Origin: Nonomuraea rubra
GTDB lineage: Bacteria; Actinomycetota; Actinomycetes; Streptosporangiales; Streptosporangiaceae
Direction: 5' to 3'
Assembly: GCF_014207985.1 (NCBI RefSeq)
Contig: NZ_JACHMI010000001.1
Span: forward strand, 6,307,001-6,371,000
DNA: 64,000 nt
The position numbers were made by a program, and so were the translations under genes. This document shows positions 1 through 64,000 of the stretch, piece after piece (position 1 is the first letter of the stretch; every line of letters begins with the position of its first letter). The notes beneath the pieces were generated by a model that was not told where the DNA came from, did no database searches, and saw only the letters and a list, made by a program, of their open reading frames with translations.

Positions 1-732
1 CTCGTGGCTGGTCGTGGAGTCGAACTGGCGCAGCTGCTCCACCGCGCCCTCCAGCTGGCTGAGCGTGTGGTTGGCGGTGGTGGCCAGGCGGGTGATCTCG
101 TCGTTGCCCGGCGGCACCGGGACGCGCAGGCTCAGGTCGCTCACCGTGATCTGCGAGATCCTGGCCCTGATCGCCTCGACGGGCCGCAGCGCGCGTCCCA
201 CCAGCACCCACGCCGTCCAGGCCGCCAGGCCGGTGAACAGGGCGGTCCCGGCCGCGACGGCGTACTCGAGCTCGTGCGTGGCCAGCAGGTCCGGCTCGGG
301 GATGCCGGCGTACACGACGGCCGCGTCCGTGTCCGGGGACAGGCGGATGGCGTGCAGCAGGATGCACCTGCCCTGCGGCGGGCACTCGACGTGCGGCTGG
401 AACCGCGCGTCCGGCGGCGGCCGCAGGCTGCTGAGCGGCACGGTCCGCGAGGCCTCCCGGCTGGCGTTCAGGACACGATGGCGGGCGTCCACGACCTGGA
501 TGAGATCGACGGGCGGGTTGGCCGGGATCGGGTTCGGCACGTAACCCTCGCGGGCGACCGGGCTCCACTGGCTCGCCACCCGCTCGGCCTGGCGCAGGGC
601 GTCGGACTGGACCCGCCAGCGGATCGCGAGGTCCACGGTCGCGCCGAGCACCACCAGCACGCACATCGCGAACAGGGCCGCGATCAGCGTGCACCTGGCC
701 CGGACCGAACCCGGGCGGGCAAGGGTGAGCAT
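1..732 (-). CDS. Two-component sensor histidine kinase, N-terminal part (cut by window edge)
   Basis: The first 244 codons of a membrane sensor kinase; the gene runs off the left edge. The start is ATG at 732, preceded by GAGGTGAC. A membrane segment lies near residues 12-35, an extracellular loop of about 100 residues follows, and a second membrane segment lies near residue 150. After it comes a HAMP-like stretch with RALRPVEAIRARI and IPxG-type spacing. The last residues visible, FDSTTSHE, are the start of the H-box, so the phospho-accepting His is the penultimate residue. This is an EnvZ/OmpR-type kinase by layout. No response regulator lies upstream, so any partner should be downstream, outside the window. 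Confidence 0.85.
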   Translation of the reverse strand, partial: MLTLARPGSVRARCTLIAALFAMCVLVVLGATVDLAIRWRVQSDALRQAERVASQWSPVAREGYVPNPIPANPPVDLIQVVDARHRVLNASREASRTVPLSSLRPPPDARFQPHVECPPQGRCILLHAIRLSPDTDAAVVYAGIPEPDLLATHELEYAVAAGTALFTGLAAWTAWVLVGRALRPVEAIRARISQITVSDLSLRVPVPPGNDEITRLATTANHTLSQLEGAVEQLRQFDSTTSHE

Positions 733-826
733 GTCACCTCCGTACGGCCGCCGCTGACGGCCACTGCCAGAGGAGGGTGCGCCCCGCGTTCACGCCGGTG
801 GAAAGATCCTGGAACACGTGCGCGAA

Positions 827-853
827 CGCGGGGCGGTCGGGCCCGGCCCCGCG
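827..853 (-). terminator. Stem-loop just after the formaldehyde dehydrogenase gene
   Basis: An 8-bp perfect stem, CGCGGGGC at 827-834 pairing with GCCCCGCG at 846-853, with an 11-nt loop. It begins directly beyond the dehydrogenase stop codon and before the kinase start. It fits an intrinsic terminator or mRNA-end hairpin, although there is no U-tract. Confidence 0.5.
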
Positions 854-854
854 A

Positions 855-2078
855 TCAGGACGTGCGGGACAGCAGGCCGTGCGGGTCGAGCACGTACTTG
901 CGTGCCGCGCCCTGGTCGAACTCGTGGTAGCCCCGCGGCGCCTCGTCCAGCAAGATCGGCGTGGCGTTGACGGCCTTGGCGATCTGCACCCGGTCGTGCA
1001 GGATCGCCTGCATGAGCTGCCGGTTGTAGCGCATGACGGGGCACTGCCCGGTGGCGAACTCGTGCGACTTCGCCCAGCCCAGGCCGATGCGGATGGACAG
1101 CGAGCCCTGCTTGGCGGCCTCGTCGGAGGCGCCCGGGTCGCCGGTCACGTACAGGCCGGGGATGCCGATGGCGCCGCCCGCCCTGGTGACGTCCATGAGC
1201 GAGTTGAGCACGGTGGCGGGGCGCTCCACCTCCGCCTCGCGGCCGTGCCCGCGGGCCTCGAAGCCGACCGCGTCCACGGCGCAGTCGACCTCCGGCTCGC
1301 CGAGGAGCTGCTCGATCTGGTCCCTCGGCTCGCCGAGGGCGATGTTGACGGTCTCGCAGCCGAAGCTGCGCGCCTGGTCCAGGCGCTCCTTGTTGAGGTC
1401 GGCGACGATGACGACGGCGGCCCCGAGCAGGAACGCCGAGGCTGCCGCGGCGAGCCCCACCGGCCCCGCGCCGGCGATGTAGACGGTCGATCCCGGCCCG
1501 ACGCCCGCGGTCACGCAGCCGTGGAAGCCGGTGGGGAAGATGTCGGCGAGCATGGCCAGGTCGAGGATCTTCTCCATCGCCCGGTCCTTGTCCCGGAACT
1601 TCAGCAGGTTCCAGTCGGCGTACGGCACCAGCACGTATTCGGCCTGGCCGCCGATCCAGCCGCCCATGTCGACGTACCCGTACGCCGAGCCGGGCCGGTC
1701 CGGGTTGACATTCTCGCAGATCCCGGTCTTGCCCTCCTTGCAGTTGCGGCACCGGCCGCAGGAGATGTTGAACGGCACGGACACCAGGTCGCCGGTCTTG
1801 ACGAACTCCACGCCGGGACCGGTCTCGACGACCTCACCGGTGATCTCGTGGCCGAGGACCAGCCCCGGGGGCGCCGTGGTCCTGCCGCGGACCATGTGCT
1901 GGTCGCTGCCGCAGATGTTGGTCGCGACGGTCTTGAGTATCGCGGCGTGCGGCAGTTTGCGCCCGACGTTGGCCGGGTTCACCCCTGGGCCGTCCTTGAG
2001 CTCGAACTCGGGATAGTCGATCTCGTGAACCTCGACCTTGCCCGGGCCTTCGTACACGACTCCTTTGTTGCCAGGCAT
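855..2078 (-). CDS. fdhA: Formaldehyde dehydrogenase, glutathione-independent (zinc alcohol dehydrogenase family)
   Basis: A 407-residue cytosolic zinc-dependent dehydrogenase. It resembles the glutathione-independent formaldehyde dehydrogenases of the Pseudomonas FdhA type (about 400 residues), which carry tightly bound NAD(H). Visible are the catalytic-zinc cysteine (NICGSDQH), the GHEITGE histidine motif, the structural-zinc cluster CGRCRNCKEGKTGIC, and a Rossmann motif AGAGPVGLAAAAS. The start ATG at 2078 has a GAGGGAGAG ribosome site. Its likely role is oxidising formaldehyde to formate; activity as an aldehyde dismutase is also possible in this subfamily. It sits between a MarR-like regulator and a sensor kinase on the same strand. 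Confidence 0.88.
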   Translation of the reverse strand: MPGNKGVVYEGPGKVEVHEIDYPEFELKDGPGVNPANVGRKLPHAAILKTVATNICGSDQHMVRGRTTAPPGLVLGHEITGEVVETGPGVEFVKTGDLVSVPFNISCGRCRNCKEGKTGICENVNPDRPGSAYGYVDMGGWIGGQAEYVLVPYADWNLLKFRDKDRAMEKILDLAMLADIFPTGFHGCVTAGVGPGSTVYIAGAGPVGLAAAASAFLLGAAVVIVADLNKERLDQARSFGCETVNIALGEPRDQIEQLLGEPEVDCAVDAVGFEARGHGREAEVERPATVLNSLMDVTRAGGAIGIPGLYVTGDPGASDEAAKQGSLSIRIGLGWAKSHEFATGQCPVMRYNRQLMQAILHDRVQIAKAVNATPILLDEAPRGYHEFDQGAARKYVLDPHGLLSRTS

Positions 2079-2187
2079 GTGGTGATCTCTCCCTCGAGCG
2101 GAAGTGACGGACGTACGATGCGCTGCACAAGCTCGGAGATCACCTCCTTTCCGGAGGGCGGGGGACTTCGCACGCGTTTTGTCCCCA

Positions 2188-2199
2188 ATATTCGAATAT
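2188..2199. promoter_or_regulatory. 12-bp palindrome in the AT-rich leader upstream of fdhA
   Basis: ATATTCGAATAT is a perfect palindrome about 110 nt upstream of the fdhA start, in an AT-rich patch of an otherwise GC-rich gap (2079-2215). It is probably part of the fdhA promoter or an operator. No regulator can be assigned from sequence alone. Confidence 0.35.
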
Positions 2200-2215
2200 A
2201 TCCCGAGAGGTCGCC

Positions 2216-3196
2216 TTAAATCCGCTTTGCTGATTCTTCACCGTTCCATGCCTCCGGGGTGGGCCGCCGCCCCGCGGCCTGCGTCAGCGCGGCGCGCTGG
2301 GCCGCGCTCAGGCGGTCCGCCCTCGGGACGGCGGCGTACGCTCCCCGCCCGGTCCGCTCCACCGTGAGGGGATCGGCGAGGCTCGTACGGCGGCCGATCG
2401 TGTCCAGGGCGCCGGCCGCTCGCTGGACGGGCCAGCCCAGCGCCGTGGCGAGCTCGTCCACGGTGAGCGGCCGGGCGGCGTGCACCAGCGCGGCCACCAC
2501 GGTCAGCGCGTCGCGGACGGCGGCGTCGGTGAGGCCGCTGCCGTTCATCTGCTCGCTGATCCAGGTGAAGAAGCCGGCCATCCGGCCCAGCCGGGCGCCG
2601 GCGGGCGTGCCGGCGCCGAAGATCTCGATCCCGCGCCGCGCGGCCGCCGCGACCTCGTCGTGCGCGCCGGTGTCGGATCTGAACGCCCGCAGCCAGACGT
2701 CGTCGTCGACGACGTACCGCTCGCGGCGGCCGGACTCCTGCGTACGCCTGACCAGCTCCATCTCCTCCAGGTAGCCGATGGCCTTGGACACCGACGCCGG
2801 GCTGACCTGGAGCCCGCGTACGAGCTCGGCGGACGTCAGGCTTCCCGGCTCGGAGGTGAGCAGGCAGACGAACACGCGAGCCGGCATCCGGGGAAGGCCG
2901 ACCCCGACGAGCAGCGTGGCGAACCGCTCCACGAAGGCGCGCACGGACTCGGCCGGCCGCCCGCCGTCCTGCGGCTGCGCGGCCCGTACGGGCCTGCGGC
3001 GGCGGGCGCGCTGCCCGGCGGCCTGCTGGGCGCGGTCGGCCAGGTAGGCGCCCGAGGCGCTGTTGCGGGCCACCTCGCGGCTGATCGTGGAGGTGGGCCT
3101 GCCCAGCCGCCTGGCGATCTCGGCGTAGCCCAGCCCGTCGGCCAGCCAGCTCGCGATCTGGCGGCGGTGCTCGTGGGTCAGCCTGCCTCCGGGCAT
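2216..3196 (-). CDS. MarR/GbsR-like transcriptional regulator with an IS30-type N-terminal HTH
   Basis: A 326-residue putative DNA-binding regulator with two DNA-binding-like parts. Residues 1-45 resemble the HTH_38 domain of IS30-type transposases (RRQIASWLADGLGYAEIARR). A MarR/GbsR-like winged helix lies around residues 80-180 (LTSAELVRGLQVSPASVSKA), and a C-terminal region of unknown role follows. I chose ATG 3196, preceded by GGGGACAGGAACG; a longer frame from 3247 would run into the repeat-bearing promoter. It is divergent from the serine hydrolase at 3400, with two identical 10-bp direct repeats in the gap, so it probably controls itself and that gene. The ligand is unknown. Confidence 0.75.
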   Translation of the reverse strand: MPGGRLTHEHRRQIASWLADGLGYAEIARRLGRPTSTISREVARNSASGAYLADRAQQAAGQRARRRRPVRAAQPQDGGRPAESVRAFVERFATLLVGVGLPRMPARVFVCLLTSEPGSLTSAELVRGLQVSPASVSKAIGYLEEMELVRRTQESGRRERYVVDDDVWLRAFRSDTGAHDEVAAAARRGIEIFGAGTPAGARLGRMAGFFTWISEQMNGSGLTDAAVRDALTVVAALVHAARPLTVDELATALGWPVQRAAGALDTIGRRTSLADPLTVERTGRGAYAAVPRADRLSAAQRAALTQAAGRRPTPEAWNGEESAKRI

Positions 3197-3241
3197 CGTT
3201 CCTGTCCCCTGCCTGGTTCGGGTGCGTTCACCCACAGTACA

Positions 3242-3294
3242 TTGCAACGATCACTCAACACGAATTGCATTTATCCGCACTACTGTTGCAACGA
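3242..3294. promoter_or_regulatory. Two TTGCAACGAT direct repeats, candidate operator
   Basis: TTGCAACGAT occurs at 3242-3251 and again at 3285-3294, 43 bp apart (about four helical turns). They lie in the AT-rich gap between the divergent regulator (start 3196) and serine hydrolase (start 3400). The placement suggests binding of the regulator encoded at 2216-3196. Confidence 0.5.
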
Positions 3295-3399
3295 TTTTCG
3301 ATAGATATGCAGCTCAACGCCTTGTCATTGAGAGTTCCAATTGACGACCTATTAAACGCAACGTAGCCTTTTCCCACTTGGAAAGAAAGGAGAAGCCCT

Positions 3400-5049
3400 G
3401 TGGCAAGACCCTTGGACGTGACCCGGCTGCGGGCACGCCTCGCCGAGCTGCTCGCGGAGTACCGGATCCCGAGCGCCTCGATCGGCGTCCTCACCGACGG
3501 GGAGATCACCGGCTTCGCCGCCGGCGTCCGCGACCTCTCCACCCGGGAGCCCGCGACGCCCGACACCGTCTACCAGTGCGGCTCCGTGTCCAAGACCTGG
3601 ACCGCCCTGGCCTTCATGCGGCTCGTCGACGAGGGAAAGGTCGCCCTCGACGAGCCGGTCCGCACCTACCTGCCCGGCTTCCGGGTCGCCGACCCCGGCG
3701 TCAGCGCCCAGGTCACCCCCCGCCACCTCCTCAACCACACCAGCGGCATCGAGGAGGACTACGGAGACCCGGGCGAGGGCGACGACGTGTACGAGCGCAT
3801 GGTGGCCAACCTCGCCGGCGCCCGCCAGGTCCACGCCCTGGGCCACACCCACGGCTACAGCCCCGCCCTGGGCTACGCGATCCTCGCCCGCATCATGGAG
3901 GTGATCGACGGCGGGCGGTGGGACGACATCATGCGGGACCGCCTGTTCGACCCCCTGGGCCTGACCTCGACGAGCACCCGGCCCGCCGGCCAGGACCGGG
4001 CCGCGACCGGCTACCTCGTCCGCTCCCTCGACGAGGGCCCGATCCCGTCGCCGCTGGCGCACCTGCCCCGTGCCTTCGGCCCCGGCGGCAACGTCAGCAC
4101 CACGGCCCGGGACCTGCTCACCCTGGCGTACGTCTTCCTCAACGAAGGACTGGCGCCGAACGGGACCAGGATCGTCTCACCCGGTGTCCTCCGCGAGATG
4201 ACCCACTCGCGGGTCCCCGTCCCCGACCCGTACCTGTTCGGGCCGGAATGGGCGCTCGGCCTCATCGTGTGCGACTGGCACGGCCACACCGTCTACGCCC
4301 ACGACGGCAGCGCGGTCAGCCAGAGCGCCCGCCTGCGGATCCTGCCGGAAGCGGGCGTCGCCATCTCCATGCTGGCCAACGCCGGGCCGCGCGACAGCTT
4401 CTACCGGAAGGTGTTCAACACCATCCTGGCCGACCTCGGCACGGTCACGATCCCCGACCTGCCCGAGCCCGACCCGTCCCTGACCCTCGACCTGTCCAGG
4501 TACGAGGGCTCCTACGAACGCCCCGGCACCCGCTACCAGGTGGCGGCCGAAGACGGAAGGCTCCACCTGAAATTCACCCTCAACCCGATGGAGGCGCAAC
4601 TCCTCGACAAACCGGAACAGCTCGACTACGAGCTGCTGCCGATCAGCGAGACGCACTTCTTGATGCCTTCCGACGATCCGCTGGAGGACACCCAGACCGT
4701 CGCGATCTACGAATTCAAGAATGGCGCCGCCCAATATTTGCACACCAATTGCCGAGTGAATCCGAGAGCCGACGAGAAGGGGGCCACGATGCACGTCATG
4801 GCTGTTTCCACCATTTCCGACCACGAAGGTTTCTGGAACGCGCTGAAGCAGGCGTACGGCCGGCTCCCCGGCGGCGCCACGTGGACGCTGGCGGTGGCGA
4901 GCACCGACGGCGCCAGGGCGGTGAACGTCATCGTCCATGACTCGCTCGACGGCGTCAGGAGCTTCTTCGAGGGCCACACCGCCCCCTTCGCCACGACGGA
5001 GTACTTCGAGGCGGACGCGGCCAACGCGGTCGGCCTCCCGTCCGCCTGA
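3400..5049 (+). CDS. Serine hydrolase, class C beta-lactamase fold, with C-terminal small-domain fusion
   Basis: A 549-residue protein with GTG start 3400 (AGAAAGGAG upstream). Residues 1-345 form a beta-lactamase/DD-peptidase-like domain with the nucleophile motif S62-V-S-K65 and an HDG triad at 301-303 in the KTG position. The usual YxN motif reads Y153-S-P. A lipocalin-like C-terminal region follows to about 460. The last 86 residues (464-549) are a separate small domain (FWNALKQAYG, AVNVIVHDS, FATTEYFEAD) resembling free-standing small actinobacterial proteins. It begins at an ATG (4789) with its own strong AAGGGGG ribosome site, so it may also be made separately. There is no signal peptide, so a cytosolic esterase or amidase is more likely than antibiotic resistance. 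Confidence 0.8.
   Translation: MARPLDVTRLRARLAELLAEYRIPSASIGVLTDGEITGFAAGVRDLSTREPATPDTVYQCGSVSKTWTALAFMRLVDEGKVALDEPVRTYLPGFRVADPGVSAQVTPRHLLNHTSGIEEDYGDPGEGDDVYERMVANLAGARQVHALGHTHGYSPALGYAILARIMEVIDGGRWDDIMRDRLFDPLGLTSTSTRPAGQDRAATGYLVRSLDEGPIPSPLAHLPRAFGPGGNVSTTARDLLTLAYVFLNEGLAPNGTRIVSPGVLREMTHSRVPVPDPYLFGPEWALGLIVCDWHGHTVYAHDGSAVSQSARLRILPEAGVAISMLANAGPRDSFYRKVFNTILADLGTVTIPDLPEPDPSLTLDLSRYEGSYERPGTRYQVAAEDGRLHLKFTLNPMEAQLLDKPEQLDYELLPISETHFLMPSDDPLEDTQTVAIYEFKNGAAQYLHTNCRVNPRADEKGATMHVMAVSTISDHEGFWNALKQAYGRLPGGATWTLAVASTDGARAVNVIVHDSLDGVRSFFEGHTAPFATTEYFEADAANAVGLPSA
4777..4791 (+). promoter_or_regulatory. Internal ribosome site and ATG inside the serine hydrolase gene
   Basis: AAGGGGG at 4777-4783, a 5-nt spacer, then ATG at 4789 in the same frame as the hydrolase. 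It coincides with the domain boundary, so an 86-residue product could start here. This is inferred from spacing and domain layout only. Confidence 0.45.
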
Positions 5050-5070
5050 CCGTTCCCCGCCGGAAACCGC

Positions 5071-5101
5071 TTGCGTCTCAAGCCGCTTGAGGCGCCACAG
5101 T
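5071..5101 (+). promoter_or_regulatory. MerR-type promoter with palindromic operator
   Basis: A -35-like TTGCGT at 5071-5076 and a -10-like CACAGT at 5096-5101 are separated by 19 bp. The spacer holds the perfect inverted repeat CTCAAG-CCG-CTTGAG (5077-5091). An over-long 19-bp spacer around a dyad is the hallmark of MerR-family autoregulated promoters. Transcription would begin at about the ATG of the regulator at 5108, giving a leaderless mRNA. Confidence 0.65.
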
Positions 5102-5107
5102 GGTTCC

Positions 5108-6112
5108 ATGGACGACCACGACCTTTACCCCATCGGGGACGCCGCGCGCCGCAGCGGCCTGAGCGTGAGCGCCGTGCGCTTCTACGCCGACACCGGGCTC
5201 ATCCCGCCCACGGCCCTGAACGAGGCCGGCCACCGGATGTACGACATCCAGGCCATCGCCCGGCTCGAACTCGTCCGCACCCTGCGCGAGCTGGACACCG
5301 ACCTGGACGAGATCCGCCGCCTGCTCGACGGCGGCACCACCCTGCACGACCTGCTCACCACGCACCTGGAGATCGTCGAACGCCAGGAACGCACCCTGCG
5401 GGCGCGGCGGGCCGTGCTCAGGACCCTCATCAAGCAGGGCGGCACGACCGCGCAGGCCGACCTGATGCACAAGCTCGTGTCGATGACCGACGAGGAACGC
5501 GAACGGACCATCGACGACTTCTGGAACGACGTCGGCCAGGACCTGGACGTCCCGGAGGGCTTCGTCGACCGGTTGCGGGCGATGCGGCCCGTCCTGCCCG
5601 CGGACCCCACGGCCGCCCAGCTCGAAGCCTGGATCGAGCTGGCGGACCTGGTGTCGGACCCGGCGTTCCGCGACGCGGTCCGCACCTACCTGCGGGACAC
5701 CTACTCCCCGCCGGAGGCCCGGCTCCTGGCGACCGAGCCGTTCCAGGAGTTCATGCACGTGAGCGGGGCCACGCTCATGGAGGAGCTGCTGGCCGCGCAA
5801 CGGGCCGGGCAGTCGCCCCGCTCTCCCGGCGTCCAGCAGGCCGTCATCCGCTTCATGGAGGCGGCCGCCGGGCTGTCAGGCACGCCGCTCACCCCCGAGC
5901 TCCGCGACCGGATGGCCGACGGATATCGGCAGGTCCCCGGCCTCCTCCGGCAGATCGCCGACGAGGACGCCGCCTCCGGGCGGCCCGTCTACGACAGCAC
6001 CCACGGCCGGTACCTGTCCCTGGTGGCGCTGATCAACGGGACCCCGGCCGAGGCGGACCACGACCCCATCCCCTACGCCTGGATCGCCGACGCCATGCGC
6101 GCCACCTCCTGA
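5108..6112 (+). CDS. MerR-family transcriptional regulator
   Basis: A 334-residue regulator. The N-terminal MerR winged helix (residues 6-75) reads YPIGDAARRSGLSVSAVRFY, with the second element RMYDIQAIARLELVRTLREL, followed by the dimerisation helix. Residues 110-334 are a helical effector-binding region without metal-binding cysteines, so a small-molecule or protein ligand is more likely than a metal. The start was placed at ATG 5108 because it lies right after a MerR-type promoter with a palindrome in its 19-bp spacer. The frame extends upstream, but that part overlaps the hydrolase and lacks the family start. It probably represses and activates its own gene. Confidence 0.85.
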   Translation: MDDHDLYPIGDAARRSGLSVSAVRFYADTGLIPPTALNEAGHRMYDIQAIARLELVRTLRELDTDLDEIRRLLDGGTTLHDLLTTHLEIVERQERTLRARRAVLRTLIKQGGTTAQADLMHKLVSMTDEERERTIDDFWNDVGQDLDVPEGFVDRLRAMRPVLPADPTAAQLEAWIELADLVSDPAFRDAVRTYLRDTYSPPEARLLATEPFQEFMHVSGATLMEELLAAQRAGQSPRSPGVQQAVIRFMEAAAGLSGTPLTPELRDRMADGYRQVPGLLRQIADEDAASGRPVYDSTHGRYLSLVALINGTPAEADHDPIPYAWIADAMRATS

Positions 6113-6242
6113 CCACACCTTCCATCCGATACCCGCACAATCCCAGCGGGGGCGCGCCACCTCCCGCAGCGAATGTGCCGGAAGCCCGGGCGCGGGTGAT
6201 CTGCCTGGGCCATCATCGATGGGCAGCGGGGAGGGGACACGG

Positions 6243-6737
6243 ATGGCGGTCGTGGAGTTCGGGGCGGGTCAGGGCGGGCGGGTGTACGTCGAGGTCGCCG
6301 ACCAGGACGACGGCGACGGGCTCGTCAGGGCGGGGGCCGGCGACCGCGTCGTGCGCGCGGCGGCCCAGACGTGGAACGGCGCGCTGAGCGGGATCCGGGC
6401 CGCGGCCGAGGGGGTCGCGGCGCAGGTGGGCGCGCTCGAACCCGCACCTGAGGAGGTCGAGGTGACCTTCGGCGTGGCGGTCAGCGGCAAGCTGGGTGCC
6501 ACGCTGGTCTCCACGGGCAGCGACGCGCACGTCAACGTCCGCATCGTCTGGCGCAACCCCACCGCGGACCCCGCCGGCACCGCCGCAACCGCCAGTGCCG
6601 CCAGGCCCGCGGACGCCGCCGGTACCGCCGAAGCCGCCGCCGGTGCGGCCAGCCCCGCGGACGCCGCCGGCACCGCCAAACCCGCCGGCACCGCCAAATC
6701 CGCCGGCACCGCCGGAGCCGTCGGTCCCTTCGCGTGA
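6243..6737 (+). CDS. Trypsin-co-occurring domain protein (CU044_2847 / Trypco1 type)
   Basis: A 164-residue protein. Residues 1-105 match the small domain seen next to trypsin-like conflict-system proteins in actinobacteria: an alternating beta segment near the start (VYVEVADQDD), a helical ALSGIRAAAEGVAAQVG stretch, then EVEVTFGVAVSGKLGATLVSTG. Residues 110-164 are a flexible Ala/Gly/Pro/Thr tail. The GGGGAGGGG-like site precedes ATG 6243. Its stop overlaps the GTG start of the next gene (GTGA at 6734-6737), so the two are translationally coupled. It probably acts as a partner, substrate or adaptor of the downstream protease. The molecular role is inferred from family context only. Confidence 0.72.
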   Translation: MAVVEFGAGQGGRVYVEVADQDDGDGLVRAGAGDRVVRAAAQTWNGALSGIRAAAEGVAAQVGALEPAPEEVEVTFGVAVSGKLGATLVSTGSDAHVNVRIVWRNPTADPAGTAATASAARPADAAGTAEAAAGAASPADAAGTAKPAGTAKSAGTAGAVGPFA

Positions 6738-9700
6738 CAGGCGCCGGCCTGCGCGCCCGGCTCGCCGCGCGCCCGCCGTGGCTGGTCCGCCTGCCGGTGA
6801 CGGCCGGAGCCGGGACCGCGGGGGACGGGACCGCGGGGGACGGGATCGCCGGAGCCGGGGTGCTCATCGGCCCCCGGCACGTGCTCACCTGCGCCCACGT
6901 CGTCGACCTCGCCCTCGGCGGCCCCGCCGCCACAGCGGGATGCGGCGATGCGCCGGCGGGCACGGCGGTGACCGCGGAATTCCCCTTCGCCTCACGCGCC
7001 GACCCGGCCCAGATCTCCGTACGGGCGAAGGTGGTGGGCTGGGCACCCATCACCGAGGACGGCTCGGGCGACGCCGCCCTGCTGGAACTCGCGACCCCCG
7101 TCGACCACGTCCCCGCCCCCCTGGCCTGCCCGCCCGCGCTGACCGGCCACCCGTTCTCCGTCCACGGCTTCCCCCGCGGCGAGACGGCGGCCCGGCAGGC
7201 CACAGGCGTCATCCGCGGAGCCAGCGGCCCGACCGGCCAGTGGGTGCAGATCGAGGCGCAGAGCCAGACCGGCTGGGCGATCGAGCGGGGCTTCTCCGGC
7301 GGGCCGGTGTTCGACCACCACAGCGAGGCCGTGACCGGCATCGTCGTCCTGCGCGACGACCACCGCAGCGGCCACATGCTGCCGATCTCCTACCTGCGCA
7401 CCCTCTGGGAAGAGGTACGGCGGAGCTGCGGCTGGCGGCTGGACCTGGACCCGCACCTGCCGACGCACTGGCTGCCCCGCGCCCGCGGCTGCGAGCTCGG
7501 CACCGATGAGTGGCACTTCACCGGCCGCGTCGAGGCCCGCCGCGCGATCCGCGACTGGCTGGCGCGCCCGGCACCGGCCGGGCAGCCGATCCTGCTGGTG
7601 ACCGGCGGCCCCGGCTGCGGCAAGTCCGCGCTGCTCGCGCACACCCTGCTGGCGGCCGACCCCCGGCTGTCGGCGACCGTCCCCACGCCGGGCCCCCGCC
7701 CGCCCGCGGGCGCCTTCGACGCGGCCCTGCACCTGAAGGGCTTGACCTGCGACGAGACGGCCGCCCGGCTCGCGGACGCGCTCGGCGCCACGGCCGACGA
7801 GCCCGCCGAGCTGCTCGCCGCCGTGAGCGGCCTGCCGCCGGGCACCTCGTTCACCGTGCTGGTGGACGCGCTGGAGGAGGCGGCCTCCGCCGAGGAGGCC
7901 AGGCGGATCGCGGTGCTGCTGCGGCAGGTCGCGGGCACCGGCCGGCTACGGGTGCTGGCCGGGGTGCGCACCGCGCCGCCGGACAGCCGCCACGCCCGCG
8001 TCCTGGACGCGTTCGGGCAGCGCGTGCCCCGCATCGATCTGGAGGCGCCGCCGTACCTGCGCCACGCCGACGTCGCCGACTACGTGGTGAACCGCCTGCG
8101 CGGCCGGGCCCGTCCCGGCTCCTGGGATCTGCCCGCCATCGGGCAGGCCGTGGCCCGCAGGGCGGGCCACAACTTCCTCATCGCCCAGCTCGTCAGCGAC
8201 CGCCTGAACCACCCCGCCGCCGCGCCGCCCCACCCCGGGACACCCGGGTGGGAGGAGCAGTTCCCCGAGAGCGTCGGCCAGGCGATGGAGGACTACCTGC
8301 GCGCCTGCGCCCCCGACGCCGAGCTCGTACGGCGGCTGCTGACCGCCCTGGCCTTCGCCAGGGGCGACGGCCTGCCCGTGGGCAGGACCTGGCTGCTCAT
8401 GGCCACCGGCCTCGGCCACGGGCTCGCGCCCGCCCCCGCCGACCTGCACGACGTCGTCCAGAACGCGGCCCACTACCTCGTCGAGCACGTCGACCCGCAG
8501 GCCGGGCAGAGCACGTACCGGCTCTACCACGACGCGATCGACGATTACCTGCGCGAGCGGTGCCGCCACCCCGATCCCCAGCGCGCCATCACCGACGCCC
8601 TCACCGCCGCCGTTCCCGGCCCGGACGGGCAGCGGGACTGGTCGGCGGCCGACCCGTACACCCTGGCGCACCTGGCCGGCCACGCGGCGGCCGCGGGACG
8701 GCTCGACCCGCTGCTGGACGACCCCGGCTACCTCGTCCACGCCCTGCCCGGGCCGCTCCTCACGGCGCTGCCCGCCGCGACCACCGCGAAGGGCGCGCTG
8801 GCGGCACGCGTCTACCGCACCTCCGCCTACCGCCACCGCGCGGCCACCCCGGCGCGGCGCTGCTGGACGCTCTCCTTCGACGCCGCCCGCCACCACGCGC
8901 CGGCGCTGCGCCGCGCGTTCGACACCCTGCTCGACACGCTCGCGCCGCGCGGCGGCTCCCGCTGGCGGCCGTACTTCGCGGCCGGGCACGCCCCCCAGCC
9001 CGGCAACCTGGCCGTCATCGGGCAGGTCGTGGGCTCGGGGCTGGCGGCGGGCGTCGCGGACGGCCGGGCCATCGCCCTCGTCCCCGGGCCGGACGCCGTC
9101 CGGATCTGGGACCTGGAGGAACAGTTCCAGACCGGCGAGCTGCCCGTGGACGGCACCCTGTCGGCCACCGCCACCGCCGTGGGCCGGGACCTGGCGGCGC
9201 TCGCGTCCGACGGCCCCGTCGACGTCTGGGACCTCGCCACGCGCCAGCGGATCGCCCGCCTGGAGCCCATCGGCGGCCAGGTCGCGCAGCTCGCCTTCGC
9301 GCGGTGCGACGGCCGGACCCTCCTGCTGGGCGCCGGCCACAACGGCCAGCCCGTCCGGGTGTGGGACCTGGCGACCGAACGCGAGCTCGGCCGCCTCGAC
9401 GAGGCGACCGGCCCCGGCGTGGCCACCGGGCGGCTGGAGGGCCGGGCCGTGGCCGTCACGCTCGGCCGCCACGGCCGCGGCATGCAGGTGTGGGACCTGG
9501 CCGAGCGCAGGACGACGCGCCACCTGTTCGACGACGACGTCATCGCCGCCTACCGCGTCGGCCGCATGGACGGCCGTACGGTCACCCTGGCGGTGCTCAC
9601 GGGCCACGACCCCGTCGCCGAGGTCCGTGACCTGGCCACCGGCGAGGTGATGTCCCGCGTGCCGCTGCCGCGCGAGCAGGTCGGCGACGTCGCCCTGACC

Positions 9701-10903
9701 CTCGTGAAAGGACGCCCGACAGCGCTCGTCCCCTGCGCGGGAGAGCGGAGCGTGCGCGTCCTGGACCTGGTGGACGGCACCGAGACCGCCAGGCTGCTCG
9801 GGCACTCCGGCTACCCCTACCGCGTGGTCACGGTGCGGTCCGGCGAGCGCACGCTCGCGGTGACCAAGGACCTGACCGAGACGGCCATGATCTGGGACCT
9901 CACCGGCCTCCAGCCACCCGGCGCGCCGGCAGGCGAGGAGTCGTTCGAGATCAGGGCGGCGGACCTGGGCGAGCTGGACGGCCGGGAGGTGGTCGCCGCC
10001 ATCGGCGCCGACGACCAGCTCGTCCGCGTGTGGGACCTGGCCAGCGGCCAGCAGACCGCCCGGCTCGCCGGGCACGCCGACCGCCACAGGCGGGGCCTGG
10101 CCACCATCGCGATCCGTTCCTGGCAGGACGACGCCGTGGCCGTCACCAGCGGGCTCAACGAGGCGGTACGCGTCTGGGACCTGGGGAGGCGCCGCCAGAG
10201 CGCGTGCCTGGACGTCCGGCTGATCTCGGAGATCGTCCTCGGCGACCTGGCCGGCCGCCGCATCGCCCTGCTGCGGGGGGACGGGCCGCACGTGCACGTC
10301 TGGGACCTGACGGCCGGACGGGCGGCCGGGGTGCTGGGCGGCGCCCCCGAACCGGCCGGCGACCGCGTCACCATCGCCCTCGACACCGAATGGGGCCGCA
10401 TCAGCGCCCAGCGCGGTGCGCGGCTGGCGCTGGCCACGTGCGGCCCGCGCGCGCTCGCGCTGGTCGGGCCGACAGGCGTCGCCAGGAAACCCGTCCAGGT
10501 GTGGGACGTGCTCGCCGGGCGCCGCATCGGCCGTCTCGACTGCGACGGCCTGCTGGCCCTCGCCGCCGGACGCTGCGACGGCCGCCCGACGGCGATCACC
10601 TGCGGTCTGGACGGTTCCATCCGCATCTGGGACCTGCTGCGGCTCGGCGAGACGGGCTGGCTGACGCCGCATCCCGGCGGCACCACCGCCGTCGCCATCA
10701 CCGAACTCGGCGGCCAGGCGCACGCCGTCACCGGCGGCTACGACGAGATGGTCCGCGTGTGGGACCTGGGCACCAGGAGCGTCGTGGAGGAGTTCCGGGT
10801 GCCGGAGTGGGTGCGCGGCCTGTCCGTCAGCAGCCGCGGCACCATCCTGGTCATGTACGGCGGCAGCGTCGCCGCCTTCACGACGCGCGGGCCGGCCGTC
10901 TGA
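6734..10903 (+). CDS. Trypsin-like protease - STAND NTPase - WD40 multidomain protein
   Basis: A 1389-residue cytosolic protein. Residues 40-225 are a trypsin-like domain with a complete-looking triad: H55 (LTCAHVV), D113 (GDAALLE) and S188 (GFSGGPV). Residues 265-560 are a STAND/NACHT-type NTPase with Walker A GGPGCGKS (291-298) and Walker B FTVLVDALEEA (373-383). A helical linker follows. From about 760 to the end there are around 13 WD40 blades ending in VRVWDL-like strands, enough for two seven-bladed propellers. By analogy to STAND switches, the WD40 part would sense a trigger, the NTPase would oligomerise and the protease would be the effector. Such systems have been predicted to act in phage defence or programmed cell death; this is inferred for the present protein. 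Confidence 0.85.
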   Translation: MTGAGLRARLAARPPWLVRLPVTAGAGTAGDGTAGDGIAGAGVLIGPRHVLTCAHVVDLALGGPAATAGCGDAPAGTAVTAEFPFASRADPAQISVRAKVVGWAPITEDGSGDAALLELATPVDHVPAPLACPPALTGHPFSVHGFPRGETAARQATGVIRGASGPTGQWVQIEAQSQTGWAIERGFSGGPVFDHHSEAVTGIVVLRDDHRSGHMLPISYLRTLWEEVRRSCGWRLDLDPHLPTHWLPRARGCELGTDEWHFTGRVEARRAIRDWLARPAPAGQPILLVTGGPGCGKSALLAHTLLAADPRLSATVPTPGPRPPAGAFDAALHLKGLTCDETAARLADALGATADEPAELLAAVSGLPPGTSFTVLVDALEEAASAEEARRIAVLLRQVAGTGRLRVLAGVRTAPPDSRHARVLDAFGQRVPRIDLEAPPYLRHADVADYVVNRLRGRARPGSWDLPAIGQAVARRAGHNFLIAQLVSDRLNHPAAAPPHPGTPGWEEQFPESVGQAMEDYLRACAPDAELVRRLLTALAFARGDGLPVGRTWLLMATGLGHGLAPAPADLHDVVQNAAHYLVEHVDPQAGQSTYRLYHDAIDDYLRERCRHPDPQRAITDALTAAVPGPDGQRDWSAADPYTLAHLAGHAAAAGRLDPLLDDPGYLVHALPGPLLTALPAATTAKGALAARVYRTSAYRHRAATPARRCWTLSFDAARHHAPALRRAFDTLLDTLAPRGGSRWRPYFAAGHAPQPGNLAVIGQVVGSGLAAGVADGRAIALVPGPDAVRIWDLEEQFQTGELPVDGTLSATATAVGRDLAALASDGPVDVWDLATRQRIARLEPIGGQVAQLAFARCDGRTLLLGAGHNGQPVRVWDLATERELGRLDEATGPGVATGRLEGRAVAVTLGRHGRGMQVWDLAERRTTRHLFDDDVIAAYRVGRMDGRTVTLAVLTGHDPVAEVRDLATGEVMSRVPLPREQVGDVALTLVKGRPTALVPCAGERSVRVLDLVDGTETARLLGHSGYPYRVVTVRSGERTLAVTKDLTETAMIWDLTGLQPPGAPAGEESFEIRAADLGELDGREVVAAIGADDQLVRVWDLASGQQTARLAGHADRHRRGLATIAIRSWQDDAVAVTSGLNEAVRVWDLGRRRQSACLDVRLISEIVLGDLAGRRIALLRGDGPHVHVWDLTAGRAAGVLGGAPEPAGDRVTIALDTEWGRISAQRGARLALATCGPRALALVGPTGVARKPVQVWDVLAGRRIGRLDCDGLLALAAGRCDGRPTAITCGLDGSIRIWDLLRLGETGWLTPHPGGTTAVAITELGGQAHAVTGGYDEMVRVWDLGTRSVVEEFRVPEWVRGLSVSSRGTILVMYGGSVAAFTTRGPAV

Positions 10904-10904
10904 C

Positions 10905-12170
10905 TCAGTCGTCGTGCGCGATGAGCATGAGCTGCCGCCACAGCAGCACCAGGAACACCGCGGAACCCGCGAAGGCGAACCAGAAGGGCGCCGCGACCCC
11001 GAAGCGGGTGGCCAGGATGCCGCCGATCATCGACCCCACCACCAGCCCGGCGAAGACGCAGATGGTGTTGACGCTGCCCACCCGGCCCTGCAGCTCCTGC
11101 GGCACCGCCCGCTGGCGGACGGTGCCCGAGGTGGTGCCCCAGATGAACGCGTGCGCGCCGAAGACCAGGAAGATGCCGCCCGCGACCCACGGCGAATGGG
11201 TCAGGGCGAGGCCCAGATGGGTGAGCGTCTCGATGATGAGCCCGATCCGCATGAGGGCGCCCAGGCTCACCTTGCGGGTGATCGCCCCGTACAGGCCGGT
11301 GCCGATCAGGCCGCCGATTCCGCCGATGGTGGTCATCAGGCCGAAGCCGATGGCGCCGAGGCCGAGCTGTTCCTGGGTGTAGAGGACGAGAACCGACCAG
11401 GCCGCGCCGAACGTGAAGTTGAAGATCAGGATGGTGAGCGCCAGCGTGCGGACCGCCGCGTGCCTGATCGTCCAGGTGAACCCGGCGATGAGCTCCCTGA
11501 TGGTGTCGGGCGCGGGATCGCCGGCCTGCCGGCCGTGCGGCGGCAGCTTGATGCGGGAGACCAGGACGATGCCCGCCGCGACCAGGAGCAGCTGGCCCGC
11601 GAACGGCCAGGTCAGGCCCAGGCCGAACAGTGCCGCGCCGATCGGCGGCCCGGCGAGCTGGTTGAGCGTGATGAATCCGGTGCCCAGGCGGGCGTTGGCG
11701 ATGACGAGGTCGTCCCTGCTGACCATCATGGGGGTCAGCGTGGCCGTCGCGTTGTCGGCGAACACCTCGGCGATGGACCGGAGCGTGAGCGCCACCAGCG
11801 CCGTCGCCACCGTCACGGTGCCGGTCACCGTGAGCACGACGAGCGCCGCCAGCACCGCGGCCCGCACCGCGTTCGCGACGAGCACGATTTTGCGCCGGTC
11901 GTACCGGTCGGACAGCACGCCCGCGTACAGGCCGAACAGCAGCGGAGGCGCCCAGCTCACCAGGGCCGACAGCGAGATCAGCAGCGGGTCGCGCGTCAGC
12001 GTCGCGATCAGCAGCGGGCCCGCCGCGGCGGCGACCCCGTCGCCGAGATTGGTCAGCCAGCTCGAGGCCAGCAACCACCGGAAACCTGTCCCGAGCCGGG
12101 CAGGGAGAACTCGCTCAACCACTGTGATCACGAGCGCAAGACCATACGTTTCCGCGATGATCGACGGCAA
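10905..12170 (-). CDS. MFS transporter (MFS_3, EntS-like exporter)
   Basis: A polytopic membrane protein of up to 421 residues with about 12 hydrophobic segments. The start region reads GFRWLLASSWLTNLGDG and the A-motif is GVLSDRYDRRKIVL between helices 2 and 3, both typical of MFS_3 permeases that export siderophores or drugs. The substrate is unknown. The start is uncertain: the longest frame uses TTG 12170, but GTG 12131 or 12122 would fit homologues better, and none has a clear ribosome site. An insertion sequence begins only 45 bp upstream and may have cut the gene off from its native promoter. It ends 1 bp from the convergent protease-NTPase-WD40 gene. Confidence 0.8.
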   Translation of the reverse strand: MPSIIAETYGLALVITVVERVLPARLGTGFRWLLASSWLTNLGDGVAAAAGPLLIATLTRDPLLISLSALVSWAPPLLFGLYAGVLSDRYDRRKIVLVANAVRAAVLAALVVLTVTGTVTVATALVALTLRSIAEVFADNATATLTPMMVSRDDLVIANARLGTGFITLNQLAGPPIGAALFGLGLTWPFAGQLLLVAAGIVLVSRIKLPPHGRQAGDPAPDTIRELIAGFTWTIRHAAVRTLALTILIFNFTFGAAWSVLVLYTQEQLGLGAIGFGLMTTIGGIGGLIGTGLYGAITRKVSLGALMRIGLIIETLTHLGLALTHSPWVAGGIFLVFGAHAFIWGTTSGTVRQRAVPQELQGRVGSVNTICVFAGLVVGSMIGGILATRFGVAAPFWFAFAGSAVFLVLLWRQLMLIAHDD

Positions 12171-12214
12171 CGCGTTTTTCGCCCCCGGACCGCGCCCGGC
12201 GTCAGAGGTCGCTA

Positions 12215-13152
12215 GGTAGTGTCTGACAAATGATCACGTTCGCGCTTGAATAGTCGATCGTGGTGCGACGTGGTGAGCTGACCGAGAAGGCGTGGGCGCG
12301 GATCCAGCCGTTGCTGCCGGTGGTTGACGGGCGTGGCCGTCGCTGGCGTGATCATCGAGAGGTGATCGATGGCATTCTGTGGCGGCTGCGGACCGGCGCG
12401 CCATGGCGGGACATCCCCGAGCGGTACGGACCCTGGCAGACCTGATACGAGCGGTTCAGGCGCTGGGAGGAGGACGGCACCTGGGCCCGGCTGCTGGAAG
12501 AGATGCAGGTCAAGGACGACTCCCTCGGCCAGGTCGAGTTCACCGTGAGCATCGACTCCACCATCGCCCGCGCCCACCAGCACGCCGCCGGCGCCCGGAA
12601 AAGGGGGACGACGGCGGGACGATCGATACGAAGCAATCGCAAAACCGGCAGGCGCTCGGACGATCCCGCGGTGGACTGACCACCAAGTTGCACCTGCTGG
12701 TGGAGGCCCGCGGACTGCCGCTGGTCCTGCACCTGACCGGCGGCAACACTGTCGACTGCGCCGCGTTCGAGGCGGTGCTGGCCAAGCTCCGGGTGCGCCG
12801 CCCGGCCGGCGGCCGCCCGCGTACCCGGCCCGACACCGTGATCGGCGATAAGGGTTACTCCACCCGCAAGATCAGGCTCGACCTGCGCCGGCGCGGGATC
12901 AAGGCGGTCATCCCCGAACGGCGCGACCAGATCGCCAACCGCAAGCGCAGGGGCAGCCGTGGCGGCCGCCCGCACACCTTCGACGCCCTCACCTACAAGC
13001 AGCGCAACCTGGTTGAGCGCTGCATCGGCAAGCTCAAGCAATGGCGTGCCATCGCCACCCGCTTCGACAAGCTGGCCAGCCGTTACCTGGCGGGTGTCAC
13101 CATCGCCTCGCTCATGCTCTGGCTCCGGCAGGCCGAATTGTCAGACACTCCC
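12215..13152 (+). mobile_element. IS5-type insertion sequence (about 0.94 kb)
   Basis: The ends are 15-bp imperfect inverted repeats. The left is GGTAGTGTCTGACAA (12215-12229); the right (13138-13152) reads GGGAGTGTCTGACAA on the other strand, with one mismatch. The flanks are CTAG at 12212-12215 and 13152-13155, giving a target duplication of TA, or of CTAG if the element is counted as 12216-13151. It carries one transposase frame of the IS5 superfamily (IS427-like) that is interrupted. It sits between the MFS transporter and the carbonic-anhydrase-like gene. Confidence 0.85.
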
Positions 13153-13155
13153 TAG
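12260..13155 (+). pseudogene. IS5-family transposase, interrupted by a stop and a frameshift
   Basis: The N-terminal part (GTG 12260) has the DUF4096-like LTEKAWARIQPLLP region. An in-frame TGA at 12443-12445 follows WQT, where relatives continue with a residue before YERF. The frame goes on to the first catalytic Asp (SIDSTIARAH) near 12550. It then needs a -1 shift at the run A4G5 (12599-12607) to reach the second part with GDKGYST (second Asp) and ERCIGKLKQW (Glu). The shift site could be programmed, as in other IS5 elements. The TGA is not part of such a scheme, so this copy is probably inactive. The stop TAG lies at the element's right edge. Confidence 0.82.
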
Positions 13156-13188
13156 GCGCGAGCGGATCCGGAGACCGCCGGCCAGGCG

Positions 13189-13797
13189 TCACAGCTCCCG
13201 GTCATGACGGTGGTCGGCGAGGCCGGTCGTCTCGCGCCGGGTGAGTTCCTTCATGTCCATGTCGACGCCACCGCCGGGCTGGCGTTCCAGCCCGTAGACC
13301 TGCTGGGGGAAGTCCATCCGGCTGAGGATCGCGTCGATCTCCTCGTGCTCGCCGGGCGGGAAGAGCCGGGCGGGGTCGCCGACGGCGATCCACTTGATCG
13401 GGACGAGCGAGCCGGGCGGCAGGACGCTGCCGACGTGCACGATGCCGTCGATGCGGACCTCCGTGCGCTCGCCCACGTGCGCGCCCTGGTAGATCCGCAC
13501 GCCGGTGGCGAGGAAGCACTCGTTCCCGACCGTGCAGCCCTTGAGTGACGAGTGCGGGCCGATCAGGACGTGGTCGCCGATGTCGACCGCGTTCCGGCTC
13601 GTGCTGCGGATGTTGAGGTTCTCGCGGACGGCGCACTGCGCGCCGATGCGGACGGGGCTGCCGTGCGACTCGATCACCGCGCCGTACGAGACGTGTGTTC
13701 GCGGGCCGATCGTCACGTCTCCGCAGATGACGGCCGTTGGGGCGATATAGGCGGTCGGGTCGATGCTGGGCCGTTTGCCCTGGTGCTCTATGAGCAT
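13189..13797 (-). CDS. Gamma-carbonic-anhydrase-like hexapeptide-repeat protein
   Basis: A 202-residue left-handed beta-helix protein. Hexapeptide-type repeats run from about residue 14 to 150 (IAPTAVICGDVTIGPRTHVS), followed by a C-terminal helix region. His residues at GPRTHVSYG and LIGPHSSLKG are candidates for the trimer-interface zinc site of gamma-carbonic anhydrases (YrdA/PaaY/CaiE group). Whether it hydrates CO2 cannot be told from sequence; the group also includes CoA-ester and acyltransferase relatives. The start ATG 13797 has AAGGAG nine bases upstream. The preceding insertion sequence ends about 35 bp beyond its stop. Confidence 0.82.
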   Translation of the reverse strand: MLIEHQGKRPSIDPTAYIAPTAVICGDVTIGPRTHVSYGAVIESHGSPVRIGAQCAVRENLNIRSTSRNAVDIGDHVLIGPHSSLKGCTVGNECFLATGVRIYQGAHVGERTEVRIDGIVHVGSVLPPGSLVPIKWIAVGDPARLFPPGEHEEIDAILSRMDFPQQVYGLERQPGGGVDMDMKELTRRETTGLADHRHDREL

Positions 13798-13872
13798 GAG
13801 CAGGAGCTCCTTGGGTGATCGGGTTCACGGGGTGCCCGTTCGCCCCGACCTACCCGGCCTGGGGCAGCGCAC

Positions 13873-14496
13873 TCAGGGGAGCCTGATGAGGCGCCGCTCC
13901 ACGGCGGCGGTGACGGCGGCGGTACGCGTGTCCACGCCGAGCTTGCCGTAGATGTGCACCAGGTGCGTCTTGACCGTCGCCTCGGTGATGAACAGCCGCC
14001 TGGCGATCTCCCGGTTGCCCGCACCGCTCGCCAGCAGTTCCAGGATCTCCACCTCCCGCACGCTCAGCGCCGGGCCCGGATCGCGCAGGCGCCGCATCAT
14101 CCGCGCCGCCACCTTGGCCGACAGCACGCTCTCGCCCCTGGCCGCGGCCCGGATGCCCTGGAACAGCTCCTCCGGCGGGCACACCTTGAGCAGGTACCCG
14201 GTGGCGCCCGCGGCCACGGCGCGCATGACGTCCGCGTCGGTCTCGTACGTCGTCAGGACCAGGACCTGCGGCGGCGAGGGCAGCGCCCGGATCCGCCGGG
14301 TGGCCTCGGCCCCGTCGGCGCCGTCGCCGAGTTGCAGGTCCATGAGCACGACGTCGGGCCGCCGCGCGGCGATCCCGCTCAGCGCCTCCTCGGCGCCGGA
14401 CGCCTCGCCGACGATCTCGATGTCGTCCTCGCCGCCGAGCAGCGCCACCAGGCCCGCCCGGACGACCGGGTGGTCGTCCACCAGGAACAGCCTCAT
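13873..14496 (-). CDS. NarL/SenR-type response regulator
   Basis: A 207-residue response regulator. The receiver domain (1-120) has LFLVDDHPVVRAG, the phospho-acceptor Asp in DVVLMDLQLGDG, the switch Thr in VLVLTTYE and the Lys in YLLKVCPPEE. A LuxR/NarL HTH (145-207) reads LSVREVEILELLASGAGNRE and TEATVKTHLVHIYGKL. Its ATG at 14496 shares one base with the kinase stop codon, so the pair is co-translated. With the HbpS-like secreted protein across the divergent promoter, the set resembles Streptomyces SenS-SenR-HbpS, which senses heme and redox stress. Confidence 0.88.
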   Translation of the reverse strand: MRLFLVDDHPVVRAGLVALLGGEDDIEIVGEASGAEEALSGIAARRPDVVLMDLQLGDGADGAEATRRIRALPSPPQVLVLTTYETDADVMRAVAAGATGYLLKVCPPEELFQGIRAAARGESVLSAKVAARMMRRLRDPGPALSVREVEILELLASGAGNREIARRLFITEATVKTHLVHIYGKLGVDTRTAAVTAAVERRLIRLP

Positions 14497-15659
14497 CACG
14501 CCCCCGCCCGCTCGTACGGGCGGACGGGGATCCTGGCCCCGACCGCCGTGCCCTCGCCGGGGGCGCTCTCGACGATCAGGACGCCGCCCACCTCCTCCAG
14601 CCGGTCGCGCATCGCGCGCAGGCCGTAACCGCGTCCGGGAGCGGGGGCCGGCTCGGCGAAGCCCGCCCCGTCGTCGAAGACGTCCAGCGTGACCTCGCCG
14701 TCCAGGTAGGACAGGGTCACCGTGGCACCGGCGGCGCCCGCGTGGTCGCGGACGTTGGCCAGCGCGCCCTGGGCCACGCGCAGCAGCGCCGTCTGCACGC
14801 CGGGCTCCAGGGGGTACTGCTCGCCCTCCAGCCTCAGCCGCACGGGCGGTCCGCCGCCGGTGTCCGCGCAGAGCCGGGTGAGCGCTTCGGGCAGCGTGCC
14901 GCCGTTGTCCAGGCCGGGTGGCCGCAGGTCGCGGACGAACCGGCGGGCCTCGTCGAGGTTCTCCGCGGCGGCCGCGGCGGCCCGCCGTACGTGGGCGCGG
15001 GCGAGCCCGGGGTCGGTGGCCCAGGCGCGGTCGGCGGCCTGCAGCAGGATGCCCATGCTGGTCAGGCCCTGCGCGAGCGTGTCGTGGATCTCCCTGGCCA
15101 GCCGCTCGCGCTCCTCCAGGACGCCGGTACGGTGCCGCGAGGCGGCCAGCGTCTCCCGGGCGGCGATCAGGTCGTCGATGAGCAGCTGGCGGGCGGCGCT
15201 CTCGCGCTGGAGCTCCCAGAACGTCACCGCCGTGATGGCGGCGACCCCGATGGGCGCGAGGATCAGGCTCGGGTCGATCTCCTGGGCGATCTTGGTCTGC
15301 GCGGCGATCACCACGAGCGTGAGCGCCGCCGCGGCCACCGCGAACGCGCGCGCGTTCAGCAGCCGCAGGCACAGGAAGAGCAGCGGCACCGCGCACCAGC
15401 TGAACGACGGCGCGAGCACCACCAGCCCCAGCCAGAGCGCCGCCACGCAGCCGAGCCACACCAGCCGCCCGCGCCGCCCGAGCCGGCTCCACGTCACCAT
15501 GCCCGCCAGGTACGCCAGGGCGAGAACGGCGCAGACGACCAGCGACGTCACGGTCTGCGCGACCAGGCCGTGCCGGGACACCAGCCTCCACGCCGAGGCG
15601 GCCAGCAGCAGGTAGAAGCCGGCATGCATGGCCCAGTTGAGCCAGACGCGCTCCCTCAT
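14496..15659 (-). CDS. SenS-like sensor histidine kinase (HisKA_3 type)
   Basis: A 387-residue membrane kinase. About five hydrophobic segments occupy residues 8-165, with short loops and no large extracellular domain, as in SenS of Streptomyces. Next are a coiled-coil stretch and the HisKA_3 phosphorylation site ERERLAREIHDTLAQGL, then an HATPase_c domain with the N-box NVRDHAGA, G1 DDGAGF and G2 GYGLRAMRDR. I used ATG 15659 (CCCTGTCC then GGGAGGGGCG on the coding strand); the frame is open further upstream but only into the promoter. It partners with the overlapping response regulator and probably interacts outside the membrane with the HbpS-like protein. Confidence 0.87.
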   Translation of the reverse strand: MRERVWLNWAMHAGFYLLLAASAWRLVSRHGLVAQTVTSLVVCAVLALAYLAGMVTWSRLGRRGRLVWLGCVAALWLGLVVLAPSFSWCAVPLLFLCLRLLNARAFAVAAAALTLVVIAAQTKIAQEIDPSLILAPIGVAAITAVTFWELQRESAARQLLIDDLIAARETLAASRHRTGVLEERERLAREIHDTLAQGLTSMGILLQAADRAWATDPGLARAHVRRAAAAAAENLDEARRFVRDLRPPGLDNGGTLPEALTRLCADTGGGPPVRLRLEGEQYPLEPGVQTALLRVAQGALANVRDHAGAAGATVTLSYLDGEVTLDVFDDGAGFAEPAPAPGRGYGLRAMRDRLEEVGGVLIVESAPGEGTAVGARIPVRPYERAGA

Positions 15660-15730
15660 CGCCCCTCCCTGTCCGTTCTGCCCCGACCCTATGCAGTGCC
15701 GGGGACCGGCCGGGCCGGGACGGCGGCACA

Positions 15731-15746
15731 TCAACCGATCGGTTGA
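15731..15746. promoter_or_regulatory. Perfect 16-bp palindrome between the kinase and hbpS-like genes
   Basis: TCAACCGATCGGTTGA lies 72 bp upstream of the kinase start and 110 bp upstream of the HbpS-like start. It is the best candidate operator for the NarL-type regulator, possibly controlling both divergent transcripts. Confidence 0.55.
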
Positions 15747-15856
15747 CCGGCGGCTCGACCGCTTGACGCCGCGGGATCGCCCGTGCTCCCGATGGCTCGC
15801 GGTGTTCTCGCTGGAAGGCTTCTACCTGCCTGAACACCTGAAGAACGGAAGAGACG

Positions 15857-16396
15857 ATGACCGGTTCCCGCCGTATCCGCCTGATCGCCGCCGGCCCGCT
15901 CGCGGGCCTCGCCCTCCTGGGCACGGCCCTCGGGCCCGCCGCCGAGGCGTCCGTACCCGCCGCTGGGGTCGCCCCCGCGGTCGTCCAGACCAGGGTGCTG
16001 TCGTCCGGCGCCGCCCTGGAGGTCGCCGAGGCGGCGATGCAGGAGGCCGCCAAGCAGAAGCAGCGCGTCACCGTCGTGATCGTCGACCGTTCGGGGGCGA
16101 CCCGGCTGGTGGTGAAGGGTGACGGCGCCGGGCCGCAGACGGAGGAGTCGGCCAGGCGCAAGGCGTTCACGGCCGTCTCGTTCGGCCGGGCGACCAGCGA
16201 GCTCGCCAAGGGGCTGAACGGTGGAGGCCCGACCATCGCCGACATCCCCGGTACGCTCTTCCTCGGCGGCGGAGTGCCCGTCGCCTCCGGCGGCGCGCCC
16301 GTGGCGGGCATCGGGGTCGGCGGTGCACCGAGCGGCGACATCGACGAGGCCATCGCCCGCGCCGGCCTCAAGGCGGTCGCGGACCGGCTGCGATGA
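15857..16396 (+). CDS. HbpS/GlcG-family heme-binding secreted protein
   Basis: A 179-residue secreted protein. Residues 1-32 are a signal peptide (RIRLIAAGPLAGLALLGTAL, then an AEAS cleavage region). The mature part is a GlcG/HbpS domain: AAMQEAAKQKQRVTVVIVD, RKAFTAVSFGRAT, and a glycine-rich end FLGGGVPVASGGAPVAGIGVGG. In Streptomyces reticuli HbpS binds heme, forms octamers and modulates the sensor SenS. Here the gene is divergent from a SenS/SenR-like pair, which supports the same job. ATG 15857 has a GGAAGAG site. Confidence 0.85.
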   Translation: MTGSRRIRLIAAGPLAGLALLGTALGPAAEASVPAAGVAPAVVQTRVLSSGAALEVAEAAMQEAAKQKQRVTVVIVDRSGATRLVVKGDGAGPQTEESARRKAFTAVSFGRATSELAKGLNGGGPTIADIPGTLFLGGGVPVASGGAPVAGIGVGGAPSGDIDEAIARAGLKAVADRLR

Positions 16397-16466
16397 CAGG
16401 CCCGCGTCCGATGGGCGTACCGGGCTTGAGCGCGCCGGACTCGAACGGGCCCGGCCCGAACGGGCA

Positions 16467-16526
16467 GAGCTTGAGCGGGCAGAGCTTGAGCGGGCAGAGC
16501 TTGAGCGGGCAGAGCTTGAGCGGGCA
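16467..16526. repeat. 15-bp tandem repeat, four perfect copies
   Basis: GAGCTTGAGCGGGCA is repeated head to tail at 16467, 16482, 16497 and 16512. Degenerate copies extend upstream to about 16420 and one decayed copy follows. The array fills the gap between the HbpS-like gene and the ankyrin lipoprotein gene. Read in the ankyrin frame it would encode repeated LERAE, but no start codon precedes it in that frame. Confidence 0.85.
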
Positions 16527-16544
16527 GAGCATGAAGGGGCGGCG

Positions 16545-17246
16545 TTGAGAGCGGCGGCGGGGCCGGGCTGGCCGGGGCGCAGGATCGTCCTGACGTCGCT
16601 GCTCGGCTCGATGCTCGCCGCGTGCGGCGGCCGCGAGGCGAAGGGAGACGCTGTGCTGAACGAGGAACTGCTGGCAGCCGCGGCACGAGGAGATGCCGCC
16701 GCCGTCCGGGACGCGCTGCAGGCGGGCGCGGACATCGAGGCGCGCGACGGCCGGCGCCGCACGGCCCTGCTGCTCGCCGCCGCGGCCGACCATGTGGAGG
16801 CGGCCGGGGTGCTGGTGGAGGCCGGCGCCGACCCCGACGCGCAGGACGCCCGCCAGGACACGCCCTGGCTCGTCACCGGTGTCACCGGCAGCGTCGCGAT
16901 GCTGCGTACGCTCCTGCCGGCCGATCCCGACCTGACCGTCCGCAACCGCTACGGCGGCGTCTCCCTCATCCCGGCCTGCGAGCGGGGGCACGTCGACTAC
17001 GTCCGCGAGGTGCTGAAGACCGGGATCGACGTGAACCACGTCAACGACCTCGGCTGGACCGGCCTGCTGGAGGCCGTCATCCTCGGCGACGGCGGCCCGC
17101 CGCACCAGGAGATCGTACGCCTGCTGATCGCCGCGGACGCCGACGTGAACCTCGCCGACCGCGACGGGGTGACGCCGCTCGCGCACGCGCTCGCCAAGGG
17201 CCAGACCGAGGTCGCCGCCCTCCTCCGCGCCGCCGGCGCCCGCTGA
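16545..17246 (+). CDS. Ankyrin-repeat lipoprotein (AnkB-like)
   Basis: A 233-residue protein with ankyrin repeats from about residue 40 to the end (AAVRDALQAGADIEARDGRR, TALLLAAAADHVEAAGVLVE and further units; about five). I place the start at TTG 16545, five bases after AAGGGG, because it gives a complete export signal. The signal has a twin-arginine-like PGRRIVLTSLL and a lipobox LAAC near residue 26, so the protein would be an exported, lipid-anchored ankyrin protein. Periplasmic ankyrin proteins such as Pseudomonas AnkB support catalase, and the neighbouring HbpS/SenS/SenR-like genes also point to oxidative stress. ATG 16612, inside the signal, is an alternative start. Confidence 0.72.
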   Translation: MRAAAGPGWPGRRIVLTSLLGSMLAACGGREAKGDAVLNEELLAAAARGDAAAVRDALQAGADIEARDGRRRTALLLAAAADHVEAAGVLVEAGADPDAQDARQDTPWLVTGVTGSVAMLRTLLPADPDLTVRNRYGGVSLIPACERGHVDYVREVLKTGIDVNHVNDLGWTGLLEAVILGDGGPPHQEIVRLLIAADADVNLADRDGVTPLAHALAKGQTEVAALLRAAGAR

Positions 17247-17257
17247 GGTCGTTCCCT

Positions 17258-18160
17258 TCAACGCGGGGCGGCGCCGTCTTCCCCGGAGAACGCGCGCCGG
17301 CAGCAACGCAGCATCTCGCGTACCGCCGGGCTGTTCGGGTGCTGCCGCCAGACCAGGGCGAGCAGGGCGGGCGCTGTCACGTCCTCGATGAGCAGGCCGG
17401 TGAGCCGGTCGCGGTAGGACGCGGCCATCGACTCGCTCAGCACCGCCACCCCGAGCCCGCGTACGGCCAGGCCGGCGATGGCGTCGGCGGCGCTCGCCGC
17501 CAGCGACACGGCCGGCCGCAGGCCCTGCGCGGCGCACGCCTGGTCGAACAGGGTACGCAGCCCGGTGCCCGGCGGCATGCACACGATCGCGTGCTCGCAC
17601 ACCTCGCGCAGGGTGACCGCCCGGCCGCGCGCCAGCGGGTGGCCGGGCGGGACGGCGGCGACGAGCCGTTCCTCGATGGTCGTCAGCGCTTCCAGCCCGT
17701 CGGGCGTGGCGGTGGTGGTGCCGATGAGGGCCAGGTCGACGGTGCCGTCGCGGACGGCCTCGGTGAGCCGGTCGGAGTTGTCCTCCAGCAGCGAGAGCTC
17801 GACGCCCGGATGCGCCGCGTGGAAGGCGGCCAGCGCCTCGAACAGCGGCGTGACCGTGCACCCGATCACCATGCCGACCGTGAGCCGCCCCCTGATCAGG
17901 CCGGTCACCTCCCCCACCGCCTGGCCGACCACCCCGGCGGCCGCCAGGGCGGCGCGGGCGTGTTCGAGCGCCGCCTTGCCGGCGACGGTGAGGGTGGCCG
18001 CGCGGGCCGAACGGTCGAACAGCTCGGCGCCGAGCTCGCGTTCGAGCCGGCGGATCTGGGCGCTGACGCCGGACTGGCTGATGTGCACCCGCTCGGCGGC
18101 CCGGGTGAAGCTCTGCTCCTCCGCGACCGCGACGAAGTACTCGAGCTGCCTCAGTTCCAT
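17258..18160 (-). CDS. LysR-family transcriptional regulator
   Basis: A 300-residue LysR regulator. The N-terminal winged HTH (MELRQLEYFVAVAEEQSFTR, with SQSGVSAQIRRLERELGAEL) is followed by a LysR substrate-binding domain (RGRLTVGMVIG to the end). The start ATG 18160 is at the usual family position. It is divergent from the small SnoaL-like gene at 18259, its most likely target, and convergent with the ankyrin gene (11-bp gap). The effector is unknown. Confidence 0.88.
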   Translation of the reverse strand: MELRQLEYFVAVAEEQSFTRAAERVHISQSGVSAQIRRLERELGAELFDRSARAATLTVAGKAALEHARAALAAAGVVGQAVGEVTGLIRGRLTVGMVIGCTVTPLFEALAAFHAAHPGVELSLLEDNSDRLTEAVRDGTVDLALIGTTTATPDGLEALTTIEERLVAAVPPGHPLARGRAVTLREVCEHAIVCMPPGTGLRTLFDQACAAQGLRPAVSLAASAADAIAGLAVRGLGVAVLSESMAASYRDRLTGLLIEDVTAPALLALVWRQHPNSPAVREMLRCCRRAFSGEDGAAPR

Positions 18161-18258
18161 AACTGGAGATTCTAGATGTCAGCAGTACCAGCTGTTGGAC
18201 TTCTGGCAAGGGGGTGGGCAGGCTGGAGGGGAACCGCGACAGGAAGAGGAGAGACGCC

Positions 18259-18624
18259 ATGACCGCGTACGAGAAGGCCATGCGGCCGGAGGACCTGACC
18301 CGGCTGTTCGTCGAGCGTTCCAACGCCGGCGACGCGGCCGGGGTCGCCGCGCTGTACGAGGAGGACGCGGTGATCGCGTACCCGCCGGGCAGCCGGACCG
18401 TCGGCCGCGCGGCCATCCAGGAGCTGTGGGAGAAGGTGCTGGCGAGCCGGCCGCGGTTCGAGCCGGAGCAGCCGCTGCCGACGCTGGTCAGCGGGGAGCT
18501 GGCCCTCACCTCCACCCCGCCCAGGGACGGGGCCGGCGCCCGGGCCCAGGTCGTCCGCCGCCAGCCGGACGGGAGCTGGCTGCGCGTGCTCGATCAGCCC
18601 GAGTTCGTCACCCCGGGCCGCTGA
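18259..18624 (+). CDS. SnoaL-like / nuclear-transport-factor-2 fold protein
   Basis: A 121-residue protein of the YybH/SnoaL-like group: DLTRLFVERSNAGDAAGVAALYEEDAVIAYPPG, then GRAAIQELWEKVL and a final beta strand WLRVLDQPEFV. The cone-shaped fold binds small hydrophobic ligands; the reaction, if any, cannot be assigned. ATG 18259 follows AGGAAGAGGAGAG. It is divergent from a LysR regulator. Confidence 0.8.
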   Translation: MTAYEKAMRPEDLTRLFVERSNAGDAAGVAALYEEDAVIAYPPGSRTVGRAAIQELWEKVLASRPRFEPEQPLPTLVSGELALTSTPPRDGAGARAQVVRRQPDGSWLRVLDQPEFVTPGR

Positions 18625-18639
18625 CGGTCGCGCCGGCGG

Positions 18640-21600
18640 TCACGGGGCGAGTGTGATCTGCGCCAGCTCGCGCCAGTCCCGCTTCCGGCCGTCGCGGGCC
18701 GCCTCGGCGAACACCGCCTCACCGAGCCGGTCGCGGGTCTCGTCCGTGATCCTGGCGACGTCCGGCAGCGAACGATCCGGCATCCCGCGTACGGCCTCGC
18801 TCGCCGCGAGCAGCCGTACGGCCTGCTCGTCCTGCCCCCGCCGCAGCGCGAGATCCGCGATCCCGACCAGCACCTCGGCCACCATCGGCGGGAACTCCTG
18901 CGCCGCGACCGTGCGGAACGCCTCGGCCCGGTGGCTCCGCGACTCCTCCAGGTCCTCGGCGAGGTAGCCCTGGAGGTCCATGACCTGGGCGTGGACGGCG
19001 TCGCCCAGCTCCGCCTCGCCCAGCACCGCCCGCACGGTGGCCAGGTGCTCGCGGGCCTGGTCGGGCTCGCCGCGCCAGCGGGCCAGGTGGGCCTTCGACA
19101 GCGCGAGGCCGACGAGCGTCCCCGGCCAGGTGATCCCGGCCGCGCACCGCGCCGCCTCCGCCATGGCCGAGGTGCTGGCCCGCTCGTCGCCGAGCAGCCA
19201 GTACAGCTGGGCCTGCCGCGTCCGCAGGGCGACCACGTCCTCGCCCGCGCCCACCTCGGCCACCGCCACGGCAGCCTCCTCGTAGTGCTCGCACGCGAGC
19301 GCGAACTCGCCGCGCAGGGCGAGCCGATCGGCCAGGAACGTCAGCGCCAGCGAGATCCCCCACCGGTCGCCCAGCGCGCGGAACTCGGCCAGGCCGAGCT
19401 CGAGGTCGGTGTCCACGCCGGTCTCATCGCGGTCCAGCGCGACGCGGAACCTGGCGCGGCTGAGCCTGGCCTGCGCGCGCACCCACGGGTCGTCGCCGGC
19501 GACGAGCGCGTCGAACGCGGGCATGACCTCCGCCGGGTTCTCCAGCAACCGCTGCAGCGGCGCGACGAACCCGACCATCGGGCTGCGATGCCCCGGCCTG
19601 GCGAACCGGTGCGCCCCCTCGATCCACTCGCGCGCCTGGAACTGGTCGCCACCGGGGCCCGAGGAGATGAGCAGCGCCAGGACCATGTACGCCAGCGCCC
19701 GCACCTCGTCGGGCACCTCACCCGGCAGCGAGGCCGCCGCGACGCCCAGCTCGGTGCCCTCGGCCCGGTGCCCGCTGAGGTACCAGTACCAGCCCGACGA
19801 TCCGGCCAGCCGCATCGCCTCCTCGGCCCAGCCCTCGGCGATCGCCCCGCGCAGGGCCGCGCTGATGTTGTCGTGCTCGGCCTGGAGCGTGGCCATCCAC
19901 TCCAGCTGCTCGGCCTTCCGCAGGTGCGGATCGGCCGTCTCGGCCAGCTCGACGAAGTACGCCAGATGCGCCCGCCTCGCCTGCTCGCTCTCCCCGGCTT
20001 CGGCGAGCCGGTGCGCGGCGTACTCCCTGATGGTGCCGAGCATCCGGTACCGCGGCGTGTCGTCGCCGTCGGCGACCAGCAGCGACTTCTCGATCAGCGC
20101 GGTCAGCACGTCGAGCACCTGCTCGCCCTCGAACGTCTCGCCCCCGCACACCCGCTCGGCCGCCTCCAGGCTCGCCCCGCCGGAGAACACCGACAGCCGC
20201 CGCAGTACGCCGCGCTCGGCCTCGCTGAGCAGGTCCCAGCTCCAGTCCACGACCGCGCGCAGCGTCTTGTGCCGGGCGAGCGCCGTGCGGCTGCCGCTGG
20301 TCAGCAGCCGGAACCGGTCGTCGAGCCGGCGGGCGAGCTGGTCGACGGACATCGTACGCAGCCGCGCCGCGGCCAGCTCGATCGCCAGCGGGATCCCGTC
20401 CAGTGCCCGGCAGATCCCCGCCATGACGGCCAGGGTCTGCGGGTCGGCGCCGATGTCCTTGCGCACCAGAGCCGCGCGGTCGCGCAGCAACCGCACCGCC
20501 GGCGAGGACCCGACCTCGTCGGCACCGGCTCCCTGCGCGGGCAGCGCGAGCGGCTCGACCTGCCACAGCACCTCGCCCGTGATGCCCAGCGGCTCCCTGC
20601 TCGTCGCCAGGATGCGCAGTCTCCTGCACTCCCCCAGCAGCCGGTCGGCGAACTCGGCGGCCTCGTCGATCACGTGCTCGCAGTTGTCCAGGATCAGCAG
20701 GATCGTCCGCTCCCGGATCGCGGCGATGAGCCGATCCATCGGCTCGCCGCCCCGCGCGCCGCCCAGGACGGCCTGGTCCCGCAGCCCGATCACGGTGAGC
20801 GTCGCCTGCGCCAGCTCACCGCCCGCCTGGACGGAGGCCAGCTCGACCAGCCACGCGCCGTCCGGCAGCTCGGCCAGCATCCGGCGCGCGGTCTCCGTGG
20901 CCAGCCGCGTCTTCCCGGACCCGCCCGGCCCCGTCAGCGTGACCAGCCGATGCTTGACGGCCAGACCGGCCACCGTGGAGACGTCGTCGTCCTTGCCGAC
21001 GAAGCTCGTCAGCTCGGCCCGCAGGTTCGTCCTGCGGTTCTCCGCGCGCTCGCCCAGCTCGCCCCGCAACAGGGCCGTGTGCAGCGCCGACAGCTCCGCC
21101 GAGGGGTCGGCGCCCAGCTCGTCGGCCAGCAGTTCCCGCGTCCGCTGGTACACGGTCAGCGCCTCGGTCCCGCGGCCCGCCTCGGCCAGCGCCCGCATCA
21201 GGGCCGCCACGAAGCCCTCCCGCAGCGGATACGTGGCGACCAGCGCGGTCAGCTCCGACACCAGCTCGGAACCGCGGCCGAGCCTGATGTCGGCGTCCAC
21301 CCGGTCCCCGAGCGCGGCCATGTGCAGCTCGTCCAGGCGCGCGACCGCCGCGTCGAACAGCTCGCTGCCCCGCATCGCGATGTCCGCCATCGCCGTGCCG
21401 CGCCACAACTCCAGCGCCGAACGCAGCAGCTCCGCCTTCTCCGCGGGCTCCGCCGCCCGCGCCTGCCCGACGAGCTGCTCGAACCGTGCCACGTCCACGG
21501 CCTCGGGAGCGACCACGAGCCGGTACCCGCCCGCGTCCGCGGCGATCACCCCGTCCGGCAGCACCCTGCGCAACCTCGACACCAGCGCCTGCAAGGCGTT

Positions 21601-21789
21601 CACCTCGTCCGAGGGCGGCTGCTCGCCCCAGATCCAGTCCACCAGCCTCGCCCGCGTGACGATCCGCCCCGGCTCCAGGGCGAGCGCGGCGAGCAACCCG
21701 CGCAGCCGAACCCCGGGAACCTCCACCACGGCGCCGTCACGGTCCCTGACCTCGAACGGTCCTAGCAATCCGACTCGCACGCCAGCCAT
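18640..21789 (-). CDS. AfsR/SARP-family regulator (BTAD - NB-ARC - TPR)
   Basis: A 1049-residue regulator. Residues 1-95 are an OmpR-like winged helix (VRVGLLGPFEVRD, LLAALALEPGRIVTRARLVD). Residues 96-245 are the bacterial transcriptional activation domain BTAD (ARFEQLVGQARA, ADPSAELSALHTALL). An NB-ARC ATPase has Walker A GPGGSGKT (287-294) and Walker B TILLILDNCEHV. A winged helix (RRLSVFSGGASLEAAERVC) and a long helical TPR-like C-terminus follow. Such proteins activate secondary-metabolism genes. No biosynthetic cluster lies next to it here, so its targets are unknown. Confidence 0.9.
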   Translation of the reverse strand: MAGVRVGLLGPFEVRDRDGAVVEVPGVRLRGLLAALALEPGRIVTRARLVDWIWGEQPPSDEVNALQALVSRLRRVLPDGVIAADAGGYRLVVAPEAVDVARFEQLVGQARAAEPAEKAELLRSALELWRGTAMADIAMRGSELFDAAVARLDELHMAALGDRVDADIRLGRGSELVSELTALVATYPLREGFVAALMRALAEAGRGTEALTVYQRTRELLADELGADPSAELSALHTALLRGELGERAENRRTNLRAELTSFVGKDDDVSTVAGLAVKHRLVTLTGPGGSGKTRLATETARRMLAELPDGAWLVELASVQAGGELAQATLTVIGLRDQAVLGGARGGEPMDRLIAAIRERTILLILDNCEHVIDEAAEFADRLLGECRRLRILATSREPLGITGEVLWQVEPLALPAQGAGADEVGSSPAVRLLRDRAALVRKDIGADPQTLAVMAGICRALDGIPLAIELAAARLRTMSVDQLARRLDDRFRLLTSGSRTALARHKTLRAVVDWSWDLLSEAERGVLRRLSVFSGGASLEAAERVCGGETFEGEQVLDVLTALIEKSLLVADGDDTPRYRMLGTIREYAAHRLAEAGESEQARRAHLAYFVELAETADPHLRKAEQLEWMATLQAEHDNISAALRGAIAEGWAEEAMRLAGSSGWYWYLSGHRAEGTELGVAAASLPGEVPDEVRALAYMVLALLISSGPGGDQFQAREWIEGAHRFARPGHRSPMVGFVAPLQRLLENPAEVMPAFDALVAGDDPWVRAQARLSRARFRVALDRDETGVDTDLELGLAEFRALGDRWGISLALTFLADRLALRGEFALACEHYEEAAVAVAEVGAGEDVVALRTRQAQLYWLLGDERASTSAMAEAARCAAGITWPGTLVGLALSKAHLARWRGEPDQAREHLATVRAVLGEAELGDAVHAQVMDLQGYLAEDLEESRSHRAEAFRTVAAQEFPPMVAEVLVGIADLALRRGQDEQAVRLLAASEAVRGMPDRSLPDVARITDETRDRLGEAVFAEAARDGRKRDWRELAQITLAP

Positions 21790-21843
21790 TGTGCCGAACC
21801 CGGACGATCCCGACGAACCGCCGCCGCCCCCAGCCCGCCCTCA

Positions 21844-21874
21844 TCACCGATCTTCACCGGACCGTTATCGGTGA
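21844..21874. promoter_or_regulatory. Inverted repeat upstream of the SARP and membrane-protein genes
   Basis: TCACCGAT at 21844-21851 and ATCGGTGA at 21867-21874 form an 8-bp perfect dyad with a 15-bp centre. It lies in the 214-bp divergent gap, 55 bp from the SARP start. It is a candidate operator; nothing else in this gap was recognised. Confidence 0.35.
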
Positions 21875-22003
21875 GCAACAGGATGACCGGTGCCGCTGAT
21901 CATGCGGTTTGCAGTCGCCGTGCAAGCGGCGCCTGATCAACTGCCCGCATCGGAACGAACCAGGCCGGCCCACCGGGCCCGCCCTTCAGCGTGAGGTAGC
22001 AGG

Positions 22004-22462
22004 ATGGCATCGATCGTCTTCGGAACCACGGCCGGCATCGCGGTGCTCGTGGGGGTGGTGCTGTTCTTCAGGCTGAGGCGGAAGCCGGAGACCAGGGTGG
22101 GAGCGTACGTCAGCGCGACGTTCCTGTTCCTGGGCGCGGGGGTGCTCACGATGGGCTCCATCTCGTTCGGCAGCCTGGAGTCCGCCGCGCTGCGGACGCT
22201 GACGGCCGAGGAGCGCGCGGAGGCGGTGGCGTGCGACGCGGCGGTCCTGGGGGCCGAGGAGACGTCCAACAAGCTCAACGGGCGCTACATCTGGGTGCTG
22301 CGGCTGCGCGTCACCCCTCAGGAGGGCAGCCCGTACGACATCGAGCGCACGGCGCGGCTCACCTCGTCCATGGGCGAGCGCCTGGAGCGGGGCAACGTGG
22401 TGCTCCCCTGCCTGGTGGCGCGCACCGACAACACCCGGATCGAGATCCCGGCTCTGGCCTGA
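22004..22462 (+). CDS. Hypothetical membrane protein with two N-terminal transmembrane helices
   Basis: A 152-residue protein I do not recognise. Hydrophobic helices at residues 3-23 (VFGTTAGIAVLVGVVLFF) and 33-55 (YVSATFLFLGAGVLTMGSI) flank a short basic loop. The C-terminal 90 residues form a predicted soluble beta-rich domain (YIWVLRLRVTP, DIERTARLTSS). The layout is like small actinobacterial DUF3592-type membrane proteins, but the match is not firm. The start ATG 22004 follows GAGGTAGCAGG. Confidence 0.6.
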   Translation: MASIVFGTTAGIAVLVGVVLFFRLRRKPETRVGAYVSATFLFLGAGVLTMGSISFGSLESAALRTLTAEERAEAVACDAAVLGAEETSNKLNGRYIWVLRLRVTPQEGSPYDIERTARLTSSMGERLERGNVVLPCLVARTDNTRIEIPALA

Positions 22463-22573
22463 GGTCCGCGGCGACGCGGGGATCCGGAAAAATCGTGCCA
22501 TGACCGACCGCTTTCCGTGGCTGCCGGTGTCCATTCTTGCGAAGACAGGGATGACGAGACACCAGGAGTCACG

Positions 22574-23641
22574 ATGCGAGAGGTCCCGCCGACCGGGGTC
22601 CCCGATACCGTCGCGGAGCTGCTGGAACCGGCGCGCGCAGGCGACGGCGAGGCGTTCCGCAGGCTGATCGAGCCGTACCGGCGCGAGATTCAGGTGCACT
22701 GCTACCGCATACTCGGCTCGGTTCAGGATGCCGAGGACCTGCTGCAGGAGACCCTGCTGGCCGCGTGGCGCGGCATCGGCGACTTCGAGGAACGCGCGTC
22801 GCTGCGGACGTGGCTCTACCGGATCGCGACCAACCGCTGCCTCAACGCCCTGCGGGCCGCCGGTCGCCGCCCGCGGGACGCGGCGGCCTACCGGACGGAG
22901 GTACCGATGCCCGAGCCGTCACGCCGCAGGGAGGAGCCGAGCTGGCTGGAGCCGTACCCGGACGTGCTGCTCGGCGAGATCGCCGACCGGGTGCCGGGGC
23001 CGGAGGCCCGCTACGAGCTCAGGGAGTCGGTGTCGCTGGCGTTCCTGGCGGCGCTGCAGCAGTTGCCCCCGAGGCAGCGGGCCGTGCTGGTGCTGCGGGA
23101 CGTGCTGGGGTTCCGCACCGCCGAGGTGGCGGGCATGCTCGACACGTCCGGGAACGCGGTGACGATGGCGCTGAAGAGAGCGCGGGCCTCGCTGGCGCGC
23201 GAGCTGCCCGGTTCCGGCCGGGAGAGCGCCCCGCTGCCGCACTCGCCGCGCGAACGCCGGATCGTGGACGAGTTCAGCCGCGCGCTCGAGGCCGGGGACG
23301 TGGCCGCGATCGTCGCCATGCTGACGGACGACGCGTGGCTGACGATGCCGCCGATGCCGCTGGAGTACCAGGGCCCGGAGGCCATCGGGCACTTCCTGTC
23401 CACGGTCGCGGTGCGCGGCTGCCGGCGCTACGTGCTGGTCCCGACCCGGGCGAACGGCCAGCCGGCGTTCGGCTGCTACCTGCGCGACCCGCGCACCCCG
23501 ATCCTGCACGCGTACGGCCTGCTCGTGCTGACCCTGGCCGGGGACCGCATCTCCGCGCTGACGCGCTTCCACGACAACTCCTGCCTGCCGAGGTTCGGCC
23601 TGCCCCGCTCGCTGCGCGGCCTCCCGTCGAGCGAGCGGTGA
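22574..23641 (+). CDS. ECF sigma factor with C-terminal SnoaL-like extension (SigG/TIGR02960-like)
   Basis: A 355-residue extracytoplasmic-function sigma factor. Region 2 (residues 25-95) reads AFRRLIEPYRREIQVHCYRI, DAEDLLQETLLAAWRGI and LRTWLYRIATNRCLNALRA. Region 4 (150-205) reads LQQLPPRQRAVLVLRDVLGF and TAEVAGMLDTSGNAVTMALK. A fused NTF2/SnoaL-like domain (residues 235-345) typical of self-regulating ECFs lacking an anti-sigma factor ends the protein. ATG 22574 has AGGAG six bases upstream. Three bases after its stop an MFS gene begins, so they form an operon with the PEP-mutase-like gene. Confidence 0.87.
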   Translation: MREVPPTGVPDTVAELLEPARAGDGEAFRRLIEPYRREIQVHCYRILGSVQDAEDLLQETLLAAWRGIGDFEERASLRTWLYRIATNRCLNALRAAGRRPRDAAAYRTEVPMPEPSRRREEPSWLEPYPDVLLGEIADRVPGPEARYELRESVSLAFLAALQQLPPRQRAVLVLRDVLGFRTAEVAGMLDTSGNAVTMALKRARASLARELPGSGRESAPLPHSPRERRIVDEFSRALEAGDVAAIVAMLTDDAWLTMPPMPLEYQGPEAIGHFLSTVAVRGCRRYVLVPTRANGQPAFGCYLRDPRTPILHAYGLLVLTLAGDRISALTRFHDNSCLPRFGLPRSLRGLPSSER

Positions 23642-23644
23642 CGG

Positions 23645-25057
23645 ATGCGATCGAAGCAGGCATGGGGGCTGGGGCTCGCCTCGCTGGCGTCGTTCATGAT
23701 GGCTCTGGACAGCCTGGTCGTGACGACGGCGCTGAGCACCATCCGGCAGGATCTGACGGCCTCGATCGAGGCGCTGGAGTGGGTGGTCAACGCCTACAGC
23801 CTGGCGCTGGCGGTCCTGCTGCCGACCGGAGCGGCGCTGGGTGACCGGTACGGCCGCCGCCGCGTGTTCGCGGCCGGGCTGGCGGTGTTCACCGTCGCCT
23901 CGGCGGCCTGCGCGCTGTCGCCCGGCATCGGCGCGCTGATCGTGTCCAGGGCGTTGCAGGGCGCCGGCGCCGCGATGGTGCTGCCACTGTCGCTCACCCT
24001 GGTCAGCGCGCTGTTCCCGCCTCAGGAGCGGGGCAGGGCGATGGGGCTGTACCTGGGCATCACGGGCCTGGCGACGTTCAGCGGGCCGTTCGTCGGCGGC
24101 GTCGTCGCCGAGGGGCTGGCCTGGCAGTGGATCTTCTGGCTGAACCTGCCGATCGGCCTGGTCGCGATCCTGCTCACGGTGCTGCGCGTGGACGAGAGCC
24201 GCGGCCCGGGCGGGCGGTTCGACCTGGGCGGGGTGGTGCTCGTGAGCGCGGGCGCGTTCGGCGTCGTCTGGGCCCTGGTGCGCGGGAACGCGGCGGGCTG
24301 GGGCGGCGCGGAGGTGCTGGGGGCGCTGACGCTCGGCGTCGCGCTGCTGGTCGCGTTCGTGTTCTGGGAACGGCGGGCCGAGGCGCCGATGTTGCCGATG
24401 CGGTTCTTCCGGCTGCGGGCGTTCGCCACGGCCAACCCGGCGAACTTCCTGGTGTTCGCCTCGCTGTACGGCACGATGTTCTTCCTCGCGCAGTACTTCC
24501 AGGTCGTCCACGGCGACGGGCCGCTCGTCGCCGGCCTGCGGCTGATGCCGTGGACGGCGACGCTGATGGTCTGCGCGCCGATCGCGGGCCGGCTGGCCGA
24601 CCGGGTGGGCGAGCGGGCGTTCGTGGCGGGCGGCCTGCTGCTCCAGACGCTCGGCATGGGCTGGATCGCCCTGGTCGCCGGCCCCGGCACCGGCTACCTC
24701 GAACTGCTGCCCGCGCTGATCATCGGCTCGGCCGGGCTGACCATGGCCATGCCCGCCGCGCAGAAGGCGGTGGTCGGCGCGGTGCGGCCGCACGAGATCG
24801 GGCAGGCGTCCGGCGCGTTCATGACGCTGCGGATCTTCGGCGGCGTGTTCGGCGTCGCCGTCGCGGTCGCGGTGTTCGCGAGCGCGGGCGGCTACGCCTC
24901 ACCCGAGGAGTTCAGCGCGGGCTTCGCCGCGGGCATGGGCGCGGTCACCGCGCTCGCGTTCCTCGGCCTGCTCGTCGCGCTCGGCATGCCGGGCGGCCGA
25001 CCGGCCGCCGTGGCGGCACCACCGATGACCCGTGAGAGGGAGGAAGTTCATGAGTGA
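23645..25057 (+). CDS. MFS transporter, DHA2 family (EmrB/QacA-like)
   Basis: A 470-residue membrane protein with about 14 helices. The family motifs are ASFMMALDSLVVTTALSTI in helix 1, GDRYGRRRVFAAGL (motif A) and SRALQGAGAAMVLPLSLTLV (motif B/C). It probably exports a drug or metabolite using the proton gradient; the substrate is unknown. It sits 3 bp after the ECF sigma gene and overlaps the next gene by 8 bp, so all three are co-expressed. Confidence 0.88.
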   Translation: MRSKQAWGLGLASLASFMMALDSLVVTTALSTIRQDLTASIEALEWVVNAYSLALAVLLPTGAALGDRYGRRRVFAAGLAVFTVASAACALSPGIGALIVSRALQGAGAAMVLPLSLTLVSALFPPQERGRAMGLYLGITGLATFSGPFVGGVVAEGLAWQWIFWLNLPIGLVAILLTVLRVDESRGPGGRFDLGGVVLVSAGAFGVVWALVRGNAAGWGGAEVLGALTLGVALLVAFVFWERRAEAPMLPMRFFRLRAFATANPANFLVFASLYGTMFFLAQYFQVVHGDGPLVAGLRLMPWTATLMVCAPIAGRLADRVGERAFVAGGLLLQTLGMGWIALVAGPGTGYLELLPALIIGSAGLTMAMPAAQKAVVGAVRPHEIGQASGAFMTLRIFGGVFGVAVAVAVFASAGGYASPEEFSAGFAAGMGAVTALAFLGLLVALGMPGGRPAAVAAPPMTREREEVHE

Positions 25058-25841
25058 AACGTCCCGCCCGGCGCCGCCTGCGAAGGTGGCCGGCCTGCGC
25101 GACCTGCACGTGCCCGGCGATCCGCTCGTGCTGCCGAACGTCTGGGACGCCGCCTCGGCCCGGCTGGCCGAGGCGGCCGGTTTCCCGGCGCTTGCCACGA
25201 GCAGCGCGGCCACGGCCGCGGTCCTCGGTTACGACGACGGTGAGCAGGCGCCGGCCGGCGAGGTGCTGGCCGCCGCCGCGCGGATCGTCGGCGCGGTGCG
25301 CGTGCCGGTGACGGTCGACTTCGAGCGCGGCTACGGGCTCGCGCCGGCCGAGCTGGTCGAACGGTTCGCCGCGACCGGGGCCGCCGGGCTGAACCTGGAG
25401 GATTCGCGCCCGGCGACCGGCGACCTGGTGGACGCCGCCGAGCAGGCGGACTTCCTGTCCGCGGTGCGCGAGGCCGCGGTGTCGCTGGGCGTGGACCTGG
25501 TGATCAACGCCCGTACGGACCTGTTCCTGCGCCGGCCGGTGCCACCGGAGGCGCAGCTCGCCGGCACGCTGGAACGCGGCGCGCGTTACCTCGCGGCCGG
25601 CGCGGACTGCGTCTACCCGATCGGCGCCGGGGATCCGGGGGTGATCCGGGAGCTGGCCGCGAGCGTTCCCGGGCCCGTCAACGTCGCGTACGGGAACGGG
25701 AAGCTGACGAGGGCCGAGCTGGCGGCGCTCGGCGTCGCGCGGGTGAGCTTCGGGCCGGCGTTGCAACGGCACCTGTACGGCACGTGGGGGTCCGCGATCT
25801 TCTCGGCCGTCGCCTCGGGCGAGAACCCCTTCGCGCTCTGA
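25050..25841 (+). CDS. Isocitrate lyase / PEP mutase family protein
   Basis: A 263-residue TIM-barrel enzyme of the ICL/PEPM superfamily: PLVLPNVWDAASARLAEAAG at the start, VPVTVDFERGYG at the metal site, GLNLEDS, LVINARTDLFL, and YPIGAGDPGVIREL. The lyase signature KKCGH is absent, so it is neither a true isocitrate lyase nor 2-methylisocitrate lyase. A C-C or P-C bond-forming or -breaking reaction on a small oxyacid is likely. ATG 25050 has GGGAGGAAG and overlaps the MFS stop by 8 bp. Confidence 0.82.
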   Translation: MSETSRPAPPAKVAGLRDLHVPGDPLVLPNVWDAASARLAEAAGFPALATSSAATAAVLGYDDGEQAPAGEVLAAAARIVGAVRVPVTVDFERGYGLAPAELVERFAATGAAGLNLEDSRPATGDLVDAAEQADFLSAVREAAVSLGVDLVINARTDLFLRRPVPPEAQLAGTLERGARYLAAGADCVYPIGAGDPGVIRELAASVPGPVNVAYGNGKLTRAELAALGVARVSFGPALQRHLYGTWGSAIFSAVASGENPFAL

Positions 25842-25851
25842 GCCGGGCCGG

Positions 25852-26880
25852 ATGCCGTACTCGGTGGATTCTGACCGTCCGGGGCGAGCGGCCCCGGACG
25901 CCGGTGGTGGCTGGACGCGCCGGGCGAGGTCGCCGTTCCGTACGGTGGCGGCACTGGCCATGGACGGCGTGAGCGCGTTCGCGCTGGGCGGGATCAGCGG
26001 GGGCTTCGCCTACTGTGCGCAACCGGGGCTGCCGCGGTTCGAGGTGGTGGTGTGCGCGGAGGTGCCGGGAATGGTGCGGACCGATCTCGGCCTGCCGCTG
26101 CGGGTGACCCATGGCCTGGACACGCTGGCGGAGGCGGACCTGATCATCGTGCTGCCCTCTTGCCGGGCGGCCCCGCGGCCGTCGGCGGCGGTGTCCGCGG
26201 CGCTGCGGGCCGCCTACCGGCGGGAGGCGATCATCGTCGCGTTCAGCGCCGGGGCCTACCTGCTGGCGGACGCCCGGCTGCTGGACGGGCGGCGCGCCAC
26301 CACGCACTGGAGCCTGATCGACGGCTTCGCCGCCCGGTTCCCCCAGGTGAGCGTGGTGCCGGAGGCTCTGTACGTGGACGAGGGGCGGCTCATCACGGGG
26401 GCGGGCGGCGCGGCCTGCCTCGACGTGTGCATGCACCTGCTGCGCCGCGAGCACGGCGCCGCCGTGGCCAACGCCGTCGCCCGCGAGATGGTCGCGGCGC
26501 CGCACCGGGACGGCGACCAGGCCCAGTTTCGCGACCGGCCCGTCCCGGCCGAGGGCGAGAAATCCCTGACTCCCGTCATCGACTGGCTCCTGGCCAACCT
26601 CGACCGGCCGGTCTCGATCGGGGAGCTGGCCGGCAGGGCGTTGATGAGCGAGCGCACCTTCAACCGCCGGTTCAAGGCCGTCACCGGGACGACGCCCTAC
26701 TCGTGGTTGCTGACACGGCGGCTGGAGCGGGCCGCCGAGCTCCTGGAGAGCACGGAACTGCCCGTCGAGGAGGTCGCCCGCCAGGTCGGGTACAACACTG
26801 CCGCGGTTTTCCGTCAGCAGTTCACGAAACGCCACGGGGTGGCGCCGCGGATTTATCGCCGGAAATTCCGTCAGAAATGA
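25852..26880 (+). CDS. GlxA/FtrA-like AraC-family regulator with DJ-1/PfpI domain
   Basis: A regulator of up to 342 residues. The N-terminal DJ-1/PfpI amidotransferase-like domain (about 30-205) contains IVAFSAGAYLLADARLLDGR, where the catalytic Cys of true amidotransferases is Ser-Ala, so it is a sensor rather than an enzyme. The C-terminal AraC HTH (235-340) reads PVSIGELAGRALMSERTFNR and ELPVEEVARQVGYNTAAVFR. The start is uncertain: relatives begin near TVAALAMDGV (residue 29), while ATG 25852 adds an unusual basic N-terminus. It begins 10 bp after the PEP-mutase-like gene and may be its operon mate. Confidence 0.82.
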   Translation: MPYSVDSDRPGRAAPDAGGGWTRRARSPFRTVAALAMDGVSAFALGGISGGFAYCAQPGLPRFEVVVCAEVPGMVRTDLGLPLRVTHGLDTLAEADLIIVLPSCRAAPRPSAAVSAALRAAYRREAIIVAFSAGAYLLADARLLDGRRATTHWSLIDGFAARFPQVSVVPEALYVDEGRLITGAGGAACLDVCMHLLRREHGAAVANAVAREMVAAPHRDGDQAQFRDRPVPAEGEKSLTPVIDWLLANLDRPVSIGELAGRALMSERTFNRRFKAVTGTTPYSWLLTRRLERAAELLESTELPVEEVARQVGYNTAAVFRQQFTKRHGVAPRIYRRKFRQK

Positions 26881-26881
26881 A

Positions 26882-26921
26882 GGGCCGCGCGACGGCCGGA
26901 GAATCCACCGTCGCGCGGCCC
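26882..26921. terminator. Strong bidirectional terminator hairpin
   Basis: A 14-bp perfect stem, GGGCCGCGCGACGG at 26882-26895 with CCGTCGCGCGGCCC at 26908-26921, and a 12-nt loop. It lies in the 53-bp gap between the convergent AraC regulator and secreted-protein genes, where it would terminate both. Confidence 0.85.
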
Positions 26922-26933
26922 GTCATCGCACTG

Positions 26934-27434
26934 TCACCGGCCGAGCGGCTCGGCCTGCGGAGTGGGATTCACGGGAACGTCCGGCGCCTCCTCCTCCGCG
27001 TTCAACGCAGCGAAGTGCGGATCCAGGTACGAGCCCCATCCGTAGGTGTCCGAGTAGTACAGCTGCCAGTCGACGGAGGCGTTCACCGTCTCCCAGGCGG
27101 GGTTGTCGGGATCCAGCGCGGAGGTGTGATGGTAGTAGCCGCTCCTCGGGTCGAGACAGTCTGTCCAGGTGTACCAGCCCGCCCCGAAATACATCCCCTC
27201 CCGTGCGGTGACCTGGGCGTCAGCGAAGAACAGCCGCCAGGTGTAGTTGCCGGCGGCCAGCTCGATCCGGCGTTGCACGCAGGATCCGTCCATCGAGTCG
27301 GTGGGGTAGGCCGTCAGAAACTGGGTCTTGGCGTTGTAGGCGGTCTCCGCCGCGGTGGCGGCGGCGGGTGTGGTCAGGGACAGCGTCGCGGCGAATAATC
27401 CGCCCGCGAGAGCGAGAAAACCCTTCCGTTTCAT
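26934..27434 (-). CDS. Secreted hypothetical protein
   Basis: A 166-residue exported protein I do not recognise. It begins MKRKGFLALAGGLFAATLSL and has an AAATAAE cleavage region near residue 30. The mature part is aromatic-rich (GNYTWRLFFAD, FGAGWYTWTDC, SVDWQLYYSDTYGWGSYLD) with two Cys, and has a Pro-rich acidic tail. The start ATG 27434 was chosen because GGA of the AAAGGAAG site is five bases upstream; ATG 27437 is immediately adjacent and the longer frame lacks a site. Its base composition is less GC-rich than its neighbours. Confidence 0.7.
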   Translation of the reverse strand: MKRKGFLALAGGLFAATLSLTTPAAATAAETAYNAKTQFLTAYPTDSMDGSCVQRRIELAAGNYTWRLFFADAQVTAREGMYFGAGWYTWTDCLDPRSGYYHHTSALDPDNPAWETVNASVDWQLYYSDTYGWGSYLDPHFAALNAEEEAPDVPVNPTPQAEPLGR

Positions 27435-27542
27435 CATCTTCCTTTGCTGCTCGCGAATTCTCACGGACATCGTATGAATGCCTCACGGAGCAGAAAAAGA
27501 ATGGGCGCTGCCATTGTCCGCCTGTTTCCGGCCACCCGCCCG

Positions 27543-28553
27543 TCAGCCGAAGGTGATGACCGAGCGCTTTCCCGCATGCCCGCCGGCCATGGCGTCGAGC
27601 ACCACGTTCGCATCCCGCAACCCCACCGGGGTGACCTCCGGCAGGATGCCGTGCGCGACCGAGAACGCGAGAGTGTCGCGCAGGTCGTGCGGCGACCCCG
27701 AAGGGTTGATCATGGCGTGCAGCCGGTTGAGCGCCATCGGCTGGGTGGGCAGGGTCAGCGGCTCCGGGCCGTACCCGCACAGCACGAGCATGCCGTCGGG
27801 CGCCAGGCCGGTGAGCGTCGCCGCGGCGGCCGAGGTGGACGGGGCGGCGTTGAGTATCAGGTTCGCGCCGCCGTCCCAGGCTCTGAGCGCCTCGGCCGGG
27901 TCGGTGTCGCGGGTGGCGATGAACCGCTCGGCGCCCAGTTCCCGGGCCGCGGCCTCGCCCCGGTCCGAGCGGCCGATGACGGCCACGCGGGCGCCCATGG
28001 CGACGGCGTAGCGGACCGCCAGCGCGCCGACCCCGCCCGCGCCGATGACGGCGACGCGGGAGGTGGCGGTGATCCCGGCCTGGCGCAGGCTGTTGAAGGC
28101 GGTCAGGCCCGCGCACATCAGCGGGGCCGCGGCGACCGGGTCGAGCCCGCCGGGCAGCGGGGTCACGAAGTCGGCCTTGAGCACGGCGTACTCGGCGTAC
28201 CCGCCGTCCATGACGATGCCGGTGATGCGCTTGTCGCGGCAGAGGATCTGGTCGCCGCGCGCGCAGTACTCGCAGTGGCGGCAGGAGTCGCCGAGGAACT
28301 GCGCGCCGACGGGGGTGCCGGCCTGCGGCCACGACACGCCCGGCCCGGTGGCGGTCACCACGCCGGTGATCTCGTGGCCGGGGACGACGGGGAAGCGGGC
28401 GATCGGCCAGTGGCCCTGGAGCACGTCCAGGTCCGTGTAGCAGATCCCGCAGGCGGTGATCTTGACGAGCACCTCGCCCTGTCCGGGTTCTGGCACCTCG
28501 CGCTCGGTGAGCTTGAGCGGCTCGCCGGCCGCGGTGGCTAGGGCGGAAAGCAT
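27543..28553 (-). CDS. Zinc-dependent alcohol dehydrogenase
   Basis: A 336-residue MDR-family alcohol dehydrogenase. Catalytic-zinc ligands are in TACGICYTDLDVLQGHWP and PGHEITGVV; the structural zinc cluster is CRHCEYCARGDQILC; the nucleotide site is VIGAGGVGALAVRYA. It is similar to AdhT/AdhP-type NAD-dependent enzymes acting on primary alcohols. ATG 28553 follows GAGG by ten bases. The ArsR-type gene 64 bp upstream on the same strand may be co-transcribed with it. Confidence 0.87.
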   Translation of the reverse strand: MLSALATAAGEPLKLTEREVPEPGQGEVLVKITACGICYTDLDVLQGHWPIARFPVVPGHEITGVVTATGPGVSWPQAGTPVGAQFLGDSCRHCEYCARGDQILCRDKRITGIVMDGGYAEYAVLKADFVTPLPGGLDPVAAAPLMCAGLTAFNSLRQAGITATSRVAVIGAGGVGALAVRYAVAMGARVAVIGRSDRGEAAARELGAERFIATRDTDPAEALRAWDGGANLILNAAPSTSAAAATLTGLAPDGMLVLCGYGPEPLTLPTQPMALNRLHAMINPSGSPHDLRDTLAFSVAHGILPEVTPVGLRDANVVLDAMAGGHAGKRSVITFG

Positions 28554-28617
28554 GAACGGGCAACCTCGATCTCTGTCCGGTCGGCTGCTGCCATTCAAGC
28601 GGCAGCCGCGCCGGCCG

Positions 28618-28992
28618 TCAGCGAGGCGGGCCTGGCGTGTCGCGCCCGGCCGGCCGGGCTCTCTCCCGGACGCAGGAGTCGATGACGGCCCGCAGAAGGC
28701 CGGGGAAGCGGGCGTCGAGGTCGCCGGGGCGCAGGCTGTTCATCTTGGTGGTGCCCTGGTAGTGCTGGCGGATGATGCCGGCCTCGCGCAGCACGTTGAA
28801 GTGGTGGGTGGCGGTCGAGCGGGAGACCGGCAGGTCGAAGGTGCCGCAGCTGAGGTCGTGGCCCGCAAGGGCGAGCTGGGCGATGACCGAGCGGCGGACG
28901 GGGTCGGCGACCGCCTCCATGAACTGCTGGAGGGTGACCTCTGCGACGGAGGCGTTGTCCACGGTGCGCGGGGTGGTCTTCGGGCGGGCCAC
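28618..28992 (-). CDS. ArsR-family winged-helix regulator
   Basis: A 124-residue HTH protein: LQQFMEAVADPVRRSVIAQL, then SRSTATHHFNVLREAGIIRQ (recognition helix) and the wing GTTKMNSLRPGDLDARFPGL. There is no conserved metal-binding CxC, so it is not a metal sensor of the classical type. The GTG start 28992 follows GAGGAGG; the longer open frame overlaps the TetR gene antisense-style and is not coding. It precedes the alcohol dehydrogenase gene on the same strand. Confidence 0.82.
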   Translation of the reverse strand: MARPKTTPRTVDNASVAEVTLQQFMEAVADPVRRSVIAQLALAGHDLSCGTFDLPVSRSTATHHFNVLREAGIIRQHYQGTTKMNSLRPGDLDARFPGLLRAVIDSCVRERARPAGRDTPGPPR

Positions 28993-29054
28993 GCGGGCTC
29001 CTCCTCGCGGGATCAGGGCTGGCTGGTCATGGTACGGACGGCGCGCGAGGCCGG

Positions 29055-29636
29055 CTAGGCGGGCGGCCGGTAGCGCAGGCCGTCCACGAGCAGGGTGATC
29101 ATGCGTTCGGTGTAGCCGTCGTCGCCGGGCGCGACGAGGTCCTTCATGGCGCGCAGCAGGTCGTACGGCTCGACGCCGGTACGGATGCCGCCGGTCGCGG
29201 CGGCGGCGTCGAGCAGCCCGGCCAGGACGGGCACGAAGCGCTGCCTGAAGTACTCGGGCAGGCCCTCGTAGGCGGGGTCGCCCGAGTGCAGGGCCGTCTT
29301 GAGGCCGCGCTTGGCCGCGACGAACCCGGCGAAGTGCCGCAGCCACCGGGCCAGGGCCTCGACCGGCTCGTACCGGGCGGCGAAGTCGGCGGCGGCCCGC
29401 ACGCAGTCGTCGACGTCGTGGCAGAGGACGGCGGTGATGAGGTCGGAACGTTGCGGGAAGTGGCGGTAGAGCGTGCCGGCCCCCACGCCCGCCTTGGCGG
29501 TGATCCGCCGGACGGGGGCGTCCACGCCCTCGGCCGCGAAGATCTCGGCGGCCGCGGTCAGCAGCGCGTCGAGGTTGCGCTGCACGTCGGGGCGTACGCG
29601 GCGGGCGGGCGGCTCTCCGGATGGGCGATCAGGCAT
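29055..29636 (-). CDS. TetR-family repressor
   Basis: A 193-residue TetR regulator. The HTH (residues 20-65) reads NLDALLTAAAEIFAAEGVDA, VRRITAKAGVGAGTLYRHFP. The C-terminal helical ligand domain is of the TetR_C_33/SbtR-like kind. ATG 29636 follows AAAGGGACC. It is divergent from the aldo/keto reductase, with two related palindromes in the gap, and so probably represses both genes. Confidence 0.87.
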   Translation of the reverse strand: MPDRPSGEPPARRVRPDVQRNLDALLTAAAEIFAAEGVDAPVRRITAKAGVGAGTLYRHFPQRSDLITAVLCHDVDDCVRAAADFAARYEPVEALARWLRHFAGFVAAKRGLKTALHSGDPAYEGLPEYFRQRFVPVLAGLLDAAAATGGIRTGVEPYDLLRAMKDLVAPGDDGYTERMITLLVDGLRYRPPA

Positions 29637-29655
29637 GGACGGTCCCTTTGCATTG

Positions 29656-29695
29656 CGGAACGGTGTTCCGTATTCTCGGGCTGAACGGTGTTCCG
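29656..29695. promoter_or_regulatory. Paired TetR operators
   Basis: CGGAAC-GGT-GTTCCG at 29656-29670 is a perfect dyad around a 3-bp centre. A second copy, GAAC-GGT-GTTCCG, lies at 29683-29695. The two are 25 bp apart between the divergent TetR and aldo/keto reductase genes. This is the typical arrangement for two TetR dimers repressing both promoters. Confidence 0.7.
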
Positions 29696-29748
29696 CTTTT
29701 AGTCTAGCGGCGACCCGGACCCCGTCATGCCCCATGCGAGGAGAACCC

Positions 29749-30771
29749 GTGAAGTACCGCACGCTCGGCAGGACCGGCATCAAGGTCAGCCCCTACGGGC
29801 TCGGCGCCCTGATGTTCGCCACCGCCATCGGCAACCCCGACCCCGGCGACTCGATCCGCGTCATCCACAAGGCCCTCGACGCGGGGATCAACCTCATCGA
29901 CACCGCCGACGCCTACGGCGACTCCGAGGAGATCGTGGGCAAGGCGCTCCAGGGGCGCCGCGGCAACGTCGTCCTGGCGACCAAGGTGAGCCGTCCGATG
30001 GGCGGCGACCCCAACCAGCAGGGCGCCTCCCGCCGCTGGATCATGACCGCGGTCGAGAACTCCCTGCGCCGCCTGCGGACCGACCACATCGACCTCTACC
30101 AGATCCACCGGCCGGACCCCGACACCGGCATCGAGGAGACCCTCTCCGCGCTGACCGACCTGATCCGCAGCGGCAAGGTACGCGCGATCGGCACGTCCAC
30201 GACGCCCGCCGGCGACCTCATCGAGGCCCAGTGGGTCGCCGAGCGGCGCGGCCTGGAGCGCTTCCACACCGAGCAGCCGCCCTACTCGCTGCTCGACCGC
30301 GGCATCGAGCGCGAGGTGCTGCCGGTGGCGCAGCGCTACGGGATGGGCACGCTGGTGTGGGGCCCGCTCGGGCAGGGGCTGCTCACCGGCCGCGTCCGCC
30401 TGGGCCAGGCGAACGACCTGCGCCGCGCGAGCCTGGCCAGGCACCTCACCGACGAGCGCAGGCTCGGCGCCGTCGAGCGGCTCGTCCCGCTCGCCGAGGA
30501 GGCGGGCCTGCCGATGACGCACCTGGCGATGGCGTTCGCGATCGCGCACCCCGGCGTGACCAGCGCGATCATCGGGCCGCGGACGATGAGCCACCTCGAC
30601 GACCTGCTCGCGGGGCTCGACGTCACGCTGGACGACGACCTGCTCGACCGGATCGACGAGATCGTGCCGCCCGGCACCGACGTCGGCGCGCTCGACCAGG
30701 CCTACGTGCCGCCGGCCCTGCGGAGTGCGCGCCTGCGCCGCCGGCCCGCCGACGAACGCGCCGCCGCCTGA
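29749..30771 (+). CDS. Aldo/keto reductase
   Basis: A 340-residue NADPH-dependent reductase with an (alpha/beta)8 barrel. Catalytic residues are visible as D (LIDTADAYGDSE), Y in the same motif, K (VVLATKVSRPMG) and H (LYQIHRPDP). The cofactor end motif is AIIGPRTMSHLDD. It is related to YajO/PdxI-type proteins. The start is GTG 29749 with GAGGAG six bases upstream, because the longer frame overlaps the TetR operators. It is controlled by the divergent TetR gene; the substrate aldehyde or ketone is unknown. Confidence 0.87.
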   Translation: MKYRTLGRTGIKVSPYGLGALMFATAIGNPDPGDSIRVIHKALDAGINLIDTADAYGDSEEIVGKALQGRRGNVVLATKVSRPMGGDPNQQGASRRWIMTAVENSLRRLRTDHIDLYQIHRPDPDTGIEETLSALTDLIRSGKVRAIGTSTTPAGDLIEAQWVAERRGLERFHTEQPPYSLLDRGIEREVLPVAQRYGMGTLVWGPLGQGLLTGRVRLGQANDLRRASLARHLTDERRLGAVERLVPLAEEAGLPMTHLAMAFAIAHPGVTSAIIGPRTMSHLDDLLAGLDVTLDDDLLDRIDEIVPPGTDVGALDQAYVPPALRSARLRRRPADERAAA

Positions 30772-30805
30772 CCGCTGCGCATGACCGCCAGCGGGCCGCC
30801 AGGGC

Positions 30806-32197
30806 TCATCGCGGGCGGCGCAGCCCGCGCAGGAAGGCCCACAACGGTGACCGGGCGGGCCTCTCCACCACGGGCTCGTCCACCGGCGCCTCCTCCGGGC
30901 CAGGCGTCTCGCCTTCGGCGGGGGCGCTCCTCAGGGGTTCCGGGGCGAGCTCGTACTGGATGGGCAGCGACCGCAGCGCCCGCATGAACGGCGAAGGCCG
31001 CCACGGCAGCTGATCGGCCGGGAGCGCGAGCTTCACCTTGGACATCCGCTTGAACAGCCGGTGCACGGCGATGGCGGTGATCCGGGTCGCCAGGAGCTGG
31101 CCGAGGCAGTTGTGCGGCCCCGCTCCCCAGGCCAGGTGGGCGCGGGTGGTGCGGATGGCGTGCCAGTCGATCGCCCCGGCGAAGCGCGGGTCCTGGTGGG
31201 CGGCGGCGACGGAGAGCATCACCGGGTCGCCGGGGGCGATGGTGTAGTTGCCCAGCTTCACCTCGGTGAGCGCGTAGCGGAAGGTGAGGTTGGCCATCGG
31301 CGGGTTGAGCAGGGCGACCCTGTTCACCGTCTCATCGATGGCGCCCGCCGACAGGCTCTCGCGCACGTCCGGGTTGGCGGCGACCTCGACGACCACGTTG
31401 CAGACGAGGCTGGCGGCGAAGTCCAGCAGGCCGGGCAGCATCAGCAGCTCTCGGGCCAGCTCGTCCAGCGTGATGTCCGGCTTGGCGGCGATCAGGTAGG
31501 ACGGCAGGTCGTCGCCGGGGGCCGCGCGCTTGGCGGCGCCCAGCTCGGTCATGGCGGCGTACAGCCGCTCGAACGCCGCGGCCGCCTCCGGGCCGGCGTC
31601 GATCATCCGCCAGAGGTCCATGACCACGTCCTCGCCGCGGGCGGCGGTGAAGCCGAGCATGCGGTCGGCGACCATGAGCGGGAGCGGCCGGGCGTACTGG
31701 GCGGCCAGGTCGGCCCATCCCGTGGCGCCGCCCTCCGCGAGCACGCCGATGAGGTCGTCGGCGTGGCGCACGACGGCCTTCTCCAGCCGCTGCCCCTGGG
31801 GATGGCCGTGGTCCTGGTACGGGGCCAGCGCGCTGGTCCAGGCGCGGCGCAGCTCGTTGTGGGCGGCGCCGTCCTGGAACGTCGAGTTGTTGACCTGGAA
31901 GACGGGCAGCAGCGGCCAGTCGGCCGGGATCCGGCCTTCCGCGTGCGCCTTCCACCTGTCCACGCGCTTGCTCCACGCGCCTCCGGAGTTCTGCAGGACG
32001 CGGAGCACCTCCTCGTACCCCATGACGAACCAGACCGGCACCCCGAGGAGGTCGACCGGCGCGACGGGGCCGTACACCTTGCGCAGCCGTTCGTGCACCT
32101 GTGCTGGGTTCGCGTCGTAGTCCCTGGTCAGCAGCGGCTCGGCGGTCGCCGGCGCCGGTGTCACGGGGGGTTGCTGGGGCCACGGGCCTTGGGTCAC
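30806..32197 (-). CDS. Cytochrome P450, CYP157-like, without ExxR motif
   Basis: A 463-residue P450-fold protein with the heme-ligand loop LAWGAGPHNCLGQLLATR. Two normally conserved elements are missing. The oxygen-activating acid/Thr pair of helix I is replaced (LLDFAASLVCNVV), and at the helix-K position before NPP the tetrapeptide aligned with ExxR reads RVAL. This resembles the CYP157 group of streptomycetes, known to lack ExxR and often found in conservons. No conservon genes are adjacent here. GTG 32197 was chosen from the family N-terminus (TQGPWPQQPP) and the AGAGAGGTAG site. Its catalytic ability is doubtful. Confidence 0.82.
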   Translation of the reverse strand: MTQGPWPQQPPVTPAPATAEPLLTRDYDANPAQVHERLRKVYGPVAPVDLLGVPVWFVMGYEEVLRVLQNSGGAWSKRVDRWKAHAEGRIPADWPLLPVFQVNNSTFQDGAAHNELRRAWTSALAPYQDHGHPQGQRLEKAVVRHADDLIGVLAEGGATGWADLAAQYARPLPLMVADRMLGFTAARGEDVVMDLWRMIDAGPEAAAAFERLYAAMTELGAAKRAAPGDDLPSYLIAAKPDITLDELARELLMLPGLLDFAASLVCNVVVEVAANPDVRESLSAGAIDETVNRVALLNPPMANLTFRYALTEVKLGNYTIAPGDPVMLSVAAAHQDPRFAGAIDWHAIRTTRAHLAWGAGPHNCLGQLLATRITAIAVHRLFKRMSKVKLALPADQLPWRPSPFMRALRSLPIQYELAPEPLRSAPAEGETPGPEEAPVDEPVVERPARSPLWAFLRGLRRPR

Positions 32198-32347
32198 GTG
32201 CTGAACTACCTCTCTGCTCGCTGCTCCGCCGTCACGGATCATGGAACGCGTGCTGGGAGCTTACGGCGATTTAACGGAGAAGGTGTGCAGCATCACGAAT
32301 TGTAACCAAAGGCGGGATATACAGGAAGATGTGATCTCCGCGCCGCT

Positions 32348-32375
32348 TTGGCCGTCGCAGTGCTGCGGTTAGGGT
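32348..32375 (+). promoter_or_regulatory. Promoter of the S9 peptidase gene (leaderless)
   Basis: TTGGCC at 32348-32353 and TAGGGT at 32370-32375, spaced 16 bp. The -10 hexamer ends seven bases before the ATG at 32383, and there is no ribosome site, so the mRNA probably begins at or next to the start codon. Confidence 0.5.
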
Positions 32376-32382
32376 CGAGCGC

Positions 32383-34272
32383 ATGAAACCTGCGGACATC
32401 TCCCTTTTGCATGCTCTCGGCGCGCCGACGATCTCGCCCGACGGGAAGCATGCGGTGGTCGCGGTCACCCGGCCCGACCTCGAGGCCGACGAGTACCGCG
32501 GCGGCCTCTGGCTGGTCGCGACCGACGGCTCGGCCGAGCCGCGCCGGCTGACCCGGGGTCCGCGCGACGCCGCGCCGGCGTACTCCCCCGACGGCGCCTG
32601 GCTGGCCTTCGTCCGCGGCGGCGACGGCGTGAAGCCGCAGCTCTACGTGATGCCCACCGGCGGAGGCGAGCCGCGCAAGGTGACCGACCAGCCGCTCGGA
32701 GTCAGCGAGCCGGTGTGGAGCCCCGACTCGCGGCGGCTGGCGTTCGTCGCGCGCGTGCCCGAGGAGGGCCGGTACGGCGACGGCGAGCCGGACAAGGAAC
32801 GCCCGCGCCGCATCACCGGCTTCCACTACCGCTGGGACAACCTGGGCTTCGTCCTCGACCGGCGCGCGCACGTCTTCGTCGTCGATCCCTTCGCCGAGGA
32901 ACCCTCGCCCGACCAGGTCACCGAGGGCGACTTCGACCACGGCGAGGTGGCCTGGAGCCCGGACGGCTCGCTGCTGGCGTTCGTGGCGGCCCGCCACGAC
33001 GAGCGTGACACCTCGCTCGCCAACGACCTGTGGGTGTGCGCCCCCGACGGCTCGGGCCTGCGCCGGGTGACCGCCACCGACCTGGCGGTGTCCGCGCCGC
33101 GCTTCACCCCGGACGGCGACGCCCTGTGCTTCGTCGGCGCCGCCACCGGTCCCGAGCGCCGCCACCTGGTGTGCAGGAACTCCGGGCTCTGGCTGGTGCC
33201 GCTCGCCGGGGGCCCGGCCCGCCGCCTCACCGACGAGGAGCGCTTCCACGTCTGCGAGGACCCGTACGTGCCCACCGCCGGCGGCGTGCTGGTCACCGTG
33301 GAGAACCGGGGGGCCAGGGACCTGCTGCGGGTGCCGTACGCGGGCACGGAGCCGGACGTCGTGATCGGCGGCCCGCGCGAGGTCAACGCCGTCGCCCACG
33401 CCGCCGGCGTCACCGTCGCGGCCGTCGCCGACGCCCGTACCCCTGGCGAGCTGGTCGCCCTGCGCGACGGCGGCGAGACCACCCTCACCTCCTTCGGCCG
33501 CGACCTCGACGTGCTGCCCATCGAGGAGCTCAACGGCACGGCGCCCGACGGCTATCCCGTGCACGGCTGGATCGTCCGCCCTGCCGGCGAGGGCCCGCAC
33601 CCGGTGCTCCTCATGATCCACGGCGGCCCCTTCACGCAGTACGGCTGGCACGTCTTCGACGAGGCGCAGGTCTACGCCTCGGCCGGGTACGCGGTCGTCA
33701 TGGGCAACCCGCGCGGCTCGTCCGGCTACGGCCAGGCGCACGGCCGGCACATCATCGGCGACGTCGGCCGCCTGTCGGCGATCGACCTGCTGGCGCTGCT
33801 GGACGCCGCCCTGGCCACCGGCGGCCTGGACGCCTCCCGTACCGGCGTGCTCGGCGGCTCGCACGGCGGCTTCATGACCACGTGGCTGGCCGCGCACCAC
33901 GGCGAGCGGTTCAAGGCGGCGATCAGCGAGCGCGCGCTCAACGCCATCGACAGCTTCCACGGCAGCAGCGACATCGGCTGGTCGTTCACCCGCGACCTGT
34001 ACGGCGAGGACCCGGCGCGCTGGGTGGAGCAGAGCCCGCTCACGCACGCCGACAAGATCGAGATACCGTTCCTGATCATCCACTCGGAGCACGACTGGCG
34101 GTGCCCGGTGGAGCAGGCGCAGCGGTTGTTCGTCAAGCTCCGGCTGCGCGGGGTGGAGACGGAGCTGCTGCTGTTCCCCGGGGAGGGACACGAGCTGTCC
34201 CGCTCGGGGCTGCCCAGCCATCGGGCGGCCCGCTTCGAGGCCGTACTGGACTGGTGGGGTCGGCACCTCTGA
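32383..34272 (+). CDS. S9-family peptidase (acylaminoacyl-peptidase / prolyl oligopeptidase type)
   Basis: A 629-residue cytosolic serine peptidase. Residues 1-370 are a beta-propeller built of TolB/PD40-like units (APTISPDGKHAVVAV, PAYSPDGAWLAFV, PVWSPDSRRLAFVA). Residues 385-629 are an alpha/beta hydrolase with oxyanion stretch IHGGPFTQYGWHVFDEAQ, nucleophile GGSHGGFMT, Asp in HSEHDWRCPVEQ and His in GEGHELSRSG. It should remove residues or acyl-amino acids from short peptides. Its promoter appears leaderless. Confidence 0.9.
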   Translation: MKPADISLLHALGAPTISPDGKHAVVAVTRPDLEADEYRGGLWLVATDGSAEPRRLTRGPRDAAPAYSPDGAWLAFVRGGDGVKPQLYVMPTGGGEPRKVTDQPLGVSEPVWSPDSRRLAFVARVPEEGRYGDGEPDKERPRRITGFHYRWDNLGFVLDRRAHVFVVDPFAEEPSPDQVTEGDFDHGEVAWSPDGSLLAFVAARHDERDTSLANDLWVCAPDGSGLRRVTATDLAVSAPRFTPDGDALCFVGAATGPERRHLVCRNSGLWLVPLAGGPARRLTDEERFHVCEDPYVPTAGGVLVTVENRGARDLLRVPYAGTEPDVVIGGPREVNAVAHAAGVTVAAVADARTPGELVALRDGGETTLTSFGRDLDVLPIEELNGTAPDGYPVHGWIVRPAGEGPHPVLLMIHGGPFTQYGWHVFDEAQVYASAGYAVVMGNPRGSSGYGQAHGRHIIGDVGRLSAIDLLALLDAALATGGLDASRTGVLGGSHGGFMTTWLAAHHGERFKAAISERALNAIDSFHGSSDIGWSFTRDLYGEDPARWVEQSPLTHADKIEIPFLIIHSEHDWRCPVEQAQRLFVKLRLRGVETELLLFPGEGHELSRSGLPSHRAARFEAVLDWWGRHL

Positions 34273-34292
34273 CACCCTTTACGGTGGTTTCC

Positions 34293-34832
34293 ATGAACAT
34301 CTGCGTCTTCCTGTCTGCCGCCGACCTGCCCGAGACCTACACCCGGCCCGCCCGCGAGTTCGCCGAGCTGATCGGCAAGGGCGGGCACACGCTGGTGTGG
34401 GGAGGCTCGGACGTGGGCCTGATGAAGGTGATGGCCGACGGGGTGCACGCGGCGGGCGGCCGGCTGATGGGCGTCTCGGTGGACTTCCTGGCCGGCAAGG
34501 CGCGCAAGGGCGTGGACGACATGGTGATCGCCTCCGACCTCGCCGAGCGCAAGCGGCTGCTGCTGGAGAAGGCCGACGCGGTGGTCATCATGGTGGGCGG
34601 CACGGGCACGCTGGACGAGGCCACCGAGATCCTGGAGCTGAAGAAGCACGGGCGGACGGACAAGCCCGTCGTGCTGCTGAACACGGCGGGTTTCTACGAC
34701 GGGCTCAAGGAGCAGTTCCGGCGGATGGAGGACGAGGGTTTCCTGCCTCGTCCCCTCACCGACCTGGTCCTGTTCGCCGAGGAGCCGGTGGGGGCGATGG
34801 CCTACCTGGAGGAGTCGCTGGGCATCGGATGA
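34293..34832 (+). CDS. LOG-family protein (TIGR00730, cytokinin-activating type)
   Basis: A 179-residue Rossmann-like protein with LOG signatures: LVWGGSDVGLMKVMADG and VGGTGTLDEATEILELKK (GGxGTxxE). Family members are nucleoside 5'-monophosphate phosphoribohydrolases; whether this one acts on cytokinin precursors is unknown. ATG 34293 has TACGGT seven bases upstream and no ribosome site, which suggests a leaderless start. Its stop overlaps the next ATG (ATGA). Confidence 0.84.
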   Translation: MNICVFLSAADLPETYTRPAREFAELIGKGGHTLVWGGSDVGLMKVMADGVHAAGGRLMGVSVDFLAGKARKGVDDMVIASDLAERKRLLLEKADAVVIMVGGTGTLDEATEILELKKHGRTDKPVVLLNTAGFYDGLKEQFRRMEDEGFLPRPLTDLVLFAEEPVGAMAYLEESLGIG

Positions 34833-35542
34833 CCTCGTTCAAGGATGAGCAGATCGCCGGGCTGGCCGCGTCCGGATGGGCGCGCTGCGGGCCGGTCGCC
34901 GAGGCGGTGGCGCGGGCCCGGCTGCCCGCGGTGACGGCCGGCTACCTGGCGGCGGCCTTCCCCGGCGAGTCGTGGGTGGCCGCCGAGCGGGCGGTGCTCG
35001 CCCTGCGCGGCCACTTCGCCTCGGCGCGGTTCGCCGATGAGATCACGTACGGGATCCTGCTGGTGCCGGACGCCGGCAGGCTGGACACCCGCCGCCCGAT
35101 GCCGCCATCGGTCAGGGCCGGGCAGCTGGGCGAGCCCGCCGGCGACGTGTTCGACGACCGGCTGCCCCCAGGGGTCCTCGGGGTGGAGGGCGGCAGGCCG
35201 TGGACCATGGTCGCCACCGTCACCGGCGCCTACGGCCCGTCGCTGGGCAGCCACCACCAGGTGGTGAGCGCGCCGGCGGCGGCGTTCACGGTGGCCGGGG
35301 CCGACACCAGGGCCCTGATGATCCGCCGCCTCTGGGGGGCGCGCGTGCTGCAGGGCGGTCGCGACCTGCCCGACTGCGAGGCCAACGCGAGGTGGACCTT
35401 CACCCTCTTCCCCGGCGAAGGCCTCACCGGCGGCCTGGCCGAGTCGGGCACCGTGCTCAAGGGCAAGGTGCGGTTCCGGCTCGGCAAGCCGGACCGCGGC
35501 ATCGGCTCCGCCCGCGTGGCTCCCGCCATCGCCATCCCCTGA
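34829..35542 (+). CDS. Hypothetical protein coupled to the LOG-family gene
   Basis: A 237-residue soluble protein I do not recognise. The N-terminal 60 residues are helical (DEQIAGLAASGWARCGPVAE). The middle contains YGILLVPDAGRLDTRRP and DRLPPGVLGVEGGRPWTMVA, and the rest is predicted to be beta-rich. There is no signal peptide or membrane segment. The start ATG 34829 overlaps the preceding stop by four bases, so it is translationally coupled to the LOG-family protein and may work with it. Confidence 0.65.
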   Translation: MTSFKDEQIAGLAASGWARCGPVAEAVARARLPAVTAGYLAAAFPGESWVAAERAVLALRGHFASARFADEITYGILLVPDAGRLDTRRPMPPSVRAGQLGEPAGDVFDDRLPPGVLGVEGGRPWTMVATVTGAYGPSLGSHHQVVSAPAAAFTVAGADTRALMIRRLWGARVLQGGRDLPDCEANARWTFTLFPGEGLTGGLAESGTVLKGKVRFRLGKPDRGIGSARVAPAIAIP

Positions 35543-35590
35543 CGGGCCGCTATTTCCGGTCGCGGCGGCGAGCGTCACCGCCTCCCGCCA

Positions 35591-36511
35591 TCACCTGGCG
35601 GGCCCCTCCTTGGCCACCGCCTCCCGTACGGCCGGGGCGATCTCCTGGGCCCAGCGGGCCAGGGTGATGGCGTCGACGGCGCCGTGGCCGGCGGCGAAGA
35701 GCGTGAAGCCCGACGCGCCGTGCTCCAGCACGGCCCCGGTCAGCTCCTCCACCCACTGCCCGGGAGAGCCGCCGAGCCAGCGGCCCGCCTCGTCGCGGGT
35801 GGCGGCCAGCGGCCGATCGGTGATGCGCCCCGGGAGGTTGTAGACCGTGCGGATCTCCCCCGGATCGCGGCCGGCGGCCACGGCCGCCTCGTCGATGATC
35901 GGCCGAGAGGACCGGTAGCGCTCGCTGAGCCAGTCGGCCGCGTGCCCGGGGATCCACCCGTCGGCCACCCGGCCGGTGGCGGCCAGGGACTTCGGGCCGA
36001 CCGACCCGGTCCACACGGGCGGCGCGGCCACGGGAGCGGGCTCGATCCGGTGCACCTGGTAGTGCGCGCCCTCGAACGTGACCGGCGCGCCACCACCGGA
36101 CAGCAGCTTGACCAGGACGATCGCCTCCTCGAACGCGTCCACGGCGTCCCCCGGCGACAGCCGTGGCACGCCCATGTCGGCGATGCGGTCCCACAGCCCG
36201 CCCGCGCCCATGCCGAGCACGATCCGGCCCTCCGACAGCGCCGACAACGACGTCACCGTCCTGGCCAGCAGGGCGGGGGGCCGCGTCGGCAGGTTGGTCA
36301 CGTTGGCGAAGCCGGCGATGTGCCGGGTGCGCCCGAGGACGAAGCCGAGCGCGGCGTAGGCGTCCAGGCGCGCGCCGATGTAGGGGTGGTCGGACAGGGT
36401 GAACAGGTCCAGCCCGTCCCGGTCGGCCTGCTGGGTCATGCGCAACAGCTCAGGTATGTCGTCGATGCCGGGATGCGTGCCGAAACCGAAGACGACGCCA
36501 TGTGCGGACAT
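35591..36511 (-). CDS. LLM-class flavin-dependent oxidoreductase
   Basis: A 306-residue luciferase-like (F420 or FMN) TIM-barrel oxidoreductase: RDGLDLFTLSDHPYIGARLD, LLARTVTSLSALSEGRIVLG (family motif) and GRVADGWIPG. F420 use is plausible in an actinomycete but not shown. The start ATG 36511 follows GGAGG by seven bases; TTG 36514 is also in frame. Two palindromes upstream suggest control by the MarR regulator located just beyond. Confidence 0.87.
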   Translation of the reverse strand: MSAHGVVFGFGTHPGIDDIPELLRMTQQADRDGLDLFTLSDHPYIGARLDAYAALGFVLGRTRHIAGFANVTNLPTRPPALLARTVTSLSALSEGRIVLGMGAGGLWDRIADMGVPRLSPGDAVDAFEEAIVLVKLLSGGGAPVTFEGAHYQVHRIEPAPVAAPPVWTGSVGPKSLAATGRVADGWIPGHAADWLSERYRSSRPIIDEAAVAAGRDPGEIRTVYNLPGRITDRPLAATRDEAGRWLGGSPGQWVEELTGAVLEHGASGFTLFAAGHGAVDAITLARWAQEIAPAVREAVAKEGPAR

Positions 36512-36534
36512 CAAATGCCTCCATAAAACACTCA

Positions 36535-36571
36535 GTTCGTGCCACGAACCATATTAGTTCGTGGCACGAAC
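36535..36571. promoter_or_regulatory. Two MarR-type palindromic operators before the LLM gene
   Basis: GTTCGTG-C-CACGAAC at 36535-36549 and GTTCGTG-G-CACGAAC at 36557-36571 are both perfect 7+7 dyads, 22 bp apart (two helical turns). They lie between the LLM start and the end of the MarR gene. A decayed relative, TTCGCAGGACGAA, lies upstream of the MarR gene itself (37064-37076), so one protein probably reads all three. Confidence 0.72.
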
Positions 36572-36580
36572 TGCAAGCGG

Positions 36581-37048
36581 TCAGTGCGACCGATCCGGCT
36601 CCATGAACACGGTGGGCACCTTGTTGTCCGCCACGATCCGGCCGAGCAGGGCGGCCAGCGTGTCGCGCTCCTCCTCGGGAAGTCCGGAGGTCAGCTCCTC
36701 GACCCGGCGGCAGGTCTCGTCGTAGAACTCCCGCGCCAGCTTGGCTCCCCGCCCGGTGAGCGCCACCCGTACCGCGCGGGAGTCCTGAGGATCGGGCTTG
36801 CGCTGCACCAGGCCGTTGCGCTCGGTGCGGTCGACCAGGCCGGTCAGGCTCGACTTGGCCAGGCCCAGCATCGCGCCGAGCTCGCCCATGCCGTACGGGC
36901 GCGGCATCAGGACGCACAACAACTGGCCCTGCTGCTGGGTGAGGCCGTACTCGCGGGCGGAGGCCTCGTACACGGCATTCACCAGGAACGTGGACCGCAC
37001 CAGCGCCGGCACGATCCCGAGCGGGCCCTCGACATTCTCGTTCACCAC
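36581..37048 (-). CDS. MarR-family transcriptional regulator
   Basis: A 155-residue MarR protein: REYGLTQQQGQLLCVLMPRP, GELGAMLGLAKSSLTGLVDR (recognition helix) and the wing LVQRKPDPQDSRAVRVALT. There is no redox Cys of the OhrR kind. The start is GTG (37048 or the adjacent 37045); TATTCT lies six bases upstream, so it may be leaderless. The palindromes at 36535-36571 upstream of the LLM gene and the degenerate copy at its own promoter suggest it represses both. Its ligand is likely a substrate of the LLM enzyme. Confidence 0.84.
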   Translation of the reverse strand: MVNENVEGPLGIVPALVRSTFLVNAVYEASAREYGLTQQQGQLLCVLMPRPYGMGELGAMLGLAKSSLTGLVDRTERNGLVQRKPDPQDSRAVRVALTGRGAKLAREFYDETCRRVEELTSGLPEEERDTLAALLGRIVADNKVPTVFMEPDRSH

Positions 37049-37063
37049 CCAAGAATAGCAAAA

Positions 37064-37076
37064 TTCGCAGGACGAA
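37064..37076. promoter_or_regulatory. Degenerate MarR operator at the MarR promoter
   Basis: TTCGCAGGACGAA resembles the 15-bp dyads at 36535 and 36557 with four bases conserved in each arm. It overlaps the promoter between the MarR gene and the divergent ORF at 37121, where it would mediate weaker autoregulation. Confidence 0.4.
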
Positions 37077-37120
37077 CTAACTTTCGTCGGCTAGACTCGG
37101 GGGCCGCGGGAGGGATGACG

Positions 37121-37471
37121 ATGGCACGAGTGCTGGTGATCGGGCTCGATCCCGCCAGGATCGACGGCTGGGACCCCGCGCCGGTCCAGGCGGCGATCGC
37201 GCGCGGCAGGGCCCGGTTCGACGACCTCGGCGTCGAGGCCGACTGGTGCCTGGTGACGGCCGGCGAGGACCCGGAAGCGGCGATCGCGGCGGCGCTGACC
37301 GGCGCGCAGTACGGCTGCGTGGTGATCGGGGGCGGCATCCGCACCCACGAGCCGCTGCTGCGGCTCTTCGAGAACGTGGTCAACCTGGTGCGGCAGCACG
37401 CGCCCGGCGCGGCCATCGCCTTCAACAGCACCCCCGAGGACTGCGCGGACGCGGCCCTGAGGTGGCTGTAG
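37121..37471 (+). CDS. Small hypothetical Rossmann-like protein
   Basis: A 116-residue soluble protein of unknown function: ARVLVIGLDPARIDGWDPAP, WCLVTAGEDPEAAIAAAL, CVVIGGGIRTHEPLLRLFEN and a final AIAFNSTPEDCADAALRWL. The alternating strand/helix pattern suggests a flavodoxin- or Rossmann-like fold. ATG 37121 is preferred over 37115 because GGAGGG is six bases upstream. It is divergent from the MarR gene. Confidence 0.7.
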   Translation: MARVLVIGLDPARIDGWDPAPVQAAIARGRARFDDLGVEADWCLVTAGEDPEAAIAAALTGAQYGCVVIGGGIRTHEPLLRLFENVVNLVRQHAPGAAIAFNSTPEDCADAALRWL

Positions 37472-37476
37472 CCCAC

Positions 37477-37788
37477 TCAGCCGAACAGCCCGCCCGTGAC
37501 CATGAACCGGGGAGCACGCGAACGGTTGGCCGCCGGGGCGTGCAGCAGGTGGGGGTGCAGGAAGACCACGTCCCCCGGCTCCCCCGTGAGTTCCGCCACC
37601 CGTACCGGCACTTCCGACACCACCACCCCGCGTGCCGGCAGCCGCCGGAGGTCCTGCGGCAGGGGCCGAGGACCGCGTCGCGGACGGTGGCCGAGGCGCC
37701 GTCCGCGGCTCACGCTATTGCGCGTGTGGCCGCGCCGGCATCCCGCTTTCCCGTATCCTTCCGCGAACGTTGACGCGCCCGCCGCCAC
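37477..37788 (-). pseudogene. Remnant of a phytanoyl-CoA dioxygenase (PhyH) gene
   Basis: The last 50-60 codons before the stop at 37477 read like the C-terminus of a PhyH-family Fe(II)/2-oxoglutarate dioxygenase: VRVAELTGEPGDVVFLHPHL, then LLHAPAANRS with the second iron-ligand His and the 2-oxoglutarate Arg region, and RFMVTGGLFG. Upstream codons in this frame are arginine-rich and do not match the family. The next gene begins at 37820 on the other strand, so the N-terminal two thirds are missing. Confidence 0.65.
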
Positions 37789-37819
37789 GTCCTACGGTCG
37801 GCGGCGGACAGGAGGAGCG

Positions 37820-38632
37820 ATGCAGTGGAGTGATCTGCTGGCCGACCCGGCCGAGTTCGCCCGCGAACGGCTGCCCGCACCGGTCGCGGAGCTCGTGATC
37901 GGCCTGTTGCGTCCGGGCATCCACCTGCACGCGGCGGAGGAGGGCGAGCCGGTGGTGGGCCGCCTCGGCGGCGCGGCCCTGCTGCCCGAGGACTTCCCGT
38001 GGCCCTCCTCGGGCACGCGCCCGCTACGCCACATCGCCACCCTCGACTGCCGGGCCCTGTCCTCCTTCGAGGTGGACATCGCGCTCCCCCACGACGGCAC
38101 CCTGCTCTTCTTCGTACAGGAGGAGGGCGACCGCAACCAGGTGATCCACCTCCCCGCCGGAACCCCCACCGTGGCCCGCTCGGAAGGAGAGCGCCATCCG
38201 GAGATCCCCCTGGCGGGGAAGACGGATGTGACCTGGCCGGGCGGCGCCCACCCGGCCCTGGCGGAGGCGCTGGGAGGCGGCGCGGCCGTGTACGAGCGGC
38301 TGTGGGACGTGGAGTGGGAAGGCGAAACGTTCGGCACCGCGCTGTCCGAGTACGAGGCCGACCGCCGCAAGATCCACCAGGTGGGCGGGCACGCGTTCGT
38401 CCTGCAGAGCCCGTTCGAGGCCACGGCCGCCCACCAGGCGGGCGCCGGCTGGTACGGCCAGCAGTCCTTCTACGCCGAGGCCCGCCAGTGGGTCACGCTG
38501 CTGCAACTGGACGAGGACACCGACGCCCGGATGCTCTGGGGCGACGGCGCCCACGTCATCTGGGGCATCCGCGCCGGGGACCTGGCCAGGCTCGACTTCT
38601 CCCAGGTCTGCTTCGACGTCCAGGGCCACTGA
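37820..38632 (+). CDS. DUF1963 / YwqG-family protein
   Basis: A 270-residue soluble protein of the YwqG family: GRLGGAALLPEDFPWP near residue 55, then HIATLDCRALSSF, DGTLLFFVQEEG, HQVGGHAFVLQSP and the C-terminal signature WVTLLQLDEDTDARMLWGDG. The function of the family is unknown. ATG 37820 has GGAGGAG. It is the only intact gene between the PhyH remnant and the truncated LuxR-family ATPase gene. Confidence 0.84.
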   Translation: MQWSDLLADPAEFARERLPAPVAELVIGLLRPGIHLHAAEEGEPVVGRLGGAALLPEDFPWPSSGTRPLRHIATLDCRALSSFEVDIALPHDGTLLFFVQEEGDRNQVIHLPAGTPTVARSEGERHPEIPLAGKTDVTWPGGAHPALAEALGGGAAVYERLWDVEWEGETFGTALSEYEADRRKIHQVGGHAFVLQSPFEATAAHQAGAGWYGQQSFYAEARQWVTLLQLDEDTDARMLWGDGAHVIWGIRAGDLARLDFSQVCFDVQGH

Positions 38633-38741
38633 GCGGGAGCGGCCTGGCCGCGACGAACCGGTGGGTGACTCGGGGCGGCGAGCCGTCATCCGCCGGCCGC
38701 CGCGTGACGAATCCCCCACACCGGCGCGTCGAGGAGGGCTC

Positions 38742-39566
38742 ATGCGGAGCCGGCCGTTCGTGGGGCGGGACGAGGAGCTGGGCACCTTCCTGGCATGCCT
38801 GCGGCGGGGCACCGTGCGGGGGGTGGTGATCTCCGGCGAGGCGGGCATCGGCAAGAGGCGGCTGGCCAGGGAGATGCCGGCGAGGGCGCGGGGCCTCGGC
38901 TGCCACACCGAGTGGGTGGCGGCGACGGGCTCGCTGGCCGCGATCCCGTTCGGCGCGGTGGCGGGGCTGCTTCCCGCCGGGAACGTTCCCGAGGGGCACG
39001 GGCTGCCCGTGCTGGCGGCGGCCGCGCGGATCCGCGAGTACGGCCGCGACCAGCGCGTGGTCATCGGCGTCGACGACGCGCACCTGCTCGGCACGGGGTC
39101 GGCGGCGCTGATCGGCCACCTGGCGGCCCAGCAGCCGGCGTTCGTGGTGGCGACCTGCCGCGCGGGTGAGCCCGTTCCCGACACGATCGCGGTGTTGTGG
39201 AAGGACGGGCAGGCGCCGTGGCTGGATCTGGCGACGCTGCCCGCGTCCGACGTGGACCGGCTGGTCGACCACACCCTCGCGGGGGACGTCGACGGGGTGA
39301 CCCGGCGCCGGCTGCGCGACCTCGCGGCGGGCAACCCGCTGGCGCTGCTGGAGCGGGCGGCGTCCCTGCGGGTGCGTTGCGAGGGGGCCGTCACGCCGTT
39401 GCTCAACCATGAGCACGTCACCGCCGTGCTCACGCGTCGTGTGTGGGGGCCGGCCGGTCCCCGGGTCAGGCGACTGGTCGGATGGCCGGTCGGATGGCCG
39501 GTCGGATGGCCGGTCCGGTGGCAGGGCTGGCGGTCTGGTCGTCCTGGTCGACTCCGGAGATCTTGA
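38742..39566 (+). pseudogene. Truncated LuxR-family (LAL) ATPase regulator
   Basis: A 274-codon frame with ATG 38742 and a GAGGAGG site. Residues 1-240 are the N-terminal AAA/STAND part of a large LAL regulator: RPFVGRDEELGTFLACLRRG, Walker A ISGEAGIGKRRLA, Walker B VVIGVDDAHLL and DLAAGNPLALLERA. Normal members continue for another 600 residues to a LuxR HTH. Here the sequence stops matching near residue 245 and ends in a tandem-repeat tail (GWPVGWPVGWPV). There is no DNA-binding domain. It could still make an ATPase fragment. Confidence 0.75.
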
Positions 39567-39648
39567 ACCGGACGGGCACGTCGGAGCTCGCCACGAACCG
39601 CCGGGCGCCCGAGATGACCCCGCCGCCGCAGAAGTTCCCGCCGCTCAC
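39466..39648 (-). CDS. Possible small coupled ORF
   Basis: A 60-codon frame whose GTG start overlaps the stop of the secreted-protein gene (GTGA at 39645-39648). It begins SGGNFCGGGVISGARRFVAS and continues DVPVRFKISGVDQDD. The tail PAIRPAIRPAIRP comes from the 12-bp repeat. It could be a coupled gene or the frameshifted end of its neighbour. I do not recognise it. Confidence 0.3.
   Translation of the reverse strand: MSGGNFCGGGVISGARRFVASSDVPVRFKISGVDQDDQTASPATGPAIRPAIRPAIRPVA
39476..39511. repeat. 12-bp tandem repeat, three copies
   Basis: GGTCGGATGGCC repeated at 39476, 39488 and 39500, followed by a partial copy. It lies at the 3' end of the truncated LuxR-family gene and on the other strand codes the tail of the small ORF at 39466-39648. 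Confidence 0.85.
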
Positions 39649-40100
39649 TGCGGGGTGAGCACCGCCGTGTGCGGCCCGACCCCTGCCTGCCCTGCCGGAT
39701 CCTTGCCGGTCATGTTGAAGATCACGACCATGCGGAACTCGTCGGTACGGGGATTGGTGGCACACATCCGGTAGAAGCGGAACCCGCCGTCCGGATGGAC
39801 GATCGTCGGGTAGGTGTCGATGTCGGCCGTGACCCGCCGGAAGATCTCCGTCTCGGCGCCGCCCGCCGTGGAGGACGCCCGTACCGTCCACACGGCGGGG
39901 CCGTTGTTGGTCGCGTGGATGACCACTCCGGCGCCCGACCCCGTCCGGTCCGTGCAGACGGTGCTGCCGGGCGGGATGCAGCCCGCGTCAGCCTGCGCGG
40001 GAACGGCCACCAGCGCCACGCCGATCAGCCCCGCCACCGGGGCCAGGGCCGGGATCGTGATGCGTCTTCCCCCACTACGAGGGTCCGGCTTCAGCGTCAT
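39645..40100 (-). CDS. Secreted hypothetical protein
   Basis: A 151-residue exported protein of unknown function. Basic residues are followed by the hydrophobic core ALAPVAGLIGVALVAVPAQA and a cleavage site near residue 38. The mature part has two early Cys (GCIPPGSTVCTDRTG) and beta-rich segments such as GAGVVIHATNNGPAVWTVRA and FRFYRMCATNPRTDEFRMVV. The start is ATG 40100, though ribosome-site support is weak. It overlaps the small ORF downstream by four bases. Confidence 0.62.
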   Translation of the reverse strand: MTLKPDPRSGGRRITIPALAPVAGLIGVALVAVPAQADAGCIPPGSTVCTDRTGSGAGVVIHATNNGPAVWTVRASSTAGGAETEIFRRVTADIDTYPTIVHPDGGFRFYRMCATNPRTDEFRMVVIFNMTGKDPAGQAGVGPHTAVLTPQ

Positions 40101-40374
40101 CGGCGGAGGCGGGCGGCGATGGATGAACGCCGCTCATCCAGGCGGGCGCCGCCCGGGCCTGGGCTCATCTCACTCCTTGACTCCGGAGGGGAACGAGCGG
40201 GCCGCCGCACCGCTGGCCAGGGGACGTCGCCGCGCTCCGGACACTCGCCTCCGGCCGGGCCGGAGCAGCCGTACGAGCGCGAGCGAGGCGCCCCTGTGCC
40301 TGATCGCCTTGGTCCTTCCCGTACGCGGCCGTTCCCGCGGACGATGGGACGGCGACGGCATGTGAGGAGAGCGG

Positions 40375-41964
40375 ATGACGTACGTGAGGCGCCTGGCCGA
40401 GTTCGCGGTGGCGTGCAGGGACGGGGAGTTGCCGGTCGAGGTGCGCGACGACGTGCCGGGGCGGGTGCTGGACGTGCTCGGCAACTGCCTGGCCGCCTGC
40501 GCCGACCCGGACGGGGATGCCGCGCCCGCGGTGCTGCGTGCCGTACGGCGATGGGGCGGCAGCGGCGAGTCGACCGTGATCGGGAGCGGCGATCGGCTGC
40601 CCGCGCCGTCGGCGGCACTGGTCAACGGCACCCTCGCCCACGCACTCGACTTCGACGACACGCACCTTCCCTCCGTCCTGCACCCGAGCGCGTCCGTCGT
40701 GCCCGCGGCACTCGCGGCCGCCCAGTGCGTGAGCGGGGTGGCGGTGCGGGATTCGGGCGCGTTCGGCGGGGAGGGGATGGCGCAGGACGCGTTCCGTGCG
40801 ACGCGGGCGGGAGCCGGGGACGCGGATGCGCATCGCGGGCAACCGGTGGCGGCGCACGACGTGGGTCCGTATGGCGGGGAGCCGGTGGCGGGGGTGCCCG
40901 GTGCGGGGCTGGTGGGGGCGGTTGCGGCGGGGATCGAGGTGTGCGGGCGGCTCGGGATGGCGTCGTACCTGCCGCAGGAGCGTAACTCGCTCTTCTTCGA
41001 GCAGGGCCAGCACGCCACCTCCATCTGCGGCACGCTGGGCGCGGCCGTGGCGGCGGGGCTGCTGTTCGGGCTCACGGCCGAGGGGGTGGCGCACGCGATG
41101 GGCGTGGCGGCGTCGATGGGCGCCGGTCTGATCGAGGCGAACCGTACGGGCGGGACCGTCAAGCGGGTGCACTGCGGGTGGGCGGCGCACGCCGGGGTGT
41201 CGGCCGCGGTGCTGGCCGCGGAGGGGGTGACCGGGCCGCCGACGGTGCTGGAGGGACGGTTCGGGTTCTTCCAGGCGTGGCTCGGCGGGCGGTACGACGC
41301 CGATGCGCTGCTGTCGGGGCTGGGCGAGCGGTGGGAGCTGCTGCGTACGGTCTACAAGCCGTACCCGACCAACCATTTCACCCACCCGGTCATCGACTGC
41401 GCGCTGGCGCTGCGGCGCGGCGGGCTGGACCCGTCGCGGATCGCGGAGGTCGAGGTGGGGGTGCCCGGCCCGGTGCTGCGTACGATCGCCGAGCCGTGGG
41501 AGGAGAAGGCGCGGCCGCGCTCGCCGTACCATGCGAAGTTCTCCGGACCCTACACGGTCGCCGCGGCGCTGCTGGGCGGGGGCGGGCTCGGGCTGGCGCT
41601 GGAGGACTTCGCCGCGCTGGACCCGGCACGGCTGGAGCTGGCGGGGCGGGTGCGGTGCGTGGCCGACGAGCGGGCTTCGGAGATCTTTCCCAGGGCGTTC
41701 GCGGCGGTGGTGCGGGTGCGGCTGCGTGACGGCTCGACGGTGGAGCACCGGGTGGACTCCTCGCGGGGCGGGCCCGAGCATCCGCTCTCGGTGGCGGAGC
41801 TGGAGACGAAGTTCCGCTCCAACGCGGGCCGGGCGCTGCCGGAGGGGCAGGTGAACGAGCTGGCCGGGGCGGTGCGGAGGCTGGGCTCGGGCGGCACGGT
41901 GGAGGGGGTTCTGGCGCGGACCGTACGAATGTCCTGGCCAGGCCGCGCTCATCCGATGAGGTGA
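40375..41964 (+). CDS. MmgE/PrpD-family protein
   Basis: A 529-residue protein of the MmgE/PrpD family, which contains 2-methylcitrate dehydratase, cis-aconitate decarboxylase and iminodisuccinate epimerase. Family stretches are ALVNGTLAHALDFDDTH, QHATSICGTLGAAVAAGLLF, NRTGGTVKRVHCGWAAHAG and YPTNHFTHPVIDCAL. It is longer than the usual ~450 residues because of an insert of about 60 residues after residue 120 (low-complexity, Gly/Ala/Asp-rich). ATG 40375 has TGAGGAGAG. The 274-bp gap upstream of it showed no recognisable element. Its last 16 bp overlap the convergent NB-ARC gene. The substrate is unknown. Confidence 0.82.
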   Translation: MTYVRRLAEFAVACRDGELPVEVRDDVPGRVLDVLGNCLAACADPDGDAAPAVLRAVRRWGGSGESTVIGSGDRLPAPSAALVNGTLAHALDFDDTHLPSVLHPSASVVPAALAAAQCVSGVAVRDSGAFGGEGMAQDAFRATRAGAGDADAHRGQPVAAHDVGPYGGEPVAGVPGAGLVGAVAAGIEVCGRLGMASYLPQERNSLFFEQGQHATSICGTLGAAVAAGLLFGLTAEGVAHAMGVAASMGAGLIEANRTGGTVKRVHCGWAAHAGVSAAVLAAEGVTGPPTVLEGRFGFFQAWLGGRYDADALLSGLGERWELLRTVYKPYPTNHFTHPVIDCALALRRGGLDPSRIAEVEVGVPGPVLRTIAEPWEEKARPRSPYHAKFSGPYTVAAALLGGGGLGLALEDFAALDPARLELAGRVRCVADERASEIFPRAFAAVVRVRLRDGSTVEHRVDSSRGGPEHPLSVAELETKFRSNAGRALPEGQVNELAGAVRRLGSGGTVEGVLARTVRMSWPGRAHPMR

Positions 41965-43733
41965 CGCTGGACGGATCGGGGCTCGGCCGGGCGGGTGCCG
42001 CGCGGGTGGCGCAGGTGCCTGGCCAGGGCCAGCGCGCGGCGGAGCGCGGGCAGGGCGGCCGGGTGGTCGCCCGCCTGGAGGTGCGCGTGCCCGAGGCGGC
42101 GGTAGGCCAGGCACTGGACGGCGGCCGCGCCGAGCCGTTCCGCGGCGAACACGGCGGTCTCCCAGACGCGGACGCGGTCGTGGACGTGTCCCGTGCGCTG
42201 GAGCATCGCGTCCATGGACCAGGCGATGCGCCAGGTGTTCTCGTTCCAGTCCTGGTCGGCGGTCCAGCGCAGGAGGGTCAGCAGGCAGTCGCGTTCGGCG
42301 TCGAACCACTCCAGCGCGTCCTGTCCCGTCGTCAGCGGGGTGAGGTCGACGCCCTGCGCGGGCGGGTTCATGGTGATGGGCTCGGACTGCGGGGCCAGGG
42401 TGCGTTCGCCGCGGGCGGCGGTGTGGAGGTAGTGGTCGGCCAGTCGTCTCAGGGCGGCGGCCGAGGAGGCCGGCTCGGCCTGTTCGAGCGCGTACAGGCG
42501 GATCAGGTCGTGCATGCGGTAGCGGCCCGGCCGGTGCTGGATGACCAGGTGGGCGGCCTCCAGCAGGCGCATCAGCGTGCGGGTGCGCGCGGTCGGCAGG
42601 GCGGCGAGCGACGCCGCGGCCGGCACCCCGATGTCGGGCACCGGCGCCGGGCCCAGGGCCAGGAACAGCCGCTTGGCGTCCTCGGCGAGGCTCAGGTGTG
42701 CGGCGTGCAGGACGGCGCGCAGACCGCCGGTGATCTCGCCTGTGTCCGAGGCCGTGGGATGGGTGATGGCGTTGCGCAGTTCGGCCGTGAGGGTGTCCAG
42801 GGGGAGGTGCGGGCGGGCCGCGACGCGGGCCGCCACGATGCCGAGGGCGAGCGGCAGGCCGGCGCAGTGGCGGAGCAGGTCGCGCACGGCGTGCGGCTGG
42901 GTGGTGCCTGCGCTGCGGACGAGCAGCCGCGACGCCTCCTGCTCGCTCAGCCCCTCCAGCGCCAGCACCCTCATGTCAGGCCGGTCTGGGTGCGGCACCC
43001 GCGCGCCGGGCCCGCCCGGGTGCGGCACCCGCACGTCAGGCCGGTCTGGGTGCAGCGCCCGTACGTCTCCCGCGCCGGGCACAGGCAGCGGAGCGGGCGG
43101 GTGCCGGCGGGTGGTCACCAGGACGGCGCTGGAGGTGGTGCCGGGGAGCAGGGCCTCCGCGTGGGCGGTGGAGGGGGCGTCGTCGATCAGGACGAGCATG
43201 CGCCGGCCTGCCATCAGGCGCCGGTACAGCCTGGTCTGGGCCTCAGGTCCGGCGGGGATGGCCCGGGGGTCGGTGCCGAGCGCCAGCAGGAAGCCGCGCA
43301 CCGCTTCCTCGGGCGGGACGGTCGGGGTCACCGGGTCGGATCCGCGCAGGTCGACGTGGAGCTGCCCGTCCGGGAACAGGCGGGCGTTGCGGTGTGCCCA
43401 GTGCAGGGCGAGCCGGGTCTTGCCGACGCCACCCGCGCCCACGATCGCGATCGCTCGCGCCATGCGCTCCCCGGACGCCGTGCCCTCCGGCGACAGCGCC
43501 TCGTCCAGCCGTCGAAGCTCCGCCTCACGTCCCGCGAACAGCCGGCCGATCACGGTCGCCACGTGCTCGGGAACCGCCGCGCCCGGCTGCCATTCGGGAA
43601 CCGCCGCCACCTGCTCGGGCACTTCGGCAACCCGCTCGGCAGCCGGGTGGCCGGGGGCTGCGGCGGCCGATGCGCGTGATGGAGGTTCCGGCGCATCGAA
43701 CCGCGTGTGCGTCCCCATCAAGCCCCCGATCAT
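41949..43733 (-). CDS. NB-ARC (STAND) ATPase protein without DNA-binding head
   Basis: A 594-residue STAND ATPase. After a Pro/Ala/Val-rich N-terminus come FAGREAELRRLDEAL, Walker A VGAGGVGKTRLAL (GAGGVGKT), Walker B MLVLIDDAPS, and the GLPLAL motif. A winged helix (YRMHDLIRLYALEQ, the MHD motif) follows, then a short TPR region cut off after about one repeat, ending in a non-matching tail. It resembles the centre of AfsR-type regulators but has no BTAD or HTH. A 30-bp triplication encodes HPDRPD-like units. The start is ATG 43733 or 43718. Confidence 0.78.
   Translation of the reverse strand: MIGGLMGTHTRFDAPEPPSRASAAAAPGHPAAERVAEVPEQVAAVPEWQPGAAVPEHVATVIGRLFAGREAELRRLDEALSPEGTASGERMARAIAIVGAGGVGKTRLALHWAHRNARLFPDGQLHVDLRGSDPVTPTVPPEEAVRGFLLALGTDPRAIPAGPEAQTRLYRRLMAGRRMLVLIDDAPSTAHAEALLPGTTSSAVLVTTRRHPPAPLPVPGAGDVRALHPDRPDVRVPHPGGPGARVPHPDRPDMRVLALEGLSEQEASRLLVRSAGTTQPHAVRDLLRHCAGLPLALGIVAARVAARPHLPLDTLTAELRNAITHPTASDTGEITGGLRAVLHAAHLSLAEDAKRLFLALGPAPVPDIGVPAAASLAALPTARTRTLMRLLEAAHLVIQHRPGRYRMHDLIRLYALEQAEPASSAAALRRLADHYLHTAARGERTLAPQSEPITMNPPAQGVDLTPLTTGQDALEWFDAERDCLLTLLRWTADQDWNENTWRIAWSMDAMLQRTGHVHDRVRVWETAVFAAERLGAAAVQCLAYRRLGHAHLQAGDHPAALPALRRALALARHLRHPRGTRPAEPRSVQRHLIG
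42971..43060. repeat. 30-bp tandem repeat, three copies, inside the NB-ARC gene
   Basis: Three in-frame 30-bp units at 42971, 43001 and 43031. The first and third are nearly identical and the middle one has diverged. They encode a 10-residue unit of the VRVPHPDRPD type and lie between Walker B and the GLPLAL region. Confidence 0.85.
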
Positions 43734-43812
43734 CCATCCACCGATGAAAGATCGACTTTAGCCCCCCGCACACCACTTAAGTGGACGAACCGGGCAACCC
43801 ATGCGGACCTCT

Positions 43813-45222
43813 TCAGCGGTGCAGATAGGACCCCGACGGCTCGCCGACGGTCTTGCCCTCGTGAAAGGCGACCCGCCCGCCGACGACCGTGGTCACCGGC
43901 CACCCCGTCACCCGGACACCTTCGAACGGGCAGTGATCCTGCCCCGACAGCAGCAGATCCGCCGTGACGGTCCTGGTCAGCGCCGGATCCAGGACGGTGA
44001 GGTCGGCGTCGAACCCGACGGCCAGCGCGCCCTTGCGCCCCCACAGGTTGAAGGCGCGTGCGGGGTTGGCCGCGGCGACCTCGGCGATCCTGGTCAGCGG
44101 CAGCCCCCGCCGCACATGCCCCTCGGAGAACAGCACGGGATACAGCAGCGCCGTCCCCCCGAACCCGGGCCGCGCGGGCCACAGGTCGTCGCCCTTGTGC
44201 TCCTCCAGGCAGCAGGCGTGGTCGGAGGCCACCCAGTCGATCCGCCCGTCGGCCACACCGGCCCACAGCGCCTCGTTGTGCTCGCGGGTGCGGATCGGCG
44301 GGTTGACCTTGCCGCCGAGGCCGCCACGCGCGTCCAGGTCGTCGTGGTCGAGGCACAGGTGGTGCAGGGTGGTCTCGCGCCTGGCAGGGGTACGGGCGGC
44401 CGCCTCCAGGGCCTCGGCGCTCGACAGGTGCAGCAGGTTGATCTCGACGCCGGTGTGCCCGGCGAGCACGGCCGCCTCGGCGATGGCGAGCTGCTCGGTC
44501 AGGGGCGGGCGGGCCTGGGCGTAGGCGCGCAGGTTCTGGGGGGCGCCGCCGGCGCGCACGCGGTCGATGAAGACGCGCATCAGCTCCGACTGCTCGCAGT
44601 GCAGGCTCAGCGACAGCCGCCGGCCGGGGTGGGCGGCCTGCGTCGCGGCCAGCTTCTCCATGATCAGGTACAGGTGCCCGAGGTCGTACTCGTCGCTCAT
44701 GGTGAACGCCCGGGCGTCGCGGCTGTTGGCCGCCAGGTCGAAGCCCTTGTAGAACATGTAGTACTTGAACGAGGTGACGCCGTGCCCGGCGACCAGGTCG
44801 GGAATCTCGTCGATCTGGGCGGAGGTCATCGGGGCCAGGTGGAAGCCGTAGCCGGTCCACGCCCGCCCGGCGACCGCCTCCAGCACCTCGGGGAAGATCG
44901 TCTCGTAAGGTCCGGTCCTGTCGAGGTAGTGCTGTCCCGTACGGAAGTAGGACAGGACGGTCGTCGCCCCGCCGACCAGGCAGGACCGCGTCTCCTCGAA
45001 GGCGTCCACCCCCAGGTCCCGGTAGATCCCCAGGTGGAAGTGGGCGTCCACGGCCCCCGGTAACACGATCTTCCCGGCGGCGTCGATCACCTCGGCGCCG
45101 CCGTCGAGGTCCTCACCGATCGCGACGATCCGGCCGCCCCGTACGGCCAGGTCGGCGCGGACCTCGCCGTGGTACGGCAGGACCAGGGTCCCGCCCTTGA
45201 CGAGCAGGTCGTATCGCATCAT
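43813..45222 (-). CDS. Dihydropyrimidinase/hydantoinase-type amidohydrolase
   Basis: A 469-residue cyclic amidohydrolase with a two-metal TIM barrel. Metal ligands are visible as VDAHFHLG (HxH), the carbamylated Lys in SFKYYMFYKG, His in LHCEQSE, His in LLHLSSAEAL and Asp in DWVASDHACCLEE. The end carries the composite beta-sandwich (GFDADLTVLDP, HCPFEGVRVTGWP). It should open a cyclic amide such as a hydantoin, dihydropyrimidine or allantoin; the substrate is not assignable. The start ATG 45222 overlaps the stop of the IclR gene, so both are co-translated. Confidence 0.85.
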   Translation of the reverse strand: MMRYDLLVKGGTLVLPYHGEVRADLAVRGGRIVAIGEDLDGGAEVIDAAGKIVLPGAVDAHFHLGIYRDLGVDAFEETRSCLVGGATTVLSYFRTGQHYLDRTGPYETIFPEVLEAVAGRAWTGYGFHLAPMTSAQIDEIPDLVAGHGVTSFKYYMFYKGFDLAANSRDARAFTMSDEYDLGHLYLIMEKLAATQAAHPGRRLSLSLHCEQSELMRVFIDRVRAGGAPQNLRAYAQARPPLTEQLAIAEAAVLAGHTGVEINLLHLSSAEALEAAARTPARRETTLHHLCLDHDDLDARGGLGGKVNPPIRTREHNEALWAGVADGRIDWVASDHACCLEEHKGDDLWPARPGFGGTALLYPVLFSEGHVRRGLPLTRIAEVAAANPARAFNLWGRKGALAVGFDADLTVLDPALTRTVTADLLLSGQDHCPFEGVRVTGWPVTTVVGGRVAFHEGKTVGEPSGSYLHR

Positions 45223-46010
45223 GGTGCTCCCATCCGGGCCGACAGTTCTCGGGTGGTCTCCAGCAGCGCCCGCGCGCACCGCCGTTCCTGACCGCGCAGG
45301 CGTTCCAGCGGCCCGCACACGCTGATCACCCCGGCCGGCCGCCCGTGGTGGTCGAGCACGGGCGCGGCGACGGAGGCGGCGCCCGGCTGCCGCTCGGCCC
45401 GGGAGCGGGCGTAGCCGCGGCGCCGTACGGCCGCCAGGTCCGCGCGCAGCACGCCCTCCTCGACGGGCGTGCGGGCGGTCAGCCGGGTCAGCGGCTGCGT
45501 GGCGAAGTAGTCGTCGATCTCCTCCTCGGCCAGGAACGCCAGGAACGCCCGCGAGGACGCGCCGGCGTGCAACGGGTACGGCACGCCGAGCGTCACCGAC
45601 ATCATCACCTCGCGGCCGGGGGTGACCTGGTCGACGTAGAGGCGCGTGTACCCGGTGCGGATCGACAGCGTGGCCGTCTCCGACAGCGCCGCGGACAGGG
45701 CGGCCAGCCCGGGCGCGGCGAGGCGGCGCAGGTCCAGCCGGTCGAGGTAGGCCAGGCCGAGCCGCATGGCGGTCAGGCCGAGGGAGTACCGCCTGCTCTG
45801 CTCGTCCAGGTGGACCAGGCCGCGCAGCCGGAGCGAGGCCAGGATCCGGTGGACGGCCGCCTTCGACAGCGCCAGCCGCCCGGCGATCTCGGTGACGCCG
45901 AGGGTGCGCGCCCCCGGATCGGCGAACAGCACGAGCACGTCGGCGGCGCGCTCGACGGTCGCGACGGTCCGGCCGGCGCGGTGACGGCGGGGATGCTCGG
46001 TCGTCGGCAT
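45219..46010 (-). CDS. IclR-family transcriptional regulator
   Basis: A 263-residue IclR regulator. The winged HTH reads TVERAADVLVLFADPGARTL, VTEIAGRLALSKAAVHRILA and HLDEQSRRYSLGLTAMRLG. The ligand domain runs from about residue 95 with DQVTPGREVMM and PLHAGASSRAFLAFL. ATG 46010 (GGGGGG nine bases upstream) is the family start; the longer frame covers the divergent cyclase gene. It is the first gene of an operon with the amidohydrolase, and divergent from the cyclase, so it probably controls both. Confidence 0.87.
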   Translation of the reverse strand: MPTTEHPRRHRAGRTVATVERAADVLVLFADPGARTLGVTEIAGRLALSKAAVHRILASLRLRGLVHLDEQSRRYSLGLTAMRLGLAYLDRLDLRRLAAPGLAALSAALSETATLSIRTGYTRLYVDQVTPGREVMMSVTLGVPYPLHAGASSRAFLAFLAEEEIDDYFATQPLTRLTARTPVEEGVLRADLAAVRRRGYARSRAERQPGAASVAAPVLDHHGRPAGVISVCGPLERLRGQERRCARALLETTRELSARMGAP

Positions 46011-46094
46011 GCGGGTGCCCCCCGGTGGCGTTCCTGTGCCGTACAGTGTGGAACAGCTTTCCTCGTAGCGGAACACCCCGAAGGATGTCCTCTC

Positions 46095-46895
46095 GTGCGA
46101 GCCCCGTGGGAGGCGCTGGCCGGGGCCGAGGTGTTCGACCTGGCCCAGCCGATGCGCACCGGCATGCCGCAGTCGCCGAACCATGTGCCGTTCCGGATGG
46201 TGCTGGAGCGGCGCCACGGCGACGTGGTGCGCGCCGACGGCGGGTCGGCGGCCAACGAGGTGATCGTCACCGGCGGCCACGTGGGCACCCACGTCGACGC
46301 GCTGGCCCACGTCTCGCAGGACGGCAGGCTGCACGGCGGGCGCGAGGCGGCGCCGGTGCAGGGTCATCAGGGGTTCACGGCGCTGGGGATCGACGCCTTC
46401 GAGCCGTACGTCGGCCGGGCCGTGCTGCTGGACGTGGCCGCCGTGCACGGCGTCGCCGCCCTGCCGCCCGGCTACGAGATCACCCCCGGCGACCTGGACA
46501 GGGCGGCCGAGGGGCTGTCCCCGCAGCCAGGGGAGGCGCTGCTGATCGGCACCGGCTGGTCGCGGCACTGGGGCGAGCCGGAGCTGTTCACCGGCCAGTC
46601 CGGTGGCGCGCCCGGCCCCGGAGCGGCGGCGGGGCGCTGGCTGGCCGAGCGGCGCCCGCGCCTGGTGGGGGCCGAGAGCATCGCGTTCGAGCACATCCCG
46701 CCCGGGCGCGGTCACGCCACGCTGCCGGTGCACCGGATCCTGCTGGTGGAGGCGGGGATCAACATCGTGGAGACCATGCGCCTGTGGCCGCTGCTGGACG
46801 CCGGCCACCGCGAGGTCCTGCTCATCGTGAACCCGTTGCCGCTGGTCGGCGCGACGGGCGCGCCCGTCAGGCCGCTGGCGCTGGCCCGCCCCTGA
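46095..46895 (+). CDS. Cyclase-family protein (kynurenine-formamidase-like hydrolase)
   Basis: A 266-residue metal-dependent hydrolase of the cyclase family. The signature is GGHVGTHVDALAHV (HxGTHxD metal site), with VFDLAQPMRTGMPQSPNH at the start and GEALLIGTGWSRHW and AESIAFEH later. Members cleave arylformamides, isatin or similar amide bonds. GTG 46095 is used, with AAGG ten bases upstream. It is divergent from the IclR-amidohydrolase operon, so a two-step breakdown of a cyclic amide is plausible. Confidence 0.83.
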   Translation: MRAPWEALAGAEVFDLAQPMRTGMPQSPNHVPFRMVLERRHGDVVRADGGSAANEVIVTGGHVGTHVDALAHVSQDGRLHGGREAAPVQGHQGFTALGIDAFEPYVGRAVLLDVAAVHGVAALPPGYEITPGDLDRAAEGLSPQPGEALLIGTGWSRHWGEPELFTGQSGGAPGPGAAAGRWLAERRPRLVGAESIAFEHIPPGRGHATLPVHRILLVEAGINIVETMRLWPLLDAGHREVLLIVNPLPLVGATGAPVRPLALARP

Positions 46896-46900
46896 CGCAA

Positions 46901-46922
46901 GGGGTGGACCTAGCCCCACCCC
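46901..46922. terminator. GGGGTGG/CCACCCC inverted repeat after the cyclase gene
   Basis: A 7-bp stem at 46901-46907 and 46916-46922 with an 8-nt loop, 6 bp after the cyclase stop. It could be a terminator, but its CCTAG-centred sequence also resembles operators, and it lies about 85 bp upstream of the acyltransferase start. Confidence 0.45.
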
Positions 46923-47006
46923 TGTGTACGTCCAGGTGCATACCGGCTCCTGCCCGCGCTTCCTAGCGTCGTCATCACATCCGACGACCGACAACGGAGT
47001 GCGTCA

Positions 47007-48104
47007 ATGAAAACCGATCCCCGCACCGTGGCGCCGCCGCGGCTGTGGTTCGCCGACAACCTGCGGATCGCGCTGACCTCGCTGGTGGTCCTGCACCACG
47101 TCGCCGTCATGTACTCGGGGTTGCCGCTGTGGTACTACACCGAGCCGCCGACCAGCGCGGCGGCCGGGGCCGTCCTGGCGATCTTCCTGGTGGTGAACCA
47201 GGCCTGGTTCATGGGCGCGTTCTTCCTGCTGTCCGGCTACTTCACGCCCGGCTCCTACGACCGCAAGGGGCCCGCCGCGTTCCTGCGCGACCGGCTGGTC
47301 CGCCTGGGGATCCCGCTGATCGTGTTCTACTTCGTGCTCAGCCCGCTGCTGCACGCCGGCTCGCCGCCGGAGCCCTACCTCGACGCGATCGGCTCGGGGC
47401 CGCTGTGGTTCGTGCTCGCGCTGCTCGTCTTCGACGCCTGCTACACCGCCTTCCGCCTCGCCACCGCCCGGCGGCCGCGGCCGCGCGAGCGGGCCGCCCG
47501 GCCGCCCGCCCTGCCCATGGTGATCGCCTTCGTGGCGGCGCTGGCCCTGGGGACGTACGCGCTGCGGATCGTGCTCCCGGCGGGTACCTGGGTGCCGATC
47601 GTCGACTTCCCGACCAGCTCCTACCTGCCGCAGTACGCCGCCTTCTTCGCCGCGGGCGCGGTGGCGTACCGGCGCGGCTGGTTCCACACCGTGACCCCGC
47701 GCGCGGGGTGGGCCGGTTTCGGCCTGGCCGCCGGGGCCAGCGTGGTGTTCCTGCCGCTCGCGCTGGCCGGCGGGCTGGAGGCGTGGATGGGGCGCGGCAC
47801 GCTGAGCTCCCTGTTCTTCGCGCTGTGGGACTCCTCGTTCGCGGTCGGCGCCGTGCTCGCGCTGCTGGCCTTCTTCCGTAGCAGGCTGGACGGCCAGGGG
47901 CCGCTGGGCCGCTACCTGTCGGCCCACGCGTTCACCGTGTACGTGATCCACGCGTTCGTGGTGACGGCGGCCGGTCTCGCCCTCGGCGCGGTGGCGTGGC
48001 CGACGCCGGCGAAGTTCGCGCTCGTGGCCGCCGTGACGCTGCCGGCCTGCTTCGCCTTGGCGGGCCCGATCCGCCGGCTGCCCGGCGTCCGCCGCGTCCT
48101 CTGA
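47007..48104 (+). CDS. Integral membrane acyltransferase (acyltransferase 3 family)
   Basis: A 365-residue polytopic protein with about ten hydrophobic helices. The family N-terminus has the catalytic-type His (FADNLRIALTSLVVLHHVAV), then NQAWFMGAFFLLSGYFTPGS and DRLVRLGIPLIVFYFVLSP. Family members O-acetylate sugars, lipids or antibiotics at the membrane. The acceptor is unknown. ATG 47007 follows CGGAG by nine bases. Confidence 0.83.
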   Translation: MKTDPRTVAPPRLWFADNLRIALTSLVVLHHVAVMYSGLPLWYYTEPPTSAAAGAVLAIFLVVNQAWFMGAFFLLSGYFTPGSYDRKGPAAFLRDRLVRLGIPLIVFYFVLSPLLHAGSPPEPYLDAIGSGPLWFVLALLVFDACYTAFRLATARRPRPRERAARPPALPMVIAFVAALALGTYALRIVLPAGTWVPIVDFPTSSYLPQYAAFFAAGAVAYRRGWFHTVTPRAGWAGFGLAAGASVVFLPLALAGGLEAWMGRGTLSSLFFALWDSSFAVGAVLALLAFFRSRLDGQGPLGRYLSAHAFTVYVIHAFVVTAAGLALGAVAWPTPAKFALVAAVTLPACFALAGPIRRLPGVRRVL

Positions 48105-48186
48105 GAGCACGAGGCACCCGGAGGTGGCGCCCGCGCGATCCGCCGGAGTACAGTCGCCGAAGATCGCGAAGGGGGTCTCCGTCGAC

Positions 48187-49317
48187 ATGACCGGCACTCC
48201 GCAACTCCACCGCGCGGGCCCCGCCCTGCTCCAGCGGGCCCGCGACCTGCGTCCCCTGATCGAGCGCGAGGCCGGCCCGGCCGAGGCGCAGGGCAGGCTC
48301 ACCACCGCGGTCGTGGACGCCCTGCACGAGGCGGGCGTCTGCGGCATGTGGGTGCCCGAGCCGCTCGGCGGCGCCGAGCTGTCGCCGATGGAGTTACTCG
48401 CCGTCATCGAGCAGCTCTCCTACGCCGACGCCTCCACCGGCTGGGTCGCGATGATCACCACCCTCGAGAACGGCGCGGCCGGCGCCTACCTCGGCGACGA
48501 GGCCGTCGAGCACCTCTTCAAGGGCCCCCGGATGCCGCTGTTCGCCGGCCAGGGCACCCGCCCGGGCACCGCCGCGCGCGTGCCCGGCGGCTTCCGGCTG
48601 ACCGGCCGGTGGAGCTTCGGCTCCGGCATGCTGCACGCCCAGTACACCCACAGCCTGGCCATCGTCGAGGACACCGGCGAGCCGCGGATGTTCGTCACCC
48701 CCGTCGAGGACATCACCATGCTCGGCAACTGGGACGTGCTGGGCCTGCGCGCCACGGGCAGCATCGACTACGCCATCGACGACGTGTTCGTGCCCGAGTC
48801 GTACACCCATCCCTTCGCCCTGGACGAGCCGCGGCGCGGCGGCGCGATGTACCGGCTCGGCCTGCTCGACCAGGCCCTGCTCTGCCACTCCGGCTGGGCG
48901 CTCGGCGTCGGCCGCCGCCTGCTCGACGAGCTGATCACGCACGTGGCGGCGCGGGCCGGACGGCCGGGGCAGCTCGCCGGCAGCGACGCCTTCCACACCG
49001 GCTTCGCCCGCGCCGAGGCGAGCTACCGCGCGGCCGCCGCGCTGGTGCACCGGACCTGGGACGACACCGAACGCGTCCTGGAGTCCGGCGCCCGGCTCGA
49101 CGTGCGCCAGGAGACCCTGCTGCGGCTCGCGCTCAACCACATCACCTCCACCGTCGCCGACGTGGCCCGGTTCGTCTACGCCTCGGGCGGCACCACGGCG
49201 CTGCGCGAGGGGCCGATCCAGCGGCTGTTCAGGGACGTGCACGCCGGCACCGCGCACATCACCTCGGGCCCGGCGGCGCTCGCCGAGTGCGGCCGCGAGC
49301 TGGCCGGCCACCCCTGA
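48187..49317 (+). CDS. Acyl-CoA dehydrogenase-like flavoprotein (group D monooxygenase type)
   Basis: A 376-residue protein with the acyl-CoA dehydrogenase fold in the HsaA/hydroxylase branch. The helical N-domain reads DALHEAGVCGMWVPEPLGGA; the beta domain has FRLTGRWSFGSGM and NWDVLGLRATGSIDYAIDDV. The C-terminal four-helix domain ends GGTTALREGPIQRLFRDVHA. This branch uses reduced flavin to hydroxylate aromatic or other substrates rather than CoA esters; which applies here is not clear. The start ATG 48187 was chosen because the domain begins there. A tiny ORF overlaps its stop. Confidence 0.82.
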   Translation: MTGTPQLHRAGPALLQRARDLRPLIEREAGPAEAQGRLTTAVVDALHEAGVCGMWVPEPLGGAELSPMELLAVIEQLSYADASTGWVAMITTLENGAAGAYLGDEAVEHLFKGPRMPLFAGQGTRPGTAARVPGGFRLTGRWSFGSGMLHAQYTHSLAIVEDTGEPRMFVTPVEDITMLGNWDVLGLRATGSIDYAIDDVFVPESYTHPFALDEPRRGGAMYRLGLLDQALLCHSGWALGVGRRLLDELITHVAARAGRPGQLAGSDAFHTGFARAEASYRAAAALVHRTWDDTERVLESGARLDVRQETLLRLALNHITSTVADVARFVYASGGTTALREGPIQRLFRDVHAGTAHITSGPAALAECGRELAGHP

Positions 49318-49436
49318 TGAACCACCTCGGCCGCACCCTCGTCGAATGCTTCGCCATCGGCGACACCCTCGTCCTGACCGCTTGGAATACGGCGCGGCAC
49401 GCCGCTGTTCTCATCCATCAAATATTCAACTACTGA
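49317..49436 (+). CDS. Tiny ORF coupled to the flavoprotein gene
   Basis: A 39-residue frame whose ATG overlaps the flavoprotein stop by one base (TGATG). The peptide (GRTLVECFAIGDTLVLTAWN then HAAVLIHQIFNY) is hydrophobic/amphipathic. There is no separate ribosome site, so translation would depend on coupling. No family is recognised. Confidence 0.4.
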   Translation: MNHLGRTLVECFAIGDTLVLTAWNTARHAAVLIHQIFNY

Positions 49437-49451
49437 CGTAGGGAATTTCTG

Positions 49452-49604
49452 ATGGCCATCGCATTCATGCTCCTCATGAGCCTCATCGTGGGCGGCCTGC
49501 TCACCGGCGCGGTGATCGCTGTCGTACTGAACGGCATCAAGGACCGCCAGTGGCCCGTCCTGCAGCGCCGGCGCGTCGTCTACCGAGGCTTCATCCCCCG
49601 CTGA
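49452..49604 (+). CDS. Small single-span membrane protein
   Basis: A 50-residue frame with ATG 49452 and TAGGGA eight bases upstream. Residues 3-27 form one transmembrane helix (FMLLMSLIVGGLLTGAVIAV). A basic tail follows (DRQWPVLQRRRVVYRG), so the C-terminus should face the cytosol. The function is unknown. It lies in an unusually AT-rich pocket after the preceding tiny ORF. Confidence 0.55.
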   Translation: MAIAFMLLMSLIVGGLLTGAVIAVVLNGIKDRQWPVLQRRRVVYRGFIPR

Positions 49605-49639
49605 CCCCCACCCGATCAAGCACCGCCTAGCCTTGACCC

Positions 49640-50416
49640 ATGGTGCGCTACGCGATCGGCCTGCCCAACGTCGGCGAGTTCGGAGACCCTGCCCTTCTCA
49701 CCGAACTCGCCGTCGCAGCCGAAGAACACGGCTGGGACGGCGTCTACCTCTGGGACCACCTCCTCTACCACGACCCCGCCTGGCCCGTCGCCAACCCCAC
49801 CGTCACCCTGTCGGCCATCGCCGCCCGCACCCACCGCATCCGCCTCGGCATCCTCATGACGGCACTCCCCCGGCGCCGCGTCCAGACCGTCGCCAAGGAA
49901 ACCGCCACCCTCGACAGGCTCTCCGCAGGACGCCTCGTCTTCGGCGCCGGCCTCGGCTCCATGGACACCGAGTACACCGACTTCGGCGAAGACCCCGACC
50001 TCAAGACCCGCGCCGCCAAACTCGACCACGGCCTGTACGACCTCACCCACCTCTGGCAGCGGCTCCTGCCACCCCCCGTCCAGCGACCCCGCATCCCCAT
50101 CTGGTGCCCGGGACGCTGGCCCACCCGCGCCGGCTTCCGCCGCGCCGCCCGATGGGACGGCGCCATGCCCACCTTCCACCAGTACGGCCAGGACCGCCCC
50201 GTCCCCCCGTCAGAGTTCGCCCAGGTCGTCGACTACCTCGCCGAACAACGCGGCACCCTCGACGGCTACGACATCGCCCTCGAAGGCCGCGCCGCCGACG
50301 GCCTCATCGACGCCTACACCCGAGCCGGCATGACCTGGTGGATCGAGGCCATGGGCTGGTGGCGCGGCGGCGTACGCGACGCCCGCGCCACCATCACCGC
50401 CGGCCCGCCCCGCTGA
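49640..50416 (+). CDS. LLM-class flavin/F420-dependent oxidoreductase
   Basis: A 258-residue luciferase-like TIM-barrel protein: YAIGLPNVGEFGDP, HGWDGVYLWDHLLYHDP, RLGILMTALPRRRVQTVAKE and LDRLSAGRLVFGAGLG. It is shorter than most members (300 or more residues). ATG 49640 has TAGCCT six bases upstream and no ribosome site, so a leaderless start is likely. It is followed by the glutamine-synthetase-like gene on the same strand. Both use C-ending codons even more strictly than their neighbours. Confidence 0.86.
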   Translation: MVRYAIGLPNVGEFGDPALLTELAVAAEEHGWDGVYLWDHLLYHDPAWPVANPTVTLSAIAARTHRIRLGILMTALPRRRVQTVAKETATLDRLSAGRLVFGAGLGSMDTEYTDFGEDPDLKTRAAKLDHGLYDLTHLWQRLLPPPVQRPRIPIWCPGRWPTRAGFRRAARWDGAMPTFHQYGQDRPVPPSEFAQVVDYLAEQRGTLDGYDIALEGRAADGLIDAYTRAGMTWWIEAMGWWRGGVRDARATITAGPPR

Positions 50417-50539
50417 ACCCAACCACAACATCCCCGGACATACCCCCCGACCAGCCAAAACCCGCGAGCGCGGCACCCCCTCCACCCGCCCCGGCACCTA
50501 TAAGGTGCCACCCGGGCCGCACACCAAGAGGGGATGCCG

Positions 50540-51928
50540 ATGCTCGACCACACCACCACAGACGCGCCACAAGCCGACACCCGGACACTCGACCTCGACC
50601 TCGCCGCCGCGGGCGTCGCCGGCGTCATCATCACCTGGGCCGACAACAACGGCATCCCGCGCTCGCGCACCGTACCCGTCGAACAATTCACCGCCGCCAC
50701 CGAACGCGGCATCGGCATCACCCCCCTCTTCGCCGTCTTCGACTCCCACGACACCATCACCTTCGACCACCCCCCGCTCGGCACCCCCTCAGGCGACATC
50801 CGCCTGACCCCCGTCACCGACCGCATCGTCCACCTCGCCGGACAGCCCGCCTTCGCCTGGGCCCCCGGACGCCAGATCGCCCCCGACGGCTCCCCCTGGC
50901 CCTACGACCAGCGAACCGCCCTCGAACGCCAGCTCGCCCGCGCCGCCGACCTCGGCATCACGATCCGCGCCGGGTACGAGATCGAATTCCACCTCAGCCC
51001 CGCCGACGACACCGGCGACGACCCCCGCCCCATCTACGACGGCCCCTCCTACGGCCCTGCCAAGATGCTCGCCGTCGACGCCTTCGCCGAACAACTCCTG
51101 CGCGACCTCAACCGCAACGGCATCCCCATCGGCCAGCTCCACGGCGAATACGGCCCCGGCCAGTACGAACTCAACATCGCCCCCGCCGACCCCCTCACCG
51201 CCGCCGACCACCAGCTCCTCACCCGCCAGACCATCCACGCCGCCGCCCGCAACCACGGACTCCGCGCCAGCTTCGCCCCCCTCGTCACCCCCGGCCACGT
51301 CGGCAACGGCTGGCACCTGCACACCTCACCCTCCCGCGACGGCGACAACCTCCTGTCCGGCGGCGACGGCCCCGCCGGCATCACCCCGCAAGGCGCCGCC
51401 TACCTCGCCGGGCTCCTGCGCGACCTGCCCGCCATCGCCGCCATCACCGCCCCCAGCCTCTCCTCCCTGCAACGCCTGCGACCCGGCTACTGGTCCGGCG
51501 CCTACACCTGCTGGGGCGTGGAGAACCGCGAAGCCGCACTCCGCCTCGTCCCTGCCACCCCGCTCCTCGGCCCCCACCACGCCAACCTCGAACTCAAACC
51601 CTCCGACGCCTCCGCCAACCCCTACCTCGCCCTCACCGCCGTCATCGCCGCCGGCCTGTCCGGCATCGAAGACGCCCTCACACCCCCCGGCCCAGTCCAG
51701 GAAGACCCCGCCACCTGGACCGAACAGCAGCGCGCCGACCACGGCATCCACCGCCTGCCCACCACCGTCCAGCAACAACTCGACGCCCTGCTGAACAACT
51801 CCCGCATCCGCACCGCACTCGGCGAGGAGATCACCGGCGCCTTCCGCGCCGTACGCACCTCCGACGCCGGCCGCGCCACCGGCCTCGACCCCGCCGACAT
51901 CGTCCGCGCCTACCGCTGGCTCTACTGA
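50540..51928 (+). CDS. Glutamine synthetase-like ligase (GlnA family)
   Basis: A 462-residue GlnA-fold protein. Active-site blocks are visible: GYEIEFHLSP (metal Glu), GEYGPGQYELNIAPADPLTA, VGNGWHLHTSPSRDG (His ligand region), ENREAALRLVPATP, and NLELKPSDASANPYLALTAV. It lacks the adenylylation-site pattern of classical GSI, and belongs with the GlnA-like gamma-glutamyl ligases acting on amines such as polyamines or ethanolamine; the amine substrate is unknown. ATG 50540 is preferred to 50534 because GAGGGG is six bases upstream. Confidence 0.85.
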   Translation: MLDHTTTDAPQADTRTLDLDLAAAGVAGVIITWADNNGIPRSRTVPVEQFTAATERGIGITPLFAVFDSHDTITFDHPPLGTPSGDIRLTPVTDRIVHLAGQPAFAWAPGRQIAPDGSPWPYDQRTALERQLARAADLGITIRAGYEIEFHLSPADDTGDDPRPIYDGPSYGPAKMLAVDAFAEQLLRDLNRNGIPIGQLHGEYGPGQYELNIAPADPLTAADHQLLTRQTIHAAARNHGLRASFAPLVTPGHVGNGWHLHTSPSRDGDNLLSGGDGPAGITPQGAAYLAGLLRDLPAIAAITAPSLSSLQRLRPGYWSGAYTCWGVENREAALRLVPATPLLGPHHANLELKPSDASANPYLALTAVIAAGLSGIEDALTPPGPVQEDPATWTEQQRADHGIHRLPTTVQQQLDALLNNSRIRTALGEEITGAFRAVRTSDAGRATGLDPADIVRAYRWLY

Positions 51929-51942
51929 CCGGCCCGCACCTC

Positions 51943-52728
51943 TCACCCCTTACGGGCCACCCCACACATCGCACTCACCACCCCCGGCACCGGCTGCGGC
52001 GGCCCCGGCCGCCACAGCGGCGTCGACACCACACCCGGCGGCACCAGCTCCAGCCCCTCGAAGAACCCCGCCACCTCCCCGGGACTGCGCAACGTGTAAG
52101 GGAACGCGGCCCGCTGGTTGTAGAAGGCCACCGCCTCCACCAGCGCCGGATTCACCTCCACCCCGTCCGACAACGCCAGGAAACTCCCCGCCGGCAACGC
52201 CGCCACGAACCGCCGCACCACATCCGCCGCCGCGTCGTACGACGGCACCTGCCCCGCGATGCTCAGCATGATCAGCCCGATCGGCCGGGAGAAATCCAGC
52301 GTCCTGCCCGCCCCTGCCACGATGGCCTCGGGATCGCGCACGTCAGCGTCCAGATAATCCGTCACCCCCGCCGCGGAACCCGAGAGCAACGACCTCGCGT
52401 GCACCAGCACCAGCGGATCGTTGTCGACGTAGACCACCCGCGACTCGGGCGCCAGCCGCTGCGCCACCTCGTGCGTGTTGTCGGCCGTCGGCAGACCCGC
52501 CCCGACGTCCAGGAACTGCCTGATCCCCATCTCGGTGACGAGAAAGCCCACCACCCGCCGCAGGAACTCGCGCTGCAGCCTCGCCACCTGCGCGAAATCG
52601 GGGAACATCCGCAGCAGATTCTCGCCGGCCTCGCGATCCGCCGCGTAGTTGTCGGTGCCGCCGAGCAGGTAGTTCCAGACCCGGGCCGAATGCGGTCTCG
52701 TCTCGTCGATCTGGGGGTTGTGATCCAT
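51943..52728 (-). CDS. DUF574 S-adenosylmethionine methyltransferase
   Basis: A 261-residue protein of the actinobacterial SAM methyltransferase family formerly DUF574 (Methyltransf_19): RPHSARVWNYLLGGTDNYAA (family start), IRQFLDVGAGLPTADNTHEV (SAM loop) and RVVYVDNDPLVLVHARSLL. The substrates of this family are unknown; many copies occur per genome. ATG 52728 lacks a clear ribosome site. Just upstream lies a TTTACAATGTAGAT motif also found at 62601. Confidence 0.87.
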   Translation of the reverse strand: MDHNPQIDETRPHSARVWNYLLGGTDNYAADREAGENLLRMFPDFAQVARLQREFLRRVVGFLVTEMGIRQFLDVGAGLPTADNTHEVAQRLAPESRVVYVDNDPLVLVHARSLLSGSAAGVTDYLDADVRDPEAIVAGAGRTLDFSRPIGLIMLSIAGQVPSYDAAADVVRRFVAALPAGSFLALSDGVEVNPALVEAVAFYNQRAAFPYTLRSPGEVAGFFEGLELVPPGVVSTPLWRPGPPQPVPGVVSAMCGVARKG

Positions 52729-52751
52729 GACAAGAGCGTAAACACGACCCG

Positions 52752-52770
52752 GCGCCTTTACAATGTAGAT
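52752..52770. promoter_or_regulatory. Shared motif, copy 1 (upstream of the DUF574 gene)
   Basis: GCGCCTTTACAATGTAGAT; the same 19 bp with one change occur at 62597-62615. The core TTTACAATGTAGA is nearly dyadic (TACA/TGTA) and lies 24 bp upstream of the methyltransferase start, where an operator or -10 region would be. Confidence 0.4.
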
Positions 52771-53649
52771 TCACTCGAGGAGCAGGTCGAGGACGGCGTT
52801 GACGGCCGGGGTCGCGGTGCGGATGAGCGCGTACGTGGTGCGGGTGATCTCGATCGTGGAGATCGGGCGCAGCACGACGCCTGCCGGCACGCCGACGGCG
52901 GTGGCGACCAGCTCGGGGACCAGGGCCGCGCCCAGCCCCTCGCGCACCATGCGCAGCACGAGCGCGTAGTCGTCGGCCGTGTGGATGACGTTCGGCCGGA
53001 AGCCCGCCAGGGCGCAGGCGCGGTCGAGCATCTCGTGGTCGCTGGTCCCCTGCGAGCCGGCGATCCACGGCTCCTCGCGCAGGGCGCGCAGGTCCACCGA
53101 GCCGGACGCCTCCGGATGATCGGCGGGCAGGGCCATCAGCATCGGCTCGACGCCCGCGAACCGGCGCGTGACCCCGGGCCGGGGCTCCTCGGGGATGAGG
53201 CTGTAGGTGAACACGATCGCCACGTCGCAGCCGCCGGCACGCAGCGCCTCGGCGGCCTCGCGGGGTTCGAGCTCCTGCACGATCACGTGCAGGCCGGGGT
53301 GGCGGACCCGGGCCGCGGCGATCGCGGGCAGGAGGCGGGCGACGGCCGCCGTGGCGAAACAGGCCACCCTGACCGGCCCTCTCGGGGTGGAGGCCGAGCG
53401 CAGATCCTCCTCGGCGGCGCCGAGGGCGTCCAGGACGATGCGCGCGTGCCGTACGAGCCGGTCCCCCTCGGCGGTCAGCCGGACCCGCCGGCCCGCCCGC
53501 TCGAACAGCGGCACCCCGGCCTCCCGCTCCAGGACGGCGAGCTGCTGCGACACGCCGGACGAGGTCAGCCCGCACACCTCGGCGACGGCCGTCATCGTGC
53601 CGTGCTCGGCGAACTCGTTCAGCAGGCGCAACCTGCCCGGATCCAACAC
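52771..53649 (-). CDS. LysR-family regulator (ArgP-like layout)
   Basis: A 292-residue LysR protein: LDPGRLRLLNEFAEHGTMTA and TSSGVSQQLAVLEREAGVPL in the HTH, then GPVRVACFATAAVARLLPAI at the start of the effector domain. I place the start at GTG 53649, the usual family position; the frame stays open to 53730. TATAAG lies nine bases upstream, which suggests a short or absent leader. It is divergent from the arginase-family gene at 53749 and most likely controls it. Confidence 0.85.
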   Translation of the reverse strand: MLDPGRLRLLNEFAEHGTMTAVAEVCGLTSSGVSQQLAVLEREAGVPLFERAGRRVRLTAEGDRLVRHARIVLDALGAAEEDLRSASTPRGPVRVACFATAAVARLLPAIAAARVRHPGLHVIVQELEPREAAEALRAGGCDVAIVFTYSLIPEEPRPGVTRRFAGVEPMLMALPADHPEASGSVDLRALREEPWIAGSQGTSDHEMLDRACALAGFRPNVIHTADDYALVLRMVREGLGAALVPELVATAVGVPAGVVLRPISTIEITRTTYALIRTATPAVNAVLDLLLE

Positions 53650-53748
53650 CAAGCATATCTTATAGATCCTCTCAGAAACACTAAGTGGACGTTGCCGATC
53701 GGTCGCGGCGACACTGTCGGTCCACCCCATCTCTATGAGGAGAGCGAC

Positions 53749-54480
53749 ATGCTGACCGTCGTCGAGGTCCCGCAGTGGCAGGGATCGTTGTCACCCACCG
53801 CTCCCAGCCTGGTCGAAGGCGCCGCCCGGCTGGCCGCCATGATCCCCGGGGCGGATGCGCACGTGCGGGTCGAGACCGGCGCGACCCTGGCAGAGACCGC
53901 CGATCGGGTACGCCGGGCACTCCCCCGCGACGGGTTCACCGTCACGGTCGGCGGCGACTGCGGCGTGGAGCTCGAACCGGTCACGGCGGCGCTGCGCCGG
54001 CACGGCGACCGCCTGCACGTCGCGTGGTTCGACGCCCACGGCGACCTGAACAGCCCCGCCACGTCCCCCTCGGGCGCCTTCCACGGCATGATCCTGCGCG
54101 CGCTCCTGGGTGACGGCCCGCCCGGCCTCGTCCGCTCCCCCGCGCTGCGCCCCGGCCAGGTCGCCCTGGCCGGCACCCGCTCGCTGGACCCGGCCGAGGC
54201 CGGCTACATCCGCGAGGCCGCCATCGGCGGCCTGGACACCATCGGCCCGGACGCCGTCGTCTACGTGCACGTGGACCTCGACGTCCTGGACGGCATCACC
54301 TCGGTCGGCTACCCGGAGCCCGGCGGCCTGTCGCCGCAGGCGCTGGTCGAGGCGGTCGCCGGGCTCGCCGCCCGGCACGAGATCGCCGGGCTGGCCATCA
54401 CCGAGTACGCGCCCGCCGACCCGCGCGACGAGGAGATGCTGCGGGAGCTGGTCCCTGAGCTCGTACGGCTCTGCTCCTAG
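53749..54480 (+). CDS. Arginase/agmatinase/formiminoglutamase family protein
   Basis: A 243-residue ureohydrolase-fold protein. Manganese-ligand motifs: GGDCGVE, VAWFDAHGDLN (DAHxD), and HVDLDVLDG (DxDxxD), with a C-terminal Glu in GLAITEYAPADPRD. It is shorter than typical arginases (about 300 residues), and GGDH is replaced by GGDC, so the substrate may not be arginine. ATG 53749 follows AGGAGAG. It is divergent from the LysR gene. Confidence 0.83.
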   Translation: MLTVVEVPQWQGSLSPTAPSLVEGAARLAAMIPGADAHVRVETGATLAETADRVRRALPRDGFTVTVGGDCGVELEPVTAALRRHGDRLHVAWFDAHGDLNSPATSPSGAFHGMILRALLGDGPPGLVRSPALRPGQVALAGTRSLDPAEAGYIREAAIGGLDTIGPDAVVYVHVDLDVLDGITSVGYPEPGGLSPQALVEAVAGLAARHEIAGLAITEYAPADPRDEEMLRELVPELVRLCS

Positions 54481-54483
54481 CAT

Positions 54484-54513
54484 GTCAACGACTGTTGGCC
54501 AACAAGTGTTGAC
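54484..54513. promoter_or_regulatory. Composite operator overlapping the -35 of the FAD monooxygenase
   Basis: The dyad GTCAAC (54484-54489), TGTTGGCCAACA (54493-54504) and GTTGAC (54508-54513) forms a 30-bp inverted repeat. Its right end contains TTGACA (54509-54514), a consensus -35. A further half-site, CCAACA-GAC-GTTGAC, follows at 54543-54557. The form fits a TetR-type repressor site; no TetR gene is adjacent. Confidence 0.6.
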
Positions 54514-54575
54514 ACATCCGCACAAGCGGTGATTGAGTTGTGCCAACAGACGTTGACCCGAAGGGGATGGACGAC

Positions 54576-55991
<1,416 letters not shown>

Positions 55992-56085
55992 TCCGCTAGC
56001 CCGGCGGCACAGGGGTAGTGTGCGCATCAGGAAGGTCCGGAGGCGTGGCCGCGACCGATCACCTGCTCCGGGTGAGGTGAGAGCC

Positions 56086-56445
56086 ATGGCCTGCATGTCG
56101 AACCCACCCACGCATGGCCACTGGACCATCGTCCGCGTCACCGGCACCGTGGACGACTGGCGGATGCCGGCGCTCCGTACCCGGCTCGCCGACGCCGTGG
56201 ACGTCCTCCCGCGCGTGGCCGTGGACCTGTCCGGCTGCCGGCTGACGGGCACCCGCTGGATGAGCGTCCTGCTGGAGGCCGCGCGCCGCGCGCACGACCG
56301 CGGTCACCTGTTCGCCGTCGTCAGTCCCCGGCCGCACGCCACGCGCCTGTGCCTGCCGGTCCTGGCCCGGGGCGGGCGGCTGCTGCTGTGCGAGACCGCG
56401 GAGCAGTTGCCCGGCGACGCCGGTACTGAACTGCCATCCCACTAA
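56086..56445 (+). CDS. STAS-domain protein (anti-sigma-antagonist-like)
   Basis: A 119-residue protein with a STAS-like fold: HWTIVRVTGTVDDWRMPALR, VAVDLSGCRLTGTRWMSVLL and HLFAVVSPRP. The usual phosphorylatable Ser/Thr in the D-S-x-G loop is in LTGTRW, so it may be a non-canonical member. ATG 56086 follows GGTGAGGTGAGAG. Together with the STAS protein at 57798 it brackets the secreted Thr/Pro-rich protein. Confidence 0.65.
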   Translation: MACMSNPPTHGHWTIVRVTGTVDDWRMPALRTRLADAVDVLPRVAVDLSGCRLTGTRWMSVLLEAARRAHDRGHLFAVVSPRPHATRLCLPVLARGGRLLLCETAEQLPGDAGTELPSH

Positions 56446-56689
56446 CCGGACGACTACGGTGAAACAGGCGGGAACCTACCGAGTCCGTACGGCGTCCAAC
56501 CAGAGCCAGCGTTCGCGCCGGGCACCCGTGCCACCCACGTGGCGGTGCCGGCGCCGTAGTCCGACCTGTTCGCATCCGACTAACGACGCCAGTCAGCCCC
56601 CGCCCTCCATGCCGTGGCGGAATCGCCATGCGCTCGTCCGGAGGGCTCCTGTCCCCGATCCGATCCCACCGACACCCGTGGAGGACCAG

Positions 56690-57559
56690 GTGACGCCCAT
56701 GAGCTCCGGCCAACCGTACGAGGAACGTGCCCGCCGCAGGCGGATCCCCCGGCAACTGCTCAAGATCGCCACCATCGCGATCGTCGCCGCCGGCGGCCTC
56801 GGAGTGACCGTATCGGCCTCGGCCGCCACCCTGACGCCGACCCCGCCGACCACCCCGCCAGTCACCCCGCCAGTCACCCCGACCGAAACCGCGACCGAAA
56901 CCCCGACTGTAACCGCCACCCCGGCACCGACCGAGACGCCGACGGCCTCGCCCGCGCCGGCCGAGCTGCCGCCCATCAACCCGTGGGGGTTCGCCGGGAC
57001 GATGCACGGCGAGTTCTCGGTGGCGACCAAGGACGGGTGCGGCACCGTCACGCTGCTCACCCAGACCGGGCAGGTGACCGCGCTGGCGGACGGCTCCATC
57101 ACGGTACGCAGCCAGGACGGGTTCGAGCAGACGTACACGATCGACGAGTCCACCCGCCAGCCCCGGGTGCGGCTCCGCGACGGCGAGGAGAGCCGGATCC
57201 AGCAGGACGGCTGGGTGTCGGTGACGGCCACCACGGACGGCCAGACGGCCCGGGCGGCCTACCTCCTTGATCTGTCGCAGCCCATGAGGCTCCACCCGCA
57301 GGACAAGAGCGGCTGGAGGCGGGCCAAGCAGTGGTGGGGGATCGTGCCGAACTGGCAGACCCCGACCCCGTGCCCCACCCCGACCCAGACGTCCACGCCG
57401 CCGCCCACCGACACCCCCACGACCGTCCCGACGCAGACCCCCACCGAGATCCCGACCGAACCGCCGGCCGAGTCTCCCACGGAGACGCCGACCGGAGCTC
57501 CGGCCGAGACGCCCACGCAGCCGCCCGTGGAGACGCCGGCCCCGACGCCCACCTCCTGA
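56690..57559 (+). CDS. Exported protein with Thr/Pro-rich linkers and DUF5666-like domain
   Basis: A 289-residue exported protein. A basic start (RARRRRIPRQLLK) is followed by hydrophobic IATIAIVAAGGLGVTVSASA (signal or anchor). A Thr/Pro-rich linker runs from about residue 48 to 90. The domain at about 100-180 resembles DUF5666 (GQVTALADGSITVRSQDGFE). A Trp-rich stretch and a second Thr/Pro/Glu-rich tail end the protein. Such linkers span the cell wall. GTG 56690 has GGAGG five bases upstream. In the 244-bp gap before it I saw no recognisable element. Confidence 0.68.
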   Translation: MTPMSSGQPYEERARRRRIPRQLLKIATIAIVAAGGLGVTVSASAATLTPTPPTTPPVTPPVTPTETATETPTVTATPAPTETPTASPAPAELPPINPWGFAGTMHGEFSVATKDGCGTVTLLTQTGQVTALADGSITVRSQDGFEQTYTIDESTRQPRVRLRDGEESRIQQDGWVSVTATTDGQTARAAYLLDLSQPMRLHPQDKSGWRRAKQWWGIVPNWQTPTPCPTPTQTSTPPPTDTPTTVPTQTPTEIPTEPPAESPTETPTGAPAETPTQPPVETPAPTPTS

Positions 57560-57639
57560 GCTGATCCGCCTCCGGTTCCCGGGCGGCCACCCTCACCCAC
57601 CTGGAACCGGTCACCCCTCGCACGAGAGGGACCGGCCAT

Positions 57640-57790
57640 CGGCTCGGCTCCGGCCGACCGAGGCCGCAGGACCGACCGGACGACCGCGGCCGTGCGGCCG
57701 ACCGGCCGAGGCCCGCAGGAGCGACCGGCCGACCAAGGCCGCAGGGATGGCCGGCCGTCCAAGGCCGTGCGGCTGAGCGGCCGACCGGGG
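57640..57790. repeat. Degenerate GGCCG/GACCG-rich tandem repeats
   Basis: About 150 bp made of imperfect units built from CGGCCGACC, AAGGCCGCAGG and GGCCGTGCGG, between the exported protein and the STAS gene. No coding frame is convincing. It could form strong hairpins that end both convergent transcripts. Confidence 0.55.
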
Positions 57791-57797
57791 TCGCGCG

Positions 57798-58142
57798 TCA
57801 GAGGGCGCGGAGCTCGGTGACGGCCTCCTCCAGGGTGGAGCGCAGGTCGAGGACCCGGTCGAGGCCGCGCTGGCGGAAGAGTGCCCGCATCAGGTCTCCG
57901 GTCTCGCACACCAGTGCCCGGCCTCCCGCCGCCCGCGCGTGGTGGTGCATCGCGAGCAGCACCGTCAGGCCGTACGAGTCGGCCGAGGTCAGGGCGCCGA
58001 GGTCGATCGCGACCCGCGGCAGCGCCCGGGCCAGCGCCTCCTGCAGCAGGGGGCAGGTGTCCATGTCGAGCTCGCCGCTGACGGTGACCACGGTGACGCG
58101 GGAGTCGAGATCGACCTCGGTGATCCGCAGGCGTTCCGTCAT
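57798..58142 (-). CDS. Anti-sigma factor antagonist (STAS domain)
   Basis: A 114-residue SpoIIAA-like protein: RVTVVTVSGELDMDTCPLLQ, RVAIDLGALTSADSYGLTVL (the loop with the Ser that would be phosphorylated by an anti-sigma kinase) and RQRGLDRVLDLRSTLEEA. It would release a sigma factor by binding its anti-sigma kinase. No such kinase is in the window. The ATG at 58142 has a weak GAGGCG site. It is divergent from archease (154-bp gap). Confidence 0.84.
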   Translation of the reverse strand: MTERLRITEVDLDSRVTVVTVSGELDMDTCPLLQEALARALPRVAIDLGALTSADSYGLTVLLAMHHHARAAGGRALVCETGDLMRALFRQRGLDRVLDLRSTLEEAVTELRAL

Positions 58143-58296
58143 GGGGCGCCTCTGCGGCGGGTCTCCGTCAACCAGTCGATCATCACGACGACTCTATCCG
58201 GATCCCGGAGCTGCCCTGTCCCGGTTGGCGTACATGCTGCCGTTTCTTGACGCCGGCGGGCTTTGCGGGCGGGCTCGTGCCTGGTGGAGTGGCAGC

Positions 58297-58737
58297 ATGA
58301 GCAGAGGTCACCGCGCGGTCCCGCACACCGCCGACATCGCGCTGGAAGCCTGGGCGGGCGGGCGCGAGGCGTGCCTGGCCGAGGCGGCACGGGCGCTGGT
58401 GGAGAGCTTCGCCGACCTGGACACGGCCCCCGCCCCTGACGGCGAGGTCAACTTCCCCACGACCGGAGATCCCGACGGCAAGGATGCGGGTGGCGGAATG
58501 GAGAGTGGCGCGGGGCTGCTGATCGCGTTGCTGGAAGAGGTGATCTACCAGGTCGAGGTGCACGGCCGCGTGGTCGTGGACGTCCGTCCAGGGAAGGAAG
58601 GCGGCCTGCGGCTGGCCACCGTCCCCGCCGAGGCGGTGGAGCAGGTCGGCGCGATGCCGAAGGCTGTCACCACGCACGGCGTGCGGTTCGAGCGGGAGGA
58701 CGGGGAGTGGCGGGCGCGGGCGGTGGTCGACGTCTGA
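58297..58737 (+). CDS. Archease (RtcB cofactor)
   Basis: A 146-residue archease: HRAVPHTADIALEAWAGGRE, EAARALVESFADLD, LLIALLEEVIYQVEVHGRVV and the end KAVTTHGVRFEREDGEWRAR. Archease primes and accelerates RtcB by promoting its guanylylation, using an acidic metal site that includes the Asp of HTADIA. ATG 58297 has GGAG upstream. It is convergent with rtcB, which ends 74 bp downstream. Confidence 0.86.
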   Translation: MSRGHRAVPHTADIALEAWAGGREACLAEAARALVESFADLDTAPAPDGEVNFPTTGDPDGKDAGGGMESGAGLLIALLEEVIYQVEVHGRVVVDVRPGKEGGLRLATVPAEAVEQVGAMPKAVTTHGVRFEREDGEWRARAVVDV

Positions 58738-58741
58738 ACCA

Positions 58742-58797
58742 CCTGAACGCCGACCCCGACCCTGTGACCGCCTGAACGCCGACCCCGACCCTGTGAC
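58742..58797. repeat. 27-bp direct repeat between archease and rtcB
   Basis: Two identical 27-bp copies at 58742-58768 and 58771-58797 (period 29), starting 5 bp after the archease stop. A third start of the unit (CCTGAA at 58800) follows. They lack hairpin symmetry, so they are not an obvious terminator. Confidence 0.8.
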
Positions 58798-58810
58798 GAC
58801 CTGAATCGGC

Positions 58811-60235
58811 CTACCCCTTGACCACCCCGACCGGCGCCAGCTTGGCGACCTTCCTGGCCAGCCCGGCCAGGTGGCACGCCGTCACCACCGCGTCCACGTC
58901 CTTGTACGCGTGCGGCGTCTCCTCCGCCAGCCCCCGCGCCGACGCCCCCCGCACCGCGACCCCCGCCTCCTCCAGCTCGGCCCGCAACCTGGCCGCCGAC
59001 GTGCTCTTGAGCGCCTGGTGACGGCTCAGCCGCCGCCCCGCCCCATGGCAGGCCGACGCGAACGCGGGCGCGCTGGGCGTCCCGGCCAGCACGTACGAGC
59101 CCACCCCCATCGAACCGGGCACCAGCACCGGCTGCCCCACCGCCCGCAGGTCCTCCGGCAGGTCCTCGTGACCGGGCGGCAGGGCCAGGGTCGCGCCCTT
59201 GCGATGCACGCACAACCGCCGCGCCCGGCCTTCGACGTGGTGCGTCTCCAGCTTGGCCAGGTTGTGCGAGACGTCGTACAGCAGGCTCAGCCCGCCGTCC
59301 CCCGTGGCCTGTTCGAAGGCGCGGCGGGCGGCCTGGCCGAGGAGCTGCCGGTTGGCCCGGCCGTAGTTCGCGGCGGCCGCCATCGCCGACAGGTACGCCT
59401 GCCCCTCCGGCGAGGTGACGGGCGCGCACGCGAGCTGCCGGTCCGGGACGCTGATGCCGTACCTGGCCATGACCGCCTCCATGGCGCGCACCGAGTCGGT
59501 GCACACCTGGTGGCCGAGGCCGCGGGAGCCGGTGTGGATGAGCACGCACACCCGCCCCGGCCACAGCCCGTACGCCTGCGCGATCTCCTCGTCGTACACC
59601 TCGGAGACCGCCTCCACCTCCAGGAAGTGGTTCCCGGAGCCGAGGCTGCCGACCTGTGCCAGCCCGCGTTCCCTGGCCCTGGCGCCGATCGCGGCCGGGT
59701 CGGCGTCGGCGACGGCGCCGCGGTCCTCGCAGCGTTCCAGGTCGGCGGGCTCGCCGTGGCCGCGCTCGACGGCGTACCTGGCGCCGCCGGCCAGGACCTC
59801 CTCCAGCTCGGCCTGGCCGCGCAGGTGCCACACCGCGCCCTTGCTCATGCCCCGCGGGATCACCGCGTCGAGCGCGTCCATGAGGGCGTCCAGCCGCGGG
59901 CGCAGCTCGTCCAGGCGCAGGCCGGACAGCAGCAGCCGCACGCCGCACGAGATGTCGAACCCCACCCCGCCCGGCGAGACCACCCCGTCGCGCTCCACGT
60001 CGGTGGCCGCCACCCCGCCGATCGGGAAGCCGTACCCCCAGTGCATGTCGGGCATCGCGTACGAGGCCTCGACGATCCCCGGCAGCGTGGCCACCGCCGC
60101 CACCTGCCCCAGCGCCTGGTCGGCGGACGGGTCCGGCAGTAGGTCGGCGGTGGCGAACACCACGCCCGGCACCCGCATCGGCCCCTCGGCGTCGATCCGC
60201 CAGCGATACGGCGTCTCCTCGACCAGCCTCGTCAT
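58811..60235 (-). CDS. rtcB: RNA-splicing ligase RtcB
   Basis: A 474-residue GTP/Mn-dependent RNA ligase joining 2',3'-cyclic phosphate and 5'-OH ends in RNA repair or tRNA splicing. Motifs: [32 protein letters not shown] (metal Cys), [36 protein letters not shown], and [11 protein letters not shown] with the guanylylated His, ending [16 protein letters not shown]. Length and motifs are complete. Archease lies next to it, convergent, which supports the function although they are not one operon. Confidence 0.93.
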
Positions 60236-60308
60236 CGCGCCCCCTCCCCTCCCCCGGCCTTACCCTCCGGAGTCCCCCGCATGCAGGCTTCCCGCCGGTG
60301 CGGAACGA

Positions 60309-61157
60309 TCAGGGTGCCGTCAGGGCCGCGTCGAGCTCGGCACCGCGCCGCTCCAGCCACGCCTCGCGCCGCTTGATCTGATCACCCACTCCCTCAGACC
60401 ACATGCGCGCCCATCCGCCGCCCAGCTCCTCGGCGTTCCGCCTCATCAGGAACCACGAGCGCCGCGTCCGCATCACGGCCACCTCGACCAGCCGCGACCG
60501 GTCGATCTCCGACATGCCGTACGCGTCGGCCAGGATCCGGCAGCGCCGCGGCATGTCCAGCCCCCGCAGCACCGGGTCGGCGTCCACGGGATCGCAGAGC
60601 GGCGCCCAGTACAACATCGCGTTGTACAGCTCGTCCACCCTGGTCACCGGCCGGGCGATGTCGAAGTCGATCAGCGCCGCCGCCTCGCCGTCGCGGAAGA
60701 CGAGGTTGTCCGGCGTGTAGTCCGCGTGCCCGACCAGCTCCGCCGGGTACGGCGGCTCGGGCGGCACGCCCGGCGGCTCCTCCAGCCCGAGGCCCGGCCG
60801 CACCCCGTCGGGCACGGAGAAACCGGCGACGGCCTCGTGGTAGGCGCGCACGAGCCGCCCCACCGACGCCAGCCGCCCCTCGTCGGCGACCCACGGCGGC
60901 CGCGGCCGCCCGGCCACCTCGCCGGGCACGAAGCTCAGCACCTCCCGCCCGGCCGCGTCCACGCCGAGGAACCGCGGGGCTCCCGCGAACCCCACCGCCT
61001 CCAGGTGGCGCAGCAAGGCGTGCACGAGCGGCGCGTTCGGGCCGATCGTCCGGCGGACCGTGTCGCCGACGCGCACGACCCCCTCGGTGACGTCCCCGCC
61101 GGCCAGCGGGATCTCGGGATGGGATTCGGGCGGTTCCGCGTACGTGACGGCGTTCAT
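60309..61157 (-). CDS. Aminoglycoside-phosphotransferase-like kinase (APH family)
   Basis: A 282-residue protein-kinase-like phosphotransferase. The Brenner motif VGHADYTPDNLVF gives the catalytic Asp, followed by metal Asp in AALIDFDIARP. The N-lobe is short (VVRVGDTVRRTIG). The substrate is unknown. The ribosome site GAGGTGAG overlaps the stop codon of the SGNH hydrolase gene, so the two are co-translated. It is the third gene of the PadR-SGNH-APH operon. Confidence 0.84.
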   Translation of the reverse strand: MNAVTYAEPPESHPEIPLAGGDVTEGVVRVGDTVRRTIGPNAPLVHALLRHLEAVGFAGAPRFLGVDAAGREVLSFVPGEVAGRPRPPWVADEGRLASVGRLVRAYHEAVAGFSVPDGVRPGLGLEEPPGVPPEPPYPAELVGHADYTPDNLVFRDGEAAALIDFDIARPVTRVDELYNAMLYWAPLCDPVDADPVLRGLDMPRRCRILADAYGMSEIDRSRLVEVAVMRTRRSWFLMRRNAEELGGGWARMWSEGVGDQIKRREAWLERRGAELDAALTAP

Positions 61158-61163
61158 CTCACC

Positions 61164-61958
61164 TCAGGGGATCGTCGGGGAGCCCCCATGATCGCATGGG
61201 ACGGGAGCGAGCAGCGGGCGCTTGGCCGTCCGCCCGTCCCCCGAGGAGCGCCCGCGCAGGCGCCGGCCGATCCACGGGCCCGCGAACGTCGCCAGCCACC
61301 GCGCCTCGGCCGCCGCCGCCCGCCACATCCCCGGCACGGGCAGCGCCGGCAGCGGCGCCATCCACGTGTCGTCGCTGCCGGGCAGCCCGAGCGCGTGCGC
61401 CACCGCGGCCGCGAACCTGGCGTGCCCCATCGGGCTGGCATGCAGCCGGTCGCGACTCCACATGCGCGCGTCCGTCACGTACGCCAGCGGGTACGTGTCC
61501 ACCAGCGTCACCCCGTGCCGGGCGGCGGCCTCGCGGATGCGCTCGTTGACGTCCAGCACGCGCGGCACCAACGGCCGGGCCATCGGCGCGATCCTCCCGA
61601 TGTCGGGAAATGTCACGGTAACCACCCGCGCACCCGCCCCCACCAGGGCGGCGAACATCTCCTCCAGCACCCCCGCCACCCGCGCGGCGTCGAACCCAGG
61701 CCGGATCACGTCGTTCATGCCCGCCATGACGGTCGCCAGGTCGGGCCGCAGCTCCAGCGCCGCCGCGAGCTGCTCGTCGCGGATCTGCGCCGCAGTCCGG
61801 CCACGCACGGCCAGGTTGGCGTACAGCAGGCCGGGGCCGGCGCGGGCCAGGTGCTCGGCGAGCCGGTCGGCCCACCCGCGGTGGCCCAGGACGTCGTCGC
61901 CGTCGCCCAGCCCCTCGGTCTGGCTGTCACCGAGCGCGACGTACCGCATGTACGTCAT
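61164..61958 (-). CDS. SGNH/GDSL hydrolase
   Basis: A 264-residue serine esterase or lipase. Block I is RYVALGDSQTEGLGDG (nucleophile Ser in GDS), block II has ANLAVRGRTAA, block III is MAGMNDVIRP, and block V SRDRLHASPMGH supplies the Asp-x-x-His pair. There is no signal peptide, so it is cytosolic. ATG 61958 overlaps the PadR stop (TGATG), with AAGGAGGG upstream. The substrate is unknown. Confidence 0.87.
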   Translation of the reverse strand: MTYMRYVALGDSQTEGLGDGDDVLGHRGWADRLAEHLARAGPGLLYANLAVRGRTAAQIRDEQLAAALELRPDLATVMAGMNDVIRPGFDAARVAGVLEEMFAALVGAGARVVTVTFPDIGRIAPMARPLVPRVLDVNERIREAAARHGVTLVDTYPLAYVTDARMWSRDRLHASPMGHARFAAAVAHALGLPGSDDTWMAPLPALPVPGMWRAAAAEARWLATFAGPWIGRRLRGRSSGDGRTAKRPLLAPVPCDHGGSPTIP

Positions 61959-62521
61959 CACACCCTCCTTCCCGCGCGGTCCTCCAGCGTCCGCGCGGTC
62001 TGCCGGCACCAGTCACGCATCTCCCGCTCCAGCCGGCAACCGGCCAGGCAGGACAGGTACGGCCCGACCCGCTCGCCCGCGCGCAGGAACTCCTCCTCGT
62101 CGAGGTCGCCGCGCAGCCGCCGCAGGGTCTGCTCGAAGAAGGCCAGCTTGGCGGCGGCCTCCCCGGCCCGCTCCCGTAGCTGGGCGATCAGCGGGGCCGG
62201 GTCCAGCAGGTCCGCGGCGTGCACCTTGACGGCCAGGTCGTCGCGCAGGAGCAGGGGTTTCGCCGGGGTGGCGGCGAAGGCGGCCAGCTCGTCCAGCCCC
62301 GCCTGGGTGACCTTGAACACGCGCTTGTTCGGTCGGCCGTGCTGGACGACCTCGCGCCCCGCCACCAGGCCGTCGGCCTCCAGCTTGGTCAGCTCGGCAT
62401 AGAGCTGCTGGGGGGCGGCGTACCAGAAGTTCGAGACGCCGACGTCGAAGATCTTCGTGAGCTGGTAGCCGCTGTACTCGCCGTCGAGCAGCGCCGCCAG
62501 CACCGCGTGCCGGAGAGCCAT
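61958..62521 (-). CDS. PadR-family transcriptional regulator
   Basis: A 187-residue PadR regulator. The winged helix reads LRHAVLAALLDGEYSGYQLT, FWYAAPQQLYAELTKLEADG and NKRVFKVTQAGLDELAAF; the C-terminal Vir_act_alpha_C helices mediate dimerisation (YLSCLAGCRLEREMRDW). ATG 62521 sits next to the CTAG/TAGTCAT dyads. It is the first gene of an operon with the SGNH hydrolase and the kinase, which it probably represses together with itself. Confidence 0.88.
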   Translation of the reverse strand: MALRHAVLAALLDGEYSGYQLTKIFDVGVSNFWYAAPQQLYAELTKLEADGLVAGREVVQHGRPNKRVFKVTQAGLDELAAFAATPAKPLLLRDDLAVKVHAADLLDPAPLIAQLRERAGEAAAKLAFFEQTLRRLRGDLDEEEFLRAGERVGPYLSCLAGCRLEREMRDWCRQTARTLEDRAGRRV

Positions 62522-62526
62522 CGCTG

Positions 62527-62561
62527 CTAGTCATCTCCATTACTAGTCATGTCGATGACTA
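62527..62561. promoter_or_regulatory. PadR operator candidates
   Basis: TAGTCAT-GTCG-ATGACTA at 62544-62561 is a 7+7 bp perfect dyad. Beside it CTAG is repeated at 62527-62530 and 62543-62546, with TAGTCAT shared. The site lies just upstream of the PadR start (62521) and overlaps its presumed promoter. Confidence 0.62.
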
Positions 62562-62596
62562 TAGGATGGCGCGCCGGCCGTCACAACCGCGCCGAG

Positions 62597-62615
62597 CGCC
62601 TTTACAAAGTAGATC
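62597..62615. promoter_or_regulatory. Shared motif, copy 2 (upstream of the small ORF)
   Basis: GCGCCTTTACAAAGTAGAT, identical to 52752-52770 at 18 of 19 positions. It lies 87 bp upstream of the small ORF at 62702 and 76 bp from the PadR start. Confidence 0.4.
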
Positions 62616-62701
62616 ACGCAAGCGTCCCGCTCGAAGTGGTACGTCATCCGCACCCCGGGCCTCCGACGTAGAAGAGGAACAACCCACGCGAGGAGACCGC
62701 C

Positions 62702-62797
62702 ATGCGCGCCACCCGGACCACGATGCGACCGAAGCCGGCCCGCCCGCGCCCCGGCCTGGATCTGCGGACGCCGTCCGGGCGCCGGCTCCCCTACTGA
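62702..62797 (+). CDS. Small basic ORF with strong ribosome site and terminator
   Basis: A 31-residue frame with ATG 62702 and GAGGAG six bases upstream. The peptide is rich in Arg, Pro and Thr (TRTTMRPKPARPRPGLDLRT, tail SGRRLPY). A perfect terminator hairpin begins three bases after the stop. It could be a secondary-metabolite precursor, a leader peptide or a spurious frame. No modification enzyme is adjacent. Confidence 0.45.
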   Translation: MRATRTTMRPKPARPRPGLDLRTPSGRRLPY

Positions 62798-62799
62798 GA

Positions 62800-62830
62800 A
62801 CGCCCGCCTCCACACCGCGGAGGCGGGCGT
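62800..62830. terminator. Strong terminator hairpin
   Basis: ACGCCCGCCTCC at 62800-62811 pairs perfectly with GGAGGCGGGCGT at 62819-62830 (12-bp stem, 7-nt loop). It sits between the small ORF and the convergent OhrR-like gene and would end both transcripts. Confidence 0.8.
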
Positions 62831-62863
62831 CAGGTCACTACCGCGGAGGCGGGCGTCAGGTCA
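62815..62863. repeat. 23-bp direct repeat, two copies
   Basis: The 23 bp at 62815-62837 recur exactly at 62841-62863. The first copy includes the right arm of the terminator; the second runs into the stop codon of the OhrR-like gene. Confidence 0.8.
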
Positions 62864-63313
62864 GCCCGGGCGGCGGGCGGCCGCGATCACGCGCGTCAGG
62901 GACTCGTGCAGGTCCTGCAGCTCGCCGAGGCTCATGCCGAGCCGGTCCACGATCGCGGGCGGGATCTTCTCCGCCTGCTCCCGCAGCGCGCGCCCCTCGG
63001 GGGTGAGGGTCACGGCCAGCGCGCGCTCGTCCTTGCTGCTGCGCTCGCGCCGGATGTAGCCGAGCGCCTCCAGCCGCTTGAGCAGGGGCGACATGGTGCC
63101 GGGGTCGAGCTGGAGCAGCTCCCCCAGTTCCTTGACCGACAGCGGCTCCCGTTCCCAGAGTGCCAGCATCGCCAGGTACTGGGGATGCGTCAGGCCCATG
63201 GGCTGCAGCAGCGGCCGGTAGAGCGCGATCACGCTGCGCGAGGCGATGCTGAGGGCGAAGCACACCTGGCGGTCCAGCGCGAGCAGATCTGTTGCCTCTG
63301 TCACAGGCTCCAT
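62861..63313 (-). CDS. OhrR-like MarR-family regulator
   Basis: A 150-residue MarR protein with the OhrR start: LLALDRQVCFALSIASRSVI, where the Cys (residue 18) corresponds to the peroxide-sensing Cys, then YRPLLQPMGLTHPQYLAML and VKELGELLQLDPGTMSPLLK. It would derepress targets when organic hydroperoxides oxidise the Cys. The usual Ohr peroxidase gene is not adjacent; instead a small membrane protein is divergent. Confidence 0.82.
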   Translation of the reverse strand: MEPVTEATDLLALDRQVCFALSIASRSVIALYRPLLQPMGLTHPQYLAMLALWEREPLSVKELGELLQLDPGTMSPLLKRLEALGYIRRERSSKDERALAVTLTPEGRALREQAEKIPPAIVDRLGMSLGELQDLHESLTRVIAAARRPG

Positions 63314-63347
63314 CGGTGTGCACCTCCGTCGATTGCTGATAGCTTAC

Positions 63348-63358
63348 TTGGTGTACAA
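63348..63358. promoter_or_regulatory. Possible OhrR operator
   Basis: TTGGTGTACAA is an imperfect dyad (TTG-TGTACA-A) in the divergent gap, 35 bp from the OhrR-like start and 46 bp from the membrane-protein start. It is weakly supported. Confidence 0.35.
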
Positions 63359-63403
63359 ACTATTAGGCCACAAACCGTTTGGGCCCGGCTGGAGGACCTC
63401 CCC

Positions 63404-63583
63404 ATGTTTCACCGCAAGCCGCTGGAGGAGCGCATCGCCGAGCGTCAGGCCAAGCTGCCTCCTCTGAAGGAGGGCAAGCACTTCGAGCACGGGCCGGCGA
63501 AGTTCGTGTTCGTGTCGCTGCTGGTCGCCGTGGCGCTCATGCACTTCGTCGGGCTGGCCGTCGTCATGCACTTCTACTCCTGA
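63404..63583 (+). CDS. Small single-span membrane protein
   Basis: A 59-residue protein with ATG 63404 and GGAGG seven bases upstream. A charged N-terminal half (EERIAERQAKLPPLKEGKHF) is followed by a transmembrane helix (FVFVSLLVAVALMHFVGLAV) and a short HFYS end. The function is unknown. It is divergent from the OhrR-like regulator and presumably under its control. Confidence 0.65.
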   Translation: MFHRKPLEERIAERQAKLPPLKEGKHFEHGPAKFVFVSLLVAVALMHFVGLAVVMHFYS

Positions 63584-63585
63584 CG

Positions 63586-64000
63586 TCAGCGGCGGCGGCA
63601 GATCATCATCTCCGTGGTGGGGCTCTCCCTCAGCACGCGGACGAGCCGCCGCTCCAGCGGGAAGAGCAGCGATCCCGCCAGGCCGCCCGTCCACTCGCTC
63701 AGGGTGACCGCGCGCAGGAGACCGCCCCACAGCTTGCGCCAGACGGGGCCCGCGTCGACCTGGGCGTTCATGAGGACGAGCATCGGCATCCGGCGCATCA
63801 CGTCGAACCCGGCCTCGTCGAGCGCCCTGGTGATCCACGGCAGCGTGTGGTTGACCTGGTGGTCGCCGCGCTGCTCGGGCCGCTGCAGGAAGTTCTCCGA
63901 CAGGACGAAGATCCCGCCGGGGCGCAGCGCCGCGGCCACCGAGCCCAGCGCGGCCCGGTAACGGGCGTCGTCGGTGATGTGGAAGAGCATGTCCATGGCC
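63586..64000 (-). CDS. Class I SAM-dependent methyltransferase, C-terminal part (cut by window edge)
   Basis: At least 138 codons of a methyltransferase running off the right edge. Visible are MLFHITDDARYRAALGSVAA, ALRPGGIFVLSENFLQRP (post-II motif) and WITRALDEAGFDVMRRMPML. The SAM-binding motif I lies outside the window. The end (TEMMICRRR) is complete, with the stop at 63586 just after the convergent small membrane protein. Confidence 0.75.
   Translation of the reverse strand, partial: AMDMLFHITDDARYRAALGSVAAALRPGGIFVLSENFLQRPEQRGDHQVNHTLPWITRALDEAGFDVMRRMPMLVLMNAQVDAGPVWRKLWGGLLRAVTLSEWTGGLAGSLLFPLERRLVRVLRESPTTEMMICRRR

Follow-up and report, generated by a model that had tools for sequence, protein, structure and literature searches.

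The window analysed here, a stretch of 64,000 nucleotides from the 12.9 Mb genome of Nonomuraea rubra, carries a two-gene pair on the forward strand, a Trypco1 gene (6243-6737) followed by a gene (6734-10903) for a protein of 1389 residues in which a trypsin-type protease, an NB-ARC-like STAND module and WD40 repeats succeed each other. The coordinates confirm the GTGA overlap (6734-6737, +) mentioned in the preliminary description of this DNA, which joins the start of the large gene to the stop of the Trypco1 gene, translational coupling of both being possible. The Trypco1 open reading frame spans 6219-6737, 6219 being an alternative start and 6243 the likely one, judged from homologues. Its domain (approximately 6267-6554) scores above the curated cut-off of PF19493 (E 1.5e-21, 77.2 bits, cut-off 24.6) and also matches NCBIfam NF041216 (E 1.6e-16), being followed by an Ala/Pro/Gly/Thr-rich tail encoded by a 48-base minisatellite (6560-6715, +). 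The adjoining genes, a MerR-family regulator on the left (4937-6112, +; PF13411, E 3e-17) and an MFS transporter on the right (10905-12170, -; PF07690, E 3.3e-25), lie outside the system. Regulators of the response-regulator/LuxR type and of the BTAD/AAA/TPR type are also close to the locus (13873-16686 and 18640-21789).

Profile matches, AlphaFold2 modelling and comparison with the PDB bear out the earlier proposal that protease, STAND and WD40 parts reside in a single chain. Residues 1-230 (6734-7423, +) correspond to an S1 serine protease of the HtrA/DegS-like kind, with a clear match to the trypsin-type fold in the model and in the PDB comparison. From sequence alignment, the putative catalytic triad described previously appears intact, with H55, D113 and S188 encoded at 6896-6898, 7070-7072 and 7295-7297. 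Residues 248-613 (7475-8572, +) form an NB-ARC-type STAND with nucleotide-binding, helical and winged-helix modules according to the AlphaFold2 model and the PDB comparison, a CED-4/CED-3 structure being among its Foldseek matches. The Walker A motif GGPGCGKS at 291 (7604-7627) and the Walker B aspartate D378 (7856-7870) are intact, as had been noted, and K297, S298 and D378 are invariant in 39 aligned sequences, together with G264, G291, P293, G294, the rest of G296-S298, G546-L547 and H599. With 24.8 bits against nSTAND1 (PF20703; cut-off 27.1) the module stays below the threshold of that family, which is matched in two other cassettes of the genome (E 2.2e-74 and 6.9e-99).

A mainly alpha-helical linker (residues 614 to about 762; 8573-9019, +), with helices up to residue 736 in the AlphaFold2 secondary structure, leads to the WD40 region (9020-10900, +). 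Here, 13 recognisable WD motifs agree with the approximately 13 blades counted before; the predicted repeats are of about 40-67 residues and WD-ended, and a degenerate last blade probably follows. The region matches PF25173 (E 2.6e-30, though below the cut-off of that family) and PF00400 (26.4 bits against a cut-off of 27), and Apaf-1 is among its sequence matches. However, the blades are not near-identical as was claimed, since the mean ungapped identity is 21-22% and that of the best pair 41-45%, depending on which of two blade lengths is compared. Outside the WD hexamer the identity is 14.5%, as against 9.3% in shuffled blades, and because of this excess they are taken as true but old repeats. 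A recent expansion of the sensor is therefore unsupported for the window protein, its blades being divergent, and fits certain relatives instead: the best pairs of P0074, P0030 and P0094 reach 93, 85 and 95%, and in L252, a sister cassette of the same genome, blades average 50% identity and the best pair reaches 87%. A 99% identical copy of the protein (P0003) has a frame break where the WD40 region begins, which corresponds to a broken gene or an assembly error.

To our knowledge, Trypco1 has no demonstrated function. The available part of one source (PMC10907252) terms it an adapter domain. The model of its fold is weak, with a pLDDT of 67.9, and Foldseek gave no PDB match for it at E 0.001 or better; a sequence search of PDB chains returned 15 up to E 1, mostly helical, with a designed helical bundle as the best. 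The positions P69, F76, V99 and W103 are near-invariant, three of them within strands predicted by the weak model. P0113, a protein named Nonomuraea rubra that is 95% identical to the window Trypco1, is alone among 13 aligned homologues in having the repetitive tail, which the other 12 lack; the length of the minisatellite tail (6560-6715 in the window) differs between both. Thus, a conserved substrate tail on Trypco1 is not supported, and nothing shows the role of first substrate that the preliminary description proposed for the small protein. For such a role, in which a cut by the protease would release or activate Trypco1, the genetic linkage described below and the proteolytic cascades proposed for related systems in the available part of PMC7159879 can be adduced. 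On the other hand, the flexible tail is generally lacking, three of the near-invariant residues lie in predicted strands of the weak model and no effector domain is attached to Trypco1 in the window, so that we consider this role improbable.

The complete His-Asp-Ser triad is present in 26 of the 39 aligned sequences, that of the window among them; one sequence is fragmentary at its N-terminus, and 12 have at least one triad residue lost or unalignable. Walker A and B are retained in all of them. The tree requires at least four changes to explain the 12 losses or unaligned triads among 38 scorable homologues, several of its forks being open. The homologues concerned are P0031, P0033, P0034, P0036-P0041, P0043, P0045 and P0048; none of the loci examined provided genomic context for them, and a profile built from their 12 domains found no match in nine loci with neither protease nor in L234. 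This pattern is what would be expected if the protease domain were often a non-catalytic scaffold, with STAND-WD40 as the true core of the family. However, all 32 trypsin loci with genomic context, the window included, keep the triad, and this makes a scaffold role very doubtful. In any case, since 12 of the 38 scorable homologues lack the triad in part or altogether, proteolysis cannot be the entire function of the family.

The same STAND family is found behind different N-termini. In this case, 115 STAND ORFs (114 loci plus the window), selected from homology-search matches, were classed with N-terminus profiles derived from homologues as 87 caspase, 18 trypsin, 3 weak trypsin and 7 neither; another 21 loci from a family search added 5 caspase, 14 trypsin and 2 neither. 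The sample is a subset of all matches, comprising 117 regions picked mostly by E-value plus those 21 loci; one contig scan using two patterns gave only 3 loci, and 7 retrieved loci had no STAND ORF, 3 of them having been chosen deliberately as Trypco1 loci. Behind the STAND, 13 of the 18 trypsin ORFs and 72 of the 87 caspase ORFs have at least four WD-like motifs. L234, first called weak trypsin, places a bDLD3 domain (E 7.3e-21) before the same STAND family, with WD40, and the two other weak trypsin loci, L208 and L216, are divergent trypsin-STAND versions with Trypco2 upstream (E 3.2e-21 and 1.3e-19). Moreover, P0047 has a PNP_UDP N-terminus that matches PADLOC effector models; its STAND is 51% identical over 65% of residues 1-760 and it clusters with the trypsin proteins P0022 and P0028 (support 100/100). 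It is 813 residues long, WD40 is not among its listed domains and the protein may be incomplete. One STAND family, usually bearing WD40, thus carries trypsin, caspase or bDLD3 N-termini, besides a PNP/UDP-phosphorylase version without WD40 in this one protein, and it is this range of N-termini that is new here. By eye, the segments before the STAND in L173, L220 and L221 resemble paired membrane helices, a possible effector or anchor.

Trypco1 accompanies the trypsin versions. It lies directly upstream on the same strand in 24 of 32 (13 including the window, plus 11 family-search loci) and 3' of the protein in four others (L147, L225, G1012 and G851), two of these on the opposite strand. One further locus, L211, is cut at the contig start and cannot be scored, so that linkage amounts to 28/31, or 27/30 without the window. 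By contrast, Trypco1 was beside none of 92 caspase versions, 87 of them scanned over up to about 6 kb per side where the contig allowed and 5 over 1.5 kb. Both counts leave aside the nine loci with neither N-terminus (7+2) and the weak trypsin loci L234, L208 and L216, which are without Trypco1. L229, one of the neither class, has Trypco1 upstream; an out-of-frame trypsin region beside it there suggests a broken gene or an assembly error. Seen from the side of Trypco1, a trypsin-like match is present within 1.5 kb in 45 of 61 sampled loci (window included) and in none of the other 16, the trypsin profile having been refined on the same loci. The count uses only the presence of a match, because the strands are unreliable. 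The Trypco1 of the window adjoins trypsin in the same way, its overlapping gene being a Trypsin_2 match.

However, these linkage counts are not independent, because trypsin and caspase versions form largely separate clades with few switches between them. The STAND tree, which includes 44 of the 87 caspase loci, needs only two class changes and yields one or two independent pairs, with Trypco1 the same within pairs; the contrast of 28/31 with 0/92 is phylogenetically dependent and the tree test gives it no support, the independent-pairs test having too few pairs. Nor is co-evolution of protease and Trypco1 supported (26 pairs, partial correlation 0.04, p 0.34): over the same number of pairs, Trypco1 distances track STAND distances (partial r 0.73, 0 of 2000 permutations), and because they follow the STAND and not the protease, a protease-specific contact of Trypco1 is not favoured. 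The 16 of 61 Trypco1 loci that show no trypsin match within 1.5 kb speak against such a contact too. The non-independence of clades weighs less on the rearrangements of gene order and on two additional Trypco1-trypsin-nSTAND1-WD40 cassettes that the window's own genome carries at about 7.25 Mb (L251) and 3.98 Mb (L252). Compared with the window, their trypsins are 30-34% identical and their Trypco1 and WD40 parts recognisably related, while the STAND is almost without a BLAST match. A fourth Trypco1 of the genome (L250, G000:C1:4240000-4255000) has a Trypsin_2 protein, a PknG-like kinase and a vWA protein 2.5-8 kb upstream.

Linkage to trypsin versions would also be expected if Trypco1 were an antidote that restrains the protease and is removed by infection, in the manner of a toxin-antitoxin pair. 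A small upstream gene with an overlapping start fits this arrangement, an antidote gene before its toxin gene being a common order. Nonetheless, Trypco1 stands on the 3' side in four loci, on the other strand in two of them, and three loci with an intact triad have no linked Trypco1: L140, with four Trypco1 copies elsewhere in its genome, L108, with none within 8 kb, and L284, with none in its genome assembly, which is 84% complete. Moreover, STAND proteins are usually autoinhibited, holding themselves off, and this also argues against a separate restraint. An antidote thus appears unlikely. A folding or activity cofactor seems to us a more likely role for Trypco1 than antidote or substrate, even though the three are not separated by these data.

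The locus of the cassette is accessory and variable. When the STAND part serves as query, 16 out of 54 genomes in the genus, counting that of the window, show a match at E 1e-10, and the match in the best-scoring other genome is 39% identical. The relative closest to the window by this region is G049 (locus L260), whose flanks share 88.6-92.9% DNA identity with window 1-6101, apart from a short gap, and with 10905-12185; its slot holds 3.2 kb with two other genes in place of the 4.8-kb cassette, adjoined on one side by a protein 86.9% identical to the MerR regulator and on the other by one 93.1% identical to the MFS transporter. As far as we can judge, one of the two slot genes encodes a pyridoxamine-phosphate-oxidase-like protein and the other a UvrA-like ABC protein. 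An empty site did not turn up, since the slot of G049 holds this different insert. The genus also provided 16 loci in 12 other genomes, and in these the MerR and MFS genes are apart. Window 12185-13873 has no counterpart in L260; a DDE transposase (12379-13155) lies within this missing segment, 1.5 kb off the cassette. In L261 (G015), a divergent pair of Trypco1 and a trypsin-STAND-like protein adjoins the same MFS gene on its other side. No match to residues 1-758 was found in phage records, and the matches in plasmids (48 records) are all below 60% identity.

Thus, a housekeeping context conserved in all relatives, which would have spoken against a conflict system, is not what is found, given the replaced slot and the sporadic distribution. 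These same two observations bear on the possibility of a self-regulating housekeeping or developmental protease, acting in signalling or protein quality control and not in defence. The HtrA-like fold belongs to a quality-control family, some STAND proteins are transcriptional regulators and the cassette is flanked by genes for a MerR regulator and an MFS transporter, all of which would suit such a protease. In addition to the distribution, the exchangeable N-termini, one of them matching PADLOC effector models, argue against it, and we consider it less likely than not.

A comparison with described systems shows familiar parts in another arrangement. The window protein shares the NB-ARC-type STAND with Apaf-1 and CED-4, and Apaf-1 also matches its WD40 region. 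However, Apaf-1 recruits a separate caspase via CARD, whereas the window has a serine protease in cis and an added Trypco1 gene. Fungal HET and NACHT-WD40 allorecognition proteins have the same order, death effector - STAND - WD40, and some bacterial relatives resemble them in that their blades are much alike (up to 95% in the best pairs). The window blades are divergent, and HET is absent from the families listed. Among PADLOC models none describes the pair: the large protein scores best in its protease region (E 1.6e-5), and a weak match of this region to Avs1b of AVAST type 1 (E 0.0031) covers residues 37-149 only, which by this test leaves the protein outside that system.

Regarding the literature, the preliminary description took trypsin-co-occurring domains with STAND NTPases as predicted conflict systems. 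This was overstated, since the available part of PMC7159879 (Kaur et al. 2020) places Trypco1/2 next to trypsin domains within MoxR-vWA-VMAP ternary systems and not next to STAND-WD40 proteins. The proximity of Trypco1 to a trypsin-like domain and the predicted conflict role in multicellular bacteria are common to both, and VMAP-type systems are likened there to the Apaf-1 apoptosome; however, trypsin there lies within or beside VMAP with MoxR and vWA, whereas the window has it in one chain with an NB-ARC-like STAND and WD40. Neither VMAP, MoxR nor vWA was found in the adjoining MerR and MFS genes, in a sample of 13 further ORFs between 4 and 21789 or among the 25 of 31 families listed for the large protein. 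Also, according to the accessible part of PMC13236601 on CARD-NLR/LypABC, a trypsin-like peptidase and an NLR-like ATPase are jointly needed for lysis; these are a separate trypsin protein and a TPR-bearing NLR, whereas the window has one chain with WD40 repeats, and its lack of CARD or bDLD among the same 25 of 31 families sets it apart from the CARD-NLR systems. In the available text of PMC8195603, trypsin and caspase figure among the N-termini that can replace one another on other STAND proteins, and the nSTAND1 clade has the same order of effector or adapter, STAND and C-terminal sensor, but the window STAND is under the Pfam cut-off and its sensor is WD40 instead of FGS/NPCBM; the main text of that paper has no occurrence of 'trypco'. 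A limited search of the literature gave no description of the pair and, as far as seen, Trypco1 with trypsin-NB-ARC-WD40 is a new combination of known kinds of parts.

The domain order, the predicted fold, the motifs, the genetic linkage and the accessory distribution are direct results of the computation. Based on them, we assign a probability of roughly 0.6 to an accessory two-gene, NLR-like protease system, a one-chain analogue of the apoptosome with Trypco1 as dedicated partner of the protease; the earlier observations are thus partly confirmed and their interpretation partly supported. In the mechanism that we infer, the WD40 C-terminus would sense a trigger, phage or stress, upon which the NB-ARC-type STAND switch would bind NTP and then assemble. 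The assembly would bring the HtrA-like N-terminal proteases together, activating them by proximity. Trypco1, presumably co-produced through the overlapping genes and kept alongside when the gene order changes, would act as the protease partner. Finally, the activated protease would cleave cell proteins locally, and the hyphal compartment under infection or stress would stop growing or die. A bolder version, which we offer tentatively, is a bacterial apoptosome in one chain whose HtrA-like protease in cis would be licensed by Trypco1, retained on STAND exchange and not found beside caspase versions. In mixed assemblies, the sisters whose triad is decayed but whose switch is intact would then play a non-proteolytic part comparable to that of helper or decoy NLRs.

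What a trypsin-type effector requires, and a caspase attached to this STAND family can do without, becomes a testable question about Trypco1 through the pattern of linkage, the altered gene orders and the STAND exchange within one genome. Should the proposed mode of action hold, the system would amount to a bacterial apoptosome that unites protease and switch in a single chain. It would then help in comparisons of how NLRs evolved, and the sisters with decayed triads would show the conversion of an effector into something else.
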